DNA of 64,000 nucleotides from NCBI RefSeq assembly GCF_015326965.1, contig NZ_CP017659.1, positions 558,001-622,000 of the forward strand, given 5' to 3'. Positions 1 through 64,000 of this stretch are shown here, piece after piece; the first letter of the stretch is position 1, and each line of letters opens with the position of its first letter. The position numbers and the translations under genes were made by a program. Source of the stretch: Paenibacillus sp. JZ16 (GTDB taxonomy: Bacteria > Bacillota > Bacilli > Paenibacillales > Paenibacillaceae). The notes beneath the pieces were generated by a model. That model saw only the letters and a program-made list of their open reading frames with translations. It had not been told where the DNA came from and ran no database searches.

Positions 1-615
1 GATACCGAAACTATTTTTCAATTCATTCAACAAAGACAAAATCGCGGATTGCGTAATAACATCCAGGCTACTGATGGCTTCATCCAGTACGATTAATTTT
101 GGGTTTACTGAGATCGCACGTGCGATCGCCAGACGCTGTTGCTGTCCACCACTAAATTGATGGGGATAATGATCAATAGACACAGGATCAAGACCTACTT
201 TATCCAGCAACATGCGAGCATGCGCCTTTGCTTCTTTTCTATCCATTTTGACAAAGTTAAGTAAGGGTTCGACTACAATGTCTCCCGCCTTTAACCTCGG
301 ATTCATGGATGACAAGCTGTTCTGAAAAACGGCTTGCATGTATCTACGATATGGAAACCGCTGCTTTTGACTCATTTTGTTCCATTTTTTACTCATGAAG
401 AATATTTCGCCGGAGTCCGGCTGGTCCAGTGCCAGAATTAATCTGCTTAAAGTGCTTTTACCGCATCCGGACTCACCCACCAGACCGACACATTCCTCCT
501 CTTTAATCGTGAGCGAAGCTCGGTTAACCGCACAGAATCGTTTTCCATTGCTCCAAGGGCTTCTAGATTCCAGCTGATACGTTTTAGAAACTTCACTTAC
601 TTCTAAAACATTCAT
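1..615 (-). CDS. Nickel/peptide-type ABC transporter ATP-binding protein (NikE/OppF-like), C-terminus outside window
   Basis: This is the second ATPase of the NikABCDE-type importer and the last gene of the operon within the window. The visible 205 residues hold Walker A (GESGCGKST), the Q-loop (VFQNS), the ABC signature (FSGGQQQRLAIARA) and Walker B (LIVLDEAISSLD). The H-loop and C-terminal region lie left of base 1. The ATG at 615 has an AGGAGG about 14 bases upstream, which is long, but no better start was seen. It follows the first ATPase by 29 bases. The function (ATP hydrolysis for Ni/Zn-chelate or peptide import) is inferred from the family and from the upstream NikA-like protein and Zur box. 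Confidence 0.9.
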   Translation of the reverse strand, partial: MNVLEVSEVSKTYQLESRSPWSNGKRFCAVNRASLTIKEEECVGLVGESGCGKSTLSRLILALDQPDSGEIFFMSKKWNKMSQKQRFPYRRYMQAVFQNSLSSMNPRLKAGDIVVEPLLNFVKMDRKEAKAHARMLLDKVGLDPVSIDHYPHQFSGGQQQRLAIARAISVNPKLIVLDEAISSLDVITQSAILSLLNELKNSFGI

Positions 616-644
616 TCGTATCTTATATGCCTCCTATCTAAAGG

Positions 645-1472
645 TTAACAATCCAGCGAAGGCCTAAAGTCTATTCTGGCATGCAATAAACGTCGGGTGT
701 ATTCATGCTTAGGCGAATCAAACAGCTGTTTGCAAGGTGCCAATTCAACAACTTCTCCTTTCTGCATAACTGCCACCGAATCAGCCATTTCAGCAATTAC
801 GTCAAGATCATGCGTAACGATTACAATGGCCGCCCCCGTCTCTTGCCTTAAGACTGTCAACTCATTCAAAATAAGCTTGCGATTGCTTGCATCCAAACCG
901 GTTGTCGGCTCATCGGCAATGATCAATTCCGGTTTCATAGCCATCGTTATTCCGATCATCACTCGCTGCAGCATGCCCCCGCTCAACTGGAACGGATACA
1001 GCTTCAGAATCTGCATAGGACGAGGCAGGCCGACCTTAATCAGATACTCTTCCGCTAATTGGGAGGCCTCTCGTTTATTCAATTTCATATGAGTCCTAAA
1101 CGTTTCGATCATGTGTGCACCTATGGTTCGTAGCGGATTAAACGCAACCCTTGGATTCTGCATGATCATGGAGAATGTTGTTCCTCGAAGCCTTCGGTGT
1201 TCTCTAGCTGAGAGCGCAACAATATCCGCTTCCTTGAACCAGATATGACCTTTCGTAATCCGAAATTCTTCGGGCAAAAGTCCCATAAGCGCCATGCATA
1301 ATGTGGTTTTACCGCTGCCGCTCTCCCCCACAATACCAAGTACGCTGTCCGCGGAAATTGATAGATTGACGTGATCGACAACCCGTTTGTGATTTCCCTT
1401 CTTCATTTCGACGGATAATTGCTCGATTTTAATGGATGAAGCTGTTTCTCTTGATAAACCGTTTTGTATCAT
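645..1472 (-). CDS. Nickel/peptide-type ABC transporter ATP-binding protein (NikD/OppD-like)
   Basis: First cytoplasmic ATPase of the NikABCDE-type importer, 275 residues. It has Walker A (GESGSGKTT), Q-loop (IMQNPRVAFNPLRT), signature (LSGGMLQRVMIG), Walker B (LIIADEPTTGLD) and H-loop (VTHDLDVI). The FNPLRT stretch after the Q-loop is typical of OppD/NikD ATPases. The start codon overlaps the stop of the upstream permease by 4 bases, indicating translational coupling. It should be expressed from the Zur-controlled promoter in front of the methyltransferase gene about 4 kb upstream. The substrate cannot be read from the ATPase itself. Confidence 0.93.
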   Translation of the reverse strand: MIQNGLSRETASSIKIEQLSVEMKKGNHKRVVDHVNLSISADSVLGIVGESGSGKTTLCMALMGLLPEEFRITKGHIWFKEADIVALSAREHRRLRGTTFSMIMQNPRVAFNPLRTIGAHMIETFRTHMKLNKREASQLAEEYLIKVGLPRPMQILKLYPFQLSGGMLQRVMIGITMAMKPELIIADEPTTGLDASNRKLILNELTVLRQETGAAIVIVTHDLDVIAEMADSVAVMQKGEVVELAPCKQLFDSPKHEYTRRLLHARIDFRPSLDC

Positions 1473-2314
1473 AATTTCTCCTTGGGATCGTACAACGTCC
1501 GAAGTCTGTCCCCGATTAGATTAAAGGCAATAACAGAAAGCAAAATCGCTAATCCGGGATACATCATAAGCAAAGCATGGCGCCACACATAGTCTTTCCC
1601 TTCATTGATCATCATGCCCCATTCCGCTTGTGGTGCTTGTATTCCCAGCCCCAGAAACGTTAGTCCCGTCATGTCGAGGATGACGCCTCCCGTCTCCAGC
1701 AGCGCCAGCACTGATACAGGAATAACGATATTCGGAAGGATATGTTTCAATAGTATTTGCAGATAATTGGAACCAGACACGATGGCTGCTTGGACGAAAT
1801 CGCTCTCTCTCAACGACAGAACAATCCCCCGAACGAATCGTGCATAGTAAATCCACTGTGAAAAAATCATGGCTATCAGCAAATTTGAGAACCCGGAACC
1901 CAACACGCCTACAAGTGCAAATGCTAACACTAGTGTCGGGAAGGCAAGCAAAATATCGCAACACCTTATGAAGGCACGATCCAGCCACCCTCCTTTTAAA
2001 GAGAAAAAAGCACCCATCACCGTTCCTGAAACAACACTGCATGTTACAACAATGAGTGCTCCACCCAAAGAATAACGTATCGCAATAAGAAGCCTGGAAA
2101 GAATGCATCGGCCCAAGTGGTCTGTCCCCAAAGGGTATGTCCAAGAGGGCGGGCTAAACTGGATTGATAAATCAACCAGATAAGGATCATGGGGAACAAT
2201 CCAAGGAGCCAATGCTCCGGCAACCCCCATGAAAATCAAGAATAAAAATCCTGCACCAGCAAGTCCCAGGCGGATCCTTAGAGAAATGCGAGTTCCCGAT
2301 GTAATCGAAATCAT
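1469..2314 (-). CDS. ABC transporter permease, NikC/OppC-like
   Basis: Second inner-membrane permease of the NikABCDE-type importer, 281 residues, the usual length for NikC. One N-terminal membrane segment (about residues 15-40) is followed by a periplasmic stretch containing YPLGTDHLGRCILSRL, the conserved start of the OppC/NikC family. Five further hydrophobic segments and the EAA-type loop (about residues 175-200) follow. It overlaps its neighbours on both sides by 4 bases, so the operon is tightly coupled. Regulation is expected from the Zur box at 5635. Confidence 0.92.
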   Translation of the reverse strand: MISITSGTRISLRIRLGLAGAGFLFLIFMGVAGALAPWIVPHDPYLVDLSIQFSPPSWTYPLGTDHLGRCILSRLLIAIRYSLGGALIVVTCSVVSGTVMGAFFSLKGGWLDRAFIRCCDILLAFPTLVLAFALVGVLGSGFSNLLIAMIFSQWIYYARFVRGIVLSLRESDFVQAAIVSGSNYLQILLKHILPNIVIPVSVLALLETGGVILDMTGLTFLGLGIQAPQAEWGMMINEGKDYVWRHALLMMYPGLAILLSVIAFNLIGDRLRTLYDPKEKL

Positions 2315-3261
2315 CTGTCAATCCCACTCTCCTCGCTTTGTTCCAATCTTGGATCAATCCATCGTTGTAGTAAATCGACCAATAAATTTATAAAGACATA
2401 GACAACAGCCATAAGCAAAACATAACACTGGATCACCGGATAGTCACGATTAGAAATGGATTCAATCAAGTATCGGCCCATGCCTGGCCAGCTAAACATT
2501 TGCTCTACGATAACCGTTCCCCCTAGCATATTCCCCAGGCTAATTCCCATTACTGCAAGCAAAGGTGAAAACGCATTACGTAACACATGATGAATAAGAA
2601 TGAAGCCTTCCTTCAGCCCACGTACTTTTGCGTATAGCACGTAAATCTCTCGCATTTGATCGAGTAGCTGACTGCGTAACAAACGGGTGAACACTGCAGT
2701 TTGGGCAAGCGCGAGCGTAATGGATGGAAGAAGTAAATGCATTAAACCACCTTTTCCCTGGAAAGGCAGCCAGTCCAGCTTGAGCGAAAAAAAGTATATG
2801 AGGATGAAGCCTAACCAAAACCGCGGGATGGCAGTCCCGACATAGATAAATATGGCGGTAGCTCGATCGATCCAACGATTGGGAAACAATGATGATAGAA
2901 GGCCGAGTGGTAAACTGATCATCACCGTAAGTAGCATGGCCGACAACGCCAATTGTATCGTAGCTGGAAATTTCTCTGCGATTTCTGAAGAGATCGGGAG
3001 TTTACTTACATAAGATACTCCAAAATCCAGTTTCACTATATTAGAGATCCACATCCAGTACTGGATATATAAAGGTTGATCCAATCCAAGCTGGGAACGC
3101 ACCTCGGCAATCGCTTCTTCAGTTGCATTCAGGTTAGATTGTCGAAGGATGACCTCAGCAGGCTCTACCGGTACAAGTCGGACAAGCAGAAAAGTTAGCA
3201 CAGATACCCCTATGAGAATTAAAGGGAGTGCAGATAGTCGTCTCCAAACAAATCTCCGCAT
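2311..3261 (-). CDS. ABC transporter permease, NikB/OppB-like
   Basis: First membrane permease of the importer, 316 residues. The N-terminus (RRLSALPLILIGVSVLTFLL) is typical of OppB/NikB, and the family stretch EVILRQSN..EAIAEVRSQLGLDQPL follows it. Six hydrophobic segments are visible, with the EAA loop near residues 205-230 and the C-terminal FINLLVDLLQRWIDPRL motif of the family. It sits 12 bases after the NikA-like binding-protein gene. Together with NikC it forms the channel for the ligand carried by the NikA-like lipoprotein. Confidence 0.93.
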   Translation of the reverse strand: MRRFVWRRLSALPLILIGVSVLTFLLVRLVPVEPAEVILRQSNLNATEEAIAEVRSQLGLDQPLYIQYWMWISNIVKLDFGVSYVSKLPISSEIAEKFPATIQLALSAMLLTVMISLPLGLLSSLFPNRWIDRATAIFIYVGTAIPRFWLGFILIYFFSLKLDWLPFQGKGGLMHLLLPSITLALAQTAVFTRLLRSQLLDQMREIYVLYAKVRGLKEGFILIHHVLRNAFSPLLAVMGISLGNMLGGTVIVEQMFSWPGMGRYLIESISNRDYPVIQCYVLLMAVVYVFINLLVDLLQRWIDPRLEQSEESGIDR

Positions 3262-3273
3262 TAACTTCTCCGT

Positions 3274-4893
3274 CTATGGCCGCAGATCAATGGATTCAAA
3301 AGGAAACTTGTACTTTGAAGCGGTTGGTTCAACTCCGATCCATTTCTTTTGGTAAAGTGCAATATTGGCCTCATACGAAATAGGATAAAATACTGCTTCC
3401 TCATGAATCTGGAATAAAATATCAGCATACATACTTCTTCGTTCTTCTTCATCTTTGCTTATAAGAACCTTATTAATCTCTTGGTCTATTTCCTGTTTCT
3501 GAGGCAGGTTTGAGAAAGCTTCAAAAATTCCGTCAGCCGTTGGATTCGCGATTACAGTAACAAAATTATGTGGATCGTTAGGGGCTCCGTAGCTGGACCA
3601 AAAATTCATATTGGCTTCTCCGTTTTTAAGCATTTGTAAGCCAAGCATGACTTCAACGCCTTGAATCTCCACCTTAATTCCTACCTTAGCCAAATCTCCT
3701 TGGATTACTTCAGCCATCTGCTTCTGAACCGCTTCCGTGCTAATATAAACAAACTTCAATACCAATGGCTTCCCGTCTTTCATTCTCACTCCCGATGATG
3801 GATCAATTATCCATCCAGCTTCATCCAATAAATTGCCCGCTTTAGCCGGATCGTACTCAATCGGCTTCAGATCCAGGTTAGCATACGGAATATTTCTCCC
3901 GAGAGCTGTTTCAGCGTTAAGCTCCGTTCCCTTCGTCACGCTTTCAATCATCGAAGCCTTGTCAATTGCGTATTGAATGGCCTGGCGAACTGGCAGTTCC
4001 GAAGTTGCCCCTTTCAGCGTGTTTAAAATAATCGCACGGGTCGTCAGGCCATCCGAAAGAGAGACGCCGTACTTGCCGGATTCTTTCAAGTGAAGGAAGC
4101 TGTCTCTGCTGATGACGCCTCGTCCGTATATCAAATCGATATCCCCTTTTTCGAAAGCCAGCACAATGGATTCCTGATCCGGAATAATTTTGACCGTTAT
4201 TTGCTCCAGCTTAGGTTGTTGTCCCCAATAATGTTCATTGCGCTTGAAAACCGCATATTCATCTTTTTTGTACTCTTTTAACGCCCATGGCCCTGTTCCT
4301 ACCGGCTTAACAATGGTTTCGGATGTTTTCCCGTCAGCGGGGAAACCAGCCTCTCCCAGGAAACGAAACGGCCGAACAAAGGACAGATCCTGAAGAACAG
4401 GATAATAATAATCCTTCAAGAGCAGACGTACGGAAAGATCATCTACTTTTTCAACGTGATCGATATGCTTCATGATACCGATCCAACTGTGCCGACTTTT
4501 ATTTGCCATTATGGCATCAAAATTACGAATGATATTATCGGCTGTCAGACTTGTGCCATCGGAAAACTTGACCCCTGGGCGAAGATGGAAGGTGTAAGTC
4601 AGTCCATCTTCGGAAATGTCCCAGCTCTCTGCTAGACTGGGTTTGATTTTTCCATCTTCACCATAAGTAACTAGCGAATCATAGATCATGGACTGAGCAA
4701 ACATCTCGCTTGGTGCATATAAATGCGGATTGAGCGGACCAATATCATTAGGCCATGCCAAAGTAAGCGCTTTGTCAGACGATGTGGCTCCCTGACTTAC
4801 AGATTGGGTTCCAGTGCTGGAACAGCCCGCCAAGAATATGACAGCGAGGAACAACACCAGTTTTTTCTTGACTCCTAACCCATGGTTTTTCAT
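3274..4893 (-). CDS. NikA-like metal (nickel or metallophore) binding lipoprotein
   Basis: Extracellular solute-binding protein of the cluster C / family 5 type, 539 residues, with lipoprotein signal and lipobox (LAVIFLAGC). The stretch DIGPLNPHLYAPSEMFAQSM, the later RPFRF, GTGPW and PYANLDLKP stretches match my memory of E. coli NikA well, so a metal or metal-chelate ligand is more likely than a peptide. NikA binds nickel as a histidine or other small-chelator complex. Here control by zinc (Zur box at 5635) suggests Zn or a Zn/Ni metallophore. The downstream permeases and ATPases complete the importer. The upstream neighbour is a methyltransferase, 27 bases away. The metal specificity is inference. 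Confidence 0.9.
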   Translation of the reverse strand: MKNHGLGVKKKLVLFLAVIFLAGCSSTGTQSVSQGATSSDKALTLAWPNDIGPLNPHLYAPSEMFAQSMIYDSLVTYGEDGKIKPSLAESWDISEDGLTYTFHLRPGVKFSDGTSLTADNIIRNFDAIMANKSRHSWIGIMKHIDHVEKVDDLSVRLLLKDYYYPVLQDLSFVRPFRFLGEAGFPADGKTSETIVKPVGTGPWALKEYKKDEYAVFKRNEHYWGQQPKLEQITVKIIPDQESIVLAFEKGDIDLIYGRGVISRDSFLHLKESGKYGVSLSDGLTTRAIILNTLKGATSELPVRQAIQYAIDKASMIESVTKGTELNAETALGRNIPYANLDLKPIEYDPAKAGNLLDEAGWIIDPSSGVRMKDGKPLVLKFVYISTEAVQKQMAEVIQGDLAKVGIKVEIQGVEVMLGLQMLKNGEANMNFWSSYGAPNDPHNFVTVIANPTADGIFEAFSNLPQKQEIDQEINKVLISKDEEERRSMYADILFQIHEEAVFYPISYEANIALYQKKWIGVEPTASKYKFPFESIDLRP

Positions 4894-4919
4894 TTGATCA
4901 AAAACGTCCTTTCTTTCTT

Positions 4920-5609
4920 CTAGATTGGTGCTACAAAGCGAAATAAATAGGCCTCTTCGTATTCATATTGAATTCGGTCCCGGACGTTTCTGAAAAAACG
5001 TTCCTTGTTGGAAAGCTGAACATACATGTCGGGAGTCAGCCGTGTAATACCTACTTCAAAACCTTCTGAAAAGAAGGCTGAAGCAATATCATCCAGTGCA
5101 TGAAGATTCATAGGTAGCATACTGTTACTGTCAATTTTCTTGCGCATATAAGGGAGGCTTGGATTCTTGCTGTAATCACTATAGCTGGCATAGTAGACTC
5201 CCCCGGGCTTTAAAGCAGCTTTGATTTTATATGCATGCTCCTGAAGGTCGGATATTAAGTAAATTACAGCTGTGCTGACGGCAAGATCAAAGCGATGACC
5301 CCACTGCTCAGGGGATGCCGTAGCTTCATATTGAAGGGGTAAATCCCCTTTGCGTTCATTAGCAACCTGAATTGATTCCTTTCCTAGATCTGTACCCACT
5401 CCTTCCCTGAAAGGATACTGTGAATAAAGATACCTGAGAAATCCTCCTTGATTACACCCGAAATCCAACACCGAAAAATCGTTGATCTTTTCCTTCTCAA
5501 GAATTTTATCGATTATCTTATTCCAGAAGGTTCGATGACTTTCTTCCATCAGTTGTTCGCTCTCGGTTGGCGCATTCCACCATTTGTTATACAACTGTTC
5601 CTTATTCAA
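4920..5609 (-). CDS. Class I SAM-dependent methyltransferase, first gene of the Zur-controlled NikABCDE-type operon
   Basis: A 229-residue Rossmann-fold methyltransferase. The SAM-binding motif I is VLDFGCNQGGFLRYLYSQYP, with the acidic motif II in GVGTDLG and motif post-I near AALKPGGVYYASYSD. The TTG at 5609 has an ideal AAGGAGG eight bases upstream; a GTG at 5612 and an in-frame GTG at 5633, which precedes that ribosome binding site, are alternatives. The substrate is unknown. Position in front of a NikABCDE-type importer under one Zur box suggests it modifies a metal chelator or acts on the imported ligand. Two more methyltransferases in the island are also paired with chelate importers, so the association looks functional. 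Homology to a specific pathway enzyme was not recognised. Confidence 0.85.
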   Translation of the reverse strand: MNKEQLYNKWWNAPTESEQLMEESHRTFWNKIIDKILEKEKINDFSVLDFGCNQGGFLRYLYSQYPFREGVGTDLGKESIQVANERKGDLPLQYEATASPEQWGHRFDLAVSTAVIYLISDLQEHAYKIKAALKPGGVYYASYSDYSKNPSLPYMRKKIDSNSMLPMNLHALDDIASAFFSEGFEVGITRLTPDMYVQLSNKERFFRNVRDRIQYEYEEAYLFRFVAPI

Positions 5610-5634
5610 CACTCTCTCCTCCTTAATAGGCACT

Positions 5635-5657
5635 TAAATGTAATTATTACGATTATA
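5635..5657 (-). promoter_or_regulatory. Zur box for the methyltransferase-NikABCDE operon
   Basis: Palindrome with core GTAATTATTACGA, matching the Bacillus Zur operator TCGTAATNATTACGA with one mismatch. It lies 26 bases before the TTG start at 5609. A TATAAT on the minus strand (5657-5652) overlaps the box edge, so a bound repressor would cover the -10 element. Confidence 0.85.
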
Positions 5658-5760
5658 GGCGACAACATATGCTTACATGGTGAGGTATTACGGAGTATGA
5701 TCACCATCAAACTAATTTCGCTAGTATTATTTCGTCAACTATAATCACACCTCGTTGCTC

Positions 5761-6714
5761 TCATACGTTTTCAGTGTCAGGGTAAACTTTAATTTGCTTG
5801 AGTTTGTCAAACACAATACGCGCTACTGCATCGTGTTGATGAATGGATTCCTCATTACGGCAATCGATACTAAAATTACGAACCCAGTCCTTTTCATAAA
5901 GATCCGCCGCTACAAGCCGAACAATATCTTCCACAAAACGCGGATTTTCATATGCATGCTCTGTAACATGTTTCTCATCTGGGCGCTTTAAAATCGGGTG
6001 TAGGCAACTACTTGCATTGCTCTCTGCTGCTTCCAAAAGCTCTTCTTTCCACTGTTCGGGAAGTGACTCACCATCGTAGCCCTCCACCTCAATGCGTAAT
6101 AAACCACGTTGGTTATGGGCACTATACTCGCTAATTTCTTTTGAGCAAGGACATAATGTCGTAATTTGTATCTCCAATTGGGCTTTTAGAACAGCTACAT
6201 TGCCAGCCTCCCATTTCACAGTAACGGATGCTTGGGAATGGCTTAAACCCATTAACCCACTTACTGGTGCCTGACGTTCATAGAACCATGGATATGATAC
6301 TTTCAATTCAGCTTTCCTTTGGTCCATTTTCTTCGAAAGACGTTTCGTCAACTCAATGAGATCAGGAATTTTGTCACTGAGTCCCAATTCTCTACTGTTC
6401 TGAAGTTGTTCAATGAGCCGGCTCATATTAATTCCTTTATTCTCCCTTTCGAGAGATGTCGAGAGTCGAAAATTTCCAATACTCGAAAATCTTTGAGGAG
6501 TTATGGAAGACACAACTTCAATAGGATATTTCAAATTATCGATTCCAACCTGCTCCAATTCAAACAAAAAATCGTTTCTGCTATTCTGTATATCCTGCAT
6601 TTCTTCCTTGACCACGGGTTTCTTTCCTTTGACCGGATCCACTGTACCAAATAATTGAAGTCGTTCATGTTTCGATGGAAGTAAAAGAGAATCTCCTTTT
6701 TTATTCATTGTCAT
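5761..6714 (-). CDS. folE2: GTP cyclohydrolase IB (zinc-independent folate enzyme)
   Basis: GTP cyclohydrolase of the COG1469 family, 317 residues, which makes dihydroneopterin triphosphate for folate synthesis. The hallmark TTLCPCSKEISEYSAHNQRG (about residues 186-205) contains the catalytic/metal cysteine. The family is known to work with metals other than zinc and to replace the zinc enzyme FolE when zinc is scarce; several bacterial folE2 genes are Zur-controlled. Here it is the third gene of the operon starting at the 8214 Zur box, 19 bases after the COG0523 GTPase, which fits that role exactly. Confidence 0.97.
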   Translation of the reverse strand: MTMNKKGDSLLLPSKHERLQLFGTVDPVKGKKPVVKEEMQDIQNSRNDFLFELEQVGIDNLKYPIEVVSSITPQRFSSIGNFRLSTSLERENKGINMSRLIEQLQNSRELGLSDKIPDLIELTKRLSKKMDQRKAELKVSYPWFYERQAPVSGLMGLSHSQASVTVKWEAGNVAVLKAQLEIQITTLCPCSKEISEYSAHNQRGLLRIEVEGYDGESLPEQWKEELLEAAESNASSCLHPILKRPDEKHVTEHAYENPRFVEDIVRLVAADLYEKDWVRNFSIDCRNEESIHQHDAVARIVFDKLKQIKVYPDTENV

Positions 6715-6733
6715 AATATCCCTACCTGGTTAT

Positions 6734-7753
6734 TTATTTGGCACTGCAGGTTACACACTGTTCCAACAGCCCTTTTAGCTCATTCTTAGGAAACTGCTCT
6801 CCTATAAATACAGCTACATCTTGAACCTTTCCTTGCGGATTAATCGGAATAAGTTCTAACTGCCTGTATGCGAATTGAAACAACATACGCTGTCCGGTAC
6901 CTGCCTCCGTAAAAATGCCTTTTGCACGGTAAACGCTCTCTGGAAGTTCTCTTATGATTTGTTCAAAACCACTCCTGTCTATGTAATTTTGAAAGTAATG
7001 CGTATAAACCATAACGTGATCGTAAGAATGATGATGCACATGAGCGGCATTTTGAGAATGCTGATCATGGTGACTATGGTTACATACAGATTGCTGATGT
7101 GTATTCTCTTGATATGATTCCTCAAGAGAAATAGGAAAAGTATCTTCTAGAAAAATTGTATCCAACACGGAATAATCGATTTGACAATGAACGGTATCAT
7201 ATAGTAATGCATTAGAATTTATTGATTCAATAATCTTTCTCAGCTCTTTCAAGTCTGAAATATGAATAAGATCCGATTTGTTGAGCAGTAAAACGGATGC
7301 ACATCGGATTTGATCTCTCATGAGATGATAGGTCTTTCCAGACCCTTTCCGATACCAATGTTGAAAATGTCCGGCATCTAGCACTGTAATCATCGCGTAG
7401 ATATCAATTGGAATCAATAGTGCTGCCTCTGTTACCGCCTCAAAGATATCGATCGGGTTCGCTACACCAGTAGCTTCAATGATGATTAGATCTGGCGACG
7501 ATTCATGCACCAGTTTTTGGATTTCCATTCCCAAATCACCACTTATTGTGCAGCAGATACAACCACTTAACATTTCTCGCAACGGAACATCCTCATTTAC
7601 AAGCTGACCATCCAGGTTGACATCGCCAACTTCATTCATGATGATGGCAGGACGCACTCCTTTTTTCTCATAAAAATTTAGCAATTTAGATAGTAATGTC
7701 GTTTTACCGCTCCCCAGAAAACCAGACAAAACAACAACAGGAACCTTTTTCAC
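6734..7753 (-). CDS. COG0523-family GTPase (CobW-like putative zinc metallochaperone), histidine-rich
   Basis: G3E GTPase with Walker A (GFLGSGKTT), the COG0523 metal motif CxCC (GCICCTIS), Walker B (IIIEATG) and the guanine motif (LLNKSD). Residues about 215-245 form a histidine-rich insert (HSHHDQHSQ...HVHHHSYDH) suited to metal binding. Family members are thought to deliver metal to apo-enzymes; Zur-controlled ones are linked to zinc. The GTG at 7753 is preferred because AAGGTGAT lies just upstream; a GTG at 7762 is the longer alternative. It is sandwiched between a 2Fe-2S protein gene and folE2 in one operon. Client protein unknown. Confidence 0.92.
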   Translation of the reverse strand: MKKVPVVVLSGFLGSGKTTLLSKLLNFYEKKGVRPAIIMNEVGDVNLDGQLVNEDVPLREMLSGCICCTISGDLGMEIQKLVHESSPDLIIIEATGVANPIDIFEAVTEAALLIPIDIYAMITVLDAGHFQHWYRKGSGKTYHLMRDQIRCASVLLLNKSDLIHISDLKELRKIIESINSNALLYDTVHCQIDYSVLDTIFLEDTFPISLEESYQENTHQQSVCNHSHHDQHSQNAAHVHHHSYDHVMVYTHYFQNYIDRSGFEQIIRELPESVYRAKGIFTEAGTGQRMLFQFAYRQLELIPINPQGKVQDVAVFIGEQFPKNELKGLLEQCVTCSAK

Positions 7754-7783
7754 CCATATCACCTTCTTAAAGTCATTATATTT

Positions 7784-8155
7784 TCAATTATCAGCCGCTG
7801 GAGCTTTATCTTTACCTTTAACGGAAAGACCAGACGCAATGAATTTGCCGTCAAACGAATATACCTTGAGCTCCTCCAAACAATCTCCTGAAAGATGTCT
7901 TCGCACAAGCTCTCTGCCAAGGTCAGGGGTTATAGATTTATACCATGTTCCTTCTGGGTAAGCAATTACGACACAAGCGTCCGCACATCGACCATTACAC
8001 CGAGTACGTGTAGTATGAATGAAATTGTCAGCTCCTAGCGTAGTAATTTCATCCCGGATTGCTTCCGTCACTTCTTCGGCATTCAGCTTCATGCAACTAC
8101 CGCCATTACATATAAGTAAATGACAGCGAGTCTCATTTAAATTCCAAGTCGTCAT
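7784..8155 (-). CDS. Thioredoxin-like (2Fe-2S) ferredoxin-type protein, CbiW-like
   Basis: Small cytoplasmic protein of 123 residues with four conserved cysteines in the thioredoxin-like 2Fe-2S pattern: CNGGSC near residue 16, then RCNGRCADACV near residue 53, followed by YPEGTWYKSITPD, the family's typical continuation. Such proteins occur next to cobalt/cobalamin and COG0523 genes. It opens the operon with the COG0523 GTPase and folE2, 59 bases downstream of a Zur box. Its redox or cluster-transfer partner is unknown; the adjacent GTPase is the obvious candidate. Confidence 0.85.
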   Translation of the reverse strand: MTTWNLNETRCHLLICNGGSCMKLNAEEVTEAIRDEITTLGADNFIHTTRTRCNGRCADACVVIAYPEGTWYKSITPDLGRELVRRHLSGDCLEELKVYSFDGKFIASGLSVKGKDKAPAADN

Positions 8156-8213
8156 AGAACATCTCCTTCTCTAGCGATACATATTACTGAGGAGGTTGAA
8201 CACCTACCCTGTC

Positions 8214-8260
8214 TTAATTGTAATTATTACGATTATACACACGTATAAAGTATGTTTCAA
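8214..8260 (-). promoter_or_regulatory. SigA-type promoter with Zur box for the ferredoxin-COG0523-folE2 operon
   Basis: On the minus strand, TTGAAA (8260-8255), a 17-base spacer and TATAAT (8237-8232) form a near-consensus promoter. The Zur palindrome 8214-8236 (core GTAATTATTACGA) overlaps the -10 element and start site, the classic position for zinc-dependent repression. Confidence 0.88.
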
Positions 8261-8309
8261 TCTTTAATTGGATCTTGTTATGAATCTGAAGAAGTTTTCA
8301 AAGTGCTGT

Positions 8310-8366
8310 TTGACAAAAGAAAAACGGAGTTCTATACTTGTCTTAATTGTAATATTTACAATTAAG
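8310..8366 (+). promoter_or_regulatory. SigA-type promoter with perfect Zur palindrome for the plus-strand COG0523 gene
   Basis: TTGACA (8310-8315), a 17-base spacer and TATACT (8333-8338) make a strong promoter. It is followed at 8342-8366 by a perfect 25-base palindrome with centre TTGTAATATTTACAA. The box covers the expected transcription start. It is divergent from the 8214 promoter. Confidence 0.88.
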
Positions 8367-8391
8367 ACATCTGTCTCGAGGAGTGATTCTT

Positions 8392-9393
8392 ATGTCAATT
8401 CAACAGACCGACCCACGTATTCCCGTCACGGTACTGACAGGTTTTCTCGGAGCCGGTAAAACGACCTTACTAAATCATGTATTAACAGCGGAGCATGGCG
8501 AAAAAATAGCGGTCATTGTCAATGAGTTCGGTGAAGTTGGTATCGACAACCAACTTGTTGTAGGAGCGGATGAAGAAATCTTTGAAATGAACAATGGCTG
8601 TATCTGCTGTACGGTACGAGGTGATCTCATTCGTATTCTTAATCAGCTTAGGGATGCGAAGCTGGGTAATGGTGATCGCAAAGCAGATTTTGAACGTGTG
8701 CTCATCGAGACGACAGGTTTGGCAGATCCTGGCCCGGTTGCGCAGACCTTCTTTGTCGACCCTGAAATAGCTGATTTTTATAAGCTGGATGCGATTGTTA
8801 CGGTTGTGGACGCAAAGCATGTTGAGCAGCATTTGGACGACGGACATGAAGCTCAGGAACAAGTCGCCTTTGCTGACGTACTTTTGCTGAACAAAACGGA
8901 TCTTGTTTCAGAAGACGAACTACAGAGGTTGGAACGTCGCCTTCGTACCATGAACTCGGCAGCCAAGCTATATCATACCCAGCAGTCCAAAATTGACATT
9001 AACCAAATTCTCGGGATAGGTGCTTTTGATTTAGAGAAGAAGCTGGAGATCGAACCTGGATTTCTGGAAGAAGAGCATGATCATGAACATGACGATGAAG
9101 TAACCTCTATTTTCTTTCGGGAAACTCGACCTCTCGACTTAAAGAAAGTCGAACGTTTTCTCAATGAATGGTTGGTAGACCATGGCGTAGACACATTCCG
9201 ATATAAAGGCGTTTTCAACATTAAGGGAGTCAAGAAACGAGTCGTTTTTCAGGGCATTCATATGCTGTTCAGTTCATATCCTGACAGGGACTGGAGACCA
9301 GATGAAGTGCCAACCAGCGAATTCGTGGTGATCGGTCGAAATCTTGACGAGAACTGGTTCCATGAACAGTTTGCTGGTTGTGTAGCCACTTAA
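8392..9393 (+). CDS. COG0523-family GTPase (CobW-like putative metallochaperone)
   Basis: Second COG0523 GTPase, 333 residues, the first plus-strand gene here. It shows Walker A (GFLGAGKTT), CxCC motif (GCICCTVRGD), Walker B (VLIETTGLADP) and guanine motif (LLNKTD). A short acidic/histidine stretch (EEEHDHEHDDE, about residues 223-233) precedes the C-terminal CobW domain. The ATG at 8392 follows GAGGAGTG with good spacing; an upstream GTG at 8383 lies inside that site. It is expressed from its own Zur promoter and ends before a strong inverted repeat. It is more YjiA/CobW-like than the ZagA-type gene at 30311, so a different client is likely. Confidence 0.92.
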   Translation: MSIQQTDPRIPVTVLTGFLGAGKTTLLNHVLTAEHGEKIAVIVNEFGEVGIDNQLVVGADEEIFEMNNGCICCTVRGDLIRILNQLRDAKLGNGDRKADFERVLIETTGLADPGPVAQTFFVDPEIADFYKLDAIVTVVDAKHVEQHLDDGHEAQEQVAFADVLLLNKTDLVSEDELQRLERRLRTMNSAAKLYHTQQSKIDINQILGIGAFDLEKKLEIEPGFLEEEHDHEHDDEVTSIFFRETRPLDLKKVERFLNEWLVDHGVDTFRYKGVFNIKGVKKRVVFQGIHMLFSSYPDRDWRPDEVPTSEFVVIGRNLDENWFHEQFAGCVAT

Positions 9394-9415
9394 GACATAA
9401 TCGATTTAACCAAAA

Positions 9416-9460
9416 AGACCTCTCAGCCGTAGGTCTGTGCCATTTCCAGCTGAGAGGTCT
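9416..9460 (+). terminator. Inverted-repeat terminator after the COG0523 gene
   Basis: A perfect 12-base stem (AGACCTCTCAGC, 9416-9427, with its complement at 9449-9460) lies 22 bases after the stop codon. The T-tract is weak (ATTATATTC). Confidence 0.7.
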
Positions 9461-9491
9461 ATTATATTCATCAGGTTTTTTGTTGAAAAAT

Positions 9492-9513
9492 AATTAATCC
9501 TAATTGTAACTAT
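9492..9513 (+). promoter_or_regulatory. Possible degenerate Zur half-site before the sufU paralogue
   Basis: TTAATCCTAATTGTAACTAT resembles only one arm of the Zur palindrome and directly precedes the ribosome binding site. It is much weaker than the other boxes in the window and may be chance. Confidence 0.25.
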
Positions 9514-9525
9514 CCAGGGAGAGTG

Positions 9526-9987
9526 ATGGAATTGAAAATGGACGAACTTTATAAGCAGCTTATCATCGATCATTATAGACATCCCCGAAATTATGGTGAA
9601 ATAAACGACATGTCTTCCATTCGATTATTTTATAAAAACCCCACATGTGGGGATACGATTGTATTATATCTGCTAGTCGATCAAGGGCAGATCCATGATA
9701 TTAAGTTTGAAGGTAACGGGTGCTCCATTAGTATGGCATCCTGTTCCATGATGACATCAGCTGTTAAAGGACGGTCTTTAGAGGAGGCGGAAAATCTCAC
9801 CCGTCTGTTCTCCTCCATGATCACGATCGGGATCTCCCCGGAAGATGAGGCCCTGGAAGAATCACTTTCGTTACTAGGGGTTCATTCGTTTAGGGCTCGG
9901 CATAACTGTGCGCTAATGGGATGGCAGGCATTGCGCAAAGTTATTAATCAGTATAAGAATGATGACTCCCCACCACAACAAGTTTAA
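9526..9987 (+). CDS. sufU: SufU-type zinc-dependent iron-sulfur scaffold/sulfurtransferase
   Basis: NifU/IscU-like protein of 153 residues. The three ligand regions of Bacillus SufU are present: NPTCGDTI (Cys and Asp), EGNGCSISMASCSMM (Cys) and FRARHNCALMGW (Cys). SufU receives sulfur from the cysteine desulfurase SufS and carries a zinc in this site. The gene stands alone between the COG0523 gene and the Zur-like repressor, with no sufBCDS genes, so it is probably a paralogue of a main suf operon elsewhere. GGGAGAG lies just before the ATG at 9526; a TTG at 9532 or an ATG at 9538 are alternative starts. Why a zinc protein is kept in a zinc-starvation island is unclear. Confidence 0.88.
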   Translation: MELKMDELYKQLIIDHYRHPRNYGEINDMSSIRLFYKNPTCGDTIVLYLLVDQGQIHDIKFEGNGCSISMASCSMMTSAVKGRSLEEAENLTRLFSSMITIGISPEDEALEESLSLLGVHSFRARHNCALMGWQALRKVINQYKNDDSPPQQV

Positions 9988-10017
9988 AAGCATGGTTCCT
10001 CGGACGGGACCATGCTT
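9988..10017. terminator. Hairpin terminator between sufU and the zur gene
   Basis: AAGCATGGTTCC (9988-9999) pairs with GGGACCATGCTT (10006-10017) over 12 positions with a short loop. It lies between convergent genes and could serve both. Confidence 0.75.
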
Positions 10018-10034
10018 AATGAATATCATTTCTT

Positions 10035-10493
10035 CTATTCCATAGTCTCTTCTTTCTCCAGTGCCTGGCATACTTCACATATCCCATAGACCTCAAATCG
10101 ATGTCGCAAGACTCTGTAGTCCCCAGGTAATTCAAGACCATGATCCATTGGGCAGTAGTCAAAGGGAAGCGTTTTTTCACAATTGACGCAAATCAGATGA
10201 TGATGGTGGTGAGTCAGGCAGTTCTCTTTGAATTTTAAACCTCCGTCCATAAAGTAGAAATGTTCCAAAACCCCCATCTCACTTAACATACGAAGATTAC
10301 GATAAACTGTATCCAGACTCATGCTTGGGTAATGAACGGACATTTGATCGTAGACATCTTTGGGCGATAAATAGCCATCGTGATCGGCGAAAATTTGGGC
10401 TAATGTTCTTCGTTGTTCCGTCACTCTCCATCCATTTCGCGCCATGGTATTCAACATATCTTTAACTTTGGTTTTGTTCTCCTTCATAAACAT
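10035..10493 (-). CDS. zur: Fur-family repressor, probable Zur
   Basis: Fur-family regulator of 152 residues with an N-terminal winged helix (RVTEQRRTLAQIF...YPSMSLDTVYRNL) and a C-terminal dimerisation domain. The sensing segment is histidine-rich (LTHHHHHLICVNC), and two CxxC pairs (CVNC, CEVC) form the structural zinc site. Its location inside a cluster with a dozen Zur boxes makes Zur the best assignment rather than Fur or PerR. A GAGGAAGGG precedes the ATG. No Zur box was found in its own upstream region (10494-10658), so it may not be autoregulated. The second Fur homologue at 25156 lacks most of the sensing histidines. Confidence 0.85.
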   Translation of the reverse strand: MFMKENKTKVKDMLNTMARNGWRVTEQRRTLAQIFADHDGYLSPKDVYDQMSVHYPSMSLDTVYRNLRMLSEMGVLEHFYFMDGGLKFKENCLTHHHHHLICVNCEKTLPFDYCPMDHGLELPGDYRVLRHRFEVYGICEVCQALEKEETME

Positions 10494-10658
10494 ACGTTCC
10501 CTTCCTCAGTATACAAAACATCCAGCAAAATACCGTCGCTCCGTTTTGAAAAAGACTTATCTTTTTATTTTAACAAGAAAGAAGGAAAATGTCATATGTA
10601 GTGATTGGAGTGCAGGTGAAATTAGCCCCTCAGTGAGTTTATAACCAAACCACATGCG

Positions 10659-11513
10659 CTAATTTTTTTTGAAAATCATCTCTTCGGGCCTCCAATAGAG
10701 AAGCGCTGCCTTAAAACGATGTTTGTACAACAAAATGCCGTTCTCTTCCGTAACAAACTGTCTGAGAATCTTTTCCGTTGCTTTTCGGTCATAGTTAGCT
10801 TCCAAAATAACGCCTAAATTGTCCTTCAGCAGCTGTTCTTCATTCTCATAGCGATAGATTCTTTCCAAATTTACAATTTTGCAATTTACATCGATACCAA
10901 GTTCATACAGAAGATTGGTTAAATAGATATAGTCCCGTCGCTGAAATTTGACTTTGTAACCAAGCTCTTGATGGATCTCCCACAAATGCGGTTTTTCAGG
11001 CCCGGTTGTCAGCCCGATAATCGCCCACCGTTTGGAAGAGTTATTCATATTTAGAAGCGCCCGATCGATCTCCTGCATCCGATAATAACAATTGATCCCA
11101 AAAACAACATCAAACTGTTTTTTTGGTACAGAGTCTTCCCATTTAGAATGAATGAACCGTATATTTTGGTGACCTTGCCGCTTGGTATCCTTCTTTAAAT
11201 GATTGAGCACACTACGTGAACTGTCCACGCAAACAAGCGAGGATGCTTTATCAGCAGCAGCAAAGGTATAGTTCCCCCATCCCGGTCCAATCTCCAAGAC
11301 GTCATCGGTAGGCTCGATAAATTGAAGAAGCTCTCGCCGAATATCAGCTGCATAGTCATCCAATGCATCTGTTTTTTTGGGAATAAATCCTTCCCAGAAG
11401 GATTCCTCCTTGGCATCGTCGCTCATTCGCTCCGGCAGATTGCCGTTCCAATCCTTCATCCCTTCCAGCCATAGCTGCTTAAAATTCATATCAAAGCGGA
11501 CGCCGTGATACAT
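10659..11513 (-). CDS. Class I SAM-dependent methyltransferase linked to a FecBCD-type importer
   Basis: A 284-residue methyltransferase with motif I DVLEIGPGWGNYTFAA (about residues 95-110), motif II VCVDSS and a later FDVVFGINCYY. The C-terminal half (about residues 170-284) has no motif that I recognise and may form the substrate domain. It is the last gene of the operon with MTase 14693, FecB, FecD and FecE, 30 bases after fecE. The function could be synthesis or modification of a chelator, or processing of the imported complex. I compared it with nicotianamine-synthase-like CntL from memory and saw no convincing match, but a structural comparison would be needed to exclude one. Confidence 0.82.
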   Translation of the reverse strand: MYHGVRFDMNFKQLWLEGMKDWNGNLPERMSDDAKEESFWEGFIPKKTDALDDYAADIRRELLQFIEPTDDVLEIGPGWGNYTFAAADKASSLVCVDSSRSVLNHLKKDTKRQGHQNIRFIHSKWEDSVPKKQFDVVFGINCYYRMQEIDRALLNMNNSSKRWAIIGLTTGPEKPHLWEIHQELGYKVKFQRRDYIYLTNLLYELGIDVNCKIVNLERIYRYENEEQLLKDNLGVILEANYDRKATEKILRQFVTEENGILLYKHRFKAALLYWRPEEMIFKKN

Positions 11514-11543
11514 ATTTAGTTTCCCCCTCTATTCCTCACTCGG

Positions 11544-12317
11544 TTAAGTCCATACCGGCTCAACCGCAGTCATTTTCAATCCGTATTTTGCAGAGGCAAC
11601 CTCCACTTTTACGCCGTAAACCGTCTCCATATTTGTACAGGTAAACACCTCCTCAGGTCGACCGGAAGCATACACTTCCCCGTCCTTGAGCATGTATATT
11701 TCATCCGAATACCGAGCAGCCAGCTCTAGATCGTGTAAAATCAGGATCACTAGGATGCCCGAATGTTTTGAGAGCTTGCGTACTAGCTCCAACACTTCGA
11801 GTTGATGGCGAATATCGAGTGCTGAAGTCGGCTCATCCAGTAATAGCAAATCCGGCTGTTGTGCCAACGCGCGGGCTATCCAAACTTTTTGCCGCTCTCC
11901 CCCGCTTAGCTCGTCCAGATAACGCGTTGTATAGTGATCCAGATGAAGGTCGGACAGGAGGGTGCCCACAATATGAAGATCTTCTGATGACACTCCCCAT
12001 CGAATGTACGGCTTTCGCCCGAGCATGACCGTTTCCATGACAGTCAGCGGAAAACTGGATGCCGTATGCTGAGGAACGTAAGCTTGAATTTTAGCCAAAT
12101 CTCTGGGTTTGAGGGAATATACGTCTTTTCCCCTAAGCCAAACCGTTCCCTTCTTAGGCGGAAGAATGGAAGCGATGCTTTTGAGCAATGTCGTCTTCCC
12201 TGCGCCGTTAGGACCGACAATACTGACCACCCGGCCCTTTTCCAGATTCATGTGAATATTTCGTAATATGGAGTTTGAACGGTATCCAAATGACAAACCC
12301 GTTATTTGTAAAAACAA
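11544..12317 (-). CDS. FecE/BtuD-type ABC ATPase for metal-chelate import
   Basis: ATPase of 257 residues with Walker A (GPNGAGKTT), Q-loop (YVPQHTASSFPL), signature (LSGGERQKVWIARA), Walker B (LLLLDEPTSALD) and H-loop (LILHDLELA). It matches the siderophore/cobalamin/heme importer ATPases. It lies 12 bases after the cognate permease. Because the FecBC pair at 22523-24548 has no ATPase of its own, this protein could also energise that permease; this is inference only. Confidence 0.93.
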   Translation of the reverse strand: MFLQITGLSFGYRSNSILRNIHMNLEKGRVVSIVGPNGAGKTTLLKSIASILPPKKGTVWLRGKDVYSLKPRDLAKIQAYVPQHTASSFPLTVMETVMLGRKPYIRWGVSSEDLHIVGTLLSDLHLDHYTTRYLDELSGGERQKVWIARALAQQPDLLLLDEPTSALDIRHQLEVLELVRKLSKHSGILVILILHDLELAARYSDEIYMLKDGEVYASGRPEEVFTCTNMETVYGVKVEVASAKYGLKMTAVEPVWT

Positions 12318-12329
12318 GACTTCCCCCTC

Positions 12330-13436
12330 CTAGGTCCAATACTCCCGGCGCTTCTTGACCAGTAAATAGATGAAAAATGGTGCGCCGAAGAAGGAAGTTA
12401 CAATTCCAACGGGGATTTCAATCGGCGTAAGGAGCAGCCGCGCCACCGTATCCGACGTAAGCAAGAGCAAGGCGCCGATCAAGCAAGAGCACGGTAATAA
12501 ATATCTATAGTCGGTACCGATTATCATTCGGCTGATATGCGGGGCAACAAGCCCGATAAAACCGATAATGCCTGTAAAAGCAATGGTTGTTGATGCCAGA
12601 AGCGTCACCGTCACCAAGCAAACCCAGCGTATATGCTTCACTTTCACTCCGAGCGTGAGTGCTACCTCCTCCCCGGAGATGAGAGCATTCAAATCCCATG
12701 CATATTTCATCAAGACTAATAGCGCAAAGGCGGACAGCGGCAAGAGAATTTCCAGCACATGCCAACCGGAGCCCCAGAACCCCCCCATTAACCAAATAAT
12801 CAGATCTTTAAGCGCATCGTTGTTGGAAAAATACTTAAGAGCCGATACGCCGGCCGAGAATAATTGACCAATCGCTACACCCGCGAGTAGCAAGACCGTA
12901 GTTGAGCTGTTTTTCATACGAGCAATACCGTATACAACTCCTACTGCCAAACACCCGAAGAGAAAAGCGTTAAAAGCAATCAGCCATGGTCCGCTGTGAA
13001 CGAGGTTCATACCGAATACGCTAGTGCCCGCCACGATCGCAAGTGCGGCTCCGAAGGCTGCTCCACTTGAAACCCCCAGGGTAAACGGATCGGCTAGAGG
13101 ATTACGCAGCAATGCCTGCATGATCGTACCCGCTGCGGCCAGCGATATACCGGTCACCACAGACATCAGGACTCGGGGGAGCCGAACCTCACGTACGATA
13201 TACACATTCATTTCGTCAGCACCGGCGCCAGTCATCATTGCCCAGAGCTCTTGAAGGGGCACCGTCGCCGAGCCTTTGGTGATCGCTGCTCCTGCTGTAA
13301 TGATCAATAAGATCAGAAGCAATATGAGCAGCAAGAGCTTACGTAATGATCTACCACGGTAAATCGATTCCATTTGACGATCTGAGGACATCGACTCCAA
13401 TGGGATATCGTTGTGATGGATTGATTTTTCCATCAT
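12330..13436 (-). CDS. FecCD/BtuC-type ABC permease
   Basis: Permease of 368 residues with about ten membrane segments. The family signatures LPRVLMSVVTGISLAAAG..MQALLRNPLADPFTLGVSSGAAFGA and GFIGLVAPHISRMI are present. A 40-residue hydrophilic N-terminal extension (HHNDIPLESMSSDRQ) precedes the first membrane helix, which is longer than usual. It overlaps the binding-protein gene by 4 bases. It acts as a homodimeric channel with the adjacent FecE. Confidence 0.93.
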   Translation of the reverse strand: MMEKSIHHNDIPLESMSSDRQMESIYRGRSLRKLLLLILLLILLIITAGAAITKGSATVPLQELWAMMTGAGADEMNVYIVREVRLPRVLMSVVTGISLAAAGTIMQALLRNPLADPFTLGVSSGAAFGAALAIVAGTSVFGMNLVHSGPWLIAFNAFLFGCLAVGVVYGIARMKNSSTTVLLLAGVAIGQLFSAGVSALKYFSNNDALKDLIIWLMGGFWGSGWHVLEILLPLSAFALLVLMKYAWDLNALISGEEVALTLGVKVKHIRWVCLVTVTLLASTTIAFTGIIGFIGLVAPHISRMIIGTDYRYLLPCSCLIGALLLLTSDTVARLLLTPIEIPVGIVTSFFGAPFFIYLLVKKRREYWT

Positions 13437-14608
13437 TCCGTCTCCTTAAACGAGTAGTACCAAATCCCTTGATAAGGAACATCCAGCCATTCTTCAAAAT
13501 ATTCCTTGGCATATGCTTCAGGATTAACATCTTCAAATAGGTCAGGATACAGCCACTTGGAAAGTTGCAAAACACCGATATATCGTTTGTCTGAACCAAT
13601 AAAATTAGTATGAAAAAAATAAACTTCCCTGTCTTTGCCTGCATTCAACTTCTTCAAGGATGAAATTTTCATGATATTGGCGAACGCCTCATCAAGCGGT
13701 TTGGCATCCATCGTTTCGTACCCACCTAGCCAAGTACCATGTAGTGTAACGACATCTGGATTTCGTTTGAGCACATATTCTTCATCGACCATGATCGTTG
13801 TGGAAGCCTCCGCAGGATTCCATTGTAGATCGGCTGCATCTTTTCCACCCGCCAAAATTGTGGCGTAACCTTCACCTACGCCGGTCTTACCATCCAGTGA
13901 CTGGCTTGGAAAAACTCGATAGCCGCCATTGGAGTTGAGAAAACCGGCTGACAGTGCCAGAACACTTTTTTTCTCGCTTGTATCTATAGATTGAATTCGT
14001 TTTGCCGGAATACTTTCAATTTCATGCCTCCATTCCAGAAATTTAGCGGCCCTTTCTTCTTTACCGAACAGCTTACCCAGCAGTTTCCATTCTATATCCG
14101 TCTGCTCTGGCAAGTAATTGTTCATGCGTACGACCTTAATGCCAGCCGGCTCCAACTTTTCCTCCAGTTTTTGATCAGGCCGATTCGTGTAGGTGAATAC
14201 CACTTCAGGCTTTAAGCTAAGTATCGCCTCCAAATTTACCTGTTCCGTTTCTCCAATGTCTGGCAATTTGTCAAAGCCAAGATAAGGATTGTGTTTGATC
14301 GTATTGTCACCAGTGGCCACTACGCGGTCTTCCGCTCCCAACAGTTTAATGGCTTCTGCTGTATTTCGATTAATAACGACGGTTTTCTGAACCGGGATAT
14401 TTAGTGTAATTTCTTTGCCACTTGTATCGGTAAAGGTCCAACTTTTTAGTTCCGTATCTTTTTGTGAACTCAGCTGTTGACTTTCTTGATTTGTTACAAT
14501 TGCATCATCATTATTGGTTGTCGAACATCCCGCTATAAGCAAAGTTAGAATCATTGCAAATGCGAGTCTAATGATAACGTTCGACAAGAATTTTATTTGA
14601 ATAAACAA
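13433..14608 (-). CDS. FecB/BtuF-type metal-chelate binding lipoprotein
   Basis: Class III solute-binding protein of 391 residues with lipobox (LTLLIAGCS). The binding fold starts at GKEITLNIPVQKTVVINRN and includes EAILSLKPEVVFTYTN, the conserved hinge region of the family. The start is a TTG at 14608 with GGAGGAG upstream; the protein begins FIQIKFLSNVIIR. A Zur box lies 22 bases before the start, in the short gap after the methyltransferase gene, so this importer can be transcribed separately from it. The ligand is unknown: siderophore, zincophore, cobalamin-like or tetrapyrrole complexes are all compatible. Confidence 0.9.
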   Translation of the reverse strand: MFIQIKFLSNVIIRLAFAMILTLLIAGCSTTNNDDAIVTNQESQQLSSQKDTELKSWTFTDTSGKEITLNIPVQKTVVINRNTAEAIKLLGAEDRVVATGDNTIKHNPYLGFDKLPDIGETEQVNLEAILSLKPEVVFTYTNRPDQKLEEKLEPAGIKVVRMNNYLPEQTDIEWKLLGKLFGKEERAAKFLEWRHEIESIPAKRIQSIDTSEKKSVLALSAGFLNSNGGYRVFPSQSLDGKTGVGEGYATILAGGKDAADLQWNPAEASTTIMVDEEYVLKRNPDVVTLHGTWLGGYETMDAKPLDEAFANIMKISSLKKLNAGKDREVYFFHTNFIGSDKRYIGVLQLSKWLYPDLFEDVNPEAYAKEYFEEWLDVPYQGIWYYSFKETE

Positions 14609-14629
14609 AGTGTGTCTCCTCCGGAATTT

Positions 14630-14652
14630 TAAATGTAATATTTACGATTAAT
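14630..14652 (-). promoter_or_regulatory. Zur box before the FecB-FecD-FecE-MTase genes
   Basis: TAAATGTAATATTTACGATTA matches the Zur operator with centre ATGTAATATTTACGA. It is internal to the methyltransferase-fecBDE gene string, giving that string two levels of Zur control. Confidence 0.82.
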
Positions 14653-14692
14653 GAACATCTAGCATGAAAAATAAATACTCTTAAGCATTCCT

Positions 14693-15460
14693 TTAACCTA
14701 CGCTTTCCTTTCGATGACCAACCATAATCATTCGCGGTGAATGCCTCTTATCATAATGTTGTCCATCATAATTTCCGTAAATTATATCCAATGTAAGACC
14801 GACTTTTTTCAGCATATCTTCCAATTTCTCTGGACCATATAGCTTGACGCGTTCCGAATATCGACGAGTAAGATGGTTAGATCCTTGAACTACAATTTCC
14901 TTCATAACGAAACCGCTTAAAATGCGGCGGGTTTCCGAGATGAGGTTTCCCTCCTCTACCCGCTCCGAAAAAGGAACCAGGTGATCTGTTGTGTATTCTG
15001 CGTTCATATAATCGATAATGAACCGCCCTCCCGGTTTCAATGCCTTATGGATTTGCCGTAACACCGTTAACTGCTCGCTGTCCTCTTCAAAATAACCAAA
15101 TGAGGTAAATAAATTGACAACGGCATCAAATCGCTCCTTAAACATCTTACTTTCTGGTAAAGCCCGCATATCGCATTCAACCCAATTTACAAGTTCATTA
15201 GGGTCGGAGGCCCTAGCTTCCTGGAGCAGCTCCGAGGAAAGATCCACACCTGTTACGCGATAGCCTGCACGTGCAAGTGACATTGCATGTCTCCCCATAC
15301 CACAACATAGGTCGAGGATTTTACCTTGAGATGGAAGCTTCAGCCACTCCATCATTCTAAATACTTCTTTTTCAGCCTGGCGTCTATCCCTATGACGGTA
15401 GATTAGCAAATAATCCTTGCCGAAACTCTCTTCGTACCATTTATGTAACGTCTTTTCCAT
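14693..15460 (-). CDS. Class I SAM-dependent methyltransferase heading the FecBDE operon
   Basis: A 255-residue methyltransferase. Motif I is ILDLCCGMGRHAMSLARAGY, followed by VTGVDLS, VECDMRALP, FDAVVNLFTSFGYFEEDSE and LKPGGRFIIDYMN; this series is the YcgJ/UbiE-like pattern typical of small-molecule methyltransferases. It is controlled by two tandem Zur boxes (15546 and 15598). The gene is the first of the string MTase-FecB-FecD-FecE-MTase. The substrate cannot be deduced. Together with the methyltransferases at 4920 and 10659 it suggests chelator biosynthesis or modification in this island. Confidence 0.85.
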   Translation of the reverse strand: MEKTLHKWYEESFGKDYLLIYRHRDRRQAEKEVFRMMEWLKLPSQGKILDLCCGMGRHAMSLARAGYRVTGVDLSSELLQEARASDPNELVNWVECDMRALPESKMFKERFDAVVNLFTSFGYFEEDSEQLTVLRQIHKALKPGGRFIIDYMNAEYTTDHLVPFSERVEEGNLISETRRILSGFVMKEIVVQGSNHLTRRYSERVKLYGPEKLEDMLKKVGLTLDIIYGNYDGQHYDKRHSPRMIMVGHRKESVG

Positions 15461-15545
15461 TTATTCACTCTCCCTTGAGATATCAAAGTCACTTGTCATC
15501 CATACAAGGCCCCTTTATTCAGGCTAAACAAGATATCAGTTTCAT

Positions 15546-15568
15546 TAATTGTAATAATTACGATTAAT
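15546..15568 (-). promoter_or_regulatory. Zur box, proximal of two
   Basis: TTAATTGTAATAATTACGATTA: near-perfect match (centre TTGTAATAATTACGA), 86 bases before the methyltransferase start at 15460. Confidence 0.88.
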
Positions 15569-15597
15569 TATCGAAAAAAGAATCGAGAAGACCTCGA

Positions 15598-15620
15598 TTA
15601 ATCGTAATATTTACAATTAA
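15598..15620 (-). promoter_or_regulatory. Zur box, distal of two
   Basis: TTAATCGTAATATTTACAATTA: strong match 52 bases (about five helical turns) from the proximal box, so the two repressor dimers would lie on the same face of the DNA. Confidence 0.86.
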
Positions 15621-15685
15621 AGTCTACTTGCAATTTTATAATATGTCAACACTTCCCCCCTCATGAACACGTAGGGATTAAAAAA

Positions 15686-15722
15686 GCCTCCAAGCAGACA
15701 TTCACATTGTCTGCCCGGAGGC
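15686..15722 (-). terminator. Rho-independent terminator of the CobN operon
   Basis: On the minus strand a GC-rich stem (TGCCTCCGGGCAGACA against TGTCTGCTTGGAGGC) is followed by TTTTTT. It lies 36 bases after the CobN stop codon. Confidence 0.9.
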
Positions 15723-15758
15723 ATTAGTATACAAACAGTTTGCTATAAGTCATTCTTC

Positions 15759-18700
15759 TTAATCGTGAGGACCCTCAAGTTCTCCTTCAAGCTCCAAAAA
15801 ACGATCCCGTAACATGTTCAATTCTTCCTCTGTCGCCTTCCAATAGTTCCGTTGATGACTTTCAAGCAGCGTTTCCAACATACCAGAGTAGGCCCAGCTG
15901 TTATTTTCAGACATTTGCTTGCTGCGTTGTTCGTTGGCCACATATTCATGATGAACCGCTGAGAAAATCCAGGAGTCTACTTGGTTGGTCGTCGCTGCAA
16001 GCCCCAACAAGTTTTCTACTCGGTCTGCTGCTTTCTGGGCTCCATGATAATCATGCTTTAGCAAACCGTCTATCCATTTGGGATTGAGCAGACGGGTTCG
16101 TACTCCACGATGGACAGAGTTTCTTACTTCTTCAGTTAAGATTTGCTCCCGCGTGGTATCGCTAATATATATTTCCGCCTTGACGCCTTTGGTGATTTCT
16201 ACCGATTTCGCCAAGCCTCCAAAAAACTCATAATAATGATCCAGATCGGTAATTTCATGTTCATGGTTGCTCCGAATCTGTGAAACAATATCAACGGCAG
16301 CCAAGTTCGCCGCATACAAATCATACATATCCTTGCCCCTGTAATCGGAGCTGTACACATGCTTCAGGCTGTTCATGAAAGCTGCGCCCAATTGGTCTTC
16401 TTCTTCCCACTGCTTGGTCTCGATCAGCTTTGTTACCGAGGCTCCATATTCTCCTGCGGCAGGCCCGTATATGCGGGCACATGCCAAGTCCCAAGCCTCG
16501 TCATGCTCTGCCCCGGCGCTGCGTAACTGCTGATACAACCTCTCCGAATGCTTTTTGAACCGGTTTTGATCAACCGGCTCCTCCAGCTCAGAAATTTCTT
16601 TAAAGAGACGGTGAAGCGTTGATAGCTGGTCCGGGAACATGTCGCGGAAAAATCCACAGATATGGACCAGGACATTCAGTCGCGGCCTCTTCAGCTCTGA
16701 TAGCGGAATAATTTCATATTCCACCTGCTTATGGTGATCCTGGTCCTTAACTCTAACGCCTAGATAAGCCAGAATCTGCCCCAACGTCTCCCCTTGTGTC
16801 CGGGACGTTTCCAAGCCCCACATAACCAGCGCGGATGTTTCCGGATATGACTTTTGCGCTGCATCATACAAATTCAAGGTGTTCTCCGCAATCCTCCAAC
16901 CACTCGCAAGAGCTGCACGGCTTGGTATGGACCTTGGGTCAAACTGTACCAGATTGTTTCCGGACGGCAGAACCTCCGGATTCCGAAAGCAGTCGCCTGC
17001 AAGACTAACCGGTATATATTTACCGTCCATGGCCCTAAGAAGATTCGTAAGCTCCAGATCTGCCTTCGTAGACTGATAAGCCTTTAAGCCGAGCTCCCAA
17101 ATGTTCTGCCATTGTGATTGTTGATCGGCTGATCCTTGCGGAGGTTCAGGAACTTCCCGGGTTTGAACAAAGGTTAACACAGCTTTCTCCACATACTCAT
17201 CCAGCGTTCGCAGCCTGCGGATATCCTGGGCTTCCAGCAGCTCATCATAATCCCAGCCCATCGAACGCGCATATAATCTCTGCAGCGATCCGTAGGTTCC
17301 CCGTTCATGGCCAAAAATCATGCTCATATGCTGCGCCGCCTGCTCATGTGTATACCCCTCGCCTAATATATGCAGGCCATCAGGAATCATGGATCTTCGG
17401 ATTCGGTACAGCTCGGATTCCAGCGATTCAAGACTAGAGGATTCAAGAAAAAGCGCAGCTGCCTGCTCCTGCAACATCTCCCACAGATCAGGAAGTCGTG
17501 CAGGATTCAGCTGTTCCGCTTCCCGATACTGATGCAGCAGTGTTTCCAGGCCGGCGTATTCTCCGTATAACCCGGATACTGTGAATGGAGGGGATTGGTA
17601 TCCTATCAAGGTAGCATGGGATCTTCGCTTCGCAATCATGGCTTCGGAGGGGTTGCCGACATAATACGCGTAAAAATGCGGAATATCCCGAATCAATGCA
17701 TCAGGTAAACAATCCCCCGACATGCCGCTTTCTTTGCCTTCCAAAAATTCAAGCGTACCATGGGTTCCCACATGCAAGATCGCATCAGCCTTGAACTCAT
17801 CACGAAGGTATTGGTAAAAAGCCAAATACTGATGGTGCGGAAGGAGACTTTTATCATGGTAAGCTGCCTCCGGATGCTCATGTACACCCCTGCTAGGCTG
17901 GATACCGATGAACAAGTTGCCGATCCGAAGGCCGGGAATTTTGAAATCGCCGTCCTCGGTCGTCATGATGTCGCCTGGCACTTCGCCCCACTGCTGAACA
18001 AGCTCTCTTTTCCGCTTATTCAAGACCTGATTGCTCTGCTCATACGATGTATTTTTATAAGTCGGAAGATGATCGGGCCAGTTGTCGTTGGACCACACTG
18101 CGGAATTTATGGTTCCATCCTGTATAAAACGCTCTTTTAATTCGAAACCAGAGTATGTCTCGGTATCATAACCATGCGCCTTCATCGCCGTGAGGATGCG
18201 GGATATCGATTCGAAGGTATCCAGAAAGGAGGCCTGGAACAGATGTCCTTCCCCTGGAGGGTAGTTATAGCCGATAATGGCGATTCGCTTCTCGGATTGC
18301 TTCTTGGATCGGAGATTCAGGTACCGCTTTACACGACCGACCACCCGCTGCGCTCGATCTTCGATCATACGGAGCTCTTTGGCATCAAACCGCATGTCCT
18401 CGTCATATCCAAGGCTGGATAACGCGGCAACCGGATGCGTCTCAATGCTCCCGTCGAGCTCAGGCAGCATCATTTGAACCAGAAATTCGGAAGGCGTCAA
18501 GCCTTGTCTGGAGCTTTCCCACTCCTGCCGTTCCCGGCGCGTCAGGAAAAACGGATGGAACATCGGAGCGTCCACTTCTTTTAGTAACGCCAGGATTTCA
18601 TCGCTCTTTCCCCCCGTAGGTCCGGCACCCAGGCGGAACGGAACAAAGTTTACGATCAAGTCTACCTTGCCTCCATGAACGCCCCCATGCATCAGCAAGG

Positions 18701-19496
18701 TTCGCAGCCGATTCGGTTCAACATCCGACAAAGAAGTGAATACGACAGGAAGAACATTGGCAAACTCTCGAATGCTCTGCATCATGCTGCTGACGATATC
18801 TCCGGTGTGGAGCGGGTAGCTGTGACCCATAAAAAGTATGGCAACTGTTGGATCATCCTCACGGGCCGGCATGGACGCCCGAAAGGCCTCCAAGGATTCA
18901 AATGACTGCGGGTTAGAGGGATCATAGATGCTCAGCGACTTCAGGGCAAAGGGCGGCTCGACCGGCGGCCAATCCGTTTCCTTTCCGAAGCAGGTGGCAA
19001 TGTAGCCAAGCATATGGTGTAAATTGGGAACCCCTGCATTTCTCCAATATGCGACCAAGGTCCGGTGATGCCTGAGATTATCTTGCTGCTCGGTCGATAT
19101 TGAAGATGTAGAAGGATGTCCACTTGAGGTTGTTGACGGATGTCCACGATGGCCTGCGCCGGCAAGATCGTGATACCTCAATGAACCCAGCCTATATAAA
19201 TCCTTAAGCCGCTCCCCTTCCCCTCCTACAATCACTTGCTCCGCTTTAAGACCGATACAAAGGTCATGAATACGGGAAACGGTCCGGGCAGGGCTGCCGT
19301 GCGGATCGTGGATGATAAAATCCGCTTGATTTACGGCTGTCTCGAGCCAGCTCCACTGTGCCTCCGACAAGGTTCCTTCTATATTAAATACAGATAATGA
19401 AAGGCGACTGCGCAAAGATGCATCCCACTTCTTCTTATATATGAACGATAAATCCTTCATGGCCGCATGGGATGTCGTTAAGACCGTGATCTTCAT
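15759..19496 (-). CDS. CobN/BchH-like large chelatase subunit in a zinc-responsive operon
   Basis: Protein of 1245 residues, matching CobN/magnesium-chelatase H in length and in the conserved segment AILHVGTHGTLEFLEGKESG (about residues 578-597), followed by LPDALIRDIPHFYAYYVGNPSEA and further CobN-type blocks. In the families known, this subunit holds the tetrapyrrole and the metal, and the ChlI/ChlD AAA+ motor drives insertion. No cobalamin, heme or chlorophyll gene is present here, no B12 riboswitch fits upstream, and the operon starts at a Zur box with a FecB/FecC import pair. CobN-like genes in zinc regulons have been noted before, without proven function. Likely roles are insertion of a metal into, or removal from, an imported tetrapyrrole-like chelate. 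Confidence 0.9.
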   Translation of the reverse strand: MKITVLTTSHAAMKDLSFIYKKKWDASLRSRLSLSVFNIEGTLSEAQWSWLETAVNQADFIIHDPHGSPARTVSRIHDLCIGLKAEQVIVGGEGERLKDLYRLGSLRYHDLAGAGHRGHPSTTSSGHPSTSSISTEQQDNLRHHRTLVAYWRNAGVPNLHHMLGYIATCFGKETDWPPVEPPFALKSLSIYDPSNPQSFESLEAFRASMPAREDDPTVAILFMGHSYPLHTGDIVSSMMQSIREFANVLPVVFTSLSDVEPNRLRTLLMHGGVHGGKVDLIVNFVPFRLGAGPTGGKSDEILALLKEVDAPMFHPFFLTRRERQEWESSRQGLTPSEFLVQMMLPELDGSIETHPVAALSSLGYDEDMRFDAKELRMIEDRAQRVVGRVKRYLNLRSKKQSEKRIAIIGYNYPPGEGHLFQASFLDTFESISRILTAMKAHGYDTETYSGFELKERFIQDGTINSAVWSNDNWPDHLPTYKNTSYEQSNQVLNKRKRELVQQWGEVPGDIMTTEDGDFKIPGLRIGNLFIGIQPSRGVHEHPEAAYHDKSLLPHHQYLAFYQYLRDEFKADAILHVGTHGTLEFLEGKESGMSGDCLPDALIRDIPHFYAYYVGNPSEAMIAKRRSHATLIGYQSPPFTVSGLYGEYAGLETLLHQYREAEQLNPARLPDLWEMLQEQAAALFLESSSLESLESELYRIRRSMIPDGLHILGEGYTHEQAAQHMSMIFGHERGTYGSLQRLYARSMGWDYDELLEAQDIRRLRTLDEYVEKAVLTFVQTREVPEPPQGSADQQSQWQNIWELGLKAYQSTKADLELTNLLRAMDGKYIPVSLAGDCFRNPEVLPSGNNLVQFDPRSIPSRAALASGWRIAENTLNLYDAAQKSYPETSALVMWGLETSRTQGETLGQILAYLGVRVKDQDHHKQVEYEIIPLSELKRPRLNVLVHICGFFRDMFPDQLSTLHRLFKEISELEEPVDQNRFKKHSERLYQQLRSAGAEHDEAWDLACARIYGPAAGEYGASVTKLIETKQWEEEDQLGAAFMNSLKHVYSSDYRGKDMYDLYAANLAAVDIVSQIRSNHEHEITDLDHYYEFFGGLAKSVEITKGVKAEIYISDTTREQILTEEVRNSVHRGVRTRLLNPKWIDGLLKHDYHGAQKAADRVENLLGLAATTNQVDSWIFSAVHHEYVANEQRSKQMSENNSWAYSGMLETLLESHQRNYWKATEEELNMLRDRFLELEGELEGPHD

Positions 19497-19550
19497 TCTG
19501 TTTTCCTCCTCCTATCCAAGAACGATAGAATCATGCTTGATTAGGGTTAT

Positions 19551-21515
19551 CTAACCCAATATGGTTCGAACCGTGCCAGTAAATCCATCTTCGTTCAAGT
19601 GTTCGAGTACTCGATACTCAGCACCCAATGCTTCAGCCAATTCTTTAGAGCGTCCCAATTTAACAAAGCCCTGCTCCGTATCAATGACCAGACAGGAGAT
19701 CCCGGCAAGCCGGATCCAGCTTGCGGCCTCCAGGCATTCATTCCAAATGTCCGAATAAACCGACAATCCTGAAGGACTTTGGTTCGCTCGGCCATCCGTA
19801 ACGAATATCAACGTCGGTATCGTATCATGATTTCTTCGTTTCTCCGCTTGAAGCACCTTATAGGCCAGGTTAAGCCCGGCTGCCAGAGGCGTCCTTCCTC
19901 CAGTCGGAATATCGCGGAGATGCTTTGACGCTGTATCGATGCTGCGTGTAACCGGAAGCACAAGCTCAGCCTCGTCCCGTCTGAACGCGATCATGCCAAT
20001 TCGGTCTCGCTTCACATAAGAATCCCGGAGCAGATGAAGGATGCCTCCTTTGACCGCTGTCATGCGCTTTCGGGCCAGCATCGAACCGCTGGCATCAACC
20101 ACAAACAATAACGTAGACCCAACGCGATTCTCTCTTTTCTTGAGACGCAAATCATCGAGTTCAATGGCAAACGCGACGCCGTCCTTTTTGGTACGGATCA
20201 ACTGATAGGGAGCCGCTGCGCGGATCGTAGCATCAAAAGCCACATCGGTTCGCTGCTTCCTGTTCGGGTATACAGCCCCTACCGATCTGCCTCTCTTCTG
20301 AACCGAACGCAGATCATGTCGCTTTCCCGAGCCCTCATATTCTAACTTACGCTTCATGTTCAACTTCAAGGGCTCGATTGGATACGCCTCGTCAGGAAAC
20401 AGCACCTGATCATCCATTCGATCACTGGATACATTCTGAGGATCATTAGGATCCTCCACAACCGGCATTTCTGTTCTGCTTTGTTTGAAGGCGTCTTTCG
20501 CCTCATTCGTATTGGTCCTCCCATCCCCGTGATCGGGATGCTCTGCAGGGGAGTGGGAAGAATTCGTTTGATCGGGTGATGGATTCGTCTGATCGCCTGC
20601 ATCCGGTTCAAGTGGATGACTCCCAGGGGCGTGGGGGTTCTCGAATGCAATTCGCATTCGATGAGGAAGAACATACTCGGCGATCTCTCGGATATCCTCC
20701 ATGGTTACTTTGGTGCGCCCATCCCAGGCGGCTGCCGCTTTAGCCCCTTCAACAAGAGAGAGCTCGGCACGGGCGCTCGCAATCCCCGCTTCATATGCGA
20801 TTGAGGAGGCTAGCTGAATCATTTCAGCGCTTACCTGTATGTGAGGAATCAATTGTCCTGCCGCTTGGATTTGCAACCGGAGTGCATCTTCCTGACGCTG
20901 ATATCGGCTACGGAAGGCATAGGGGTCCTGCTCGAATTGTAATCTTCGGCGTATGACCTCGGCTCGATCCTTGTGATCTATCAACTCGGTCAACGTTACG
21001 CAGAATCCAAAGTGATCCAGCAGTGAAGGCGAAAGAACGCCGTCTCCCAAATCCATTGCCGCAAGCAGCATAAATCGGCTTTCTCGAATTTCTGATATCC
21101 CTTCTCGCTGCAGATAAACCCAGCCGCTCGAGCGTGTATTGACAATCTCTCTGATGAGCACTTCGGGCACTAGATTCATATGATCGGCCAGCAGCAGTTG
21201 ACCATCGGCAATTTCTAACAAACCCGGGGAACGTACGAGCCTGCCGCGGTCGATGGCGGCCGTCATATCGAATGAGCCGAGAAGCCGATCCGCTGTGATG
21301 TTGACAGGTACGGATATTTTCAGACGGTCAGGGATCATCGAAGAAACTGCATGCAGCAGATGACTTTTACCTGATCCTCTAGAACCATGAATAAGAACTC
21401 CGCCAATCGCAGGATTCACAGCATATAGCAGAAGCGCCCGCTTCGCTTTCTCTTGTCCAACGATTCCGCTGAATGGATATACTGAAAGCTGCTCCATTTC
21501 CCCCACCTTCATCAT
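19551..21515 (-). CDS. Magnesium-chelatase D-like subunit (AAA plus VWA domain)
   Basis: Protein of 654 residues: an N-terminal AAA+ domain ([17 protein letters not shown]-loop GSRGSGKS), an acidic/polar low-complexity linker (about residues 295-375) and a C-terminal von Willebrand A domain with MIDAS motif DASGSM and later FVTDGRAN. The Walker B region reads LLLADHMNL instead of a canonical DE pair, so this AAA domain is probably inactive in hydrolysis, as in BchD. It would form the motor with the ChlI-like protein and use the VWA domain to dock onto CobN. Its start overlaps the ChlI stop by 4 bases. Confidence 0.92.
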
Positions 21516-22443
21516 GCCTGTACCATTGCTGTTGAACGCAGTAACGCATGTAATCGCTGTTCGATACCGCCGGACTCTTCAAACGGCTGCCGTCTCATCC
21601 GATGAGGCAAGACCAGGTATGCGGCTTCCTGCATATGTTCATGGCTAATTGAATCTTGGCCCCGCCATGCTGCCAGGGTGAGCGCTGTTTTGATCAGGGT
21701 AATGTCGGATCGATGCCCCTCAACTTCCAGCGCAATTCCGATTTTTGCTGCCAGCTCCAGCATGTCGTCTGTAACGTCAATCTGATCCAATCGCTCCCTT
21801 GCCTGAAGGATCTGATTCAGAACGCGCTCCTGTTCGGCCTCATAATGCGCTGAAAATGATGCAGGGTCACGCTCAAAATCCATACGTCTGCGGATGACAA
21901 GGGCACGCTCGCGAACATCCTTCTCTCCGCCGATGTCGACCGACAGCGCGAAACGGTCCAGTAGCTGCGGCCGCAGGTCACCTTCTTCCGGGTTCATCGT
22001 CCCCACCAACAGAAATCGCGACGGATGAGAATAGGATATCCCTTCTCGCTCTACCGTGTTGATTCCCATTGCAGCCGCATCCAGCAATACATCGACAATA
22101 TGATCGTCCAACAGATTGATCTCATCGATATATAAAATATGACCATGTGCCGCTGCCAGCAGACCCGGTTCGAATTTCTTCTCTCCTGTCTTGATTGCGT
22201 GCTCAATATCGAGAGCACCAACGACGCGGTCTTCCGTTGCACTTACAGGCAAGTTAATGACTTTTAGATCAGGCATGAGCCCAGCCAATGCCCGTACAGC
22301 TGTAGATTTTGCCGTTCCTTTCTCACCTCGGATCAAAACCCCCCAAGCTTCGGATTTACGACGTTCAAAATGAGCGCCAGTTTCATTCTCGATTGACCTA
22401 CAATGGCTGTAAATGGATATTGCTGCTCTACGTCTTTCAAACA
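21512..22443 (-). CDS. Magnesium-chelatase I-like AAA+ ATPase, frameshifted in a G6 run
   Basis: The active AAA+ motor subunit: Walker [17 protein letters not shown], Walker [23 protein letters not shown], sensor region [18 protein letters not shown]. The family N-terminus is encoded in another frame: a TTG at 22443, nine bases after AAGGAG, gives [15 protein letters not shown] and NVVNPKLGG up to the C6 run at 22339-22344 (G6 on the coding strand). One added G there joins the two frames into a normal ChlI of about 310 residues. The ATG at 22447 only opens a non-homologous frame. The defect may be a sequencing error or a real mutation; the rest of the gene shows no decay. Confidence 0.85.
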
Positions 22444-22522
22444 TCACAACTCCTTATGGCTTCATTAATCCCGATACTCGGGCCGTGACACGTTGGCGAA
22501 AGGTCCTGTGTCTCAATCCGAT

Positions 22523-23515
22523 TCATGCCTTTTTCCTCCTTAACAGATACAGGAAAAAGGGCGCTCCCAGCACACCCATGATGATTCCGACCGGTAGCTC
22601 CATCGGGGAGAACATAATTCTTGCCAGCGTGTCGCAAATCGTCAGAACGGCAGCCCCTAACAGCGCTGTGGAAGGAATCAGAAACCGGTAATCCCCTCCG
22701 ACAAGCAGCCGGGCGACGTGCGGTATGATCAGCCCGACGAATCCCAGAAGGCCTGCGATGCTGACGGCACTGGCTGCAAGCAGCGTTGCGATCGCAGTTA
22801 TCCATAATCGGGAAAGTTCCACCCGTATCCCTAAACTCCGAGCCGTGGCATCTCCGAGCATCATAATGTTCATTTGCTTGGAGAAGAGCATCGAGAGAGC
22901 TAGACCGATTAAAGAGTATGGGAGGATGGTCGATAGGTCGGGCCAGCTTTTAGCTGCAAGTCCGCCTACCATAAAGAGCAAGGCCCCTTGCACCCTGTCG
23001 CTGTAAAAGGTAAGCATTGCTGATATCCCGGATCCCAAAAAGGCGGAGACTGCCACACCTGCAAGGACAATTCTGAGCGGGTTTACTCCGTCTTTCCAAG
23101 ACAGCAGATAGATGATGAATGCGGCAAGCGTCGCTCCGATGAATGCGGCAGGCGTCAACAGATAATCATATTGCGGCATAACGACAAGCAGGAAAATTCC
23201 GAACAGCCCGGCCCCGCTAGAGACCCCAATTATATGGGGATCTGCCAGCGGATTCCGCATAATTCCTTGCAGCAAAGCTCCTGAAACGGCAAGGTTCGCT
23301 CCAACAAGCATTGCAACAAGCGTTCGTGGCAGTCGGATATTCCAGATAATCTCCCGGTTCACTCCGGGCAGATCATGTTGCAATACGGCCGCAGCAATAT
23401 CTCGAAGCGGAACCATAACAGCGCCGGTGGCTATGCTAAAAAGGGAAGCTGCTATCGCTAAAACCATGAATATGATGATCACGGACACAGAGCGAATGGA
23501 TTTATTCGGCATCAC
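22523..23515 (-). CDS. FecCD/BtuC-type ABC permease
   Basis: Permease of 330 residues, about nine to ten membrane helices, with LPRTLVAMLVGANLAVSGALLQ, MRNPLADPHIIGVSSGAGLFGI and the cytoplasmic GFVGLIIPHVARLL motif of metal-chelate importers. It overlaps the FecB gene by 14 bases and lies 79 bases before the ChlI-like gene. No ATPase gene follows in the operon, so it must borrow one (11544 or 31749 are candidates) or use one encoded elsewhere. Confidence 0.92.
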   Translation of the reverse strand: MMPNKSIRSVSVIIIFMVLAIAASLFSIATGAVMVPLRDIAAAVLQHDLPGVNREIIWNIRLPRTLVAMLVGANLAVSGALLQGIMRNPLADPHIIGVSSGAGLFGIFLLVVMPQYDYLLTPAAFIGATLAAFIIYLLSWKDGVNPLRIVLAGVAVSAFLGSGISAMLTFYSDRVQGALLFMVGGLAAKSWPDLSTILPYSLIGLALSMLFSKQMNIMMLGDATARSLGIRVELSRLWITAIATLLAASAVSIAGLLGFVGLIIPHVARLLVGGDYRFLIPSTALLGAAVLTICDTLARIMFSPMELPVGIIMGVLGAPFFLYLLRRKKA

Positions 23516-24548
23516 CGAAGATCTCCGGATACACCAGCTTGGCTAAATACTTCAGCGATTCATCATAGTGAAGGCCTGGATTCGTGAGGAATAAATCGGA
23601 TGGTACGACAATCACTCGCTGTTCTTTGACAGCTCCTATAGAAGCCCATGCAGGATTGCTCTCGAGTTCCTCCTTAATTTTCTTATCCCCCACAGCCTTT
23701 TGTCCGTGGATGATCATAAAGATATAATCCGGATTCTGCTTCGCAAGCGTCTCCATGCTGTAAGGGGACGTGGTTGGACTGTCAGGCGATGATGCTAGAG
23801 TCTCTGCCATGTTGCTCAGGCCAAGCATTTTGGCTATCTCCAGTCCTGTTGTTCCGTCCTTCTGAATGGAAATTCCACCGGGGGTGACGTTTAGATTGAT
23901 AAAGGTACGATGATCTCCCGGCAATTGCTGCAGAACTTCATTCACCCGGTCATCTAATGTCTTCAGCTTTTCCTGCAGCTGTTCTTCCGTCCCGGCAATC
24001 TTCGCCATCCATTCCGCCTTTGACTTCATATCCTCGTAGCTGGACATGCTCATTAGCGCCACGTCAATGCCACTGCTCTCCAGCGACTTTACAAGCTCCT
24101 TATGAAAACGTGCTTGCCCGATGACCAGATCCGGTTTTAAAGCCACCACCTGCTCCAAGCTAATCTGACTTACGGTTCCGACAGACGCTACCGCTTCTGC
24201 TTCTTCAGGGATCGAAACGCCCAGGGCTTCCATCCGCCCTACCGCTTGTCCTCCCACAGCATACAGCAGCTCAAGGAATTCGGGTGACAGCACGACGATT
24301 CGTTCCGGACGCTGTTCGAGCGTAATCGTACGATTCGTCGCGTCTTGGAAAGTGATATAAGCTTCGTTGACTGCTGGGGGCTCGGTTTCTGTTTCCGATG
24401 ACTTCAGTTCTTTTTGGTCATGAGCTTCTGTCTCCTGGCTGCCTGAAGTTTCGGTTCCATTGCACGCTGACGCAACAAGTGCGAATACGACGATAATACA
24501 GATCGTCAAGATGTAATGTGTTTTTTTCTTGCTTAATTGCAAAGACAT
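23502..24548 (-). CDS. FecB/BtuF-type metal-chelate binding lipoprotein of the chelatase operon
   Basis: Solute-binding lipoprotein of 348 residues with lipobox (ALVASACNG), an acidic linker (residues about 35-60) and a class III binding domain starting ITFQDATNRTITLEQRPERI. VVALKPDLVIGQ is the typical hinge motif. It is the first gene of the operon with the permease and the ChlI/ChlD/CobN-like chelatase, 62 bases after a Zur box. This operon logic suggests the ligand is the substrate or product of the chelatase, for example a tetrapyrrole or another metal macrocycle. Confidence 0.9.
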   Translation of the reverse strand: MSLQLSKKKTHYILTICIIVVFALVASACNGTETSGSQETEAHDQKELKSSETETEPPAVNEAYITFQDATNRTITLEQRPERIVVLSPEFLELLYAVGGQAVGRMEALGVSIPEEAEAVASVGTVSQISLEQVVALKPDLVIGQARFHKELVKSLESSGIDVALMSMSSYEDMKSKAEWMAKIAGTEEQLQEKLKTLDDRVNEVLQQLPGDHRTFINLNVTPGGISIQKDGTTGLEIAKMLGLSNMAETLASSPDSPTTSPYSMETLAKQNPDYIFMIIHGQKAVGDKKIKEELESNPAWASIGAVKEQRVIVVPSDLFLTNPGLHYDESLKYLAKLVYPEIFGDAE

Positions 24549-24609
24549 GGACTCGTTCTCCCCTTATGACTAAATCCTTTGATTTAGCAGCTAGTAACGA
24601 CATTCTATG

Positions 24610-24632
24610 TAGAATGTAATTTTTACGATTAT
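24610..24632 (-). promoter_or_regulatory. Zur box for the FecB-FecC-ChlI-ChlD-CobN operon
   Basis: TAGAATGTAATTTTTACGATT (centre ATGTAATTTTTACGA) matches the Zur operator. A TATAAT on the minus strand (24633-24628) overlaps it. The gap between the neighbouring genes is under 100 bases and leaves no room for a cobalamin riboswitch. Confidence 0.82.
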
Positions 24633-24641
24633 AGAAGATGC

Positions 24642-25124
24642 TTATTTGCTTACCGTATTAATGCAGAATTCTTTGGCATAATGATTCATTAAAGTACAGA
24701 ATCTCCGATTGTGCCGAATAAAAAAGGAGGACAGATCATAGCGGTTCCTGGATGGCTCGTAAGTAACAAGCAAACGGTGTTTCATTCGCTCCATTGCGAA
24801 CTCGATAAATGACTTTGCCTGCACCGAGGAGATGAAGGTGACATACGCATAGAGCGAGTGGTCTTCCGGCTCATCCAAGAGGCTGACTCCCGCGCAGGAA
24901 TACTCTGTCTGTATCCCTGCTCGTTTGAAATATATATACGCAGGAAGAAGTTCTGCGTCAAGTTCTATGTTACCTAACCAGACTGTCTGCTTTTCCCGCA
25001 TTCGCTGCTTGGACAGCTTCGCCCATTTCCCCAATTCCATCTCCCGGCGGTTCCACTGATCTTTGCTATGCGTACTTATCACTCGTTCTGCTTCTTGATC
25101 GAAGATCCTAACCCTGTCCGCCAT
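24642..25124 (-). CDS. Hypothetical protein co-transcribed with the second Fur homologue
   Basis: Soluble protein of 160 residues that I do not recognise. It is basic and charged at the N-terminus (QWNRREMELGKWAKLSKQ). The central LPAYIYFKRAGIQTEYSCAG and YAYVTFIS recall small phage/Bacillota proteins of unknown function, without firm assignment. It contains three cysteines and several histidines near the C-terminus (FIRHNRRFCTLMNHYAKEFC), which could bind metal. The ATG at 25124 is chosen because GGGAGG lies six bases upstream; an in-frame ATG at 25163 overlaps the fur stop. It has no Zur box of its own. Confidence 0.6.
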   Translation of the reverse strand: MADRVRIFDQEAERVISTHSKDQWNRREMELGKWAKLSKQRMREKQTVWLGNIELDAELLPAYIYFKRAGIQTEYSCAGVSLLDEPEDHSLYAYVTFISSVQAKSFIEFAMERMKHRLLVTYEPSRNRYDLSSFFIRHNRRFCTLMNHYAKEFCINTVSK

Positions 25125-25155
25125 CTCTGTCCTCCCTGTCGGCCATGATGCTTGC

Positions 25156-25629
25156 TCAGTCATTCCATTCCGGTCTAGCGGGAGCATGTGTTTCTAATGA
25201 ACTTTCACAATCCGTGCAGTAACCGAAAATATCAATTTTGTATTTCAGTGATCGAAACTGCTGGGGCTTGGGTAACTCCATCTCCTCTGGATCAAAGCTC
25301 ATCGGAATGGTTTGTTTACAATCCATGCATATAAAATAAAGCTGCGGCTGAACATGATCGATTATGCGATACCGCAATTCATTATCCAACACGAAAATCT
25401 CAACGATCCGCAATTGCCTAAAAAGCTCAAGATTCCGATATACTGTACCGTAACTCAATCCATGAAAGGTTTTCTCCATGGCTTGGTATATCTCTATGGC
25501 TGAGAATGGACGGTTTAATCCTAAAATCAGATCAACAAGGAATCTTCGCTGCGTTGTAATTCGCACGCCATGCTCAACCAGGTAGTCAATCATTTTATCG
25601 AGCTGCATGCCAGGATTCAACCTGATCAC
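25156..25629 (-). CDS. Divergent Fur-family regulator with altered sensing site
   Basis: Fur-family protein of 157 residues. The winged helix (GVRITTQRRFLVDLIL, GLSYGTVYRNLELF) and two structural CxxC pairs (CMDC, CTDC) are intact. The sensing segment reads DHVQPQLYFICMDC, keeping only one of the histidines seen in the paralogue at 10035 (HHHHHLICVNC). It may sense a different metal, bind zinc more weakly or act independently of it. The start is either GTG 25629, with a modest AGGCAG, or ATG 25608. It lies between the chelatase operon and rpsN and precedes the unknown gene at 24642. Confidence 0.85.
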   Translation of the reverse strand: MIRLNPGMQLDKMIDYLVEHGVRITTQRRFLVDLILGLNRPFSAIEIYQAMEKTFHGLSYGTVYRNLELFRQLRIVEIFVLDNELRYRIIDHVQPQLYFICMDCKQTIPMSFDPEEMELPKPQQFRSLKYKIDIFGYCTDCESSLETHAPARPEWND

Positions 25630-25709
25630 CTGCCTGCTACTATCATGATATGATTTATGTTAGACAACTTTAGTACACAGCCCACGATCCTATACCCAGA
25701 TGTTGCGTC

Positions 25710-25979
25710 TTACCAACTGGACTTTTTCACGCCTGGAATTTGTCCTTTGTGGGCTAGCTCGCGAAAGACGATCCGTGACACGCCAAACTTGCTAATATAG
25801 CCTCTTGGTCTGCCGCTAACCGCGCAGCGATTGTGAAGTCGTGTCGGGGAGGAGTCACGAGGAAGCTTCTGCAGTCCCTCATAGTCCCCTTTTTCTTTTA
25901 GCTCCCTGCGTTTTTCAGCATATTTGGCCACGACTTGCTGTCTTTTTCGTTCTTTAATGACTTTGGACTTTTTTGCCAT
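25710..25979 (-). CDS. rpsN: Zinc-independent ribosomal protein S14 (C-minus paralogue)
   Basis: S14 of 89 residues of the long type lacking the CxxC-CxxC zinc ribbon; the only cysteine is in [21 protein letters not shown], the conserved S14 core. Such paralogues (Bacillus YhzA) replace the zinc-binding S14 in ribosomes during zinc starvation, sparing zinc. It lies 29 bases after the znuA stop, at the end of the Zur-controlled znuCBA operon, so import and zinc sparing are induced together. Confidence 0.95.
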
Positions 25980-26008
25980 CTAAAACAATCCTCCTCTATT
26001 CTTAAGAT

Positions 26009-27205
26009 TTATTCATTTAAAGCAGCTTGCAAGGCTTGGAGATTTTGATGCATGATTGCAATGTAATCAAGTTCTTTTGCGATATCTTCCTCTGTCAAGC
26101 CTTCAATCGGATTCAGCACGGCTGTGGATGCTCCGATTTCAGTTGCGATCGTCTCTGCAACGTTTGAGGCGACGAGCGTTTCAAAAAATATAGTTTTTAC
26201 ATTGTTCTCCTTGGCAAATTCAATGATCTTCGCCATTTGCGAAGCCGACGGCTCTTGATCCGGAGACAACCCCGCGATCGGTACCTGGGTTAAACCATAT
26301 TCATGGGCTAAATACCCGAAAGCAGCATGCTGGGTGATGAAGTCTTTTCTCTTGGAATCCTTCAATCCTTCGTTAAACTCCTGATCCAACGCCTCCAGCT
26401 TGCTTACGTAGGCATCTGCATTCGCTTTGTAGGCATCCTTATGCTCAGGATCTGCTTCCGCCAGGCCTTGTTCAATATTACGCACTTGCTGAATAGCAAG
26501 AGCAGGCGAAAGCCACACATGTGGGTCAAGTCCACCGTGATCATGATGATGCCCACCTTCTTCGCCATGATCATGGGCATGTTCATCTTCGTGGCTGTGT
26601 TCATCCTCTGCACCATGGTCATGGGCATGTTCATCTTCGTGGCTATGTGCACCCTCTGCCCCATGGTCGTGCGCATGTTCATCCTCGTGGCTATGTTCGC
26701 CCTCTGTGCCGTGGCCATGGGCATGCTCCTCTTCATGGCTGTGTTCGCCTTCTGCGCCATGGTCGTGGGCATGGGAATGCCCTTCGCCTTCCATGATCTC
26801 TATTCCTTGACTAGCCTCAATTACCTTTAGATCACGATCTTTGACGCTATCCAGTACCTGATCAATCCAACTCTCCATACCTGCACCGTTATACACAATC
26901 ACGTCAGCATCAGCAATGCCTGCCATATCCTGCGGCGTAGGTTCCCAGTCATGCGGTTCAACCCCTGCCGGTACCAAATTCTCAACATCCGCCAAATCGC
27001 CGGCAACTTGGCGCGTAAATTCATACATCGGATAGAAGCTTGTTTTAATCTTTAATTTTGTTGCTGTCGATGTATCTGTTACTTGGCTATCTGTTGTATT
27101 CATGCTTCCATTGGATTCACTTGGCTTGGCAGAGCCGCAGCCCGCGACAGCCAATGCTGCGGATAATGAAAAAGCGGCAAAGATTCGTTTATAACTCTTA
27201 ATCAT
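26009..27205 (-). CDS. znuA: High-affinity zinc-binding lipoprotein ZnuA/AdcA
   Basis: Zinc-binding protein of the cluster A-I family, 398 residues, with lipobox (ALAVAGCGS). Typical segments are PMYEFTRQVAGD, NLVPAGVEPHDWEPTPQD (first ligand His), HVWLSPA (second), FITQHAAFGYLA (third) and FFETLVASNVAETIA. The loop between the first ligand and HVWLSP is a long His/Glu/Asp-rich region (about residues 145-225) of four 16-residue repeats, which likely gathers zinc. It overlaps znuB by 8 bases and is followed by rpsN. The operon starts at the 28754 Zur box. Confidence 0.96.
   Translation of the reverse strand: MIKSYKRIFAAFSLSAALAVAGCGSAKPSESNGSMNTTDSQVTDTSTATKLKIKTSFYPMYEFTRQVAGDLADVENLVPAGVEPHDWEPTPQDMAGIADADVIVYNGAGMESWIDQVLDSVKDRDLKVIEASQGIEIMEGEGHSHAHDHGAEGEHSHEEEHAHGHGTEGEHSHEDEHAHDHGAEGAHSHEDEHAHDHGAEDEHSHEDEHAHDHGEEGGHHHDHGGLDPHVWLSPALAIQQVRNIEQGLAEADPEHKDAYKANADAYVSKLEALDQEFNEGLKDSKRKDFITQHAAFGYLAHEYGLTQVPIAGLSPDQEPSASQMAKIIEFAKENNVKTIFFETLVASNVAETIATEIGASTAVLNPIEGLTEEDIAKELDYIAIMHQNLQALQAALNE
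26545..26775. repeat. 48-bp tandem repeats encoding the ZnuA histidine-rich loop
   Basis: About four to four and a half imperfect copies of a 48-base unit, each coding a 16-residue block of the type EHSHEDEHAHDHGAE. Frame is preserved throughout. Differences among copies are mostly single substitutions. Confidence 0.85.
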
Positions 27206-28061
27206 GATTAATAACTCCTCTTACTTTCGGTTTGTTTATTTGTACAGCTCTTCGATTTCGCAATTGCAGCAGCTTCTGAATGAATACGGCTATGAGCAAG
27301 AACCCTAACAAAATGAGTGCAATCGTGCCACCGGGTGGCGAATTCAAATAGTAGGAGGCGGTTAACCCCGAGAAAACGCCAAACAATCCTGTAAGGACGG
27401 CTACTCCCATGGCAGCTAAAAATCCGGGAGCAATCCGGAGCGCTATCGAGGCTGGAAGTACAATAAGTGCCGATACTAGCAATACACCAACGATCGGCAT
27501 GGAAGCAGCGACCGTCATGCCTGTGAACACGGCGAATGAAAACGATAGAATCGAAACCCGAGTTCCTGAAATTGCAGCAGTTTCCTCATCAAAGGCGAAG
27601 TTATACAGGGGCCGGCGTAAGGCAACAAAAAACACCAGCCCTAATGCGGTTACGATGGCAATCAGTCCTAGTTGTGTATCACTGACCGCAACGATGGATC
27701 CAAAAAGGTAGGAACTGAAGCTTTTGTTCAAATGCGCATTCAAACTCATCAGGACGACGGCCACTGCCAGTCCGGAGGTCATGATAATGGCTACCGGCAC
27801 CTCGGTGTAGGTGCGGTATACCCTTCGAAGCTGTTCAATGACAAGAGCTCCGATAATGGCGATCACAAATCCGCTTATCGTCGGATTGAATTGCAGGAAC
27901 GATCCTAATGCCACCCCTGCCAACGATACATGGGAGAGGGTGTCAGCCATAAGCACCTGCCGACGAAGCATTAAATATACGCCGAGGATCGGAGCGATTA
28001 CACCGATCAGGCCTCCTGCCCAAAACGCGCGCTGCATGAATTCGTAACCGAGCATCGCCAT
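27198..28061 (-). CDS. znuB: Zinc ABC transporter permease ZnuB
   Basis: Membrane permease of the ABC-3 family, 287 residues with about eight to nine helices. Typical segments are MQRAFWAGGLIGVIAPILGV, LMADTLSHVSLAGVALG and PIVGVLLVSALIVLPAS. The ATG at 28061 has AAGGAGG nine bases upstream and lies within the 3' end of znuC, a 55-base overlap. It forms the channel for zinc delivered by ZnuA. Confidence 0.95.
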   Translation of the reverse strand: MAMLGYEFMQRAFWAGGLIGVIAPILGVYLMLRRQVLMADTLSHVSLAGVALGSFLQFNPTISGFVIAIIGALVIEQLRRVYRTYTEVPVAIIMTSGLAVAVVLMSLNAHLNKSFSSYLFGSIVAVSDTQLGLIAIVTALGLVFFVALRRPLYNFAFDEETAAISGTRVSILSFSFAVFTGMTVAASMPIVGVLLVSALIVLPASIALRIAPGFLAAMGVAVLTGLFGVFSGLTASYYLNSPPGGTIALILLGFLLIAVFIQKLLQLRNRRAVQINKPKVRGVINHD

Positions 28062-28714
28062 CCCGTATCCTCCTTTCGTTCCAGATGGACGACCCGGTCC
28101 AGGTAAGGATCGATTTCCTCCAATGAATGGGTAACCATGATAACCGTTTTGCCTCTATGTTTCACATAGTGATCCAGCAGCTCGTATAACTCTTTACGGC
28201 TCGCTTCATCCATCCCGGTTGTTGGTTCATCAAGGATCAGCGCCTCCGGCTCCTGAGCCAATGCTCTGGCAATACAAACCCGTTGCTTCTGACCCCCTGA
28301 CAATTCGCCAATCTTATGGTTGCGATATTCCCACATCCCCACTTCAATCAAGCTTTGCTTGACGGCCTCATGATCGCTGGCTGCAAACCGTTTGAACAAC
28401 CCGAGACGATGATAACGGCCTGAACGAACGAGTTCGATGACTTTACTGGGGAAACCGGCGTTAAACGAAGCCACAAGTTGAGGAACATAACCAACCGTTA
28501 TTGGTGATCCGTCCTCCGATACACGATTCATTTCAATCGTTCCGCTCCAAGGCTTGATCAAACCCAGCATCAATTTAAGCAAGGTCGATTTCGCTGCACC
28601 ATTGGGGCCTGAAATAACGATAAATTGCCCGGTATGGATATCCAGTGACAGGTTCTCGATGACGGTTCGATCTCCGTATCCAAACACGACGTCGCGCATG
28701 GAGGACATAATCAT
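28007..28714 (-). CDS. znuC: Zinc ABC transporter ATPase ZnuC
   Basis: ATPase of 235 residues with Walker A (GPNGAAKST), Q-loop (YVPQLVASFNAGFP), signature (LSGGQKQRVCIARA), Walker B (ALILDEPTTGMD) and H-loop (VTHSLEEI). The A in GPNGAAKST replaces the usual G, a tolerated variant. First gene of the znuCBA-rpsN operon, 40 bases after its Zur box. The last 18 codons overlap znuB. Confidence 0.95.
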   Translation of the reverse strand: MIMSSMRDVVFGYGDRTVIENLSLDIHTGQFIVISGPNGAAKSTLLKLMLGLIKPWSGTIEMNRVSEDGSPITVGYVPQLVASFNAGFPSKVIELVRSGRYHRLGLFKRFAASDHEAVKQSLIEVGMWEYRNHKIGELSGGQKQRVCIARALAQEPEALILDEPTTGMDEASRKELYELLDHYVKHRGKTVIMVTHSLEEIDPYLDRVVHLERKEDTGWRCSVTNSCSARFGQEA

Positions 28715-28753
28715 TTCTATCTTCCTTCCTCATGACAGAACATTCAACACTGT

Positions 28754-28776
28754 CTTGCGTAATAATTACGATTAAT
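28754..28776 (-). promoter_or_regulatory. Zur box for znuCBA-rpsN
   Basis: TTGCGTAATAATTACGATTAA carries the centre GCGTAATAATTACGA, one mismatch from the operator consensus. It also lies just beyond the 3' end of rpmG. Confidence 0.88.
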
Positions 28777-28789
28777 GACGCTGCTTATA

Positions 28790-28939
28790 TTAACGTGTCT
28801 CACGATGTAACGTATATCTTTTCAATCTAGGGCAATACTTGCGCATTTCCAAACGCTCTGGATGATTTTTCTTATTTTTGGTTGTCGTGTAATTGCGATC
28901 TCCCGTTTCGGTGCATGCCAATGTAACGATGACTCTCAT
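28790..28939 (-). CDS. rpmG: Zinc-independent ribosomal protein L33 (C-minus paralogue)
   Basis: L33 of 49 residues, beginning [20 protein letters not shown] and ending [10 protein letters not shown]. The zinc-binding form has two CxxC pairs; here the second cysteine of each pair is replaced (CTET, CPRL), so zinc should not be bound. It complements the zinc-free S14 in the ribosome under starvation. AAGGAGG lies upstream of the ATG, and it has its own Zur box 18 bases before the start. The gene is not in the same transcription unit as znuC. Confidence 0.93.
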
Positions 28940-28956
28940 ATTTTGCATCCTCCTTA

Positions 28957-28979
28957 TTAGTAATGTTTACGATTAGTAA
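28957..28979 (-). promoter_or_regulatory. Zur box for rpmG
   Basis: TTAGTAATGTTTACGATTAG (centre TAGTAATGTTTACGA) lies just upstream of the L33 ribosome binding site; two or three mismatches from the consensus. Confidence 0.75.
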
Positions 28980-29034
28980 TACTACCCTCTATGTGTATCT
29001 TTTGTCAACCCATCTATCGGATTTATGACATCTA

Positions 29035-29850
29035 TCAATGAGCAGCGACGGTTATTGGATTATACTCTTCAATAGCGTTCTGCATATGCTTCATCTGAAG
29101 AGGCATTCGCTCAATAATCGCTTTTCGTTTTGCTTTTAGTACAATTTGTTCAATATCAGCAAAGCTGCACCTTGCAAGCTGCTCGCAAGTTTCAGTGAGA
29201 ATTGACGGATCATATTCAAATTCGCCAATGAGAATTTCAATGTATAACTTCCTTTGCTCCAGCTCAGGCACGGTATAGATTAACTTCGTATCGAATCGGC
29301 GCCATATAGCCTGATCCAGATCCTTTTCTAAATTGGTGGCCGCCATAATAATGCTCCGGTCTCCAAAGTCATCCAAGCATTGGAGCAACGTATTTACAGC
29401 ACGCGCCATCTCCTTGACTTCATCGTTGTTATCTCGAGTCCGGGCAATGGCATCGAATTCATCCAGGAACAGAACACACGAAAATGTGTCGGCATAATCG
29501 AATATTTTACGGATATTGCTTCCGGTTTCCCCCAAATGACTGTGGATGATCGCGTCCAAGCGAACCAAGACAAGTGGAAGTTCAAGGACCTTAGCCATGT
29601 AAAAAGCCGTTAAGGTCTTTCCTGTTCCTGGAGGGCCGTACATGACAATCTTGTTTGGAACCGGCACGCCATGCTGTTCAAACTCCTCCCTCATCCCTAA
29701 AATTTCAACAAATTCATTCACAATTCTTTGATTGATTTCTGGCAAAAAGAGATGCTTTGCCTTTTTGGCACAGTCCTTGGGAGAATATAGGCTTGCCATG
29801 TCAATTCCCTTCGCACGAGGAAGACGCTGACTCGTATTACTTTTGCTCAT
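29035..29850 (-). CDS. AAA+ ATPase, third gene of the ZagA operon
   Basis: Single-domain AAA+ ATPase of 271 residues: Walker A (GPPGTGKTL), Walker B (CVLFLDEFDAIA), sensor 1 (IMAATN) and an arginine-finger region (AIWRRFDTKLIYT). This is the classic FtsH/p97-type core without a protease or membrane domain. It resembles stand-alone AAA proteins that remodel a partner. It follows the DUF3024 gene by 48 bases in the operon led by ZagA. A role in dismantling or loading zinc proteins is possible but is inference only. Confidence 0.85.
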   Translation of the reverse strand: MSKSNTSQRLPRAKGIDMASLYSPKDCAKKAKHLFLPEINQRIVNEFVEILGMREEFEQHGVPVPNKIVMYGPPGTGKTLTAFYMAKVLELPLVLVRLDAIIHSHLGETGSNIRKIFDYADTFSCVLFLDEFDAIARTRDNNDEVKEMARAVNTLLQCLDDFGDRSIIMAATNLEKDLDQAIWRRFDTKLIYTVPELEQRKLYIEILIGEFEYDPSILTETCEQLARCSFADIEQIVLKAKRKAIIERMPLQMKHMQNAIEEYNPITVAAH

Positions 29851-29898
29851 CGATAGTTGTAGCTCCTTCAGTGTGTATATAGATGTATGTAACCCGGT

Positions 29899-30231
29899 TT
29901 AAGTAACCCATATAACCTCTTGGGCATCAATTTCTACCTGCTCCAGCACCTCTTCAAAATCATTGCTGGGATTAATAGACGAAACTGGAATCCATTCATT
30001 GCCGTTCGGCTTGGCATAGACTCTCCATGTACCTTTGTGGAAATGAAATTGCACTAGCTCGGTAGACATCCATTCCCGTCGATCCCAATCGGGTCTTTCT
30101 TCCGAAAGGATGACGGTATCTTCAAGAGTCCGATATGTTAGCCGAACAGACGCTCTAAGATCCGCAGGTACTTTCACGGCAATGTAACCCTCAAGAATTG
30201 CACAGATCCTTTTGTACGTAAATGGGTCCAC
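29899..30231 (-). CDS. DUF3024-like protein between ZagA and the AAA+ ATPase
   Basis: Soluble protein of 110 residues. SVRLTYRTLEDTVILSEERP..WDRREW followed by VQFHFHKGTWRVYAKPNGNEW matches my memory of the DUF3024 family, whose function is not known. It has no cysteine; the only histidines are in FHFHKG. It lies 79 bases after zagA and before the AAA+ gene, forming a three-gene Zur-controlled unit. Confidence 0.7.
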   Translation of the reverse strand: MDPFTYKRICAILEGYIAVKVPADLRASVRLTYRTLEDTVILSEERPDWDRREWMSTELVQFHFHKGTWRVYAKPNGNEWIPVSSINPSNDFEEVLEQVEIDAQEVIWVT

Positions 30232-30310
30232 GCTAAAATACCTCCTATTCCTCGGTTTATTCTTCTAGCGCGCTGTTCACGTAATTTTAAATCAATAGCC
30301 GCTCTATCAG

Positions 30311-31498
30311 CTATGCAATCCAAGGCAATGGATTCTCAAAGCGCGCCCAATTCAAGCTCATTTCCTCATCGGTAAGCAGACACTGATCCAACGCATCCTC
30401 AACATTCTCTCGATCCATGTCGATCCCGATCATCACCAACTCGGTTTGCCGATCTCCCCAATCGGTGTCCCATTTCGCCCGAACATCCGCCTCGGTTCGT
30501 AAAATCTCTTCTCTTTCGGCTGCAGGAAGAGCGGCAACCCAATATCCAGCTGGTCCAAACTGAATCGAGGGGCCGGCTTGGCTTAAGCTTGCCGCAACAT
30601 CTCCATCGGCAGCCAACCACACCAGTCCTTTCGCACGCACTACCTGTTCAGGCCATTCCCCCATGAATTCAGCCAACCGGGAAGGATGAAAGGGCCTTCT
30701 GCGACGATACACGAAGGAGCTTATTCCATACTCTTCGGTCTCCGGGACATGCGTTTCTTTTTGCAATTCCTGGATCCATCCGGCTGACATGCTTACCCGT
30801 TCAAAATCAAACAATCCCGTATTTAAGATCTCAGACGGATCGACTTGCCCATTCCGGGTACGAATGATCTTGGCGCTCGGCTGCAGCTTCCGAAGGACAG
30901 CTTCCAGCTTGTTCAATTCCTCGTCATCCACGAGATCACATTTATTTAGCAGCAGTACATTGCAAGTTTCGATCTGATCGATAAGCAAATCCACGACATC
31001 ACGATCATCTTCGCTTCCTGCGCCCTGATTGCGGTCCAGAAGGCTCTGACCGGATGCGAAATCCTGCCAGAATCGATTAGCGTCCACGACGGTGACCAAA
31101 CAATCGAGTTTAGCCAGATTCGTTAAATCAATCCCTGTCTCTTCGTCGGCATATGTAAATGTCTGAGCGACCGGGATCGGTTCGCTGATGCCTGTGGATT
31201 CAATCAGAATGTAATCAAACCGTTGTTCATTGGCGAGTTTTTCAATTTCCTCCATTAAATCATCTCGCAGCGTGCAGCATATGCATCCGTTGGACATCTC
31301 GACCAGCTTCTCTTCCGTGCGGGATAAGGACGCCTCTCCCTTAACCAGCGCTGCATCAATGTTAATCTCGCTCATGTCATTTACAATGACAGCGACCTTC
31401 AGGCCTTGCCGGTTATTCAAAACGTGATTTAATACCGTTGTTTTTCCCGAACCTAGATACCCGCTGAGTACCGTTACGGGGATTTGTTGTTGTGTCAT
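30311..31498 (-). CDS. zagA: ZagA-type (YciC) COG0523 GTPase, zinc metallochaperone
   Basis: Protein of 395 residues, close to Bacillus ZagA/YciC in length and sequence: GYLGSGKTTVLNHVLNNR, VIVNDMSEINIDAALVK, the CxCC motif in MSNGCICCTLRDDLMEE, LIESTGISEPIPVAQTF and the guanine motif LLNKCD. The C-terminal CobW domain contains RAKGLVWLA. In Bacillus this GTPase is Zur-controlled and supports the zinc-dependent folate enzyme FolE during depletion. It is the first gene of a unit with DUF3024 and an AAA+ ATPase, 53 bases after a Zur box. Confidence 0.94.
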   Translation of the reverse strand: MTQQQIPVTVLSGYLGSGKTTVLNHVLNNRQGLKVAVIVNDMSEINIDAALVKGEASLSRTEEKLVEMSNGCICCTLRDDLMEEIEKLANEQRFDYILIESTGISEPIPVAQTFTYADEETGIDLTNLAKLDCLVTVVDANRFWQDFASGQSLLDRNQGAGSEDDRDVVDLLIDQIETCNVLLLNKCDLVDDEELNKLEAVLRKLQPSAKIIRTRNGQVDPSEILNTGLFDFERVSMSAGWIQELQKETHVPETEEYGISSFVYRRRRPFHPSRLAEFMGEWPEQVVRAKGLVWLAADGDVAASLSQAGPSIQFGPAGYWVAALPAAEREEILRTEADVRAKWDTDWGDRQTELVMIGIDMDRENVEDALDQCLLTDEEMSLNWARFENPLPWIA

Positions 31499-31551
31499 TG
31501 CATTCTTCTCCTTGTGACTTGATATTGGACTTAAAATGGACTAATCCATCT

Positions 31552-31574
31552 TATTCGTAATGATTACGATCTAT
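31552..31574 (-). promoter_or_regulatory. Zur box for zagA-DUF3024-AAA
   Basis: TATTCGTAATGATTACGATC contains a perfect core TCGTAATGATTACGA. A TTGTCA on the minus strand lies beside it at the -35 distance of a plausible promoter. Confidence 0.9.
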
Positions 31575-31748
31575 GACAAACCTAATATAATTCCTTTTAT
31601 TCAAAATGTCAAACGTCTATATTTCGATACATCACGTCCTTAGAATCACAAATTATCTTGGCTCCAAAAAAACCACAGCGAATAGACCAAAGATGATCAT
31701 GGATCCCTGGTCTACCAGCCCTTGATTTTGCAAGCGTTGAGCAATACC

Positions 31749-32563
31749 TTATCCTTCGCGATGAACGATTGAATGGGGCAGGAAGATAGGCGTTCCCGCC
31801 ACAGGATCCTTCAACACCGTAGCGTGTATTCCGAACACTTCCTGCAGCACAGCTTCAGTCAGCACTCGATCCGGCGTACCATCCCGTACAACCCGCCCAT
31901 CCTTTAGAACAACCATTCGATCTGCGTATCTCGCCGCCTGATTCAAATCATGAAGCACAACAATAATCGTAGTCCCTCTCTCTTGATTCAGCCTTCTAAC
32001 GAGCTCCAATATCTCCAACTGATGTCGAACATCCAGGAATGTCGTGGGCTCATCCAGCATTAACACGGGAGTCGACTGAGCGATCGCCATGGCAATCCAC
32101 GCTCGCTGCCTTTCTCCCCCGAAAGGGAATCCAGCGGCCGCTGCTCGAAAGCTTGCATTCCGGTAACCTCAAGCGCCTCTTCGATTGCAGCATGATCCTG
32201 CTTTTTCAACATCCGCAGCGGACCTACGTGAGGATACCGTCCCTGTTCTACCAGCTCTCTGACCGTTATGGCCATCGGAACCTCCGGTGACTGAGGGAGT
32301 ATCGCCATTTTCCTTGCCAAGGCCCTCGGAGATTCTTTTGCAATGGCATGCCCATCCAGATATACACACCCTTTCTGCGGCATAAGCAGCCGTGCCATGG
32401 TTTTAAGCAGCGTGGATTTGCCGGATCCGTTGGTGCCCAAGAGCGCGGTCACACCACCCGATAGGATATCCATGGACATCTCTTTGAGGATGGGTTTGTC
32501 GTTATATCGCAGCTCTATTTTCTGAGCTTCCAGCAAGGGTTTTTGGGATTGATCTTCTTTCAT
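31749..32563 (-). CDS. FecE-type ABC ATPase, frameshifted in a G5 run
   Basis: ATPase of about 271 residues if repaired: Walker A (GTNGSGKST), Q-loop (ILPQSPEVPMA), Walker B (VLMLDEPTTFLD) and H-loop (VVLHDLNQAARYAD). The signature is broken: the first frame reads LDSLSGEKGSER and stops soon after, while the C-terminal half continues in another frame from AMAIAQST. One extra G in the G5 run at 32116-32120 restores LDSLSGGERQRAWIAMAIAQ. It is the last gene of the FecBCDE operon with box 35757. All other motifs are intact, so it is probably a functional gene with a base missing in the sequence. Confidence 0.85.
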
Positions 32564-32595
32564 CTTCGTCTCTGTCTCCTTGTTCGTTGAAACAT

Positions 32596-33648
32596 TTAAT
32601 GTGATTTTCTTTTTTGCTTAATGAGATACAGAAAAAAAGGAGCCCCCATAAAGGCAGTAACTGCCCCTACCGGAAGGGAAACTTGCGAGCTTAAACCGAA
32701 TACACGCAGCTCGAACGATACGGCCTGGGCAATGACATCGGCGCCGAGCAGCAGCAGACCTGTGACAACCGTACTGAAAGGGAATAATCTTCTTGCATCT
32801 TGGCCTACCAGTCTCCTTGCAATATGAGGGCCGATAAGACCGATAAATCCGATTGCGCCAACGGCTGCAACCGCTCCGGCGGTCAGCATTGCCGCCAGGA
32901 TGAGCATCATCCATCTCATTCGACGAACTTGTACGCCCAGACTAGCTGCCGTAGACTGCCCCAATTGCAAGGCATTCGCAGCTCCTGCGCTAAGCAGACC
33001 CAGAGGAATGATGAGTAAAGCCCAAGGCCAAAGCATATCCCAATGTACCCATACCCGGCCATTAAGGGATCCGATCATCCATAACAAGATGCTGCCGACC
33101 GCTTCCGTATGCCTGAGCAGGATTAACGAGGTGCAGGATTGCAATACGCTGCCCGTCAGTATTCCGACTAATGCAAGCCTGGTGATATCCATTCCCTTAC
33201 CCAAGCTTAATGCGTTTACAAAAAGCACAGTGCCGATGCCGCCCGTCCATGCAACCAAAGGAAGATATTTTGTCGCATCCCCTAACCCGTCAGCAAAAGT
33301 GATCCAAATGACGATCATCAACACCGAGCCTGCCGATACGCCGAGCAACCCCGGCTCTGCCAATGGGTTCCGGGTTATGGACTGAAGAATCGCTCCTGCC
33401 AGACCCAGCATGGCACCTGCTACAAGCGCAATCAAGGTCCTTGGCAGTCGAAGCTGCCATATGATTTGTCGATGGTGTGCCTCTTCATGCGCGTTTGCTA
33501 ATGCACGCAGAATATGTTGCGGTGAAATAACCACTTTGCCAAATGCGACATGCATGACACACAGAATCAGGATAAGCAGCAAGGCTACCATGAGTCCGAT
33601 CTTATATGTCATCTCATAGGGATTACGATTCCGGATCAGCTTGTTCAT
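32596..33648 (-). CDS. FecCD-type ABC permease
   Basis: Permease of 350 residues with about nine to ten helices; LPRTLIALVAGAMLGLAGAILQ, TRNPLAEPGLLGVSAGSVLMI and GFIGLIGPHIARRLVG are the family signatures. It overlaps the partner permease by 4 bases, so this importer uses a heterodimer of two FecCD-type proteins, unlike the single permease systems at 12330 and 22523. This arrangement is typical of Bacillota siderophore importers. Confidence 0.94.
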   Translation of the reverse strand: MNKLIRNRNPYEMTYKIGLMVALLLILILCVMHVAFGKVVISPQHILRALANAHEEAHHRQIIWQLRLPRTLIALVAGAMLGLAGAILQSITRNPLAEPGLLGVSAGSVLMIVIWITFADGLGDATKYLPLVAWTGGIGTVLFVNALSLGKGMDITRLALVGILTGSVLQSCTSLILLRHTEAVGSILLWMIGSLNGRVWVHWDMLWPWALLIIPLGLLSAGAANALQLGQSTAASLGVQVRRMRWMMLILAAMLTAGAVAAVGAIGFIGLIGPHIARRLVGQDARRLFPFSTVVTGLLLLGADVIAQAVSFELRVFGLSSQVSLPVGAVTAFMGAPFFLYLIKQKRKSH

Positions 33649-34679
33649 TCTGAAGACCGCCCCCCAAGCTTACGCAAAAACAATGCGATAATGACAGGTC
33701 CGCCGATTAGAGTCGTCCAAAGCCCGACAGGCACTTCCCTGGGCATAAATACGGTTCGTGCCAGGATATCGGCTGTTGTTAATAGTACGGCTCCGAGCAT
33801 TGCCGAGAATGGAAGAACGAACTTTGCGTCATATTGCTGTGATAAGCTCCGTATAAGGTGAGGAGCGATCAAGGCAATATAGCCAATAGGTCCGCACTGG
33901 GATACAACCGCAGCCGTCATCGCGCAGCATACGATGAGCAGATAAATACGCACCCGCATGACATGAAGTCCCAGTCCTTCGGCAGTCTCGCTCCCCAAGC
34001 GCAGAACGTTCAAAGATCTGGCGAAGCTAAGGGAAAGGGGAATCGTAACGAGCGCCCAGGGCAAAAGATAACCGACATGAGTCCAATTGCGGTTCGCCAA
34101 ATTTCCCATCAGGAACGTAAACAAGAGGCTTGCACTATTGGATGACCCCATCGTAATCACCCATACCACCAATCCGTTCATGATCGCAGTTACTGCAGCG
34201 CCGATAAGGATAATATGTATGCCTCCATTCCTTCCCCCAGCTGCCAAAATAACAACAGCCCCGCCTATAAGTCCTCCAATAAGGGCAAACCACGGCTGCA
34301 TGACATAGGAAATGGGAACATGTAAAACCGTAATAAGGGCCATCATAAACGAAGCTCCCGAAGAAACACCTAACAACTCCGGACCTGCTAATGAATTTCG
34401 TAGTCCATCCTGCAAAAGAACGCCGCATAACCCCAGCATCGCTCCGGCAATGCATCCTAGTACGATTCGAGGGAGCCTGATCTCCAGAACGGACACCCTC
34501 TCAAGTTCGGTTCCCCCGTTTAAGAACAGCAGCTGCCGCAAGCCTGACCAGGATATTTCCGGGTAGCCGTACTTCATGCCTATCGCCATAGCAGCAGCCA
34601 GCATGATAAACAAGGCAAAAAAAAGGGGCGCACCCCCTATATTTGCTCTCTTGACTATGGTGGAATCGGTACTCTGCAA
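33645..34679 (-). CDS. FecCD-type ABC permease
   Basis: Permease of 344 residues, the first permease gene after the binding protein (2-base gap). Signatures LPRIVLGCIAGAMLGLCGVLLQ, LRNSLAGPELLGVSSGASFMM and GPIGYIALIAPHLIRSL are present. Pairs with the 32596 permease to form the membrane channel. It should be induced by zinc limitation through box 35757. Confidence 0.94.
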   Translation of the reverse strand: MQSTDSTIVKRANIGGAPLFFALFIMLAAAMAIGMKYGYPEISWSGLRQLLFLNGGTELERVSVLEIRLPRIVLGCIAGAMLGLCGVLLQDGLRNSLAGPELLGVSSGASFMMALITVLHVPISYVMQPWFALIGGLIGGAVVILAAGGRNGGIHIILIGAAVTAIMNGLVVWVITMGSSNSASLLFTFLMGNLANRNWTHVGYLLPWALVTIPLSLSFARSLNVLRLGSETAEGLGLHVMRVRIYLLIVCCAMTAAVVSQCGPIGYIALIAPHLIRSLSQQYDAKFVLPFSAMLGAVLLTTADILARTVFMPREVPVGLWTTLIGGPVIIALFLRKLGGRSSE

Positions 34680-34681
34680 TG

Positions 34682-35737
34682 CTATTCCACCGCTTTCTTA
34701 TAAAGCTCGGGATACATGATGCTCATCGCTTCGTCTAATATGATGCCGAGCGAACGTGTTCCTCTGCCGCTCGCCCATACGGACGTGCGCATCTCATGAA
34801 CCTGTCCATTCTTTACCGCGCTGAGTCTGGACCACAGCGGGTTCCTCTTGAATTGCTCGGATAATGGCTGTGCATCTGGGCTGAACGTGAAGGTCTCGAC
34901 AAAAATATAATCCGGATCGTTCTCAAGCACCTTTTCCAACGAATAAGCCATCCCCCCTGCTTGATGGCCGCCATCTGCCTCGGGTGCGGGCCATGGGTAT
35001 TGCGTCACTTCCGCCAGCACCGAGCCTACGAGTGACCCGGCCGTATCGATCCCGAAGTTTACATCGGACCCGTACATCACCAGCGCGGTTTTATCCTTCG
35101 GACTGTGTTCTTTGTAGTAGTTGAATTTATCCAGCAGGCGCTTCTCGGCCGCTTCGGCTTCTGCTACTTTTCCGGTCAGCTGGCCCATATGCTGTAAGAA
35201 CTCGATCGATTCTAGCATACTTTTGGGCTGGACGATGTACAGCGGAGCAATGCCGGCTAAGCCTTCCCGTAAACCTTCATGGGTTCCTTCCAATCCGATG
35301 ACAAGATCCGGCCCCGCTAACGAAATATCCTCCAAATTGGGTTCAAAGAAGCTTCCTCCGATTTGTCCAAGGCTTGCGGCTTCCTCACCATAAAATTCTG
35401 GTTCAGGCGCTAGTCCTCCTGCAGTTACCGCAGCGGGTTTCAATCCCAGCTCAACCAGGGCATCTACGCAGATCTCTGTTAAACACGCCACCTTCTCCAC
35501 CGGCAGGTCAACGGATATCTCCGTGCCGGTTACATCCTTGAATGTCGCTTCGGAGTTTTTTCCTTCCTCATTTGACGCTGCCTCTTCAGCACTTGGCGTT
35601 GCTTTTTCAACATTTGGATCCGCTCTGTCCGTTGCATTTTCAGTCCCCGTTTCTTGAGGCGGGTCTTGGGGAACACTGCTGCAGCCAGAAATGAGTGCTG
35701 CAATTATCAAAAATATGATACCTAGTCGTTTGCGCAT
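34682..35737 (-). CDS. FecB-type metal-chelate binding lipoprotein
   Basis: Binding lipoprotein of 351 residues with lipobox (IAALISGCSS), an acidic/polar linker (about residues 25-65) and a class III fold starting KDVTGTEISVDLPVEKVACL. EDISLAGPDLVIGLEG is the hinge motif. The region AVTAGGLAPEPEFYGE resembles siderophore-binding relatives. It heads the FecBCDE operon under the Zur box at 35757. The ligand is unknown; hydroxamate or other siderophore-like zinc complexes are possible. Confidence 0.91.
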   Translation of the reverse strand: MRKRLGIIFLIIAALISGCSSVPQDPPQETGTENATDRADPNVEKATPSAEEAASNEEGKNSEATFKDVTGTEISVDLPVEKVACLTEICVDALVELGLKPAAVTAGGLAPEPEFYGEEAASLGQIGGSFFEPNLEDISLAGPDLVIGLEGTHEGLREGLAGIAPLYIVQPKSMLESIEFLQHMGQLTGKVAEAEAAEKRLLDKFNYYKEHSPKDKTALVMYGSDVNFGIDTAGSLVGSVLAEVTQYPWPAPEADGGHQAGGMAYSLEKVLENDPDYIFVETFTFSPDAQPLSEQFKRNPLWSRLSAVKNGQVHEMRTSVWASGRGTRSLGIILDEAMSIMYPELYKKAVE

Positions 35738-35756
35738 GGGTTACATCTCCTTTAAT

Positions 35757-35779
35757 TCAGTGTAATTATTACGATTAAT
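35757..35779 (-). promoter_or_regulatory. Zur box for the FecBCDE operon
   Basis: TCAGTGTAATTATTACGATTAA carries the centre GTGTAATTATTACGA, two mismatches from the operator core. It lies 20 bases before the ATG at 35737. Confidence 0.87.
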
Positions 35780-35789
35780 ACAGATGAAG

Positions 35790-37007
35790 CTATGTACTCT
35801 GTACATTATCTTCTTCACTGGCCAAACTTCTCGAAGCCTTCCTATCACTGCGCCCATATGCAAAAACAATCATAATCAGCCCCAAGGCAGCACAGATCAA
35901 GTACATGGAGGAGTAAGATAGAACATCGGCGATCGGTCCCATAACGACACCGCCCAAAGATACACCGAGATCGGCCATTGCGATAAACAAGCCTATCAAT
36001 ACATTGCGGCTTTGTTGAGGCAATACAAAAGATAAATAGGTTGTTAGTGTCGGATACAGGAGTGCCTGCGCAATGCCCATAACTATGGCTCCTGCGTACA
36101 GAAATAGAGAACCCCATAGTTGAGAAATACTGATGCATAGGGAAGCGAGGGCAATGAGAAACATGATTCCCATGACAAACCACGAATGCCATCTGCCATC
36201 GGAAGGGATTCTTTTTCTTAGCGTGAAACGAGCAGCGACTACAACAGCGGCTTGGAGCATCAAATAGATGCCGGCATGGCCGCTCTCCAACTGAGAGCCG
36301 TAGAGCGGCATAAACGTGGTTACCGCTCCAAACACGATTGACGACGAGAGCATCAGTACACTGCATTTGAACATGAGTGGATTTTTTATGATCTGTCCAA
36401 AGGACTGAAATACCCCTGAATTCGTGGTGGGCGCATCGGAAGATCCCGATGCCGGGTCCATTTTGACTGCGTATCCGAAAAGACCAGTACTGATAGCAAT
36501 CAGGATTAAGATGATCGATATGGAGTCCATCCCGTTCGTTTGCCAGAAACCTATAGCAAAAACAGGACCGATAATGCCCGGAATATATGAAAATAAAGAG
36601 TAAAAGGAGATGCCTTGAGAACGATCTTTCTCTGGCAAAGCGTCAATAATGCCAATCTGTAGGGCCATCGAAAAAAATGCTGTTGAAACACCTTGCAGTA
36701 TTCGTGCAACCAAATACCCACTTAACCCGGTGAATGAATACAGTATTAAAGCAGCAGCGTTGACCAAGAGAATAATGCGAAGGATCCTAATTGGCCCGTA
36801 CTTTTGGATCCATTGGCCGGCCCACGGCCGAAAAAACATAGTTGTAAACATGTAGGCGCCCATAATAATGCCGATCGTTGTGCCGCTTGCTCCCCATGCA
36901 GCTCCCTGGAGCGGTATGATGACGTTCAGAATGGCATTGGCGCTGAAATATAGCAGTGTGAGCAAGTATAAACGCAGAAATGGCCAAGACATCGCTCCAC
37001 TCATCAT
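35790..37007 (-). CDS. cntE: Metallophore exporter CntE (MFS)
   Basis: Major facilitator protein of 405 residues, twelve membrane segments. The N-terminus (SGAMSWPFLRLYLLTLLYFS), FRPWAGQWIQKYGPIRILRI, VARILQGVSTAFFSMALQ and GIIDALPEKDRSQGISFYS match my memory of S. aureus CntE, the staphylopine exporter, very closely. It is the last gene of the cntABCDFE order, 23 bases after cntF, the same order as in staphylococci. The metallophore synthesis genes cntK, cntL and cntM are not in this window, so the exported compound must be made from genes elsewhere or by other enzymes. Confidence 0.93.
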   Translation of the reverse strand: MMSGAMSWPFLRLYLLTLLYFSANAILNVIIPLQGAAWGASGTTIGIIMGAYMFTTMFFRPWAGQWIQKYGPIRILRIILLVNAAALILYSFTGLSGYLVARILQGVSTAFFSMALQIGIIDALPEKDRSQGISFYSLFSYIPGIIGPVFAIGFWQTNGMDSISIILILIAISTGLFGYAVKMDPASGSSDAPTTNSGVFQSFGQIIKNPLMFKCSVLMLSSSIVFGAVTTFMPLYGSQLESGHAGIYLMLQAAVVVAARFTLRKRIPSDGRWHSWFVMGIMFLIALASLCISISQLWGSLFLYAGAIVMGIAQALLYPTLTTYLSFVLPQQSRNVLIGLFIAMADLGVSLGGVVMGPIADVLSYSSMYLICAALGLIMIVFAYGRSDRKASRSLASEEDNVQST

Positions 37008-37030
37008 TCAATCCTCCTGCGTTGAAAATG

Positions 37031-37776
37031 TCAAAATGTAATCAAGTGATCGATCAGTCGCTTGGCATAGTCCGATTGGACCTGCTTTAATTGCTCGACG
37101 TGAACTATCTCCTCAACCTGACCACTTTTAAAAATAAGGATCCGATTGCAAAGGTAAGCTGCTGCTTGTATATCATGGGTAATAAAGACATAACTCATCT
37201 GATAGATTTCTTTTAGTTCCTTTAATAATCGTAGAACTTGAATCTGAACAGATACATCCAAGGAACTCACGGCTTCATCGAGTACAATGCACTTTGGCTC
37301 CGTTGAAACGGCTCTTGCGATGCATACCCTTTGCACTTCCCCCCGGACAGCTCATGAGGATACTTTTTTTTGTACGAGGAATCCAACCCGACTCGACCCA
37401 ACAGAACGTCGATTTTGCCTCGAAGATCTTTTCCGGGTCCCCTTAAAGCTCTCAATGGTTCCATGATGGCTTCTTCAACCGTAAAGTACGGGTTAATGGA
37501 AGATGTATAATCTTGAAATACTGCACTGATATTGCCCAATCTGGTTTGTCGGTGCGTCACGTTGTTACCTTCGAAAACGATCCTTCCACTATCTGGCTTC
37601 TCGATGCCCAAGATGAGACGTCCAAGCGTTGATTTTCCGCTGCCGCTTTCTCCAATAATACCAAGACACTCGCCCTTCCCGCATTCAAAGCTTACGTTCC
37701 TGAGAATGTTTTGACGTTTACCCGTCATCCATCCGCCAATGCGGTAGGATTTATCGACGCCTTCGACTTTCAGCAC
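37031..37776 (-). CDS. cntF: CntF ABC ATPase, frameshifted in a G6 run
   Basis: ATPase of about 249 residues if repaired: Walker A (GESGSGKST), Q-loop (AVFQDYTSSINPYF), signature (LSGGEVQRVCIARA, recovered by adding one G), Walker B (CIVLDEAVSSLD) and H-loop (VFITHDIQAAAYL). The first frame reads ELSGGKCKGYAS at the run 37339-37344 and ends shortly after; the second resumes at VQRVCIARA. Second ATPase of the CntABCDF importer, placed three bases after cntD and upstream of cntE. No other lesion is seen, so a missing base call is likelier than true inactivation. Confidence 0.87.
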
Positions 37777-37779
37777 GGA

Positions 37780-38586
37780 TTACTCTCCCTTCATGATGGA
37801 ATTGAAATGGTTGCTCAGCTCGAGGCGAGTAGAAACCAAGTATTGGGTGTATGCGTGGTTCGCATCTGTAAATACCGTTTCGGTTATGCCCCTTTCAACA
37901 ATCTCTCCGTTTCTCATCACAATGACTTCGTCCGCAATCTTCCTCACAACCCCCAGATCGTGGGAGACAAATATCATAGAACTGCCTGTGCGTTCGCGAA
38001 GCTGAATTAATTGCTCGATCACTTCATATTGAGAAATCGTATCCAGTGCCGTTGTCGGTTCGTCCGCGATGATAACGTCGGGTTCAAGGACCAATGCCAA
38101 TGCAATCATTAATCGCTGCAGCATCCCGCCCGACAATTGGTAAGGGTATTTATTCATGATCTCCTGTGGATCATGAAGCATGACGCTCTTCATGGCATTT
38201 ATCATGATGGATTCCGCCTCGCTTTTACCCCAGCCGAAATGCTGCTTCAGTGTCTCCTTGAAATGCACGCCGACTACGCATGATGGATCGAATGCGCTCA
38301 TTCCATTCTGCATGATCATGCAAATGTATTTGCCACGTCTTTTTCTCATTTCCTTCTCCGGGAGTAGGGTTAAATCATCCCCTTTAAACAAGATATTCCC
38401 GGATTGGCGAATACCTGGCTTGTGTAATCGGATAATCGACCTGCATGTCATGGATTTGCCGCTTCCGCTTTCTCCTACGATGGCCAGACAGGTGCCCGAC
38501 TTTAGCTGAAACGAGCTGTTATGGATGATATCTTTACCGTCTTTCGCGTTCCAAACCCTCAGTTGATTTACCTCAAGCATATTCAT
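37780..38586 (-). CDS. cntD: CntD ABC ATPase
   Basis: ATPase of 268 residues: Walker A (GESGSGKSM), Q-loop (IMQNGMSAFDPSCV), signature (LSGGMLQRLMIALA), Walker B (VIIADEPTTALD) and H-loop (FVSHDLGVV). The ATG at 38586 is preferred, because GGTGGAG lies about ten bases upstream; an in-frame ATG at 38610 lies deeper in cntC. It overlaps cntC by 14 bases. It powers CntBC with CntF. Confidence 0.92.
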   Translation of the reverse strand: MNMLEVNQLRVWNAKDGKDIIHNSSFQLKSGTCLAIVGESGSGKSMTCRSIIRLHKPGIRQSGNILFKGDDLTLLPEKEMRKRRGKYICMIMQNGMSAFDPSCVVGVHFKETLKQHFGWGKSEAESIMINAMKSVMLHDPQEIMNKYPYQLSGGMLQRLMIALALVLEPDVIIADEPTTALDTISQYEVIEQLIQLRERTGSSMIFVSHDLGVVRKIADEVIVMRNGEIVERGITETVFTDANHAYTQYLVSTRLELSNHFNSIMKGE

Positions 38587-39454
38587 AGGCCGGTTTCTCC
38601 ACCTCTGCATTTCTTTGCATTCTTCCCGAGTTCATTCGTTTCGGATCCAGCGCATCCCGAAGTCCATCCGCCAAAAAATTAAACGCTAAGACGGCAATTA
38701 CAATGGCCAGCCCAGGCGCAAGCATGAGTTCCGGACGGGAGAACATTACCTCTCTCGCCTCATTCAGCATCATTCCCCACTCGGCGTGCGGGGCCTTTAT
38801 TCCCAATCCAAGAAACGATAATCCTGAAATTTGCAGAATCATGGAACACATCGAACCGCTTGCGGTAACTGCAATATCGGAAAATGTCACGGGAACAATA
38901 TGTTGAAGGATGATCTTGCGATTGTTGATGCCCGCTGCCTTTGAAAACTTGACATAATCCATCTCGGAATACTGCATGACCGATGTCCTGATGACGCGGG
39001 CAAACCACGCCCATTTCATAGCAACGAATGCAATCAATATGTTCTCGAGACCCGCCCCCAGAATGCCCACGACCGCTAAGGTCATGACATATCCCGGAAA
39101 GGATAGCATAATATCACATAGTCTCATGAATACCTTATCTGTTTTCCCGCGAAAGTATCCTGAGATAAAGCCTACAATCGCCCCCACGCCTACTGATGCC
39201 ATGAGTGCAACTAAAACCCAAAGTATGCTGGGGCGAATACCGTAAATCAGCCGGGATAGAATATCTCTCCCTAAATGATCGTTACCAAGCCAATGAGACC
39301 AGGAAATCCCTTCATACCGAAGATCCATATTAACTTCGTTAGGATCATGCGGAGCGAACACGGGGGCTGCGACACCAACGATTAGGATTGCTGCAATAAC
39401 AATCAGAGACAGGCTGGCTAGCTTGTCATTGCTTAAATTTTTTAGGACTCTCAT
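38573..39454 (-). CDS. cntC: CntC ABC permease
   Basis: NikC/OppC-type permease of 293 residues. An N-terminal helix (LASLSLIVIAAILIVGVAAP) is followed by SHWLGNDHLGRDILSRLIYG and five further helices; the EAA-type loop is around GINNRKIILQHIVPVTFSDI. The overlap of stop and start (a single shared base with cntB) shows tight coupling. Part of the import channel for the metal-metallophore complex captured by CntA. Confidence 0.93.
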   Translation of the reverse strand: MRVLKNLSNDKLASLSLIVIAAILIVGVAAPVFAPHDPNEVNMDLRYEGISWSHWLGNDHLGRDILSRLIYGIRPSILWVLVALMASVGVGAIVGFISGYFRGKTDKVFMRLCDIMLSFPGYVMTLAVVGILGAGLENILIAFVAMKWAWFARVIRTSVMQYSEMDYVKFSKAAGINNRKIILQHIVPVTFSDIAVTASGSMCSMILQISGLSFLGLGIKAPHAEWGMMLNEAREVMFSRPELMLAPGLAIVIAVLAFNFLADGLRDALDPKRMNSGRMQRNAEVEKPAYEYA

Positions 39455-40386
39455 CAGATTTCCTTCCTTAGCTTCGGATTGAATGCCGCATTAATCAGGT
39501 CAGCCAGGGTGTTAAACAATACAAAAGCTACGGCCATAATAAGGACATAAGCCTGTATGACTGGGAAGTCCCTGCTCAGAATCGACTTTATGCTTAACCG
39601 ACCGAGTCCCGGCCATGCAAATACATTTTCGATAACGACCGTACTTCCCAATATAATCGGAATGGCCATGCAAAATATGGATACGGCGACCTGCAAGGAA
39701 TTTCGTAGAATATGAATGGTGATCTTCCTCTCAGGCAAACCGCAAGCTCTCCCATAGACAACATAATCTTCGTGTAATTGAAAGAGCATGGAGCTTCTTA
39801 CGTTTCTGAAGTAAATGCCTACATAAGCCACTGATATGACCGTCACCGGTAGAATGTAGCTTTGATAAGAATCCATCCCACTTGTCGGTAATAGGTCCAA
39901 ATGGACGGAAAAATACCAGATCATAAGCGAGGCCAGCCAATAGGAAGGCATTGCGGTCAGAAGGAAGGACCACCCTCTGATTGACCGATCCAATAACTTA
40001 CCTTCATTGAGTGCACAAACAACCCCCAAGATGATAGATAGCAAGATAATGAAGAACGATGAAATTAAAGTAAGCTTTAACGTATTAAGAAACGCGGGGC
40101 CTATTAATGACCAAACCGATTGCCCTGTTACATAGGACTCTCCAAAATCCAGTCGAAGACTGGCTAACACCCAGTCTGCATACTGTTTAAGGAATGGCTG
40201 ATTCATTCCCAGTTCCTCCCTCGTTTTGGCAACCAGCTCGTCCGTGATTTCAGGGACCTCTTGGGCGCGAAGCACTACTTCCACAGGGTCCATCGGAGAC
40301 AGATTAATCAATAGGAAAGTCAAAAACGATATGACGACCAGAATTGGAACGGACAATAATAGACGTTTAATAATATAACTTCCCAT
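39454..40386 (-). CDS. cntB: CntB ABC permease
   Basis: NikB/OppB-type permease of 310 residues. RLLLSVPILVVISFLTFLLI starts the first helix, then VVLRAQEVPEITDELVAKTREELGMNQP is the typical family segment. FAWPGLGRLSIKSILSRDFPVIQAYVL and the C-terminal NTLADLINAAFNPKLR are conserved. It follows cntA by 30 bases. The importer's operon is under the Zur box at 42121. Confidence 0.94.
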   Translation of the reverse strand: MGSYIIKRLLLSVPILVVISFLTFLLINLSPMDPVEVVLRAQEVPEITDELVAKTREELGMNQPFLKQYADWVLASLRLDFGESYVTGQSVWSLIGPAFLNTLKLTLISSFFIILLSIILGVVCALNEGKLLDRSIRGWSFLLTAMPSYWLASLMIWYFSVHLDLLPTSGMDSYQSYILPVTVISVAYVGIYFRNVRSSMLFQLHEDYVVYGRACGLPERKITIHILRNSLQVAVSIFCMAIPIILGSTVVIENVFAWPGLGRLSIKSILSRDFPVIQAYVLIMAVAFVLFNTLADLINAAFNPKLRKEI

Positions 40387-40416
40387 AAATCTCTCCTTAT
40401 CGAATGATGGTCTGTC

Positions 40417-42018
40417 CTATTCAAAATACATGCTTTCGAACGGGAGCTCGAATTGCGTTTGTTTGAAAGCAATCCCTTTTAATGCCTTAGGTGCGAGCAC
40501 CGTAACACTGCCATTCGAAATCGGGATAAATACGGCCTCATCATGCACGATCCGCATGATCTCCGCGTACAAATTTGTCCGGTTATCTTCATCGGTAGAG
40601 ACCATTACCTTCTGAATAAGGTTGTAGAGGTCATCTGCTTCCTCGATTCCCTTGGTAGTGTGGAGATAAGAAGCTTCCGAGGTGAAGGCCGAGATGGTGC
40701 TTTGAGGATCATACGCCAATCCCCAAGTTTGATTGAACAATAAGTCATAATCCCCTGTAGATCGGCGATTCGCAATGGAAGTGGATTCTTCGCCGATAAT
40801 ATCCAGTTGTAATCCAATTGATTTTAATGCATTTTGAATAAATTCAGCCTGTGTTTTTTGTGAGGAGGAGTTGCTGTCGTAATATAAATTCATGGCCAGT
40901 CTTTGACCCGATTTACTTCTGACGTCATTGCCACTGGCTAATTTCCATCCGGCTTGGTCCAGTAAGAGCTCGGACGCTTCTACATCATAACCCCGCTCCT
41001 TTAATTGGACGTCTGCATAATTGACGTTGGATGAGAACAATCGATCCGCTTCCGCTTCTGTGCCTTCAAATATGTCCTTGCTGATGGTTTCCCGATCTAT
41101 TGCATACCAGATAGCTTCCCGGACGGCGGTTTCGCTTATCGGGCTTTCCGATTGGCTGCTGTTGGCAACGATCATTTTTGTATTCATGGCGTCACTTCGG
41201 ACTATTTGGTAATTCCCCGTATCGACCAAGCGGTTCATCGCTTGTACATCGAGGCTGTCCGCTCCCCGGTCATCAGTGAATACGAAATTCACTTCTCCTT
41301 TTTGCAAAGCGAGGAACGTGGTTTCACCGGCCGGAAGCACTTTTGCAGTAATTTTTTTGATTTTTGGAGTTCCTCCCCAATACTCCTCATTAGCGGTGAA
41401 GGATGCATACTGGTCGATCTGATGTTCCTTGAATATGTAAGGACCTGTGCCGTTGGACCCGCTCACGCCATTCTTCGTCTCACCTTGAATGAAGTCTTTG
41501 GGGGAAATAAATACATAGGGTCGTGACATGGACAGTTCGACCAGTGCAGGATAATATGATTCACTCAAATTGATTTGGACGGTGTATTCATCCAGAACGG
41601 CTACACTTTCTATTTTGGACGATAGTTTTATCCAAGCGTGCTTCTCGGCATTACGCTGGACGGCATCGATATTTTGCTTGACCGCTTCGGCATTAAACGG
41701 CTCTCCGTCATGAAACTTCACATTTTCCCTTAAATAAAAGGTATACACTTTTCCATCTTCCGAAACGTCCCATTTTTCAGCTAACAATGGTTTGATGCCT
41801 TCTTCTGTGTTCTCTACCAAAGACTCGTACACCATCCCCTGAGCTGGCATGGAACCCGTGTACAAATGAGGATTCATGTCATGAATATCTTTGGCTGTTG
41901 CATAGATAATTTCATCTTGGATTGCCGACTCACCATTCTTACCCTGAGTTGCTTCACCACACCCTGCTATCAGTGCAACCGTGATAATGTACATACAAAC
42001 CTTAAGAATTCTGTTCAC
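40417..42018 (-). CDS. cntA: CntA metallophore-metal binding lipoprotein
   Basis: Extracytoplasmic binding lipoprotein of 533 residues with lipobox (TVALIAGCGE). Its sequence follows S. aureus CntA closely from memory: DIHDMNPHLYTGSMPAQGMV, IKPLLAEKWDVSEDGKVYTF, RPYVFISPKDF, FVFTDDRGADSLD, NRRSTGDYDLLFNQTWGLAY and FELPFESMYFE. Arginines in RPYVF and NRRS lie where CntA arginines hold the staphylopine carboxylates, as far as I recall. It captures metal-staphylopine-like (opine) complexes. Operon cntABCDFE is Zur-controlled (box 42121), while cntKLM synthesis genes are not present. Confidence 0.94.
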   Translation of the reverse strand: MNRILKVCMYIITVALIAGCGEATQGKNGESAIQDEIIYATAKDIHDMNPHLYTGSMPAQGMVYESLVENTEEGIKPLLAEKWDVSEDGKVYTFYLRENVKFHDGEPFNAEAVKQNIDAVQRNAEKHAWIKLSSKIESVAVLDEYTVQINLSESYYPALVELSMSRPYVFISPKDFIQGETKNGVSGSNGTGPYIFKEHQIDQYASFTANEEYWGGTPKIKKITAKVLPAGETTFLALQKGEVNFVFTDDRGADSLDVQAMNRLVDTGNYQIVRSDAMNTKMIVANSSQSESPISETAVREAIWYAIDRETISKDIFEGTEAEADRLFSSNVNYADVQLKERGYDVEASELLLDQAGWKLASGNDVRSKSGQRLAMNLYYDSNSSSQKTQAEFIQNALKSIGLQLDIIGEESTSIANRRSTGDYDLLFNQTWGLAYDPQSTISAFTSEASYLHTTKGIEEADDLYNLIQKVMVSTDEDNRTNLYAEIMRIVHDEAVFIPISNGSVTVLAPKALKGIAFKQTQFELPFESMYFE

Positions 42019-42120
42019 GCTTTCCCTCCCAAAAATAATTAATGTACTGCTAATGAATTTCTTTCCCAGACCAGACCCTCATTGATCCCCCTATCTCTTC
42101 CCATTTTTACTCAGTGCAAC

Positions 42121-42145
42121 TTAATTGTAATCATTACTATTTAAT
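42121..42145 (-). promoter_or_regulatory. Zur box for cntABCDFE
   Basis: TTAATTGTAATCATTACTATTT with centre TTGTAATCATTACTA: three mismatches from the core, about 100 bases before cntA, longer than for other boxes. It marks the right edge of the Zur island. Confidence 0.78.
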
Positions 42146-42895
42146 CCGAAAAAAATATAGCATGTCATCAAAAAATAGTCAACAAATTCTTCCATGGAAT
42201 TTTCTATACAAATTAGAGGACTGCGCCAGTTGACATCGCAGACTTAAAAATATTCGTTCGCCTTAAGATTCCATAGCCTTATGCATGTAGACTTGCTATG
42301 AGACCGATTTAGTACAAATAACGGTCCATTGTCTTAAACACGATACCATCCCTTTTTACACTAATTACTTCCTAACCACTCCTCAACAGTGCAGGAAAAC
42401 CCGTTAAAACTGTTGGCTTTTTGAGAGACGTAGCCAATATTCGAATAATCTTTAAAGCTTCCTATGAATTGTCCGAGCCATGCGACTGTACTTGCCTGCA
42501 TTGGCAAAATCCTTTAAGTAATGTCGATTTAGCGACTTTCTATGGGACTATGTTCTTGTCCCCCGACATCCGAGTTGTGTCACAATTGGCGTGATTGCCT
42601 CAATCAACTTATCACTCTCCTTCTCTTTTAAACGAAAAAAAAGCCGCTGATAGCAGCTTTTACATTAATCAACTTGCTTTTAACCAATCGTTAGTTAAAC
42701 AAAAACAGCCGATCACATTGATCAGCTTTGCTGCCGGTCATGAACTTAAATAGTCAGTATCACAGAAAACTCTCTACATTACCTTTCATCTTTTACTCCT
42801 ACCGGTTATAGGTTGTAAATAATCTGCCCAAGTGCATTTATTGACAAATACCCAGAACCTTAGATGCTATCTAGTAATATTATAAGCGACTAGAC
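42146..42895. other. Intergenic region at the right edge of the zinc island
   Basis: About 750 bases without a convincing gene. It holds a copy of the second repeat family (42520-42570, GGGACTATGTTCTTGTCCCCC), a terminator-like hairpin (about 42638-42660, AAAAGCCGCTGATAGCAGCTTTT) and a piece resembling the first repeat family (42690-42735, CAGCCGATCA..TTGATCAGC). Nothing else was recognised. Confidence 0.6.
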
Positions 42896-43399
42896 TTATT
42901 TAAGCGAAACTAGCGTATTTATTTCATTATCTATCGACAAAATATTTCCCCAGATCTTCTCATTAAATATTCCATCTTCATTGATTAATTGACTCTGCTG
43001 TAATGAAAGGTCTTTATAGAGAATAGATAATTTTTTTAAGAGATCCATTTGTTGCGCAGTAGGGTTATTTTCTTTGATTTTTACATAAATATAGTCACTC
43101 GTATTCGGGCCATTTAATAGATGTTGATACTTTCTTTCAAGAGCAACATACAAGGCATCAGATTCGTAACCGTTAAGTGTCAGCAATGAACGAACAAATT
43201 CTGTTTCAAGTTTATTATTCTCTACCGCGTAGGTCAACGTATCACTTATTCGTAATTGAGTTTGCCACATTACTCCGTTCAATAAATATAAAGTATGTGG
43301 GTTATCGTTTTGTTTATCCTGGAATTTTTCTTGGACAACGTAAGCTAAACCACAGATAACGATTAAAATGCCTAAGATATATATGATCTTTCTTTTCAA
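42896..43399 (-). CDS. Hypothetical membrane-anchored protein
   Basis: Protein of 167 residues that I do not recognise. A single N-terminal membrane segment (IIYILGILIVICGLAYVV) is followed by a hydrophilic, probably extracellular, helix-rich domain of about 140 residues. The TTG at 43399 is chosen because CGAGGTG lies six bases upstream; the longer ATG reading would overlap the preceding gene's end. It follows the exported-protein gene fragments at 43461, perhaps as a partner. Confidence 0.65.
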   Translation of the reverse strand: MKRKIIYILGILIVICGLAYVVQEKFQDKQNDNPHTLYLLNGVMWQTQLRISDTLTYAVENNKLETEFVRSLLTLNGYESDALYVALERKYQHLLNGPNTSDYIYVKIKENNPTAQQMDLLKKLSILYKDLSLQQSQLINEDGIFNEKIWGNILSIDNEINTLVSLK

Positions 43400-43460
43400 G
43401 TGAACACCTCGTTGAAATTTTGGTTGAATTAATGAAGTCGCTCTAATGAGAAAATACTGA

Positions 43461-44594
43461 CTAAAACTCATGATTATAATATGTCTCAATTTTTGGCGTT
43501 ACGAAGAAAGCTAGTGATTTTCCAATATTACATAGGTATACTGCCTTAGCTTTAATGAACATTTTATTTGTCCCGTCTGTTTGCTCTTCAAAGAAGAAGT
43601 ATGCAGCAGTACCTCCATTTAAATCTGCGGATGAAGTTACCCCAGCAGTCTTACTCGGAAGATCGGCCTTTTTGGCAATTGCACCGCTCCCTGTCGTACT
43701 TCTTATTTTGCGTTCAGCATAGGCCTTCCAACTACTCATCACATTAGAATCTATCGTGGTAGTAGTTACCCCTAATGTTGCATTTTGATAAGCAGCCCAA
43801 GTAGTAGCCAATAGATTATAGGATTTTTTCAAATATCCCTTTAAGATTGGAATTTGTAATGCTTTAACTGGCGTACTATCTAAAGGATAACTTGTATCTT
43901 TTCTATAATTGAGAAGTAGTTTCAGCATTTGCCACTCCTAATCCGAAAAAGCTGTTCAGATTAAATTTAGTAGATGATGCTACCTTTTGTTCATTAGCGT
44001 GTTCCATATCTGAAATAATTTGATCTTTTAATTCCAAGTAACTTGAGGGCATCTCTCCAAAGGCCAAAATGCCAACGCCGTTGTCACTTTGTAATGTTCC
44101 ATAGGTCTCAGTTACATATACTTCCTCTGTTTGAGGATTAATGTACACTGTAAGTGCGTATCGATATCTATGTTTTTTTCATTTTTAGCCTCTGCAATAA
44201 CAGGACCAAAATAGACAGTTTGATCATTTACGGTATACTTCGTAAGTTCTCCATCCATTAAAAACTTAAATTTTTCAATCGATTTAACTTTAATCTTGCC
44301 TTCCCCAATAATATGTACTGAAGTTTCATCTATTTCATCAATAGAAAACTTCAATTTTGCAGATCCGTCTGTTTTATCCGAATTTTTGAAATCATCATTA
44401 AGAAAGTGTTTATTACCTTCTTTTAGGGCCTTACTCCATAGAAATGAGTCTGTTTCTTTTGGGTTTAACGCAAGCTCAATATTATACTTGTCATTCCCCT
44501 TTGCCATCGTATGGAAAGGAAAACTCCCCAACACTATAGTAAAACAGCAAATCAAAATAAATATTCTTTTAGACACTTCTTTAGCACTCTCCAA
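43461..44594 (-). pseudogene. Exported hypothetical protein disrupted by two frameshifts
   Basis: Three overlapping frames read as one exported protein of about 375 residues. The first (44594-44112) starts with a signal peptide (RIFILICCFTIVLGSFPF...HTMAKG), runs to NIDIDTHLQ, then the protein continues in another frame with VYINPQTEEVYVTETYG, and returns to the first frame near NYRKDTSYPLDSTPVK to end at TYYNHEF. The shifts are opposite (one base lost near 44150-44160, one gained near 43900-43925), not in G/C runs. Either a decaying gene or two sequence errors. Function not recognised; the secretion signal and following membrane protein suggest a surface role. Confidence 0.6.
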
Positions 44595-44889
44595 TATGTA
44601 AATTTAAAGCTTGTTAAATTTATCACATATAAGTTTATGTTTTAACGCCCAATTAGTGGTAATTTAATCTGGGTATGAAGCAATCATTACTCATATACAT
44701 TTCCGGGTTTCGTGTATATACTACAATCCTTCCACTAGGAACGAAAACAAACGCTTATGAAAACTACATTTCCTATTTCAAGAGTGTTTATCCTTTCATC
44801 GTGTCAGTTGTCCCATAACAATGTGAACATTTCCATGAATTATGGTATGGTACTTAATGAAGTTTTAAGTGCATGTGATCAATGTTTAG

Positions 44890-45045
44890 ATAATCATCTA
44901 ATCGGTAATCGGACTATGTTCTTGTCCATTCCGGCAATCGGTACAAGTTCTTGTCCTTGACTCGGGACAAGTACTTGTACCGATAACATAAAAAAGCCGC
45001 TAAATTAGCGACTTCAATGGGACCATGTTCTTGTCCCTCGACATC
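44890..45045. repeat. Family B intergenic repeat with long hairpin, copy 1
   Basis: The arms 44937-44956 (ATCGGTACAAGTTCTTGTCC) and 44965-44984 pair at 19 of 20 positions with an 8-base loop. A small hairpin AAAAGCCGCTAAATTAGCGA and a further GGGACCATGTTCTTGTCCC segment follow. Same layout as 47780-47935. Confidence 0.85.
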
Positions 45046-45134
45046 TTTATGGGTTGTGTCATTTGGAAATGTCATATTACGACCTCATTATGCAGTAACA
45101 TTTGTATATTCATTCCATATCCTCCTCGCACTTT

Positions 45135-45220
45135 CCTGCCCGTTAGTTTAACAAAAAGCAGCTGATCATGGCCAGCTGCTTTTCTATATTTTTTAACTAT
45201 CGTTTCCCGTTAGTTGAATA
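45135..45220. repeat. Family A intergenic repeat, copy 1
   Basis: CCTGCCCGTTAGTTTAAC, a hairpin AGCAGCTGATCATGGCCAGCTGCT, then TTTAACTATCGTTTCCCGTTAG. The outer GTTAGTT segments are repeated at both ends. It lies just after the gene at 45226 and may serve as its terminator. Confidence 0.8.
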
Positions 45221-45225
45221 AATAG

Positions 45226-45780
45226 CTACTCAACCCACTTCGGTATTTGTCGCCTAAAATACTTCCCAACCTTCTCTAACTCATCCATAACGCGCTTTAT
45301 TTTATCGTCTTCTAGAAACCAGTTCTCTTTAGTTGTCCCTGATTTATCAATTATTGGACTAACATAAAAAACAGTCTCTCTAGGAAAATGAAATTGATAA
45401 GTTAGTAGTGCTCTTCGTGCATGATAATTTTTACAGACCAATAAAATTTTTTTAGGGTAAATCCCTTGTTGCTGCAATACTTCCAAAGAGAAGCGAGCAT
45501 TCTCAAAGGTATTCGTTGCTCTATCTTCTTTAAGTATTGCTTTAGGATTAACCCCTAACGACACACCCAAATTTTGTAGATATTGCCATTCGGTTGTTTC
45601 TACATATGGGGTGGAACCTCCAGAAGGTAATATAAAGGAAGAGAGCCCTTGATGATATAACGTTGCGGCTCTTTCCATTAACTGAGGTTGACTCGCGCCT
45701 GGGATTAAAATAACATCTGCGTGTCCGATCTCCGTTTCGAAAAACATAAAATCACTAATGCAATCAAATGGAAAAGACAT
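45226..45780 (-). CDS. YdcF/SanA-like DUF218 protein
   Basis: Protein of 184 residues. Family segments are ADVILIPGASQPQLMERAATLYHQGL, LPSGGSTPYVETTEWQYL, ILKEDRATNTFENARFS and VCKNYHARRALLTYQ, matching the DUF218/YdcF fold, which binds nucleotide-like ligands; biological role unknown. The ATG at 45780 is preferred: AAGGAGG lies six bases upstream; an ATG at 45804 has none. Repeats flank it on both sides. Confidence 0.85.
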   Translation of the reverse strand: MSFPFDCISDFMFFETEIGHADVILIPGASQPQLMERAATLYHQGLSSFILPSGGSTPYVETTEWQYLQNLGVSLGVNPKAILKEDRATNTFENARFSLEVLQQQGIYPKKILLVCKNYHARRALLTYQFHFPRETVFYVSPIIDKSGTTKENWFLEDDKIKRVMDELEKVGKYFRRQIPKWVE

Positions 45781-45831
45781 AGTGAACCTCCTTACTGAAT
45801 TCACATATGTATTCGCCGTTGTATCCCTCCA

Positions 45832-45923
45832 TCCTGCCCATTAGTTGAACAAAGGCAGCCGAACTCGTAAACGGGTGCCTTCTCTTGTCTTCTATTTAAC
45901 TAACGTCTCCCGTTAGTTGAATG
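45832..45923. repeat. Family A intergenic repeat, copy 2
   Basis: CCTGCCCATTAGTTGAACAA, a GGCAGCC...GGGTGCC hairpin, TTTAACTAACGTCTCCCGTT and AGTTGAAT. Best-preserved together with the copy at 50456. Confidence 0.82.
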
Positions 45924-45957
45924 ATTTCCCTGAAATTTGATAAGTTATTTCTCTTGT

Positions 45958-46467
45958 TTAATTGGTTAAATGACCTTTATAGAGCCATTGATCCCCAGTT
46001 TTCACAAAATCCATATAGACGGCAACATTTCCATCATCTACTTTTGCCAAAAATACTTGAACCTCATTCTCACTCACTGGTTCAAAACCGCGATACTCTA
46101 AGTTCCCAAACTCAATTGGTGATAAGAGAGAAACATTTCGCTTGGAATCATCATCTTGTAAAGTATACGTTTCGCCCTGTTCATCCCACTCCACTTTAGG
46201 GACAGATAATGTTGCTAAGGCTTCGTAATCTTTTTTATTCATGGCGTCAATTACTCTGAATGCTGCATTCAAAGGACCTGTAATTGGCCCCATGTCCATT
46301 TCACTCGAAGTATACTGAGCCGCTTCTAATTCAGCTTTAAGGTGCTCGTTTTCAGCTTGAAGATCCATTTCCTGATTACCTTGGGTAACAGGTAGATCTT
46401 CATCAGAATTACCACAAGCAACCAATGCGAAAGCAAAAATAAACAACAATACAAATTTTCTCATCAT
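45958..46467 (-). CDS. Hypothetical lipoprotein
   Basis: Lipoprotein of 169 residues with lipobox (FAFALVACGN), a short coiled segment (residues about 33-52, LQAENEHLKAELEAAQ) and a C-terminal NTF2/SnoaL-like looking domain (DAMNKKDYEALATLSVPKVEW..., VEVFLAKVDDGNVAVYMDFVKTGDQWLYKGHL). The domain resemblance is loose. It lies alone between two family A repeats. Function unknown. Confidence 0.75.
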   Translation of the reverse strand: MMRKFVLLFIFAFALVACGNSDEDLPVTQGNQEMDLQAENEHLKAELEAAQYTSSEMDMGPITGPLNAAFRVIDAMNKKDYEALATLSVPKVEWDEQGETYTLQDDDSKRNVSLLSPIEFGNLEYRGFEPVSENEVQVFLAKVDDGNVAVYMDFVKTGDQWLYKGHLTN

Positions 46468-46531
46468 ATACCTCCTTGTATACGGATGTCCTATATCTTT
46501 ATAAACGACTGATGAGAAGTTTGGTTACGTT

Positions 46532-46612
46532 AATCTGCCCGTTACTTCAATAAACAAGAGGCAGCTCAACGTTGCATGATCTTCCACTCTCGTGTCCCGT
46601 TAGCGTAATGCA
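46532..46612. repeat. Family A intergenic repeat, copy 3
   Basis: AATCTGCCCGTTACTTCAAT...GTGTCCCGTTAGCGTAATG. The central hairpin is degenerate. Confidence 0.7.
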
Positions 46613-46617
46613 TTACG

Positions 46618-47691
46618 CTACTGTTCTGATTCAATCGTTTCCCATAACGAATCCCGTGACACATTTAAATATTTCAATTGCTTCATACCATAGAGGAAAT
46701 CTGGCTTCCGATTGATCATGCTCATTCCTAAGTCCAAGATTCGCAGGTGCTTCAGCTTCTCTAGCTCGAGGGGTAGCTCATGGATCGAGGTGTATTGAAT
46801 CGTAAGCTGCTCCAGTTGTTCCAACTTTCCAATCTCCGGTGGGATGCTGTTTAGGCTGATCTCTTCCTTCGGCTTAACCCGATACCCGGGAGCTGGCCGA
46901 TCCGAGCTCGCACATTGGATGCAAAGCTCTCTCAGGTTCTTCAGTCTGGCTATTGATGCGGGAATACTCTCCAAATCAGCCGTCATGATTTTCAAGCGTT
47001 CAAGCTTGCTTAATTCGAACAGCCCTTCGGGTAGACGATAAAGATCCTGTTCAAATATTTCTAAATCACGCATCTCTGTAAGCTCCCGGATTCGCTCAGG
47101 CAGCTCTGTCAGCCCATGTCCGCTTATATACAGCCGGTCGGTTTTATGCTTAATGGCATCATCTAGCAGACGATTCAGGTCCCGGTGAGACTTTAATTCC
47201 AAAAAAAGCCCTGTAATTCGATCCATCAGTTCGATTGCTTCTTCCTCAGTTAATTCCATACCATACATATGTTCATGGACAACCGAGTAAAGGTAGTCTC
47301 CGCCACCTTCTTTCAAGAAACACAAGTCTTCCGGCAGGCTAGGGTAAATCCAATCCGACAGGCGGTTTGCCATTTGCTTCAGCAAGTACCCGCTTTCTTC
47401 GCAGCATCTATAAAAATAGTAGGTTCCTGCAGTATAAAAGGCATTACTGCGATAGGTATTTCTTATTTGTGTAAACTCATCCCTATTATCACCTTGGATT
47501 ATGATTGTTTTCACCAGATAAGGTTCCAACGCTTCCAATACGCTTGTGTAGTGGCTCCTTACCACATCACCCGGAATTTTCTCCCCAAGTACAAAACATT
47601 CCGAGTTCCGTATTGCCAAATCTATTACCTGCTCGTAAGCTTCACCTTTAGGGTCTGTATACATTCTCATCCCATAAGTCTCCATTCCCAT
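46618..47691 (-). CDS. Leucine-rich repeat protein
   Basis: Protein of 357 residues. The N-terminal half (1-170) is unrelated to known motifs that I recognise. The C-terminal half (about residues 190-345) has at least six leucine-rich repeats of the type LPEGLFELSKLERLKIMTAD, IPPEIGKLEQLEQLTIQYTS and LPLELEKLKHLRILDLGMS, the bacterial/plant-like LxxLPxxxxxLxxL pattern. No signal peptide, so it is cytoplasmic. Probably binds proteins; role unknown. The start is uncertain: there are several in-frame ATG codons (47691, 47685, 47673) without a clear ribosome binding site. Confidence 0.8.
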   Translation of the reverse strand: MGMETYGMRMYTDPKGEAYEQVIDLAIRNSECFVLGEKIPGDVVRSHYTSVLEALEPYLVKTIIIQGDNRDEFTQIRNTYRSNAFYTAGTYYFYRCCEESGYLLKQMANRLSDWIYPSLPEDLCFLKEGGGDYLYSVVHEHMYGMELTEEEAIELMDRITGLFLELKSHRDLNRLLDDAIKHKTDRLYISGHGLTELPERIRELTEMRDLEIFEQDLYRLPEGLFELSKLERLKIMTADLESIPASIARLKNLRELCIQCASSDRPAPGYRVKPKEEISLNSIPPEIGKLEQLEQLTIQYTSIHELPLELEKLKHLRILDLGMSMINRKPDFLYGMKQLKYLNVSRDSLWETIESEQ

Positions 47692-47779
47692 TCAAAGTAA
47701 TAATATTTCCAATACATAACACCATAAATTGGAACTATCCTGCCCGTTAGCTTAATAATTGCATGGAAACATAATTAGA

Positions 47780-47935
47780 TATTTATCTAATCGGTAATCG
47801 GCTCACGTTCTTGTCCTTTACGGCAATCGGTACAAGTTCTTGTCCTCGACTCGGGACAAGAACTTGTACCGATAAAACAAAAAAACCGCTAAAATAGCGA
47901 CTCTCAATGGGAACAAGATCTTGTCCTGCGACACC
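47780..47935. repeat. Family B intergenic repeat with perfect 20-bp hairpin, copy 2
   Basis: Arms 47826-47845 (ATCGGTACAAGTTCTTGTCC) and 47854-47873 (its exact complement) with loop TCGACTCG. Followed by AAAAACCGCTAAAATAGCGA and GGGAACAAGATCTTGTCC. Same elements as copy 1, so it moves or is duplicated as one unit. Confidence 0.88.
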
Positions 47936-48140
47936 TGGACATCATTTAGGTTAAACTGCCGTATAACTAACCTACTGGTTTTTAATGTAGTCGTCCCTGT
48001 ATGTACCAGCATGTTATATTCCCCTCTGAAGAGTAAGCTCTCTGTTTTTATATTTTTTTACACGCTGTTTTCCGATAACGTCTTATCTACGAACTTCGTA
48101 AATAATTCCATATGTAGAGTATTCGTGAATTTATTGAACT

Positions 48141-48233
48141 ATCCTGCCCGTTAGCGTAAAGAAACCGCAGTCGATCAACTGGTCGGCTGCAGTTTTATCT
48201 TTAGTGAGCTATCGTTTCCCGTTAGTTGAGCAT
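48141..48233. repeat. Family A intergenic repeat, copy 4
   Basis: ATCCTGCCCGTTAGCGTAAA, hairpin CCGCAGTCGATC...GGTCGGCTGCAG, and TATCGTTTCCCGTTAGTTGA. The hairpin sequence differs from other copies but is compensated on both arms, so structure is conserved. Confidence 0.8.
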
Positions 48234-48242
48234 AAGCTAACC

Positions 48243-49034
48243 TTAAATCCACTCTTTTCCATGTTCTCGAATGAATTTAATATCGTTTTGATAATGTTCA
48301 AGATGCCCCTCATCCATCATCTTTTGAAAAGCAATGTCACCTTCACTGCCTTTCCTTATAATTGTTTTACATAACCCTTCTAATCGTAGCAATACCATTT
48401 CCAAGTAATCTTCTTCCTTTCCTTCACCGTACGATTCAAAAAACAATTTAACTCTTTGTTTTATACGGTTAGCATGCTGTAATGAATTATAATAAATAAT
48501 TTCACCTGTTTCGGAAAGATAACATCTGCTTAAAGGGACGCAAGTATAAAGCGTATATGCTATGTCCCAAAGTCTTGGACCAGGTCCAGCAACATCAAAA
48601 TCAATAATACCTATTGGTCTTTCTTGATTAAAAATAATATTGTATATTGCAAAATCATTATGGCACAATACTTCAAACTGTAGAGGGGTGTTATCTATCG
48701 ATTTCCAGCTCTCATCAAATGAAAAATCACTCACAGAATCATGATAAAACCTGAGCATTTTCGCTATTTCTATTAAGACATCATCAGACCACATGTATTC
48801 CTTTAAAGGATAATTACCAGCTTCTCCTTCAATAAATGATAATATCTCTCTTCCTTTTTCATCAATACCTAAAAATTTAGGTGCATAACTGAAACCTTTG
48901 TTCTCCAAATGCTTTAATAGCTTATGAATTTTGTAACTATCTGGTTTTAATTCGCGTCGTACAGTATCTCCCGAACGATACACTTTAGAGACATTCCCTC
49001 CTGGTAGTATTACTTCATTTTCATGGTTTGACAT
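48243..49034 (-). CDS. Aminoglycoside-phosphotransferase-fold kinase (APH family)
   Basis: Protein of 263 residues with the APH kinase signature: catalytic loop LCHNDFAIYNIIF, metal-binding DFD in GIIDFDVAGPGPRLWDIAYT, and N-terminal lobe LKPDSYKIHKLLKHLE. The family includes aminoglycoside, choline and homoserine kinases; the substrate cannot be told. The ATG at 49034 is chosen since GGGAGGAAT lies about ten bases upstream; the ATG at 49094 lacks one. Resistance should not be assumed without testing. It stands alone between two repeats. Confidence 0.83.
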   Translation of the reverse strand: MSNHENEVILPGGNVSKVYRSGDTVRRELKPDSYKIHKLLKHLENKGFSYAPKFLGIDEKGREILSFIEGEAGNYPLKEYMWSDDVLIEIAKMLRFYHDSVSDFSFDESWKSIDNTPLQFEVLCHNDFAIYNIIFNQERPIGIIDFDVAGPGPRLWDIAYTLYTCVPLSRCYLSETGEIIYYNSLQHANRIKQRVKLFFESYGEGKEEDYLEMVLLRLEGLCKTIIRKGSEGDIAFQKMMDEGHLEHYQNDIKFIREHGKEWI

Positions 49035-49071
49035 TAAAAATATTCCTCCCTGATATGACTTTCTTTTAACC

Positions 49072-49160
49072 GTAAAACAATCCTGTTTGTTCAATTAGCT
49101 TGGAAAAGGCAGCCGAACGTTCGGGCAGGCTGCCTTCGTGTCTATTATTGATCGTTAGCT
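49072..49160. repeat. Family A intergenic repeat, diverged copy 5
   Basis: Contains the hairpin GGCAGCCGAACGTTCGGGCAGGCTGCC and a diverged GATCGTTAGCTGAACT end. Terminator-like for the gene at 49155 on the minus strand. Confidence 0.65.
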
Positions 49161-50005
49161 GAACTGATTTGGTATCGCAGTGTGATTTGAAATAGAATCG
49201 ATTATTATATCCCAGTCGCCATAGTGAAGCTCATGCCCAGTACCTTCCAATGTCAGTAAAACCGCACCTGGAATTTCGTTAGCAAGATTTTTTCCATGTT
49301 CATAAGGGATAATCGGATCTTCAGTGCCATGTATAACCAAAGCGGGCACGTTTATTTCACCCGTCCTAGACAAATAGGATTCTCCACCTGTGAGCATGCC
49401 ATGATTATGGATGCTGGCCATATTTTTGCTTCTTTTTATTTCTTCTTGTGCCAAATGATAAACTTTTTTCTCATCAAAAGGATGCTTTGAACCCACTAGG
49501 ATTCTTGATCTATCTATTGCAAATTCGACTACCGATTGTTCGTTATTCCAATCTATTGCCCCCACATTCGAGAAAAAATCCATAATCCTTTCCTCCATCG
49601 GGGGAGATCCGGAGCAAAATTGGACGTTGATAAGAGGGTAATGGTTAAAACTCTCTCTGGATGCCGCAGAGCTATCATTTGAGTCAGCAAACCACCCATG
49701 GACAAGCCTACGATGTGTGCCTGCTGAATTTTATAAGCATCCAATACTCGAACAGCATCATCTGCCATATCTTCGAAAGTATAGCCCGGTTGACCAGGTT
49801 CGTAAGTTGTTGAACGTCCAACATCGCGGTTATCATAACGAATGACAAAACGTCCTGTATCTGCCAGGCGCCGGCAAAATTCTTCTTCCCACCAAATCAT
49901 TGAGGATTGGGCACCCATAATCAGTAATATTGCCGGGTTACCTTGTATTCCGAAACTGTCGGTACATATTTCAATCCCATTTACTTTTATTAATCGTTCG
50001 TTCAT
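49155..50005 (-). CDS. Alpha/beta hydrolase, frameshifted in a C5 run
   Basis: Alpha/beta-hydrolase of about 284 residues when repaired. Nucleophile elbow GLSMGG (Ser), acid in GTEDPIIPYEHG (Asp) and histidine in EGTGHELHYGDW form the catalytic triad; the N-terminus has the oxyanion-type region IMGAQSSMIWWEEEFCRRLA and RYDNRDVGRS. The frame breaks at run 49600-49604: frame 1 reads NFAPDLPRWRKG, frame 2 resumes at MEERIMDFFSNVGA; an extra C joins them as LPPMEERIMDFF. Substrate unknown. Both halves look conserved. Confidence 0.83.
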
Positions 50006-50035
50006 GTAAATTCCTCCAATATTAATGTAGAAATA

Positions 50036-50455
50036 AAAAAAACACAGGCTATCGGCCTGTGCATGCAGTAATCGAATAAAGAAATTGAAAATGAACGTAA
50101 TTAGATGATTACCCTATGATAGACTCGCAGTCCCCTCACCGGATAGATTAAAAGGGTTCATTACATTTTCTTTAAATCCAGCCTATACGACATGAGCTTA
50201 GAGTTACCCCTGTCTCCAATCGCATAGTACTAAACTAGGTTACCGTGGAAGGTAAACCAATCTTCGATTACGATGCACGCAAAACAAATAGCCTTAAACC
50301 ACTATTTAAATTCATTTGTGCAAAGAATATCGAAGAATTAGTTTAACACACGTAACCCCTCCGCTCTTATCAATTATTGCAATGCTAACACATGATGAAT
50401 TTCTATGTCAACACCTGGAAAGTGTCTTTCAGGCTAACCGCTCAGTTCAACGCTA
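50036..50455. other. Intergenic region with gene remnant and hairpin
   Basis: A hairpin (CACAGGCTATCGGCCTGTG, about 50042-50060) followed on the minus strand by a T-run suggests a terminator ahead of the hydrolase gene. Around 50245-50346 the plus strand has an open stretch reading EGKPIFDYDARKTNSLKP and KFICAKNIEELV, which looks like the tail of a lost gene. No complete gene seen. Confidence 0.4.
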
Positions 50456-50545
50456 ATCTGCCCGTTAGTTGAACAAAGGCAGCCGATCTCGTTAACGGCT
50501 GCCTACTTGTCTTTTATTGAACTAACGTTCCCCGTTAGCATAACG
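50456..50545. repeat. Family A intergenic repeat, copy 6
   Basis: ATCTGCCCGTTAGTTGAACA, hairpin GGCAGCCGATCTC...GTTAACGGCTGCC, then TTGAACTAACGTTCCCCGTT. The GTTAGTTGAAC and TTGAACTAAC parts are mutual inverted repeats around the inner hairpin. Confidence 0.83.
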
Positions 50546-50568
50546 ATGAGAAGCTTTTGTCTCCATTG

Positions 50569-51372
50569 TCAATCTTTTCGACGGGCGACATGGAGAACAG
50601 CGCCCCAGTGGCGGCGAACCGACTTTTCTGGGCGACTATTAAGGCGAACTCGGATTTCGTTGAAGAGTTTTTCGCGTTTCCATTCCTCCATAAGTATGTG
50701 CCCGGAGAAGGTTTCGAGGAGTTTAATATAAGCGTTAACACGATAAATGCGCTCCCAATCGAAATGTCGTATGCGAACAACCTCAAAAAGGCCGCTTTTC
50801 TCAATCTCATCTCTTTGCACGTGAAGTTCCCCTGGCCTTGGCCAATCGTTGTTGTCTACCGATTTACCTTCGCCGATCTCATAGTAAACGGTTTGAATTT
50901 CACGGAAGAATGGGTCTTCATCGTCTGGAAAAACGTGATCTGCGTTCCAAAATGCTAGGTGTCCGCCAGGACGAAGTGCCTGCCATGCCTTCATGTACCG
51001 AACTTCGGGATCAACCCATTTCCAAGCGGTTGCAGCGAATACCAGATCAAAACTATTCCCCGCCTCCGGTTGCCAGTCTTCGAAATTACTGTTGATTATG
51101 TCAACGTCCATTCCGACAAGGTTATGACGGGCAACTGCAGCGAGCTCGGCTCCAAGTTCTACGCACGTGATTTTAAATCCGCGCTTGGCTAATGGGAGAG
51201 TAGCCTTTCCTGTAGCACAACCCACTTCCAACAAACGATCGCCTGGATTCAAATTTGTAGCAAAGATTAAGTCATCGAACAATTCATCAGGGTAATCCGG
51301 ACGCGACTGCTGATAAATATTCGCGGCTTGTTCGAATGATTCGCGCAATTTATTATCATTTTTCGAGTTCAT
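50569..51372 (-). CDS. Class I SAM-dependent methyltransferase
   Basis: Methyltransferase of 267 residues: motif I RLLEVGCATGKATLPLAKRG, motif II TCVELGAEL, VDIINSNFEDWQ, FDLVFAATAWKWVDPEV and LRPGGHLAFWNADH. The overall layout resembles Bacillota methyltransferases near antibiotic genes (TAM-like) but the substrate is not known. It is outside the zinc island, has no Zur box and is unrelated in motifs to the three island methyltransferases. GC content is somewhat higher than its surroundings. Confidence 0.85.
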   Translation of the reverse strand: MNSKNDNKLRESFEQAANIYQQSRPDYPDELFDDLIFATNLNPGDRLLEVGCATGKATLPLAKRGFKITCVELGAELAAVARHNLVGMDVDIINSNFEDWQPEAGNSFDLVFAATAWKWVDPEVRYMKAWQALRPGGHLAFWNADHVFPDDEDPFFREIQTVYYEIGEGKSVDNNDWPRPGELHVQRDEIEKSGLFEVVRIRHFDWERIYRVNAYIKLLETFSGHILMEEWKREKLFNEIRVRLNSRPEKSVRRHWGAVLHVARRKD

Positions 51373-51507
51373 AGTACCTCCTTAATACGGCAGGCGATTG
51401 ACTTGGCCGGATGAACCGTCGATATATTCAAATACTCCATGTATCTCATTGGGAATCACATCCAGATCCGAGGATATAACATAATTTATTCTATGATCTG
51501 CTGCACT

Positions 51508-51560
51508 ATCCTGCCCGTTAGTTGAATAAAGGCGGACTTTAAGGGGAATCTGCTGTTATT
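51508..51560. repeat. Family A repeat, 5' part only
   Basis: ATCCTGCCCGTTAGTTGAAT and AAAGGCGGAC, then unrelated sequence. Truncated beside the recombinase remnant. Confidence 0.6.
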
Positions 51561-51567
51561 CAAAATG

Positions 51568-52030
51568 CTAAAAAAATCGACGATAAAGTTCTCGTCGTCG
51601 TTCGCCGCGCAGCTGAGCATATATTTGAGTGGTCGATGCTTTTTCATGCCCTAGCATGCCTTGAATGAAATCTAAAGGTGCTCCATTATCGAGGAGTTGG
51701 CACGCATAGGTATGACGAAATCGATGCGGATATAGATTTACTTCAATCTCTCCTCGGCCTGCAAGCCGTTTCAACGCCCACCGGATCGTAGGAATGGCCA
51801 TCCGTCTACTCGGATGTGTATCGGTTACGAATAAGGCTTTACAGTTGTCTTCACGGCCGGCCAGATACTTCTTGAGCCACACTTTACACTCTGTCGTGAA
51901 ATAAACTTCTCTCTGCTTTGAACCTTTGCCATTAACAATTGCAGAGCAGTTTTCCCAGTTAAGATCCTCGATTTTTCCCATGCTTCTTGCAGCTCGATAT
52001 CCTCGCCCGATAGATACCGATTCATTAATT
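51568..52030 (-). pseudogene. Tyrosine recombinase/integrase remnant (catalytic domain only)
   Basis: C-terminal catalytic domain of a phage/transposon-type tyrosine recombinase: KIEDLNWE, GKGSKQREVYF, HRFRHTYACQLLDNGAPLDFIQ, GMLGHEKASTTQIYAQL with the R-H-Y catalytic residues. The N-terminal DNA-binding SAM-like domain and the first catalytic arginine region are missing or out of frame (GYRAARSM before the first ATG, upstream stop TAA). Family length is about 300; only some 140-155 residues remain. A mark of past mobile element activity to the right of the zinc island. Confidence 0.8.
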
Positions 52031-52194
52031 CTGAATTAGCAAAATCCTCAATTTCAATCAGTGGTTAAAGGTTTTGATAAACAATAGAGAGGAATTTATT
52101 AGAACCTTGTATGACTATAACGTGATTTCTATGGAATAAGGTTGGAATAAATACTAATTACGACGAGATTTTTCATAACACCTCACGTTCAATC

Positions 52195-52440
52195 AAACGT
52201 TGGAAATTGAGTGCGTCTCTAGGAGAAGGGATGAACGAATGTCCGAGGGCAAGAACATGGTCCCTTTGAAATCCATGATTCCATACAATTTGGGGTTGCG
52301 ACTATCGAAATAAGCAACTTTGTATTCTTCATTCTTCATCTGGTTCGCAATAAAACACCAGGCATTTCGCTTACGATCTAGAGAAAACGGGATTAAATGG
52401 CCCTATTTCCACTGATCCACCCTCTCTAATATTAATCATT
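52195..52440 (-). pseudogene. C-terminal fossil of an unknown protein
   Basis: Minus-strand open stretch reading LIPFSLDRKRNAWCFIANQM, KNEEYKVAYFDSRNPKLYG and ending ETHSISNV before TGA. An in-frame stop lies upstream, near RVDQWK. It could be a SUKH-like immunity protein remnant, which is a guess. No start codon with a ribosome binding site. Confidence 0.4.
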
Positions 52441-52625
52441 TTATGAGTCTCAACGCTCGTCATACTTTATAATGAAAGTCTCTGATTCGATAAGTTTTTC
52501 TTGTTTCTATCTCCTACTGCACTAACTTCTTGAATCATGTACAGAACTGAACCATTGCTAAACTGTGATACCAAATCACAAAAGGATTTTGGTAGTTTGT
52601 AATTCAATGATTTTCTGTTTTTTCT

Positions 52626-52684
52626 ATATCTTCCGTTAGCTAAAAAAAAGGAGCAGCTGCCAACAGGCGAACTGCTCCATGATA
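52626..52684. terminator. Hairpin after the esterase gene, family A-like
   Basis: AAAAAAGGAGCAGCTGCCAACAGGCGAACTGCTCC forms a terminator-like stem for the minus-strand gene at 52708; the preceding CCGTTAGCTAAA is a family A fragment. Confidence 0.7.
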
Positions 52685-52707
52685 TTTTAACTTAATGTAA
52701 AACAACT

Positions 52708-53373
52708 TCATTTCCTTACCATTAAAGAATGACCTAAAAACCAGCTATATAATTCCGGATTATCGTATGTTTCTGTCCAGGAGTTGTGATTCGTCTCAGG
52801 ATAAATTGTGAAAGAGACATTTCCACCGTTTTCGCGAAGTGCGTCTACCATTTTTTCTGATTCAGAAATGGACACTATATCATCCTTCGCGCCATGGAAT
52901 GCCCAGATGGGTGTTCCTACTAGTTCATGTACCCGGTTGGGGTTACCTCCACCACATATCGGAGCGATAGCTGCGAACCTTCCTGGATATTCTGCTGCTA
53001 AGTGCCACGTCCCATAACCACCCATGCTTAGCCCCGTCAAGTATATCCGATCTGGATCAACGTTATAGTTTGCAATGATCTCATCTACTAATGCCATCAA
53101 TCCGTCTTGTTCAGCATTCCAAAAAGAATCCTCCGGGCATTGAGGGGAAATCGTAATGAATGGAAAAGAAGGATCGCGTTCTGCTATCATAGGAATTCCA
53201 TGTGCTTTTACCAACTCCAGATCATCTCCACGTTCACCTGCCCCGTGAAGAAACAAGATTAAAGGCCACTTATTTGAGGACTCTTTTTCATGTTGATCTG
53301 GCAAATGTAAGAGGTATTTCATCCGCACTCTTTTAGTTATTTCTTTTTCAAATTTATTTGCGGTTTGACTCAT
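52708..53373 (-). CDS. Alpha/beta hydrolase / esterase with polyhydroxyalkanoate-depolymerase-like fold
   Basis: Cytoplasmic or surface esterase of 221 residues without signal peptide. LILFLHGAGERGDD gives the oxyanion loop, LTGLSMGGYGTW the nucleophile Ser, FHGAKDDIVS the Asp and NHNSW the His. The pattern PQCPEDSFWNAE is typical of the prolyl-oligopeptidase-like phospholipase/carboxylesterase group. Natural substrate unknown. Confidence 0.85.
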   Translation of the reverse strand: MSQTANKFEKEITKRVRMKYLLHLPDQHEKESSNKWPLILFLHGAGERGDDLELVKAHGIPMIAERDPSFPFITISPQCPEDSFWNAEQDGLMALVDEIIANYNVDPDRIYLTGLSMGGYGTWHLAAEYPGRFAAIAPICGGGNPNRVHELVGTPIWAFHGAKDDIVSISESEKMVDALRENGGNVSFTIYPETNHNSWTETYDNPELYSWFLGHSLMVRK

Positions 53374-53498
53374 TGTATCTCCCTCACTTTACTGATATCT
53401 CCCATAGGGGGTAAAAATAGAATTCCCCATATTTCCCGGAATTCCTTCAGTTGCATTAACCTGCCCGTTAGCTAATGAAGTTGCATGGAAACATAATT

Positions 53499-53570
53499 AG
53501 ATACTTATCTAATCGGTAATCGGAACAAGTTCTTGTCCTCGACTCGGAACAAGAACTTGTTCCGATAAAC
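53499..53570. repeat. Family B repeat, hairpin core only
   Basis: Arms 53519-53538 (ATCGGAACAAGTTCTTGTCC) and 53547-53566 pair at 19 of 20 positions around the same TCGACTCG loop. The A of GTACAAG is changed to A in GAACAAG on both arms, a compensated change that keeps pairing. Confidence 0.82.
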
Positions 53571-53576
53571 CTACCC

Positions 53577-54118
53577 CAGAGATTTGCTTTGGTCTATGGC
53601 AGCCTCCAGATCGACACCCACTTTCCGACCGACTCCGTTGCATACCGGGCACATCCCTTGTGTAGTATTGAAGGAGAAATGGTCGACATTGCCTACTTAC
53701 GGCTGGCCCACACGCTCGAATAACAAGCGTAACATCGGAGCAATATCGCTGACCGTGCCGAGTGTCGATTGCATGCCTCCTCCAAGCCGCTTCTGGTCGA
53801 CCACAATCGCCATGCTCAGGCTTTCGATATTGTCGGCGCGGTTGCGAGGCAGGAAATTAAGTGCAAACTGAAGTTATCGTTCAACAGCGCCTGCGCTTCT
53901 GCAGCGATGGTATCAAAGACAATCGACGATTTACCAGACCCGGACACACCGGTAAAAATTGTGATTTTACTAAAAATGACTGAATCCAAAATGATGAACT
54001 GCTTCATGAGTTTGACGTAACTTGTGTTTTTCAGCGTGGCTACATCGACGATTTGGATTTCGAGCGCTACTACCAAGTACAGGTTCTTATTCGTCCCACG
54101 TCTGAAGATTAATGGCAT
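53577..54118 (-). pseudogene. UvrA-like (excinuclease A paralogue) remnant
   Basis: Fragments of a UvrA-like ATPase in several frames: ITIFTGVSGSGKSSIVFDTI (Walker A, typical of UvrA and its drug-resistance paralogues), STLGTVSDIAPMLRLLFERVG, then after a TAA stop VGNVDHFSFNTTQGMCPVCN and GVGRKVGVDLEAAIDQSK with the CPVCNGVG zinc-finger segment. The body between these parts is absent. It lies next to a drug-efflux pump and MarR gene, as UvrA-like paralogues often do. Confidence 0.8.
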
Positions 54119-54163
54119 ATTTATACAGAATAATTGGTGGCGAATTGTTTGCTGTCCCTGATA

Positions 54164-55606
54164 TCAGTGATGAAGTTCCTCAGAGGCTGCTTTTGCTGGC
54201 AGCAAAAGCATGAGAGCAGCCGCTATAACATAACATGCAATTAGCCAGGGAAGAATAAAAGTCAATGCATCGCCATAAGCAATCAATTGATTTTCTTCAA
54301 CGGTAAATGAAGAGTTTAACCTAGAGAAGAAAAGGACACCCAGGATCGCAATTCCGATGGAGTTGCCTATTTGACCAATCGTAGTAAGAACGGCACCGGC
54401 AGAACCAGCATCTTTGCCAGGGACCCCAGCAATAATGACATTCACCAGAATAGGCGCAGTAAAACCGATCCCTAATCCGCCGATAAACATTGGCAAGGCG
54501 AGCGCCCAATAAGATGGATCAACACCATCTCTGACATTTAGCAATAGAATTCCCTGAGAGATCGCAAGAAGTAAACTGCCGAACACAAGCATGGCGCGAC
54601 CGGCCCGGTTTGCAAATTGGACACCGATGCCAGATGTAATGATAGACCCTATCGCGTAAGGAAGAATGGCCATACCCGTTTCAAGCGCATCCCGTCCGGT
54701 GCCGAATTGAAGGTAAAGGGCAAATAGGAAGAAAAATGAGCCTATACCCCCAAAGAATAACAGGGAAGCGGAAAGACCACTTGTAAATGCTCTTATACGC
54801 AAAAGCGCCGGATCAAGTATTGGTTGATCGCCGCCTGCGGCCAAGCGGCTTTCTCTCATAAAAAAGAGCGCTATCAATGGGATGGATAAGGCAAGCATTA
54901 CGAAGCCCCACCATGGCCACCCCCACTCACGTCCCTGTACTATAGGTAACAAAATTAATATCATCGCAAATGAAATTAGTACTGCGCCACCCAAGTCAAG
55001 TTTCATTGAACCAGCTCCACGGGATTCAGGTATATACCTGAATCCAAGAATAAGACCGACGATACCGACTGGTACGTTCACCCCAAAAATGGTGCGCCAA
55101 CCCAATCCCAAAAGATCAGCATTAACAAGTATTCCTCCAAGCAGTGGCCCCGCCAGGCTAGCTAGACCTAAAACAGCACCATAGGCTCCGAATGCCTTAG
55201 CTCGTTGAGATGGCGTAAACGCTGTGCGAATAATGCCAAAAACCTGGGGTATCATTAAACTTCCAGTTAACCCTTGCGCAACACGTGCAGCGATTAAGAA
55301 AGCCGGACTAGTAGCAAGCGCACATAATAACGAGGCTAAGGTAAACCCCATAAGTCCTATTAAGAAAGCACGTCTCCGTCCAAACTGGTCACCTATTCGT
55401 CCGCCCGTTATTAATCCAGCTGCTAACGCAAGTGTGTACCCTGCCACCGTCCATTGGAGCTCTGCTTCGCTGGCTCCTAACGATATGGATATCGAAGGAG
55501 CAGCTACACTGACAATCGTTGCATCAAGCAATTCCATGAAAACCGCAACTAAGACGACAACTAGAGAAATTAGTTGTGAACGGGGACTTACTAATCGACT
55601 TTTCAA
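54164..55606 (-). CDS. MFS drug-efflux transporter (DHA2, EmrB/QacA type)
   Basis: Protein of 480 residues with 14 predicted membrane segments. Motif A-like RIGDQFGRRRAFLIG between helices 2 and 3, motif LLDATIVSVAAPSI (motif D1-like) in helix 1 and GAVLGLASLAGPLLGGILV (motif C-like) mark the drug:H+ antiporter 14-TM group. The TTG at 55606 is chosen because GGAGGT lies seven bases upstream. Divergent MarR gene 220 bases away is the likely regulator. Confidence 0.9.
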   Translation of the reverse strand: MKSRLVSPRSQLISLVVVLVAVFMELLDATIVSVAAPSISISLGASEAELQWTVAGYTLALAAGLITGGRIGDQFGRRRAFLIGLMGFTLASLLCALATSPAFLIAARVAQGLTGSLMIPQVFGIIRTAFTPSQRAKAFGAYGAVLGLASLAGPLLGGILVNADLLGLGWRTIFGVNVPVGIVGLILGFRYIPESRGAGSMKLDLGGAVLISFAMILILLPIVQGREWGWPWWGFVMLALSIPLIALFFMRESRLAAGGDQPILDPALLRIRAFTSGLSASLLFFGGIGSFFFLFALYLQFGTGRDALETGMAILPYAIGSIITSGIGVQFANRAGRAMLVFGSLLLAISQGILLLNVRDGVDPSYWALALPMFIGGLGIGFTAPILVNVIIAGVPGKDAGSAGAVLTTIGQIGNSIGIAILGVLFFSRLNSSFTVEENQLIAYGDALTFILPWLIACYVIAAALMLLLPAKAASEELHH

Positions 55607-55826
55607 TTTAAATACCTCCACTGTAAAGTATCTTTATGATAAAGCTTTATTATTATACAACATTATCGAATTATATTGTCAAGGGAATATTTCCATTCAA
55701 TATAACCAATACAACATATCCGTTTACGCCTTTACAGTCGCTTTGAAGTACATTAAGATAGTGGTGATTAAGCTAGTGTGATAATCTAGAGATGATATAT
55801 TGATATTAATCAAGGAGAAAGTATCC
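55607..55826. promoter_or_regulatory. Divergent promoter region of MFS pump and MarR gene
   Basis: AT-rich region with an imperfect inverted repeat TTATATTGTC...TTCAATATAA (about 55671-55704), a candidate MarR operator. A possible -10 TGATAAT (about 55779) precedes the marR start. Confidence 0.45.
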
Positions 55827-56324
55827 ATGGATAATCCAGAACTTAGAGACGTCACTGAACACCGCGAGCAAATTGTAAATGAACTTCGACGGTTTGGTGC
55901 GAATTACGCCGAGCTTTCACACCGATTTGCAACTTCGCTTAATTTACATTCTACTGACGCTATTGCATTAATAGAGATTTTCTACGCGGAGGATATTGGT
56001 TCTCCACTATCGCCTGCACGGTTAAGTGAGCGTATTTCGTTATCGTCGGGAGCAACCACTGCATTGCTCAACCGTCTTGAACGTGCTGGGCACATATATC
56101 GTACTCGCGAAGCTACCGATCGACGGATGGTTACTCTACATAGCGGTCCTAATGTCCAAGCGCATACTGCACAGTTTTTTGGACCTCTCGCTAACCACGT
56201 AGATTCAATGCTCAGAGAATATACGGACTTGCAGTTGATTCAATATGTGACTTTTTTAAACAAGTTTAACTCGACTATGAGATTAGTCCTGGATGAACAA
56301 CAACAAGAACCCAATTCAGAATAA
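55827..56324 (+). CDS. MarR-family transcriptional regulator
   Basis: Protein of 165 residues with the MarR winged helix: PARLSERISLSSGATTALLN (recognition helix region), RLERAGHIYRTREATDRRMV (wing with DRR). The ATG at 55827 has AAGGAG about nine bases upstream; the ATG at 55800 lacks one. Divergent from the MFS pump, which it probably represses until a ligand binds. Confidence 0.9.
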   Translation: MDNPELRDVTEHREQIVNELRRFGANYAELSHRFATSLNLHSTDAIALIEIFYAEDIGSPLSPARLSERISLSSGATTALLNRLERAGHIYRTREATDRRMVTLHSGPNVQAHTAQFFGPLANHVDSMLREYTDLQLIQYVTFLNKFNSTMRLVLDEQQQEPNSE

Positions 56325-56480
56325 AAAAGCACTGACAATGGCTTCTTTTCCCGGAATGCTGGCTACCCTCATACCAATAGCTTTCATTTTCACTTCAACA
56401 GGATAGCTAACTCTAGTTGCCGACAAAAAAACACCTCCAAGATGATCTCCATGCCCTACGACATGGTTGCATTTTCTTGA
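56316..56480 (-). mobile_element. IS3-family OrfA fragment
   Basis: Minus-strand translation ATRVSYPVEVKMKAIGMRVA resembles the start of IS3-type OrfA helix-turn-helix proteins (RYPVEVKMKAIEMR type). Only about 35 residues remain and no terminal inverted repeats were found. Confidence 0.5.
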
Positions 56481-56543
56481 AGGTGTTTTAATTTGTCTTA
56501 CATTAAGGGGGCGGTTCCCCTCCCCGGTCAAGGCCTTTTATTT

Positions 56544-56975
56544 TCAGCTCCAACTGCTTGTTGTATCATTCATGAAGAACTGAAATGTAATGTTAAAATG
56601 ATCTTTCACTATTCCGAAGCAGGGACTGAATTCAGTTTCTTGCAACGGGAATATAACTTGTCCTTTTTCACTGAATTTTTTATACATTTCTTCAATCTCG
56701 ATTTGTTGCGTAGCTGTAATGCAAATATTTACCTGATCTCCGATTACAATAGATTTCCCCGGAAAGATGTCAGCGACCATCAAATCATTTTCACCGGTTT
56801 GCAACACAGCATGGGAAATACGAGTCTTCACTTCATCAGGCAAACCATCGGCATCCGTGCCTTCCCCGTACGTAGTTTTGAACAGTAATTTCGAGTTCAA
56901 CGCTTCCCGGTAAAACTCAATCGCTTCCGCAGCTTGTCCATCCAGCATAATAAATGGTGTTGAGCGCATTGACAT
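56544..56975 (-). CDS. PhnB-like VOC-superfamily protein
   Basis: Protein of 143 residues of the glyoxalase/bleomycin-resistance fold, PhnB subgroup: TPFIMLDGQAAEAIEFYREA, HAVLQTGENDLMVADIFPG, and the C-terminal GIVKDHFNITFQF (usually GxvxDpFGvxW in the family; here the typical Trp is Phe). RBS AAAGGAG precedes the ATG. Function of this subgroup is usually unknown. Confidence 0.85.
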   Translation of the reverse strand: MSMRSTPFIMLDGQAAEAIEFYREALNSKLLFKTTYGEGTDADGLPDEVKTRISHAVLQTGENDLMVADIFPGKSIVIGDQVNICITATQQIEIEEMYKKFSEKGQVIFPLQETEFSPCFGIVKDHFNITFQFFMNDTTSSWS

Positions 56976-56999
56976 ATAAACAGCTCCTTTTACTTGAAA

Positions 57000-57702
57000 T
57001 TGTCCAATTTGTTATTTGGACTTCATTAGCATCTTATCGTACAATAGTGACAAAACTTGTCATAAATACAAGAAATGGAGTTTACAATGGCAAAGTCGAA
57101 AAGACCGATCGAGATTATGATAATCATCAACAGATAGAAATCCTTCAACACCAAAGATCTTGCCAATTTTGCGACCTGGTTAGATTCTATGAAGGCTACT
57201 CTATAATGTAGTCACATTTGAGTCAAAATCCTATAGTGTGGCCACTTTTCTGCATTTTTTGATGACACAAATTATTCTACATAAAAAAAAGCCCGGCAAG
57301 CCATCCCAATGCTCTTCCAGCAGCTTGCTGGCCCAGCGATATACTTGCATGGTGATGTTAGACGGATCTTCCATCTTCATTTGTCTGGAGAAGCCAGTGG
57401 GCGATCAAAGTCCGCTCCCATACACCCGATCAAAGAGTTGTTCCATAACAATGTGAAAAAACTGTCATGCATCATGGTGTTATTGAAGGTTTTAACTACA
57501 TATGCTTATTATTTAGATGATCATCTATCGGTAATCGGACTATGTTCTTGTCCCCCAACACTCGACATTTTTTCATTTGTTCCGCTTAAGTCTTTGTTTC
57601 GCACGCTTCGCGATCTCAACTGGCTAAAGCCGCTAATCAAAAAAGCCCGCTATTTATGCGGACTTTTAAGCGTACATGTTCTTGTTCCTCGACAAGTGGA
57701 GA
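57000..57702. other. Intergenic region with remnants and repeats
   Basis: Contains scattered open remnants but no full gene: a minus-strand stretch near 57290-57380 reading MEDPSNITMQVYRWASKLLE, EHWDGLPGF; a family B copy at 57513-57566 (ATCGGTAATCGGACTATGTT); and a further GTACATGTTCTTGTTCC near 57672. Looks like an insertion-prone site. Confidence 0.45.
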
Positions 57703-58452
57703 TCAATCTTTCGGCTTAATTGTAATGCCCAACTTCTTAAAAAATGGTTGCAACTGCTGTTCCACTTGCTCTATATTCGTTTGATCTTCCTTTGATAGCC
57801 GTTCAATATGAACACTACCATCCGGATCAAGTGTTTTGGCGTCATAAGCCATTAATTCATTTACTAATTTTTGAAACTCATCAAACTCTTCTTTGCTTAA
57901 TATTTGCCCTGCTTCATCTAGCACTCCATTCCAAAAAGTAGCGCTATCTATAGGTTTAGCTTCTCCCTTCGTTGATTGAACTTCATTTAATTTGCGAAAG
58001 AGTGGCTCTAGCTCTGCGGTTAACCTTCTATAGATTTTTTGCTCTCCTACACTCAATCTCTCGATATGAAAATCCCCATTTGCATCGGCAACTTTCAAAT
58101 TAAGGGTGCCCAATTCTTTTAGTAAGGACATCCATTTTGTAAACTCCTCTTCACTTAGGTTTTGTTTAGCGGTCTGCAGCTTTGCCTCCAGCCCATCATA
58201 TTGTTTTTGAGTTACTCCGATATTTTCCCTCGAACCATAGATGGAATCAGCTATGTAGCTATAACCGGCAAAAGCACCTGTTGGGATTAACAATGTAGCG
58301 GCCAAAATACATACAACGACCCATTTTTTCATTTGCCTTCCTCCTTGAATGTGTACGACTTTGTTTAATATTTTTTCCTTGAGCTCCGTTGGTGCGTTCC
58401 ATTCTTTGGTCTCTTCCTTAAAAGCAGTTTTCAATCTTTCATCGAGACTCAT
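57703..58452 (-). CDS. Anti-sigma factor-like membrane protein (DUF3600-like)
   Basis: Protein of 249 residues: cytoplasmic N-terminus (1-41, MSLDERLKTAFKEETKEWNAP), one membrane segment (VVVCILAATLLIPTGAFAGYSYI) and a large outside domain with two repeat halves (each ending FHIERLSVGEQKIYR / VHIERLSKEDQTNIE). It resembles DUF3600 proteins paired with sigma factors. It starts directly after the sigma gene (no gap), the classic sigma/anti-sigma arrangement. Signal sensed unknown. Confidence 0.8.
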   Translation of the reverse strand: MSLDERLKTAFKEETKEWNAPTELKEKILNKVVHIQGGRQMKKWVVVCILAATLLIPTGAFAGYSYIADSIYGSRENIGVTQKQYDGLEAKLQTAKQNLSEEEFTKWMSLLKELGTLNLKVADANGDFHIERLSVGEQKIYRRLTAELEPLFRKLNEVQSTKGEAKPIDSATFWNGVLDEAGQILSKEEFDEFQKLVNELMAYDAKTLDPDGSVHIERLSKEDQTNIEQVEQQLQPFFKKLGITIKPKD

Positions 58453-59025
58453 TTAGCTCCTCCACCTTTCCCATAGCCAGAATGCTATTTTTCTTTTTTT
58501 GCGCATCTTTTGCAGAGCAGCATTAATCCGCGATTTTACCGTACCAAGAGGGATTTCTAATGTGGCTGCAATTTCTTCTTGCGTGTAATCATTCATATAA
58601 TGCAGAATAACTACTAGCTTCAGCTTATAAGGAAGTCGATTTACGCATGCAAGTAGCGATTGATTCGATACTTTGTTGACCACCTCACTTGAGAAATCGT
58701 AGACCACGGCTTGGTCAATCCGTTCAGCTTTTTTGATGATCCGCACATGTGTCCAACTCTTTCTGCGGTAAGCCTGAACTTGCCGCATGACCACTCCCAT
58801 TAACCAAGGCCGAAACGGCCTGCTTACGTCAAACTTTTCAAGAGACCGGTATACTTGAATATAAATCTCCTGAACGACATCCTCTGCATCTGATGGTTCC
58901 CGAATAAGGAAATAAACAGTATTGTACACGTCCTTAATGGTTGCTTCATATAACTCACCAAACGCATCACGGCTCCCGGCCAGCGTAAGCGAAATAAGCC
59001 TTGCATATTCAGATTGATGATTCAT
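58453..59025 (-). CDS. ECF-type RNA polymerase sigma factor
   Basis: Sigma-70 ECF protein of 190 residues. Region 2: AFGELYEATIKDVYNTVYFL and DAEDVVQEIYIQVYRSLEKF; region 4: YTQEEIAATLEIPLGTVKSR with the helix-turn-helix. It directs RNA polymerase to a small regulon, likely including its own operon; its activity is held by the membrane protein encoded downstream. No recognisable cognate promoter was identified. Confidence 0.92.
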   Translation of the reverse strand: MNHQSEYARLISLTLAGSRDAFGELYEATIKDVYNTVYFLIREPSDAEDVVQEIYIQVYRSLEKFDVSRPFRPWLMGVVMRQVQAYRRKSWTHVRIIKKAERIDQAVVYDFSSEVVNKVSNQSLLACVNRLPYKLKLVVILHYMNDYTQEEIAATLEIPLGTVKSRINAALQKMRKKRKIAFWLWERWRS

Positions 59026-59307
59026 CTGCCACCTCCCCCTTCGGTCTTACAGTATATATTGGTAATATTTATTGATATCGTTCGAATTATTTCAAAATAT
59101 AGGACAAGTATTCAGCTGTGACCGGAAAATGATTTATTTCTGCATATCGGCATATCCGCTGGCGTTATTGTTAAACCAAGATGCCTTATAAGAAAATCTG
59201 CCGAAGTTAAGGATAAAATTCCTTATCACAGGCTTTGGACAAAAGCTTATATTCATAAATCAAAAGGCCCGCTATTTATGAGGACATTTATGCGTATATG
59301 TTCGTTG

Positions 59308-59356
59308 CCATAAAAAAGCGGGCCCTCTCTTTCTCTACAAGGGGCTCGCTTTTGTA
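59308..59356. terminator. Bidirectional hairpin
   Basis: AAAAAAGCGGGCCCTCTCTT and AAGGGGCTCGCTTTT arms form a terminator-like stem flanked by A and T runs. Between 59026 and 59390 no gene was seen. Confidence 0.6.
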
Positions 59357-59394
59357 AATCATCAGCTGAGCAAAGTTCAACTAACGTATCCCGT

Positions 59395-60019
59395 TAGTTC
59401 AATCATTGAATGCTGTAGTATACGATCGAATTGTTCTTTGTAGTAAATGAGAAGATCTCCATCTTGTGGCTCGATTTCCACGGGTATCTTGATTTGATCG
59501 TACACATTTTCTTGCTCATTCATCCATTGGGCATGAAACACATCGTCTCTGTGTCTGGCCCTCCAGACTTCCCTCCATTCGAATTCAGGAAATGAAGTTA
59601 ACTTTTCTTCCTTGCCGATCTCATGGTAATCCTTAAGATCGTTTAAATGAGCCCGTTCCTCCTCGGTCGTCGATTCGTACCACTGGGGGGTAATGGTTCA
59701 AAAACAGAGCATGGTTACAATGGAAAATCTGGATGTCCCGTTGCCGCAGTGAACGTACTAATGGCGTTAGTTTATTCAGAATGATTTTTTCTTCCTTCGT
59801 GCATGAGAAGTTCCTCTTTACGTACTTAACTCCCCACCTAAGGAATCAACAACAGGACCGTCCTCCCACCCAAATTTCCACAGATTCACGAGTGCGATTC
59901 CAATCTCTTCAGATCGAAAAGTGAATTGGGATACGAACGTACAAAACTAGATTCCGTATATGTTGCGCCGGGAAGTGGCGATCTTGGGGTGAATTCTAAG
60001 TCAATTTTAACGTCCATAA
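59395..60019 (-). pseudogene. Multiply frameshifted hypothetical gene
   Basis: Reads as one protein only if frames are changed at least three times: MDVKIDLEFTPRSPLPGATY from an ATG at 60019 with AGGAGGTG upstream; then NLWKFGWEDGPVVDSLGGEL; then KEEKIILNKLTPLVRSLRQR, DIQIFHCNHALFLNHYP; then PQWYESTTEEERAHLNDLKD, YHEIGKEEKLTSFPEFEWRE to HSMIELTG. The last shift lies in a C6 run (59685-59690). With several independent lesions this is probably a true pseudogene. Function not recognised. Confidence 0.6.
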
Positions 60020-60090
60020 CCAACACCTCCTGAAACGATTTTCGTCACAACGGAGAAAATTCCTTCAAGCCTCACTGAAACTTCTTAGTT

Positions 60091-60167
60091 AGATACTTGT
60101 ACCGATAAAACAAAAAAGCCGTTAAATCAGCGACTTTCTATGGGACTATGTTCTTGTCCCCCGACAG
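60091..60167. repeat. Family B repeat, 3' part
   Basis: CTTGTACCGATAAAACAAAA, hairpin AAAAGCCGTTAAATCAGCGAC, and GGGACTATGTTCTTGTCCCC. The long hairpin is cut to its right end. Confidence 0.75.
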
Positions 60168-60320
60168 CTTTCCACTATGCACGGCTTCAATAAGCTTACG
60201 CTCACCAGCTTCGTTACTTGATGGCTCCATACCAGCTGCAAGACTATTTACAATCTCATCGACGGCTCCCCAATCATAAAACCCGGCAACCAATATTAAA
60301 AATAAAAAAAGAGAAAGCAT
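60138..60320 (-). CDS. Small hypothetical reading frame, possibly a gene fragment
   Basis: Sixty codons beginning LSLFLFLILVAGFYDWGAVD (possible membrane segment) and then a soluble acidic part (EPSSNEAGERKLIEAVHSG). The last residues are coded by the family B repeat, which seems to have invaded the 3' end. No good ribosome binding site. May be a remnant. Confidence 0.3.
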   Translation of the reverse strand: MLSLFLFLILVAGFYDWGAVDEIVNSLAAGMEPSSNEAGERKLIEAVHSGKLSGDKNIVP

Positions 60321-60357
60321 ATCAACAGTCGTCGAATCGCTTTCTCTGCATTTAAAT

Positions 60358-62760
60358 TCATTCGCCCGGCCGCGCTGCCACCACTTCCGGCACGCCGCGC
60401 GTGAACAGCTTAACGGATACGCGCGGCTTTGGATCGCCTTCTAAGCGGCAACTGAACGAGACGGTTTGCCCTCCTCTTTTTAGCAACGGAGCTTCCGACA
60501 CAGCCTCCACCGTCTTCAACAAGTTCCAGTTAGCGTCGTAGACACGGCCTATCCGGTCGCCCTCGCACACGAGATACTGCCCGGCGCCGATCTCCGTCTC
60601 AAATGTCATGTAGCTGCCGCCGGCGTAAAACGTCGGCCGCTTAACCATTCCCCGCGTATTGCCATAGGACGGCACCGCGCGCAGAATGAATCGGAGCGGC
60701 TGCTCCTCTTGCCGATTGTAGAACGCCCAGTCCGAGCCGCCCGGCTGACCCGGTTGCTGCTCTTCCGGATTGCACAGCAATTCATCCGATATGTCCACAG
60801 GATACAGCCTCCAGCGGCCTTCCCCCGCCGGTTCCAGATGCCAGTCGCGGGCAGGGTCTTGCATCTGTTGGCGCTGCGACTCGCTGAACGCATTCGACCG
60901 TCTGGCGGCCTCCCACTCGCGAACAAGCGCCAGCAATTCGCCGATATTGCCGTTTCGCTTTAACACGGCCATGTCGGCAAACAATGCGAATCCGGCGTCG
61001 AAACCGGCCGCCTTGGAGAGCACCCATTCGATCTCGTCCTGCGTCGTCGCTTCGAACTGGTTCGAAACGGAGCGGAGCATAAACCAGCCGAGCATCGCCG
61101 GAATAAAGTTTCGGGCAAAAAAGCGCTGATTATGGAGCCGCCAATCCAACTGCCCTTCCCGCGTCGCGGCTCCCCACGGCTCGCCCCAGTTGAAGCGTGT
61201 ATGGATATGCCAGGCGTAATTGGAAACTACGATGCTGGCATCATTGATCACTTCGCCTTCCCATCCGTCATAGCAGCGTTTGACAAAGCGGTTTGTCGCG
61301 TAATCCTCATGGCCGGTCGCATAGACGCCTTCCAGACCGTCAAACGAAATTTGCCGCAATCCCGTTGCTTGAAACAAGGACGTAATCCGGTCACAGTACG
61401 CATCCTGCAATTCCAAATTCGGAAAAAACACATCGTACGGGTGGTCCCACAACCGGCCGACAGCCGTTCCCGTCTCGTGGGCGGAAATCTCCGTCCCGTT
61501 CGCCCCGCGACGGCAGCCGAGTAGCCTCCACGGCGCTTCCTCCGATACTGCGTCGTATTCAATCAGTTCGTTTTCAATAACGGCCGTTCGCCGGAACAAG
61601 CTAACCTGAAACGGACGCGGATCGTCAACCTCGATCTCTGTCGCTTCTATCCCGACAGGTGCAGTCAGCAGCCCCCTTCCCACAAGCTGCAGCCGTTTAT
61701 CCGGTTTGGGCGTGACATAGGGATCGTTGAGTGTCGTAAAATTGGTCAACGTATGGACGCCAACAATTATCCCTTCTTTCTCCGCCGCCTCAACGCAAGC
61801 TTTCATCCCGGCATCTCCATTTGGAAAGGCTGACGGTTTCAGCTCGAAATGTCCCCAGTTCGCGAACGGATCGGGATGATAAATACCGCAGAGGCCGGCT
61901 TCCTTCGCGAAAGCTACCGCATCTCCAATGGCACCTTCATTAAAGTCGGTAATCAGATACGACTGCTTCGCATCCGGCGACGACTTAGCCCAAGCACCGT
62001 CAATCGTTGGATGTGGCAGCCCTTCGCCCAGTTCGATCGCTTCGATTATTTGCAGGATAAGATCGGCCGGACAACCAAACAGCGCAATTTTTGACCCGGT
62101 CAGCGCTGCATCCGGGCCATCCATAGGGGTGACCGGGATGTCGGGCGTTCCCCATACCGTCCGCCGTTCATCTCGCGTCCGGTTACGCGTAAACGCTTGC
62201 AGCAAGCTGCCATCGGCTGTCGGCCAGGCTGCGCAGACGTCATACCCGACCTTCGCGTCCGGGTAAGGAAGGTCGGCAAAGCGGTCCAGTCTCAGGTCCA
62301 CCGGGAAGCCGCCGAGCGTCTTCTCGTTTAAGGCCTGAAAGCCCAAAGCATATTCGCCGTCATGCACGACCCCGACCGACTCCCCGATCGAGCCAGAAAT
62401 CACCGTTTCGTAAGGGCCCCAGAGCAGGACGTCCGGCTCCGTGCCAACAATGCGCACAATCTCGAACGTCGCATAGTCTCCCTTTGCGTACGCTTCCACT
62501 TCCAACCGCACAGCCCCGTCCAAGAAGTCAAATACCATCAGGAAACGGCTGCCGTCATCGTGCCCAACGCTGCTTGTGACGCATTGAAGCCGTTCCGGCT
62601 CCAAAATCTGCCCGTGTACCGCTATTCGCACAAGAGGAGAGCCTGCTTCTCCGGCAAGATAACACTTTCCCGTCGCGGCACATTGCAACCCGATCAGACG
62701 GCCGAGACCGTCCATTTGCAGCTCCATATGCTTCAATCGCATTCCAAACAACCCTAACAT
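60358..62760 (-). CDS. Putative TIM-barrel glycoside-hydrolase-like protein
   Basis: Large soluble protein of 800 residues without signal peptide. N-terminal beta-rich region (1-250), central barrel-like part with SYLITDFNEGAIGDAVAFAK, CGIYHPDPFANWGHFEL, IIVGVHTLTNFTTLNDPYV and RQISFDGLEGVYATGHEDYA, where the FDG aspartate is a candidate catalytic residue, and C-terminal beta domain. No family was assigned with confidence; sugar processing is inferred from the upstream sugar-binding lipoprotein, 14 bases away. The ATG at 62760 follows AAGGAG by ten bases; longer frames would run into the upstream gene. GC content is clearly higher than in the rest of the window. Confidence 0.7.
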   Translation of the reverse strand: MLGLFGMRLKHMELQMDGLGRLIGLQCAATGKCYLAGEAGSPLVRIAVHGQILEPERLQCVTSSVGHDDGSRFLMVFDFLDGAVRLEVEAYAKGDYATFEIVRIVGTEPDVLLWGPYETVISGSIGESVGVVHDGEYALGFQALNEKTLGGFPVDLRLDRFADLPYPDAKVGYDVCAAWPTADGSLLQAFTRNRTRDERRTVWGTPDIPVTPMDGPDAALTGSKIALFGCPADLILQIIEAIELGEGLPHPTIDGAWAKSSPDAKQSYLITDFNEGAIGDAVAFAKEAGLCGIYHPDPFANWGHFELKPSAFPNGDAGMKACVEAAEKEGIIVGVHTLTNFTTLNDPYVTPKPDKRLQLVGRGLLTAPVGIEATEIEVDDPRPFQVSLFRRTAVIENELIEYDAVSEEAPWRLLGCRRGANGTEISAHETGTAVGRLWDHPYDVFFPNLELQDAYCDRITSLFQATGLRQISFDGLEGVYATGHEDYATNRFVKRCYDGWEGEVINDASIVVSNYAWHIHTRFNWGEPWGAATREGQLDWRLHNQRFFARNFIPAMLGWFMLRSVSNQFEATTQDEIEWVLSKAAGFDAGFALFADMAVLKRNGNIGELLALVREWEAARRSNAFSESQRQQMQDPARDWHLEPAGEGRWRLYPVDISDELLCNPEEQQPGQPGGSDWAFYNRQEEQPLRFILRAVPSYGNTRGMVKRPTFYAGGSYMTFETEIGAGQYLVCEGDRIGRVYDANWNLLKTVEAVSEAPLLKRGGQTVSFSCRLEGDPKPRVSVKLFTRGVPEVVAARPGE

Positions 62761-62774
62761 GCCCGCTTCGCTCC

Positions 62775-64000
62775 TTAATTTTTGAAATTCTCTTCGTATA
62801 CTTTCTGCGCCTCTTCCAGCACCTTGTCGCCGCCCATGCTCTTCCATTTGGCCACGTAGTTGTCAAACTCGCTGAGCGATTGGCGTCCTGTAATAAAGTC
62901 CACATATTGCTGCAGTGTAAACTGGCTCAGTTTATCCTGATACTCGTTATAAATCGGCTTGTTGAACGGCGCCAAAATATCGATGTTGCGCGTTCCTTGC
63001 GCCCGCGTGTCCTTAGCCAGCTGCCGCAGGCTTTCTTCCGAGGTATAGGTGGTTTGGAAATCGTAGTCGTTGAAGGAGCCGGACATCGAGTAGCCGCCTA
63101 TACCCGCCCGCTTACGCTCTTTCTCGTCGTTGTAAGGCGGGATGAACTGGACCGTCCCTTTTTCGCCGATATTCCACGTTTTTCCTTTCTCGCCGAAATT
63201 CAGCTTCTCGTACATTTCCGGATCAAACTGCGTTGTTTCGAACACTTGCAAATATTTGATCAACTTCTCGCGGTTGTCGTTCAACTGCTTGCCGAACATG
63301 ACGCCGGAAGCGAAGCTTGGATGGTACTGGGCCATGCCGTATTTTCCTTCCGGACCTTTAACGCCGGGAGAAACCGCCCAGTTAAAATCTGCCTTTTTCT
63401 GCTTCAGCTTGTCATACCATTGCTCGCCCCCGAGGAACGCATTGCCCGGTACGAAAGCCCACCAATAATATTCGATTGCGCCAACTTTATCGGTCAGTAC
63501 CTTGTCTTCCACATTGCTCGCTTTGTTGACGACAAACTCAGGATCGATCAGTTCGTTCTTGTACCAGCGATGCAGTACTTCCAGCGCCTGCTTCGCGCCT
63601 GGTTCAATTTCTCCCCGCACTACTTTGCCCTCCTTCTCTACAAAAATGCTGGGATAGACGTCAAAAGCACCGAATACCGAGCTGTACAAGCTTCCGATGC
63701 TTTCTGCGCTCGAAGTGATGCCGTAGGTATCCTTCTTGCCATTGCCGTCCGGATCGTTGTTGCGGAAAGCCGTTAGCGCCGCTTCCATCTCTTCGAGCGT
63801 TTCCGGCTTTTTGGCAATGCCCACTTTTTTCAGCCAATCTTCCCGGAAGCCGAGCTGCATGCCGTCGATGCCGATATCCCAAAGCACCGGAAGGCCGTAA
63901 ATTTTGCCGTCCCGGCGAACGTATCGGAAAGGATCGTCGCCCAAATACCGCTTTAGCCAAGCCACGTATTTCGGCATATGCTCCTCGATCAGATCTTGCG
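62775..64000 (-). CDS. Extracellular sugar-binding lipoprotein (LplA-like), N-terminus outside window
   Basis: C-terminal 408 residues of a family 1 solute-binding protein; the frame is open to the right edge (QDLIEEHMPKYVAWLKRYLG), so the signal peptide lies beyond 64000. Segments DGKIYGLPVLWDIGIDGMQL, LTAFRNNDPDGNGKKDTYGI and the C-terminal FDNYVAKWKSMGGDKVLEEA are typical of the LplA-like oligosaccharide-binding proteins abundant in Paenibacillus. It would deliver sugars to CUT1 permeases not seen here. It forms an operon with the hydrolase-like gene. Confidence 0.92.
   Translation of the reverse strand, partial: QDLIEEHMPKYVAWLKRYLGDDPFRYVRRDGKIYGLPVLWDIGIDGMQLGFREDWLKKVGIAKKPETLEEMEAALTAFRNNDPDGNGKKDTYGITSSAESIGSLYSSVFGAFDVYPSIFVEKEGKVVRGEIEPGAKQALEVLHRWYKNELIDPEFVVNKASNVEDKVLTDKVGAIEYYWWAFVPGNAFLGGEQWYDKLKQKKADFNWAVSPGVKGPEGKYGMAQYHPSFASGVMFGKQLNDNREKLIKYLQVFETTQFDPEMYEKLNFGEKGKTWNIGEKGTVQFIPPYNDEKERKRAGIGGYSMSGSFNDYDFQTTYTSEESLRQLAKDTRAQGTRNIDILAPFNKPIYNEYQDKLSQFTLQQYVDFITGRQSLSEFDNYVAKWKSMGGDKVLEEAQKVYEENFKN

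Follow-up and report, generated by a model that had tools for sequence, protein, structure and literature searches.

A Zur-boxed importer-chelatase operon of Paenibacillus and its possible role in removing zinc from imported tetrapyrroles

The fecB, fecC, chlI, chlD and cobN genes form a single operon on the minus strand (24548 to 15759) of the window, which is the whole stretch of 64,000 nucleotides that was analysed, with one Zur box in front. As read from the sequence, the operon carries its Zur box and encodes chelatase and importer subunits with their motifs, and regulator type and FecB residues co-vary across relatives. We give an even chance to the reading that FecBCE imports a metal-macrocycle from which CobN-ChlI-ChlD removes the metal, with a zinc edition in this branch. 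The ligand, the role of the FecB histidines and the direction of the reaction (removal, not insertion) are what we infer. The features of the operon are as follows.

24611..24631, no strand assigned: palindromic Zur-type box, 15/20 to the Bacillus Zur consensus
23502..24548, minus: FecB-type substrate-binding lipoprotein (PF01497, 111 bits); histidines H149 and H281
22523..23515, minus: FecC-type permease (PF01032, 316 bits)
22448..22522, minus: remnant of fecE (ATPase gene), nearly all deleted; its first ten codons match fecE of locus L018
21512..22447, minus: chlI, AAA+ motor subunit (AAA_5 and AAA_lid_2), 5' part frame-disrupted at 22339-22344
19551..21515, minus: chlD, AAA+/VWA subunit (VWA_2 and AAA_lid_2; DASGS MIDAS motif)
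15759..19496, minus: cobN, large chelatase subunit with H579 and H1087/E1090 (PF02514, 1046.7 bits, full-length)
15686..15722, minus: terminator-like hairpin 3' of cobN (15 pairs, then a T-run)

The upstream Zur box and the terminator-like hairpin after cobN predict that 15759..24632 is one transcription unit. CobN, ChlD, a ChlI-like ORF, FecB and FecC, which the preliminary description had placed under one Zur box, were all found by family profiles. Its other observations on the region also stand: no Rfam family, and thus no B12 riboswitch, reaches the gathering score in the window, and no gene for heme, chlorophyll or corrin biosynthesis is present among the 31 family-tested window proteins. 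The Zur box is located 63 bp before the fecB start, is equalled by 1 of 300 shuffled promoters and is conserved in relatives, consistent with membership of the Zur regulon and with the zinc control claimed previously. The operon sits inside an island of Zur boxes, where other transporter sets are also preceded by Zur boxes.

The window CobN belongs to a clade that is separate in the tree from those of B12 CobN, BchH and HmuS. Eight of the nine B12-context CobN rows form a fully supported clade with the window protein outside, and the ninth (L127) occupies a long branch inside the HmuS/ExbB group. The window CobN scores under the cut-offs of both the NCBIfam CobN model (636.5 bits; cut-off 822.05) and the BchH model (803.5 bits; cut-off 829). 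The catalytic motifs of HmuS, HFG(T/A)HG and LDHxxEF, are found in the window CobN, with H579 in HVGTHG and H1087 and E1090 in LDHYYEFFGG; by sequence comparison, these three residues correspond to those that flank the metal in HmuS, a proven dechelatase. Position 1087 is occupied by histidine in the window CobN, HmuS and BchH and by aspartate in 8/9 B12-context CobN proteins. Aspartate also replaces this histidine in four zinc-type CobN proteins (L076, L077, L080 and L088).

Like the window CobN, HmuS from the Bacteroidota hmu operon is a CobN-like protein with an uptake system as its neighbor, for metal-macrocycles in the hmu case and putatively so in the window. HmuS is described as removing metal for nutrition (PMC12583661), the role proposed here for the window CobN. 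The match between the two active sites, including the H...H/E metal-flanking residues, strengthens the import and demetallation model of the preliminary description. The two systems differ in their partners, which are HmuY, a TonB receptor, an ExbB-like protein and a DUF2149 protein in the Bacteroides locus and FecB/FecC and ChlI/ChlD in the window. Moreover, HmuS is reported in the same account to be membrane-bound and NADH-dependent with iron as its metal, unlike the system proposed here (PMC12583661). The magnesium chelatase BchH/ChlH-ChlI-ChlD has the same three-subunit plan as the window operon, and among solved structures ChlH gives the best match to the window CobN, but its clade is separate and chlorophyll genes are missing from the 31 tested window proteins. 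CobN of the aerobic cobaltochelatase, a homologous large subunit that supplies the usual annotation of the window protein, differs in clade and in its usual aspartate at position 1087. CobN-like genes in zinc regulons were previously noted to lack a proven role, and this agrees with published descriptions of Pseudomonas aeruginosa PA1923, a CobN-like protein under Zur whose role is given as unproven, as here. By these descriptions, PA1922-PA1925 consists of a TonB receptor, CobN, an ExbD-like protein and a hypothetical gene, without FecBCE, ChlI or ChlD (PMC4542158, PMC8531726, PMC11761036).

A role of the operon in B12 synthesis was rejected because the genome contains no corrin-ring pathway and CobN lies outside the B12-context clade. 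The genome lacks CbiC and has only four TP-methylases, in line with the earlier claim that the operon does not serve cobalamin synthesis. CbiC is found in 0/15 CobN-positive genomes versus 8/15 CobN-negative genomes, a contrast with a p value of 0.002 overall and 0.22 within the genus. The two cobalamin riboswitches of the genome are located away from the operon and lead, by eye, btuFCD-cobTUS and a class II ribonucleotide reductase.

In relatives, the same operon is preceded by three types of regulatory element. Among 29 readable Bacilli loci (30 rows, excluding L042, whose contig begins inside chlD), a Zur box precedes 24 (strong in 20, weak in three and 0.7 kb upstream in one) and Fur boxes precede the remaining five; near-identical loci (L038/L039/L041 and L077/L088) were counted singly though not independent. 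The Zur boxes of L033, L038, L039 and L041 lie past the called ORF start, which was taken as called too early. Zur-type operons often adjoin znuABC, rpsN, COG0523 or Zur genes. The zinc type is represented in intact form by Paenibacillus campinasensis, among others, and the Fur type includes Evansella caseinilytica. In a mostly clostridial sister group, a cobalamin riboswitch leads 19 of 25 readable operons (27 rows, excluding L046 and L066, whose contigs end), as scored with a model (R1) derived from seven riboswitches at five of the scored loci. These 19 include L049, whose riboswitch is truncated where the contig ends, and L078, identified from Rfam only. The weak match of L109 (E 0.0067) was left out, and L056, L059, L060, L062 and L070 have no riboswitch leader. 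L059 and L062 were first counted as led by riboswitches and were excluded after their gene positions were seen; the FecB histidine tally below is unchanged because neither locus has FecB. The clostridial L058 scores for a riboswitch and a Fur box alike. Three of five hold-out regions were excluded: L142 comes from the genome that also contains L063, whereas L143 and L144 have distant CobN types (30% and 37% identity) without a Zur or Fur box. Both held-out zinc-type genomes (L140 and L141) fit the zinc pattern.

The occurrence of one operon under a Zur box, a Fur box or a cobalamin riboswitch points to metal supply as the common denominator. Zinc shortage appears to induce the operon in this lineage, and shortage of iron or B12 in relatives. 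We tentatively propose, at somewhat less than an even chance, one modular machine of FecBCE and an ATP-driven CobN-ChlI-ChlD dechelatase that comes in editions for zinc, iron and cobalt. The regulator (Zur, Fur or cobalamin riboswitch) would determine the edition and two FecB residues would tune it, and the zinc edition would mine zinc tetrapyrroles for their zinc.

The two residues are H149 and H281, which are invariant in alignment A2 (11 sequences). Among loci with FecB, the pair is present in 24/24 Zur-type, 0/5 Fur-type and 0/16 riboswitch-type loci, although the regulator switches only twice on the tree, such that the link between Zur and the histidines corresponds to one or two independent pairs. 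FecB scores below the cut-off of every NCBIfam model, with IsdE as the best (96 of 299 bits), and FecC is best matched by BtuC (279 bits, below the cut-off of 461). The BtuC match is compatible with a different, unlikely scheme in which zinc shortage induces import of a cobalt macrocycle or corrinoid and the freed cobalt replaces zinc in zinc enzymes. The riboswitch-led sister operons are likewise linked to cobalamin, some of them adjoining CbiK or adenosyltransferase genes, and a precedent is described in P. aeruginosa, where a Zur-controlled importer takes cobalt-pyochelin and cobalt relieves zinc starvation (PMC13083405). However, a distinct gene set of the genome, btuFCD by eye, is under riboswitch control, and none of the 24 zinc-type loci has the FecB residues of the riboswitch type. 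We also know of no enzyme that removes cobalt from a corrin, which further disfavors the cobalt scheme.

The closest solved structures to FecB by sequence are mostly siderophore binders, and further transporter sets with Zur boxes are found in the island. Both observations would fit import by FecB of a small non-ring zinc chelate of the opine or siderophore type, stripped of zinc by the chelatase complex, which we regard as the most improbable of the schemes considered. Against it, characterized members of the CobN/ChlH/HmuS superfamily are described as acting on tetrapyrroles (PMC12583661), and NEAT genes adjoin related operons. These NEAT genes, accompanied by sortase genes, are found beside three operons (L052, which is Fur-type, L070 and L072) and are reminiscent of Isd-type heme uptake, which combines NEAT proteins and sortase B with a FecB/FecC-type importer. 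NEAT genes are absent from all zinc-type loci, from 4/5 Fur-type loci and from 17/18 CobN-positive genomes, including the window genome, as searched with a profile built from four of the proteins later retrieved with it. The import and demetallation model gains from the Fur-boxed and riboswitch-led relatives and from the NEAT/sortase neighbors, but its tetrapyrrole-like ligand receives no such backing at zinc-type loci. Isd systems use heme oxygenase, whereas demetallation by the chelatase would take its place in the window operon.

Directly downstream, 10659-15460 contains genes that the preliminary description does not mention: another FecB-FecC-FecE set, preceded by its own Zur box, and two Zur-boxed methyltransferase genes (14693-15460 and 10659-11513). 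The 14693-15460 gene was rejected as an operon member, being absent beside cobN in the relatives compared by BLAST; it is also separated from the operon by the terminator and has two Zur boxes of its own in the intervening stretch. A methyltransferase-like gene of unrelated appearance (cluster 15) follows cobN in L038, L039, L041 and L090 and weakly matches only 10659-11513. The nearby methyltransferases would suit a rather improbable arrangement in which CobN-ChlI-ChlD loads a porphyrin with zinc to yield a zincophore that FecB retakes; the methyltransferases may have modified this porphyrin. Metal insertion is the activity of the homologous magnesium and cobalt chelatases, and zinc coproporphyrin is described as a bacterial product (PMC6104308). 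However, the methyltransferases are on separate promoters and their family does not recur beside cobN in relatives, and zinc spent on a ring during shortage requires an exporter, none of which recurs in the operon.

The copy in this strain looks damaged, which weighs against the import and demetallation model here. The three-subunit chelatase does not look intact, contrary to the preliminary description: ChlD and CobN are open, but the conserved ChlI N-terminus (YPFTAIVGQ...) and the ChlI P-loop are encoded in different frames, with the change at a six-G run on the minus strand (22339-22344). The P-loop itself (GEKGTAKST) is kept and is invariant in 10/10 aligned sequences. Likewise, the substrate-binding protein and permease of the described import unit are present, but its own ATPase gene was lost by deletion. 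The nearest relative, L018, has a complete fecE between fecC and chlI, and the 75-bp gap at this place in the window retains the first ten fecE codons (7/10 residues identical to L018) and a tail recognizable by eye. An importer designed without an ATPase was rejected since L033 and L055, first read as lacking fecE, have complete fecE genes. With its own ATPase gene gone and chlI frame-disrupted, the window copy is presumably impaired. It could still work if a different FecE-type ATPase stands in and chlI is rescued by an alternative start or a frameshift, or if the G-run reflects a sequencing error. There is nearly an even chance that, whatever the family does, the operon is decaying or already dead in this strain, as the fecE remnant, the chlI frame change and the patchy occurrence (15/295 family genomes) suggest. 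Pointing the other way, cobN, chlD, fecB and fecC are all open, the CobN end branch of 0.22 is close to the 0.18 of its nearest relative, G-runs are usual sites of sequencing errors, and another fecE with a Zur box is located at 11544-12317. Decay would concern the state of this copy and can coexist with the import and demetallation reading.

In the proposed mechanism, zinc shortage would cause Zur to leave the operon promoter. FecB would then capture a porphyrin or another tetrapyrrole-related macrocycle with bound zinc outside the cell, and H149 and H281 probably contact this zinc from two sides. FecC and an ATPase would carry the macrocycle into the cell, where CobN may hold the ring between H579 and H1087 while the ChlI-ChlD motor uses ATP to drive zinc out for use by the cell.

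In the literature searched, in which subscription journals are poorly covered, we found no publication on this Bacillota operon and no description of an uptake system for zinc tetrapyrroles as a zinc source. The same importer-plus-chelatase operon under three metal or cofactor switches suggests a shared job in metal extraction. The two FecB residues provide a prediction of metal choice for which a single purified protein suffices as a test. If the proposal is true, cells could draw on tetrapyrroles as a store of zinc, and a large subunit that removes metal could be powered by the ChlI/ChlD motor.

The operon comprises five consecutive genes that overlap or lie at most 75 bp apart, on a single 7.42-Mb contig of which the window covers positions 558001-622000:

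23502-24548, minus strand, fecB
22523-23515, minus strand, fecC
21512-22447, minus strand, chlI
19551-21515, minus strand, chlD
15759-19496, minus strand, cobN

A Zur-type box begins 63 bp upstream of fecB, and a terminator-like hairpin of 15 pairs is located 3' of cobN. The window contains 12 Zur core matches with at most 2 mismatches (2.45 expected; 0 of 100 shuffles reach 12) and 12 Zur sites scoring at least 15/20 (0.65 expected). Further boxes precede znuC, an rpmG gene identified by eye, a COG0523 GTPase gene (30311-31498), two other FecB genes and methyltransferase genes. Given this excess and the genes that the boxes precede, the operon is predicted to lie inside a zinc-starvation island, and the zinc control proposed in the preliminary description is supported by the box before fecB within a box-rich window. 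The window also contains the following genes:

645-5633, oligopeptide-type ABC transporter genes (SBP_bac_5, BPD_transp_1, ABC_tran) and a methyltransferase gene
5761-6714, folE2
6734-7762 and 8383-9393, two COG0523 GTPase genes, Zur boxes at 8215 and 8344
13433-14608, 12330-13436 and 11544-12317, second FecB-FecC-FecE set, Zur box at 14630
14693-15460, SAM methyltransferase gene, two Zur boxes of its own at 15546 and 15599
34682-35737, 32596-33648 and 32060-32563, third FecB/FecCD/ABC set

The methyltransferase gene beside the oligopeptide-type transporter genes (4920-5633) has a Zur box at 5635, and this transporter set could be a metallophore importer. After the second FecB-FecC-FecE set come a methyltransferase-like gene (10659-11513) and a Fur-family gene (10035-10493), the latter sharing 84% identity with Fur-family genes close to other cobN operons. 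A Zur box at 35757 lies close to the third set and an MFS gene (35790-37007).

The nearest relative is found in Paenibacillus campinasensis (loci L018 and L067 on one contig); its CobN is 70% identical to the window CobN, and its fecC and chlI are separated by a complete fecE. The 75-bp fecC-chlI gap of the window retains fecE codons 1-10 (7 of 10 residues identical); because the E-value of this match is 0.10, the remnant argument is carried by its position between fecC and chlI. The fecE tail is also recognizable in the gap by eye. In ChlI, the P-loop (GEKGTAKST) is present and invariant in 10 of 10 sequences, and the conserved N-terminal thirty-odd residues occupy a different frame from the P-loop. 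The frame change is located at a run of six G and may be a true lesion or a homopolymer error. The remaining genes (fecB, fecC, chlD and cobN) are open, and the terminal CobN branch (0.22) is near that of the nearest relative (0.18) in a tree of 103 CobN-like proteins. Of the chelatase and FecB/FecC import unit originally described, the consecutive gene arrangement behind one Zur box stands, but chlI is frame-disrupted and fecE is reduced to a remnant; the window copy appears to be damaged.

The operon family is patchy, being present in 15 of 295 Paenibacillaceae genomes, 6 of 398 genomes class-wide (two of the six with distant CobN types) and 2 of 397 in one other order. The locus set from the named-genome scan consists of the best 79 of 159 confirmed. 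The common order in Bacilli is fecB-fecC-fecE-chlI-chlD-cobN, and fecB-fecC-fecE-cobN-chlI-chlD is frequent in clostridia. In the 103-protein tree (quick method, midpoint root), the window CobN belongs to a fully supported group of 78, separate from BchH, the B12-context clade (8 of 9 B12-context sequences) and a group of HmuS and ExbB/DUF2149-linked proteins. Within the 78, a Bacilli group (30 sequences, support 93) adjoins a mostly clostridial sister group (27 sequences, support 91), with neither support starred. A Runella slithyformis plasmid locus (L117, 1119-11836) combines CobN-like, TonB receptor, ExbB and DUF2149 genes within a hyp hydrogenase cluster, possibly a nickel edition of the HmuS-type system. 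A Comamonas plasmid locus (L113, 361-9390) carries CobW-CobN, AAA and VWA genes adjoining a divergent FecBCE set, and its fetched stretch contains no corrin gene.

No published description of the Bacillota operon was found in the literature searched, and the word "chelatase" is absent from a Zur review (PMC6103462). The Zur-controlled cobN-like gene PA1923 of P. aeruginosa has been published without a proven role (PMC4542158, PMC8531726, PMC13083405, PMC11761036). The operon described there encodes a TonB receptor and lacks FecBCE, ChlI and ChlD, unlike the window operon with its FecB, FecC, ChlI and ChlD. The HmuS paper states that reliable annotation is not possible for the majority of the other CobN-like sequences of bacteria and archaea (PMC12583661).

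Cobalamin synthesis was looked for as the alternative that would overturn the preliminary description. The window CobN is the sole PF02514 match in the genome. A genome-wide search detected no CbiC, and there are four TP-methylases. Among 30 Paenibacillaceae genomes, none of the 15 that have this CobN but 8 of the 15 that lack it contain CbiC (p 0.002); within the genus, the values are 0 of 3 versus 8 of 15 (p 0.22). Both cobalamin riboswitches of the genome are away from the operon and, by eye, lead btuFCD-cobT-cobU-cobS and a class II ribonucleotide reductase. A B12-synthesis role is ruled out by the CbiC absence, the presence of only four TP-methylases and the riboswitch positions, as far as gene content can tell.

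The operon type occurs under three regulators. Promoter and FecB could be read at 29 Bacilli loci. A Zur box is found at 24 of them; it scores at least 15/20 in 20 (p < 0.01) and is weak in L044, L067 and L076 (p 0.03-0.04). The L067 operon is also downstream of znuCBA and rpsN, with boxes upstream of those genes, and L019 has an 18/20 box 0.7 kb upstream, ahead of the preceding Fur-family gene. The other five loci (L040, L052, L063, L065 and L101) lack a Zur box and have a Fur box matching 12-13 of 14 positions (each p ≤ 0.01). Cobalamin riboswitches (Rfam, model R1) precede 19 of 25 readable sister-group operons, in some with intervening genes, and 0 of the 29 Bacilli loci; the clostridial locus L058 scores for both riboswitch and Fur box. 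All 24 Zur-type loci have histidine at both FecB positions 149 and 281; the pair occurs at none of the 5 Fur-type loci and at none of the 16 riboswitch-type loci that have a FecB. This tracking of regulator type is clear in the sequences and statistically non-independent, since the regulator switches only twice on the tree and one or two independent pairs are obtainable. Two held-out genomes, G578 and G453, which were not used in forming the idea, have Zur boxes of 19/20 and 18/20 and both histidines.

Some neighbors are tetrapyrrole-related. At the Fur-type locus L052, two NEAT-domain genes and one for a class B sortase are divergent from the operon. NEAT and sortase genes also adjoin the operon in L070 and L072, and the L072 NEAT gene sits between riboswitch and fecB. 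A profile search of the 79 named loci (best 79 of 159) located NEAT at five (L052, L059, L062, L070 and L072) and at no zinc-type locus; Pfam NEAT occurs in 1 of 18 CobN-positive genomes. Of the sister-group copies, that of L071 has a CbiK gene as neighbor, that of L050 a partial match to CbiK, and those of L045 and L100 corrinoid adenosyltransferase genes. A conserved lipoprotein-like gene of ~180 residues without a Pfam match lies beside sister-group cobN at L071 (13655-14152) and nine other loci.

In HmuS, a proven metal-removing member, His538 in HFG(T/A)HG and His1209/Glu1212 in LSLDHxxEFMGG flank a bound cation, according to the paper (PMC12583661). The window CobN has H579 within HVGTHG and H1087/E1090 within LDHYYEFFGG. 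Position 1087 is histidine in 2 of 2 BchH, as in the window CobN, and in 2 of 2 HmuS-type, 26 of 30 Bacilli and 49 of 53 other sequences, whereas it is aspartate in 8 of 9 B12-context CobN and 6 of 7 ExbB-linked sequences. The four Bacilli exceptions (L076, L077, L080 and L088) are all zinc-type, which weakens a simple porphyrin-versus-corrin reading.

Since a single operon type is found under zinc, iron and cobalamin control, the simplest reading is that the importer-chelatase would supply a scarce metal from an imported metal-macrocycle. Cobalt substitution is an unlikely alternative to this metal supply. The reaction would run toward metal removal, one of the two directions that the preliminary description proposed; zinc loading, the other, is also unlikely. 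The ligand would be the macrocycle, and a non-ring chelate in its place is unlikely as well. In the branch of the window, the scarce metal supplied from the imported metal-macrocycle would be zinc.
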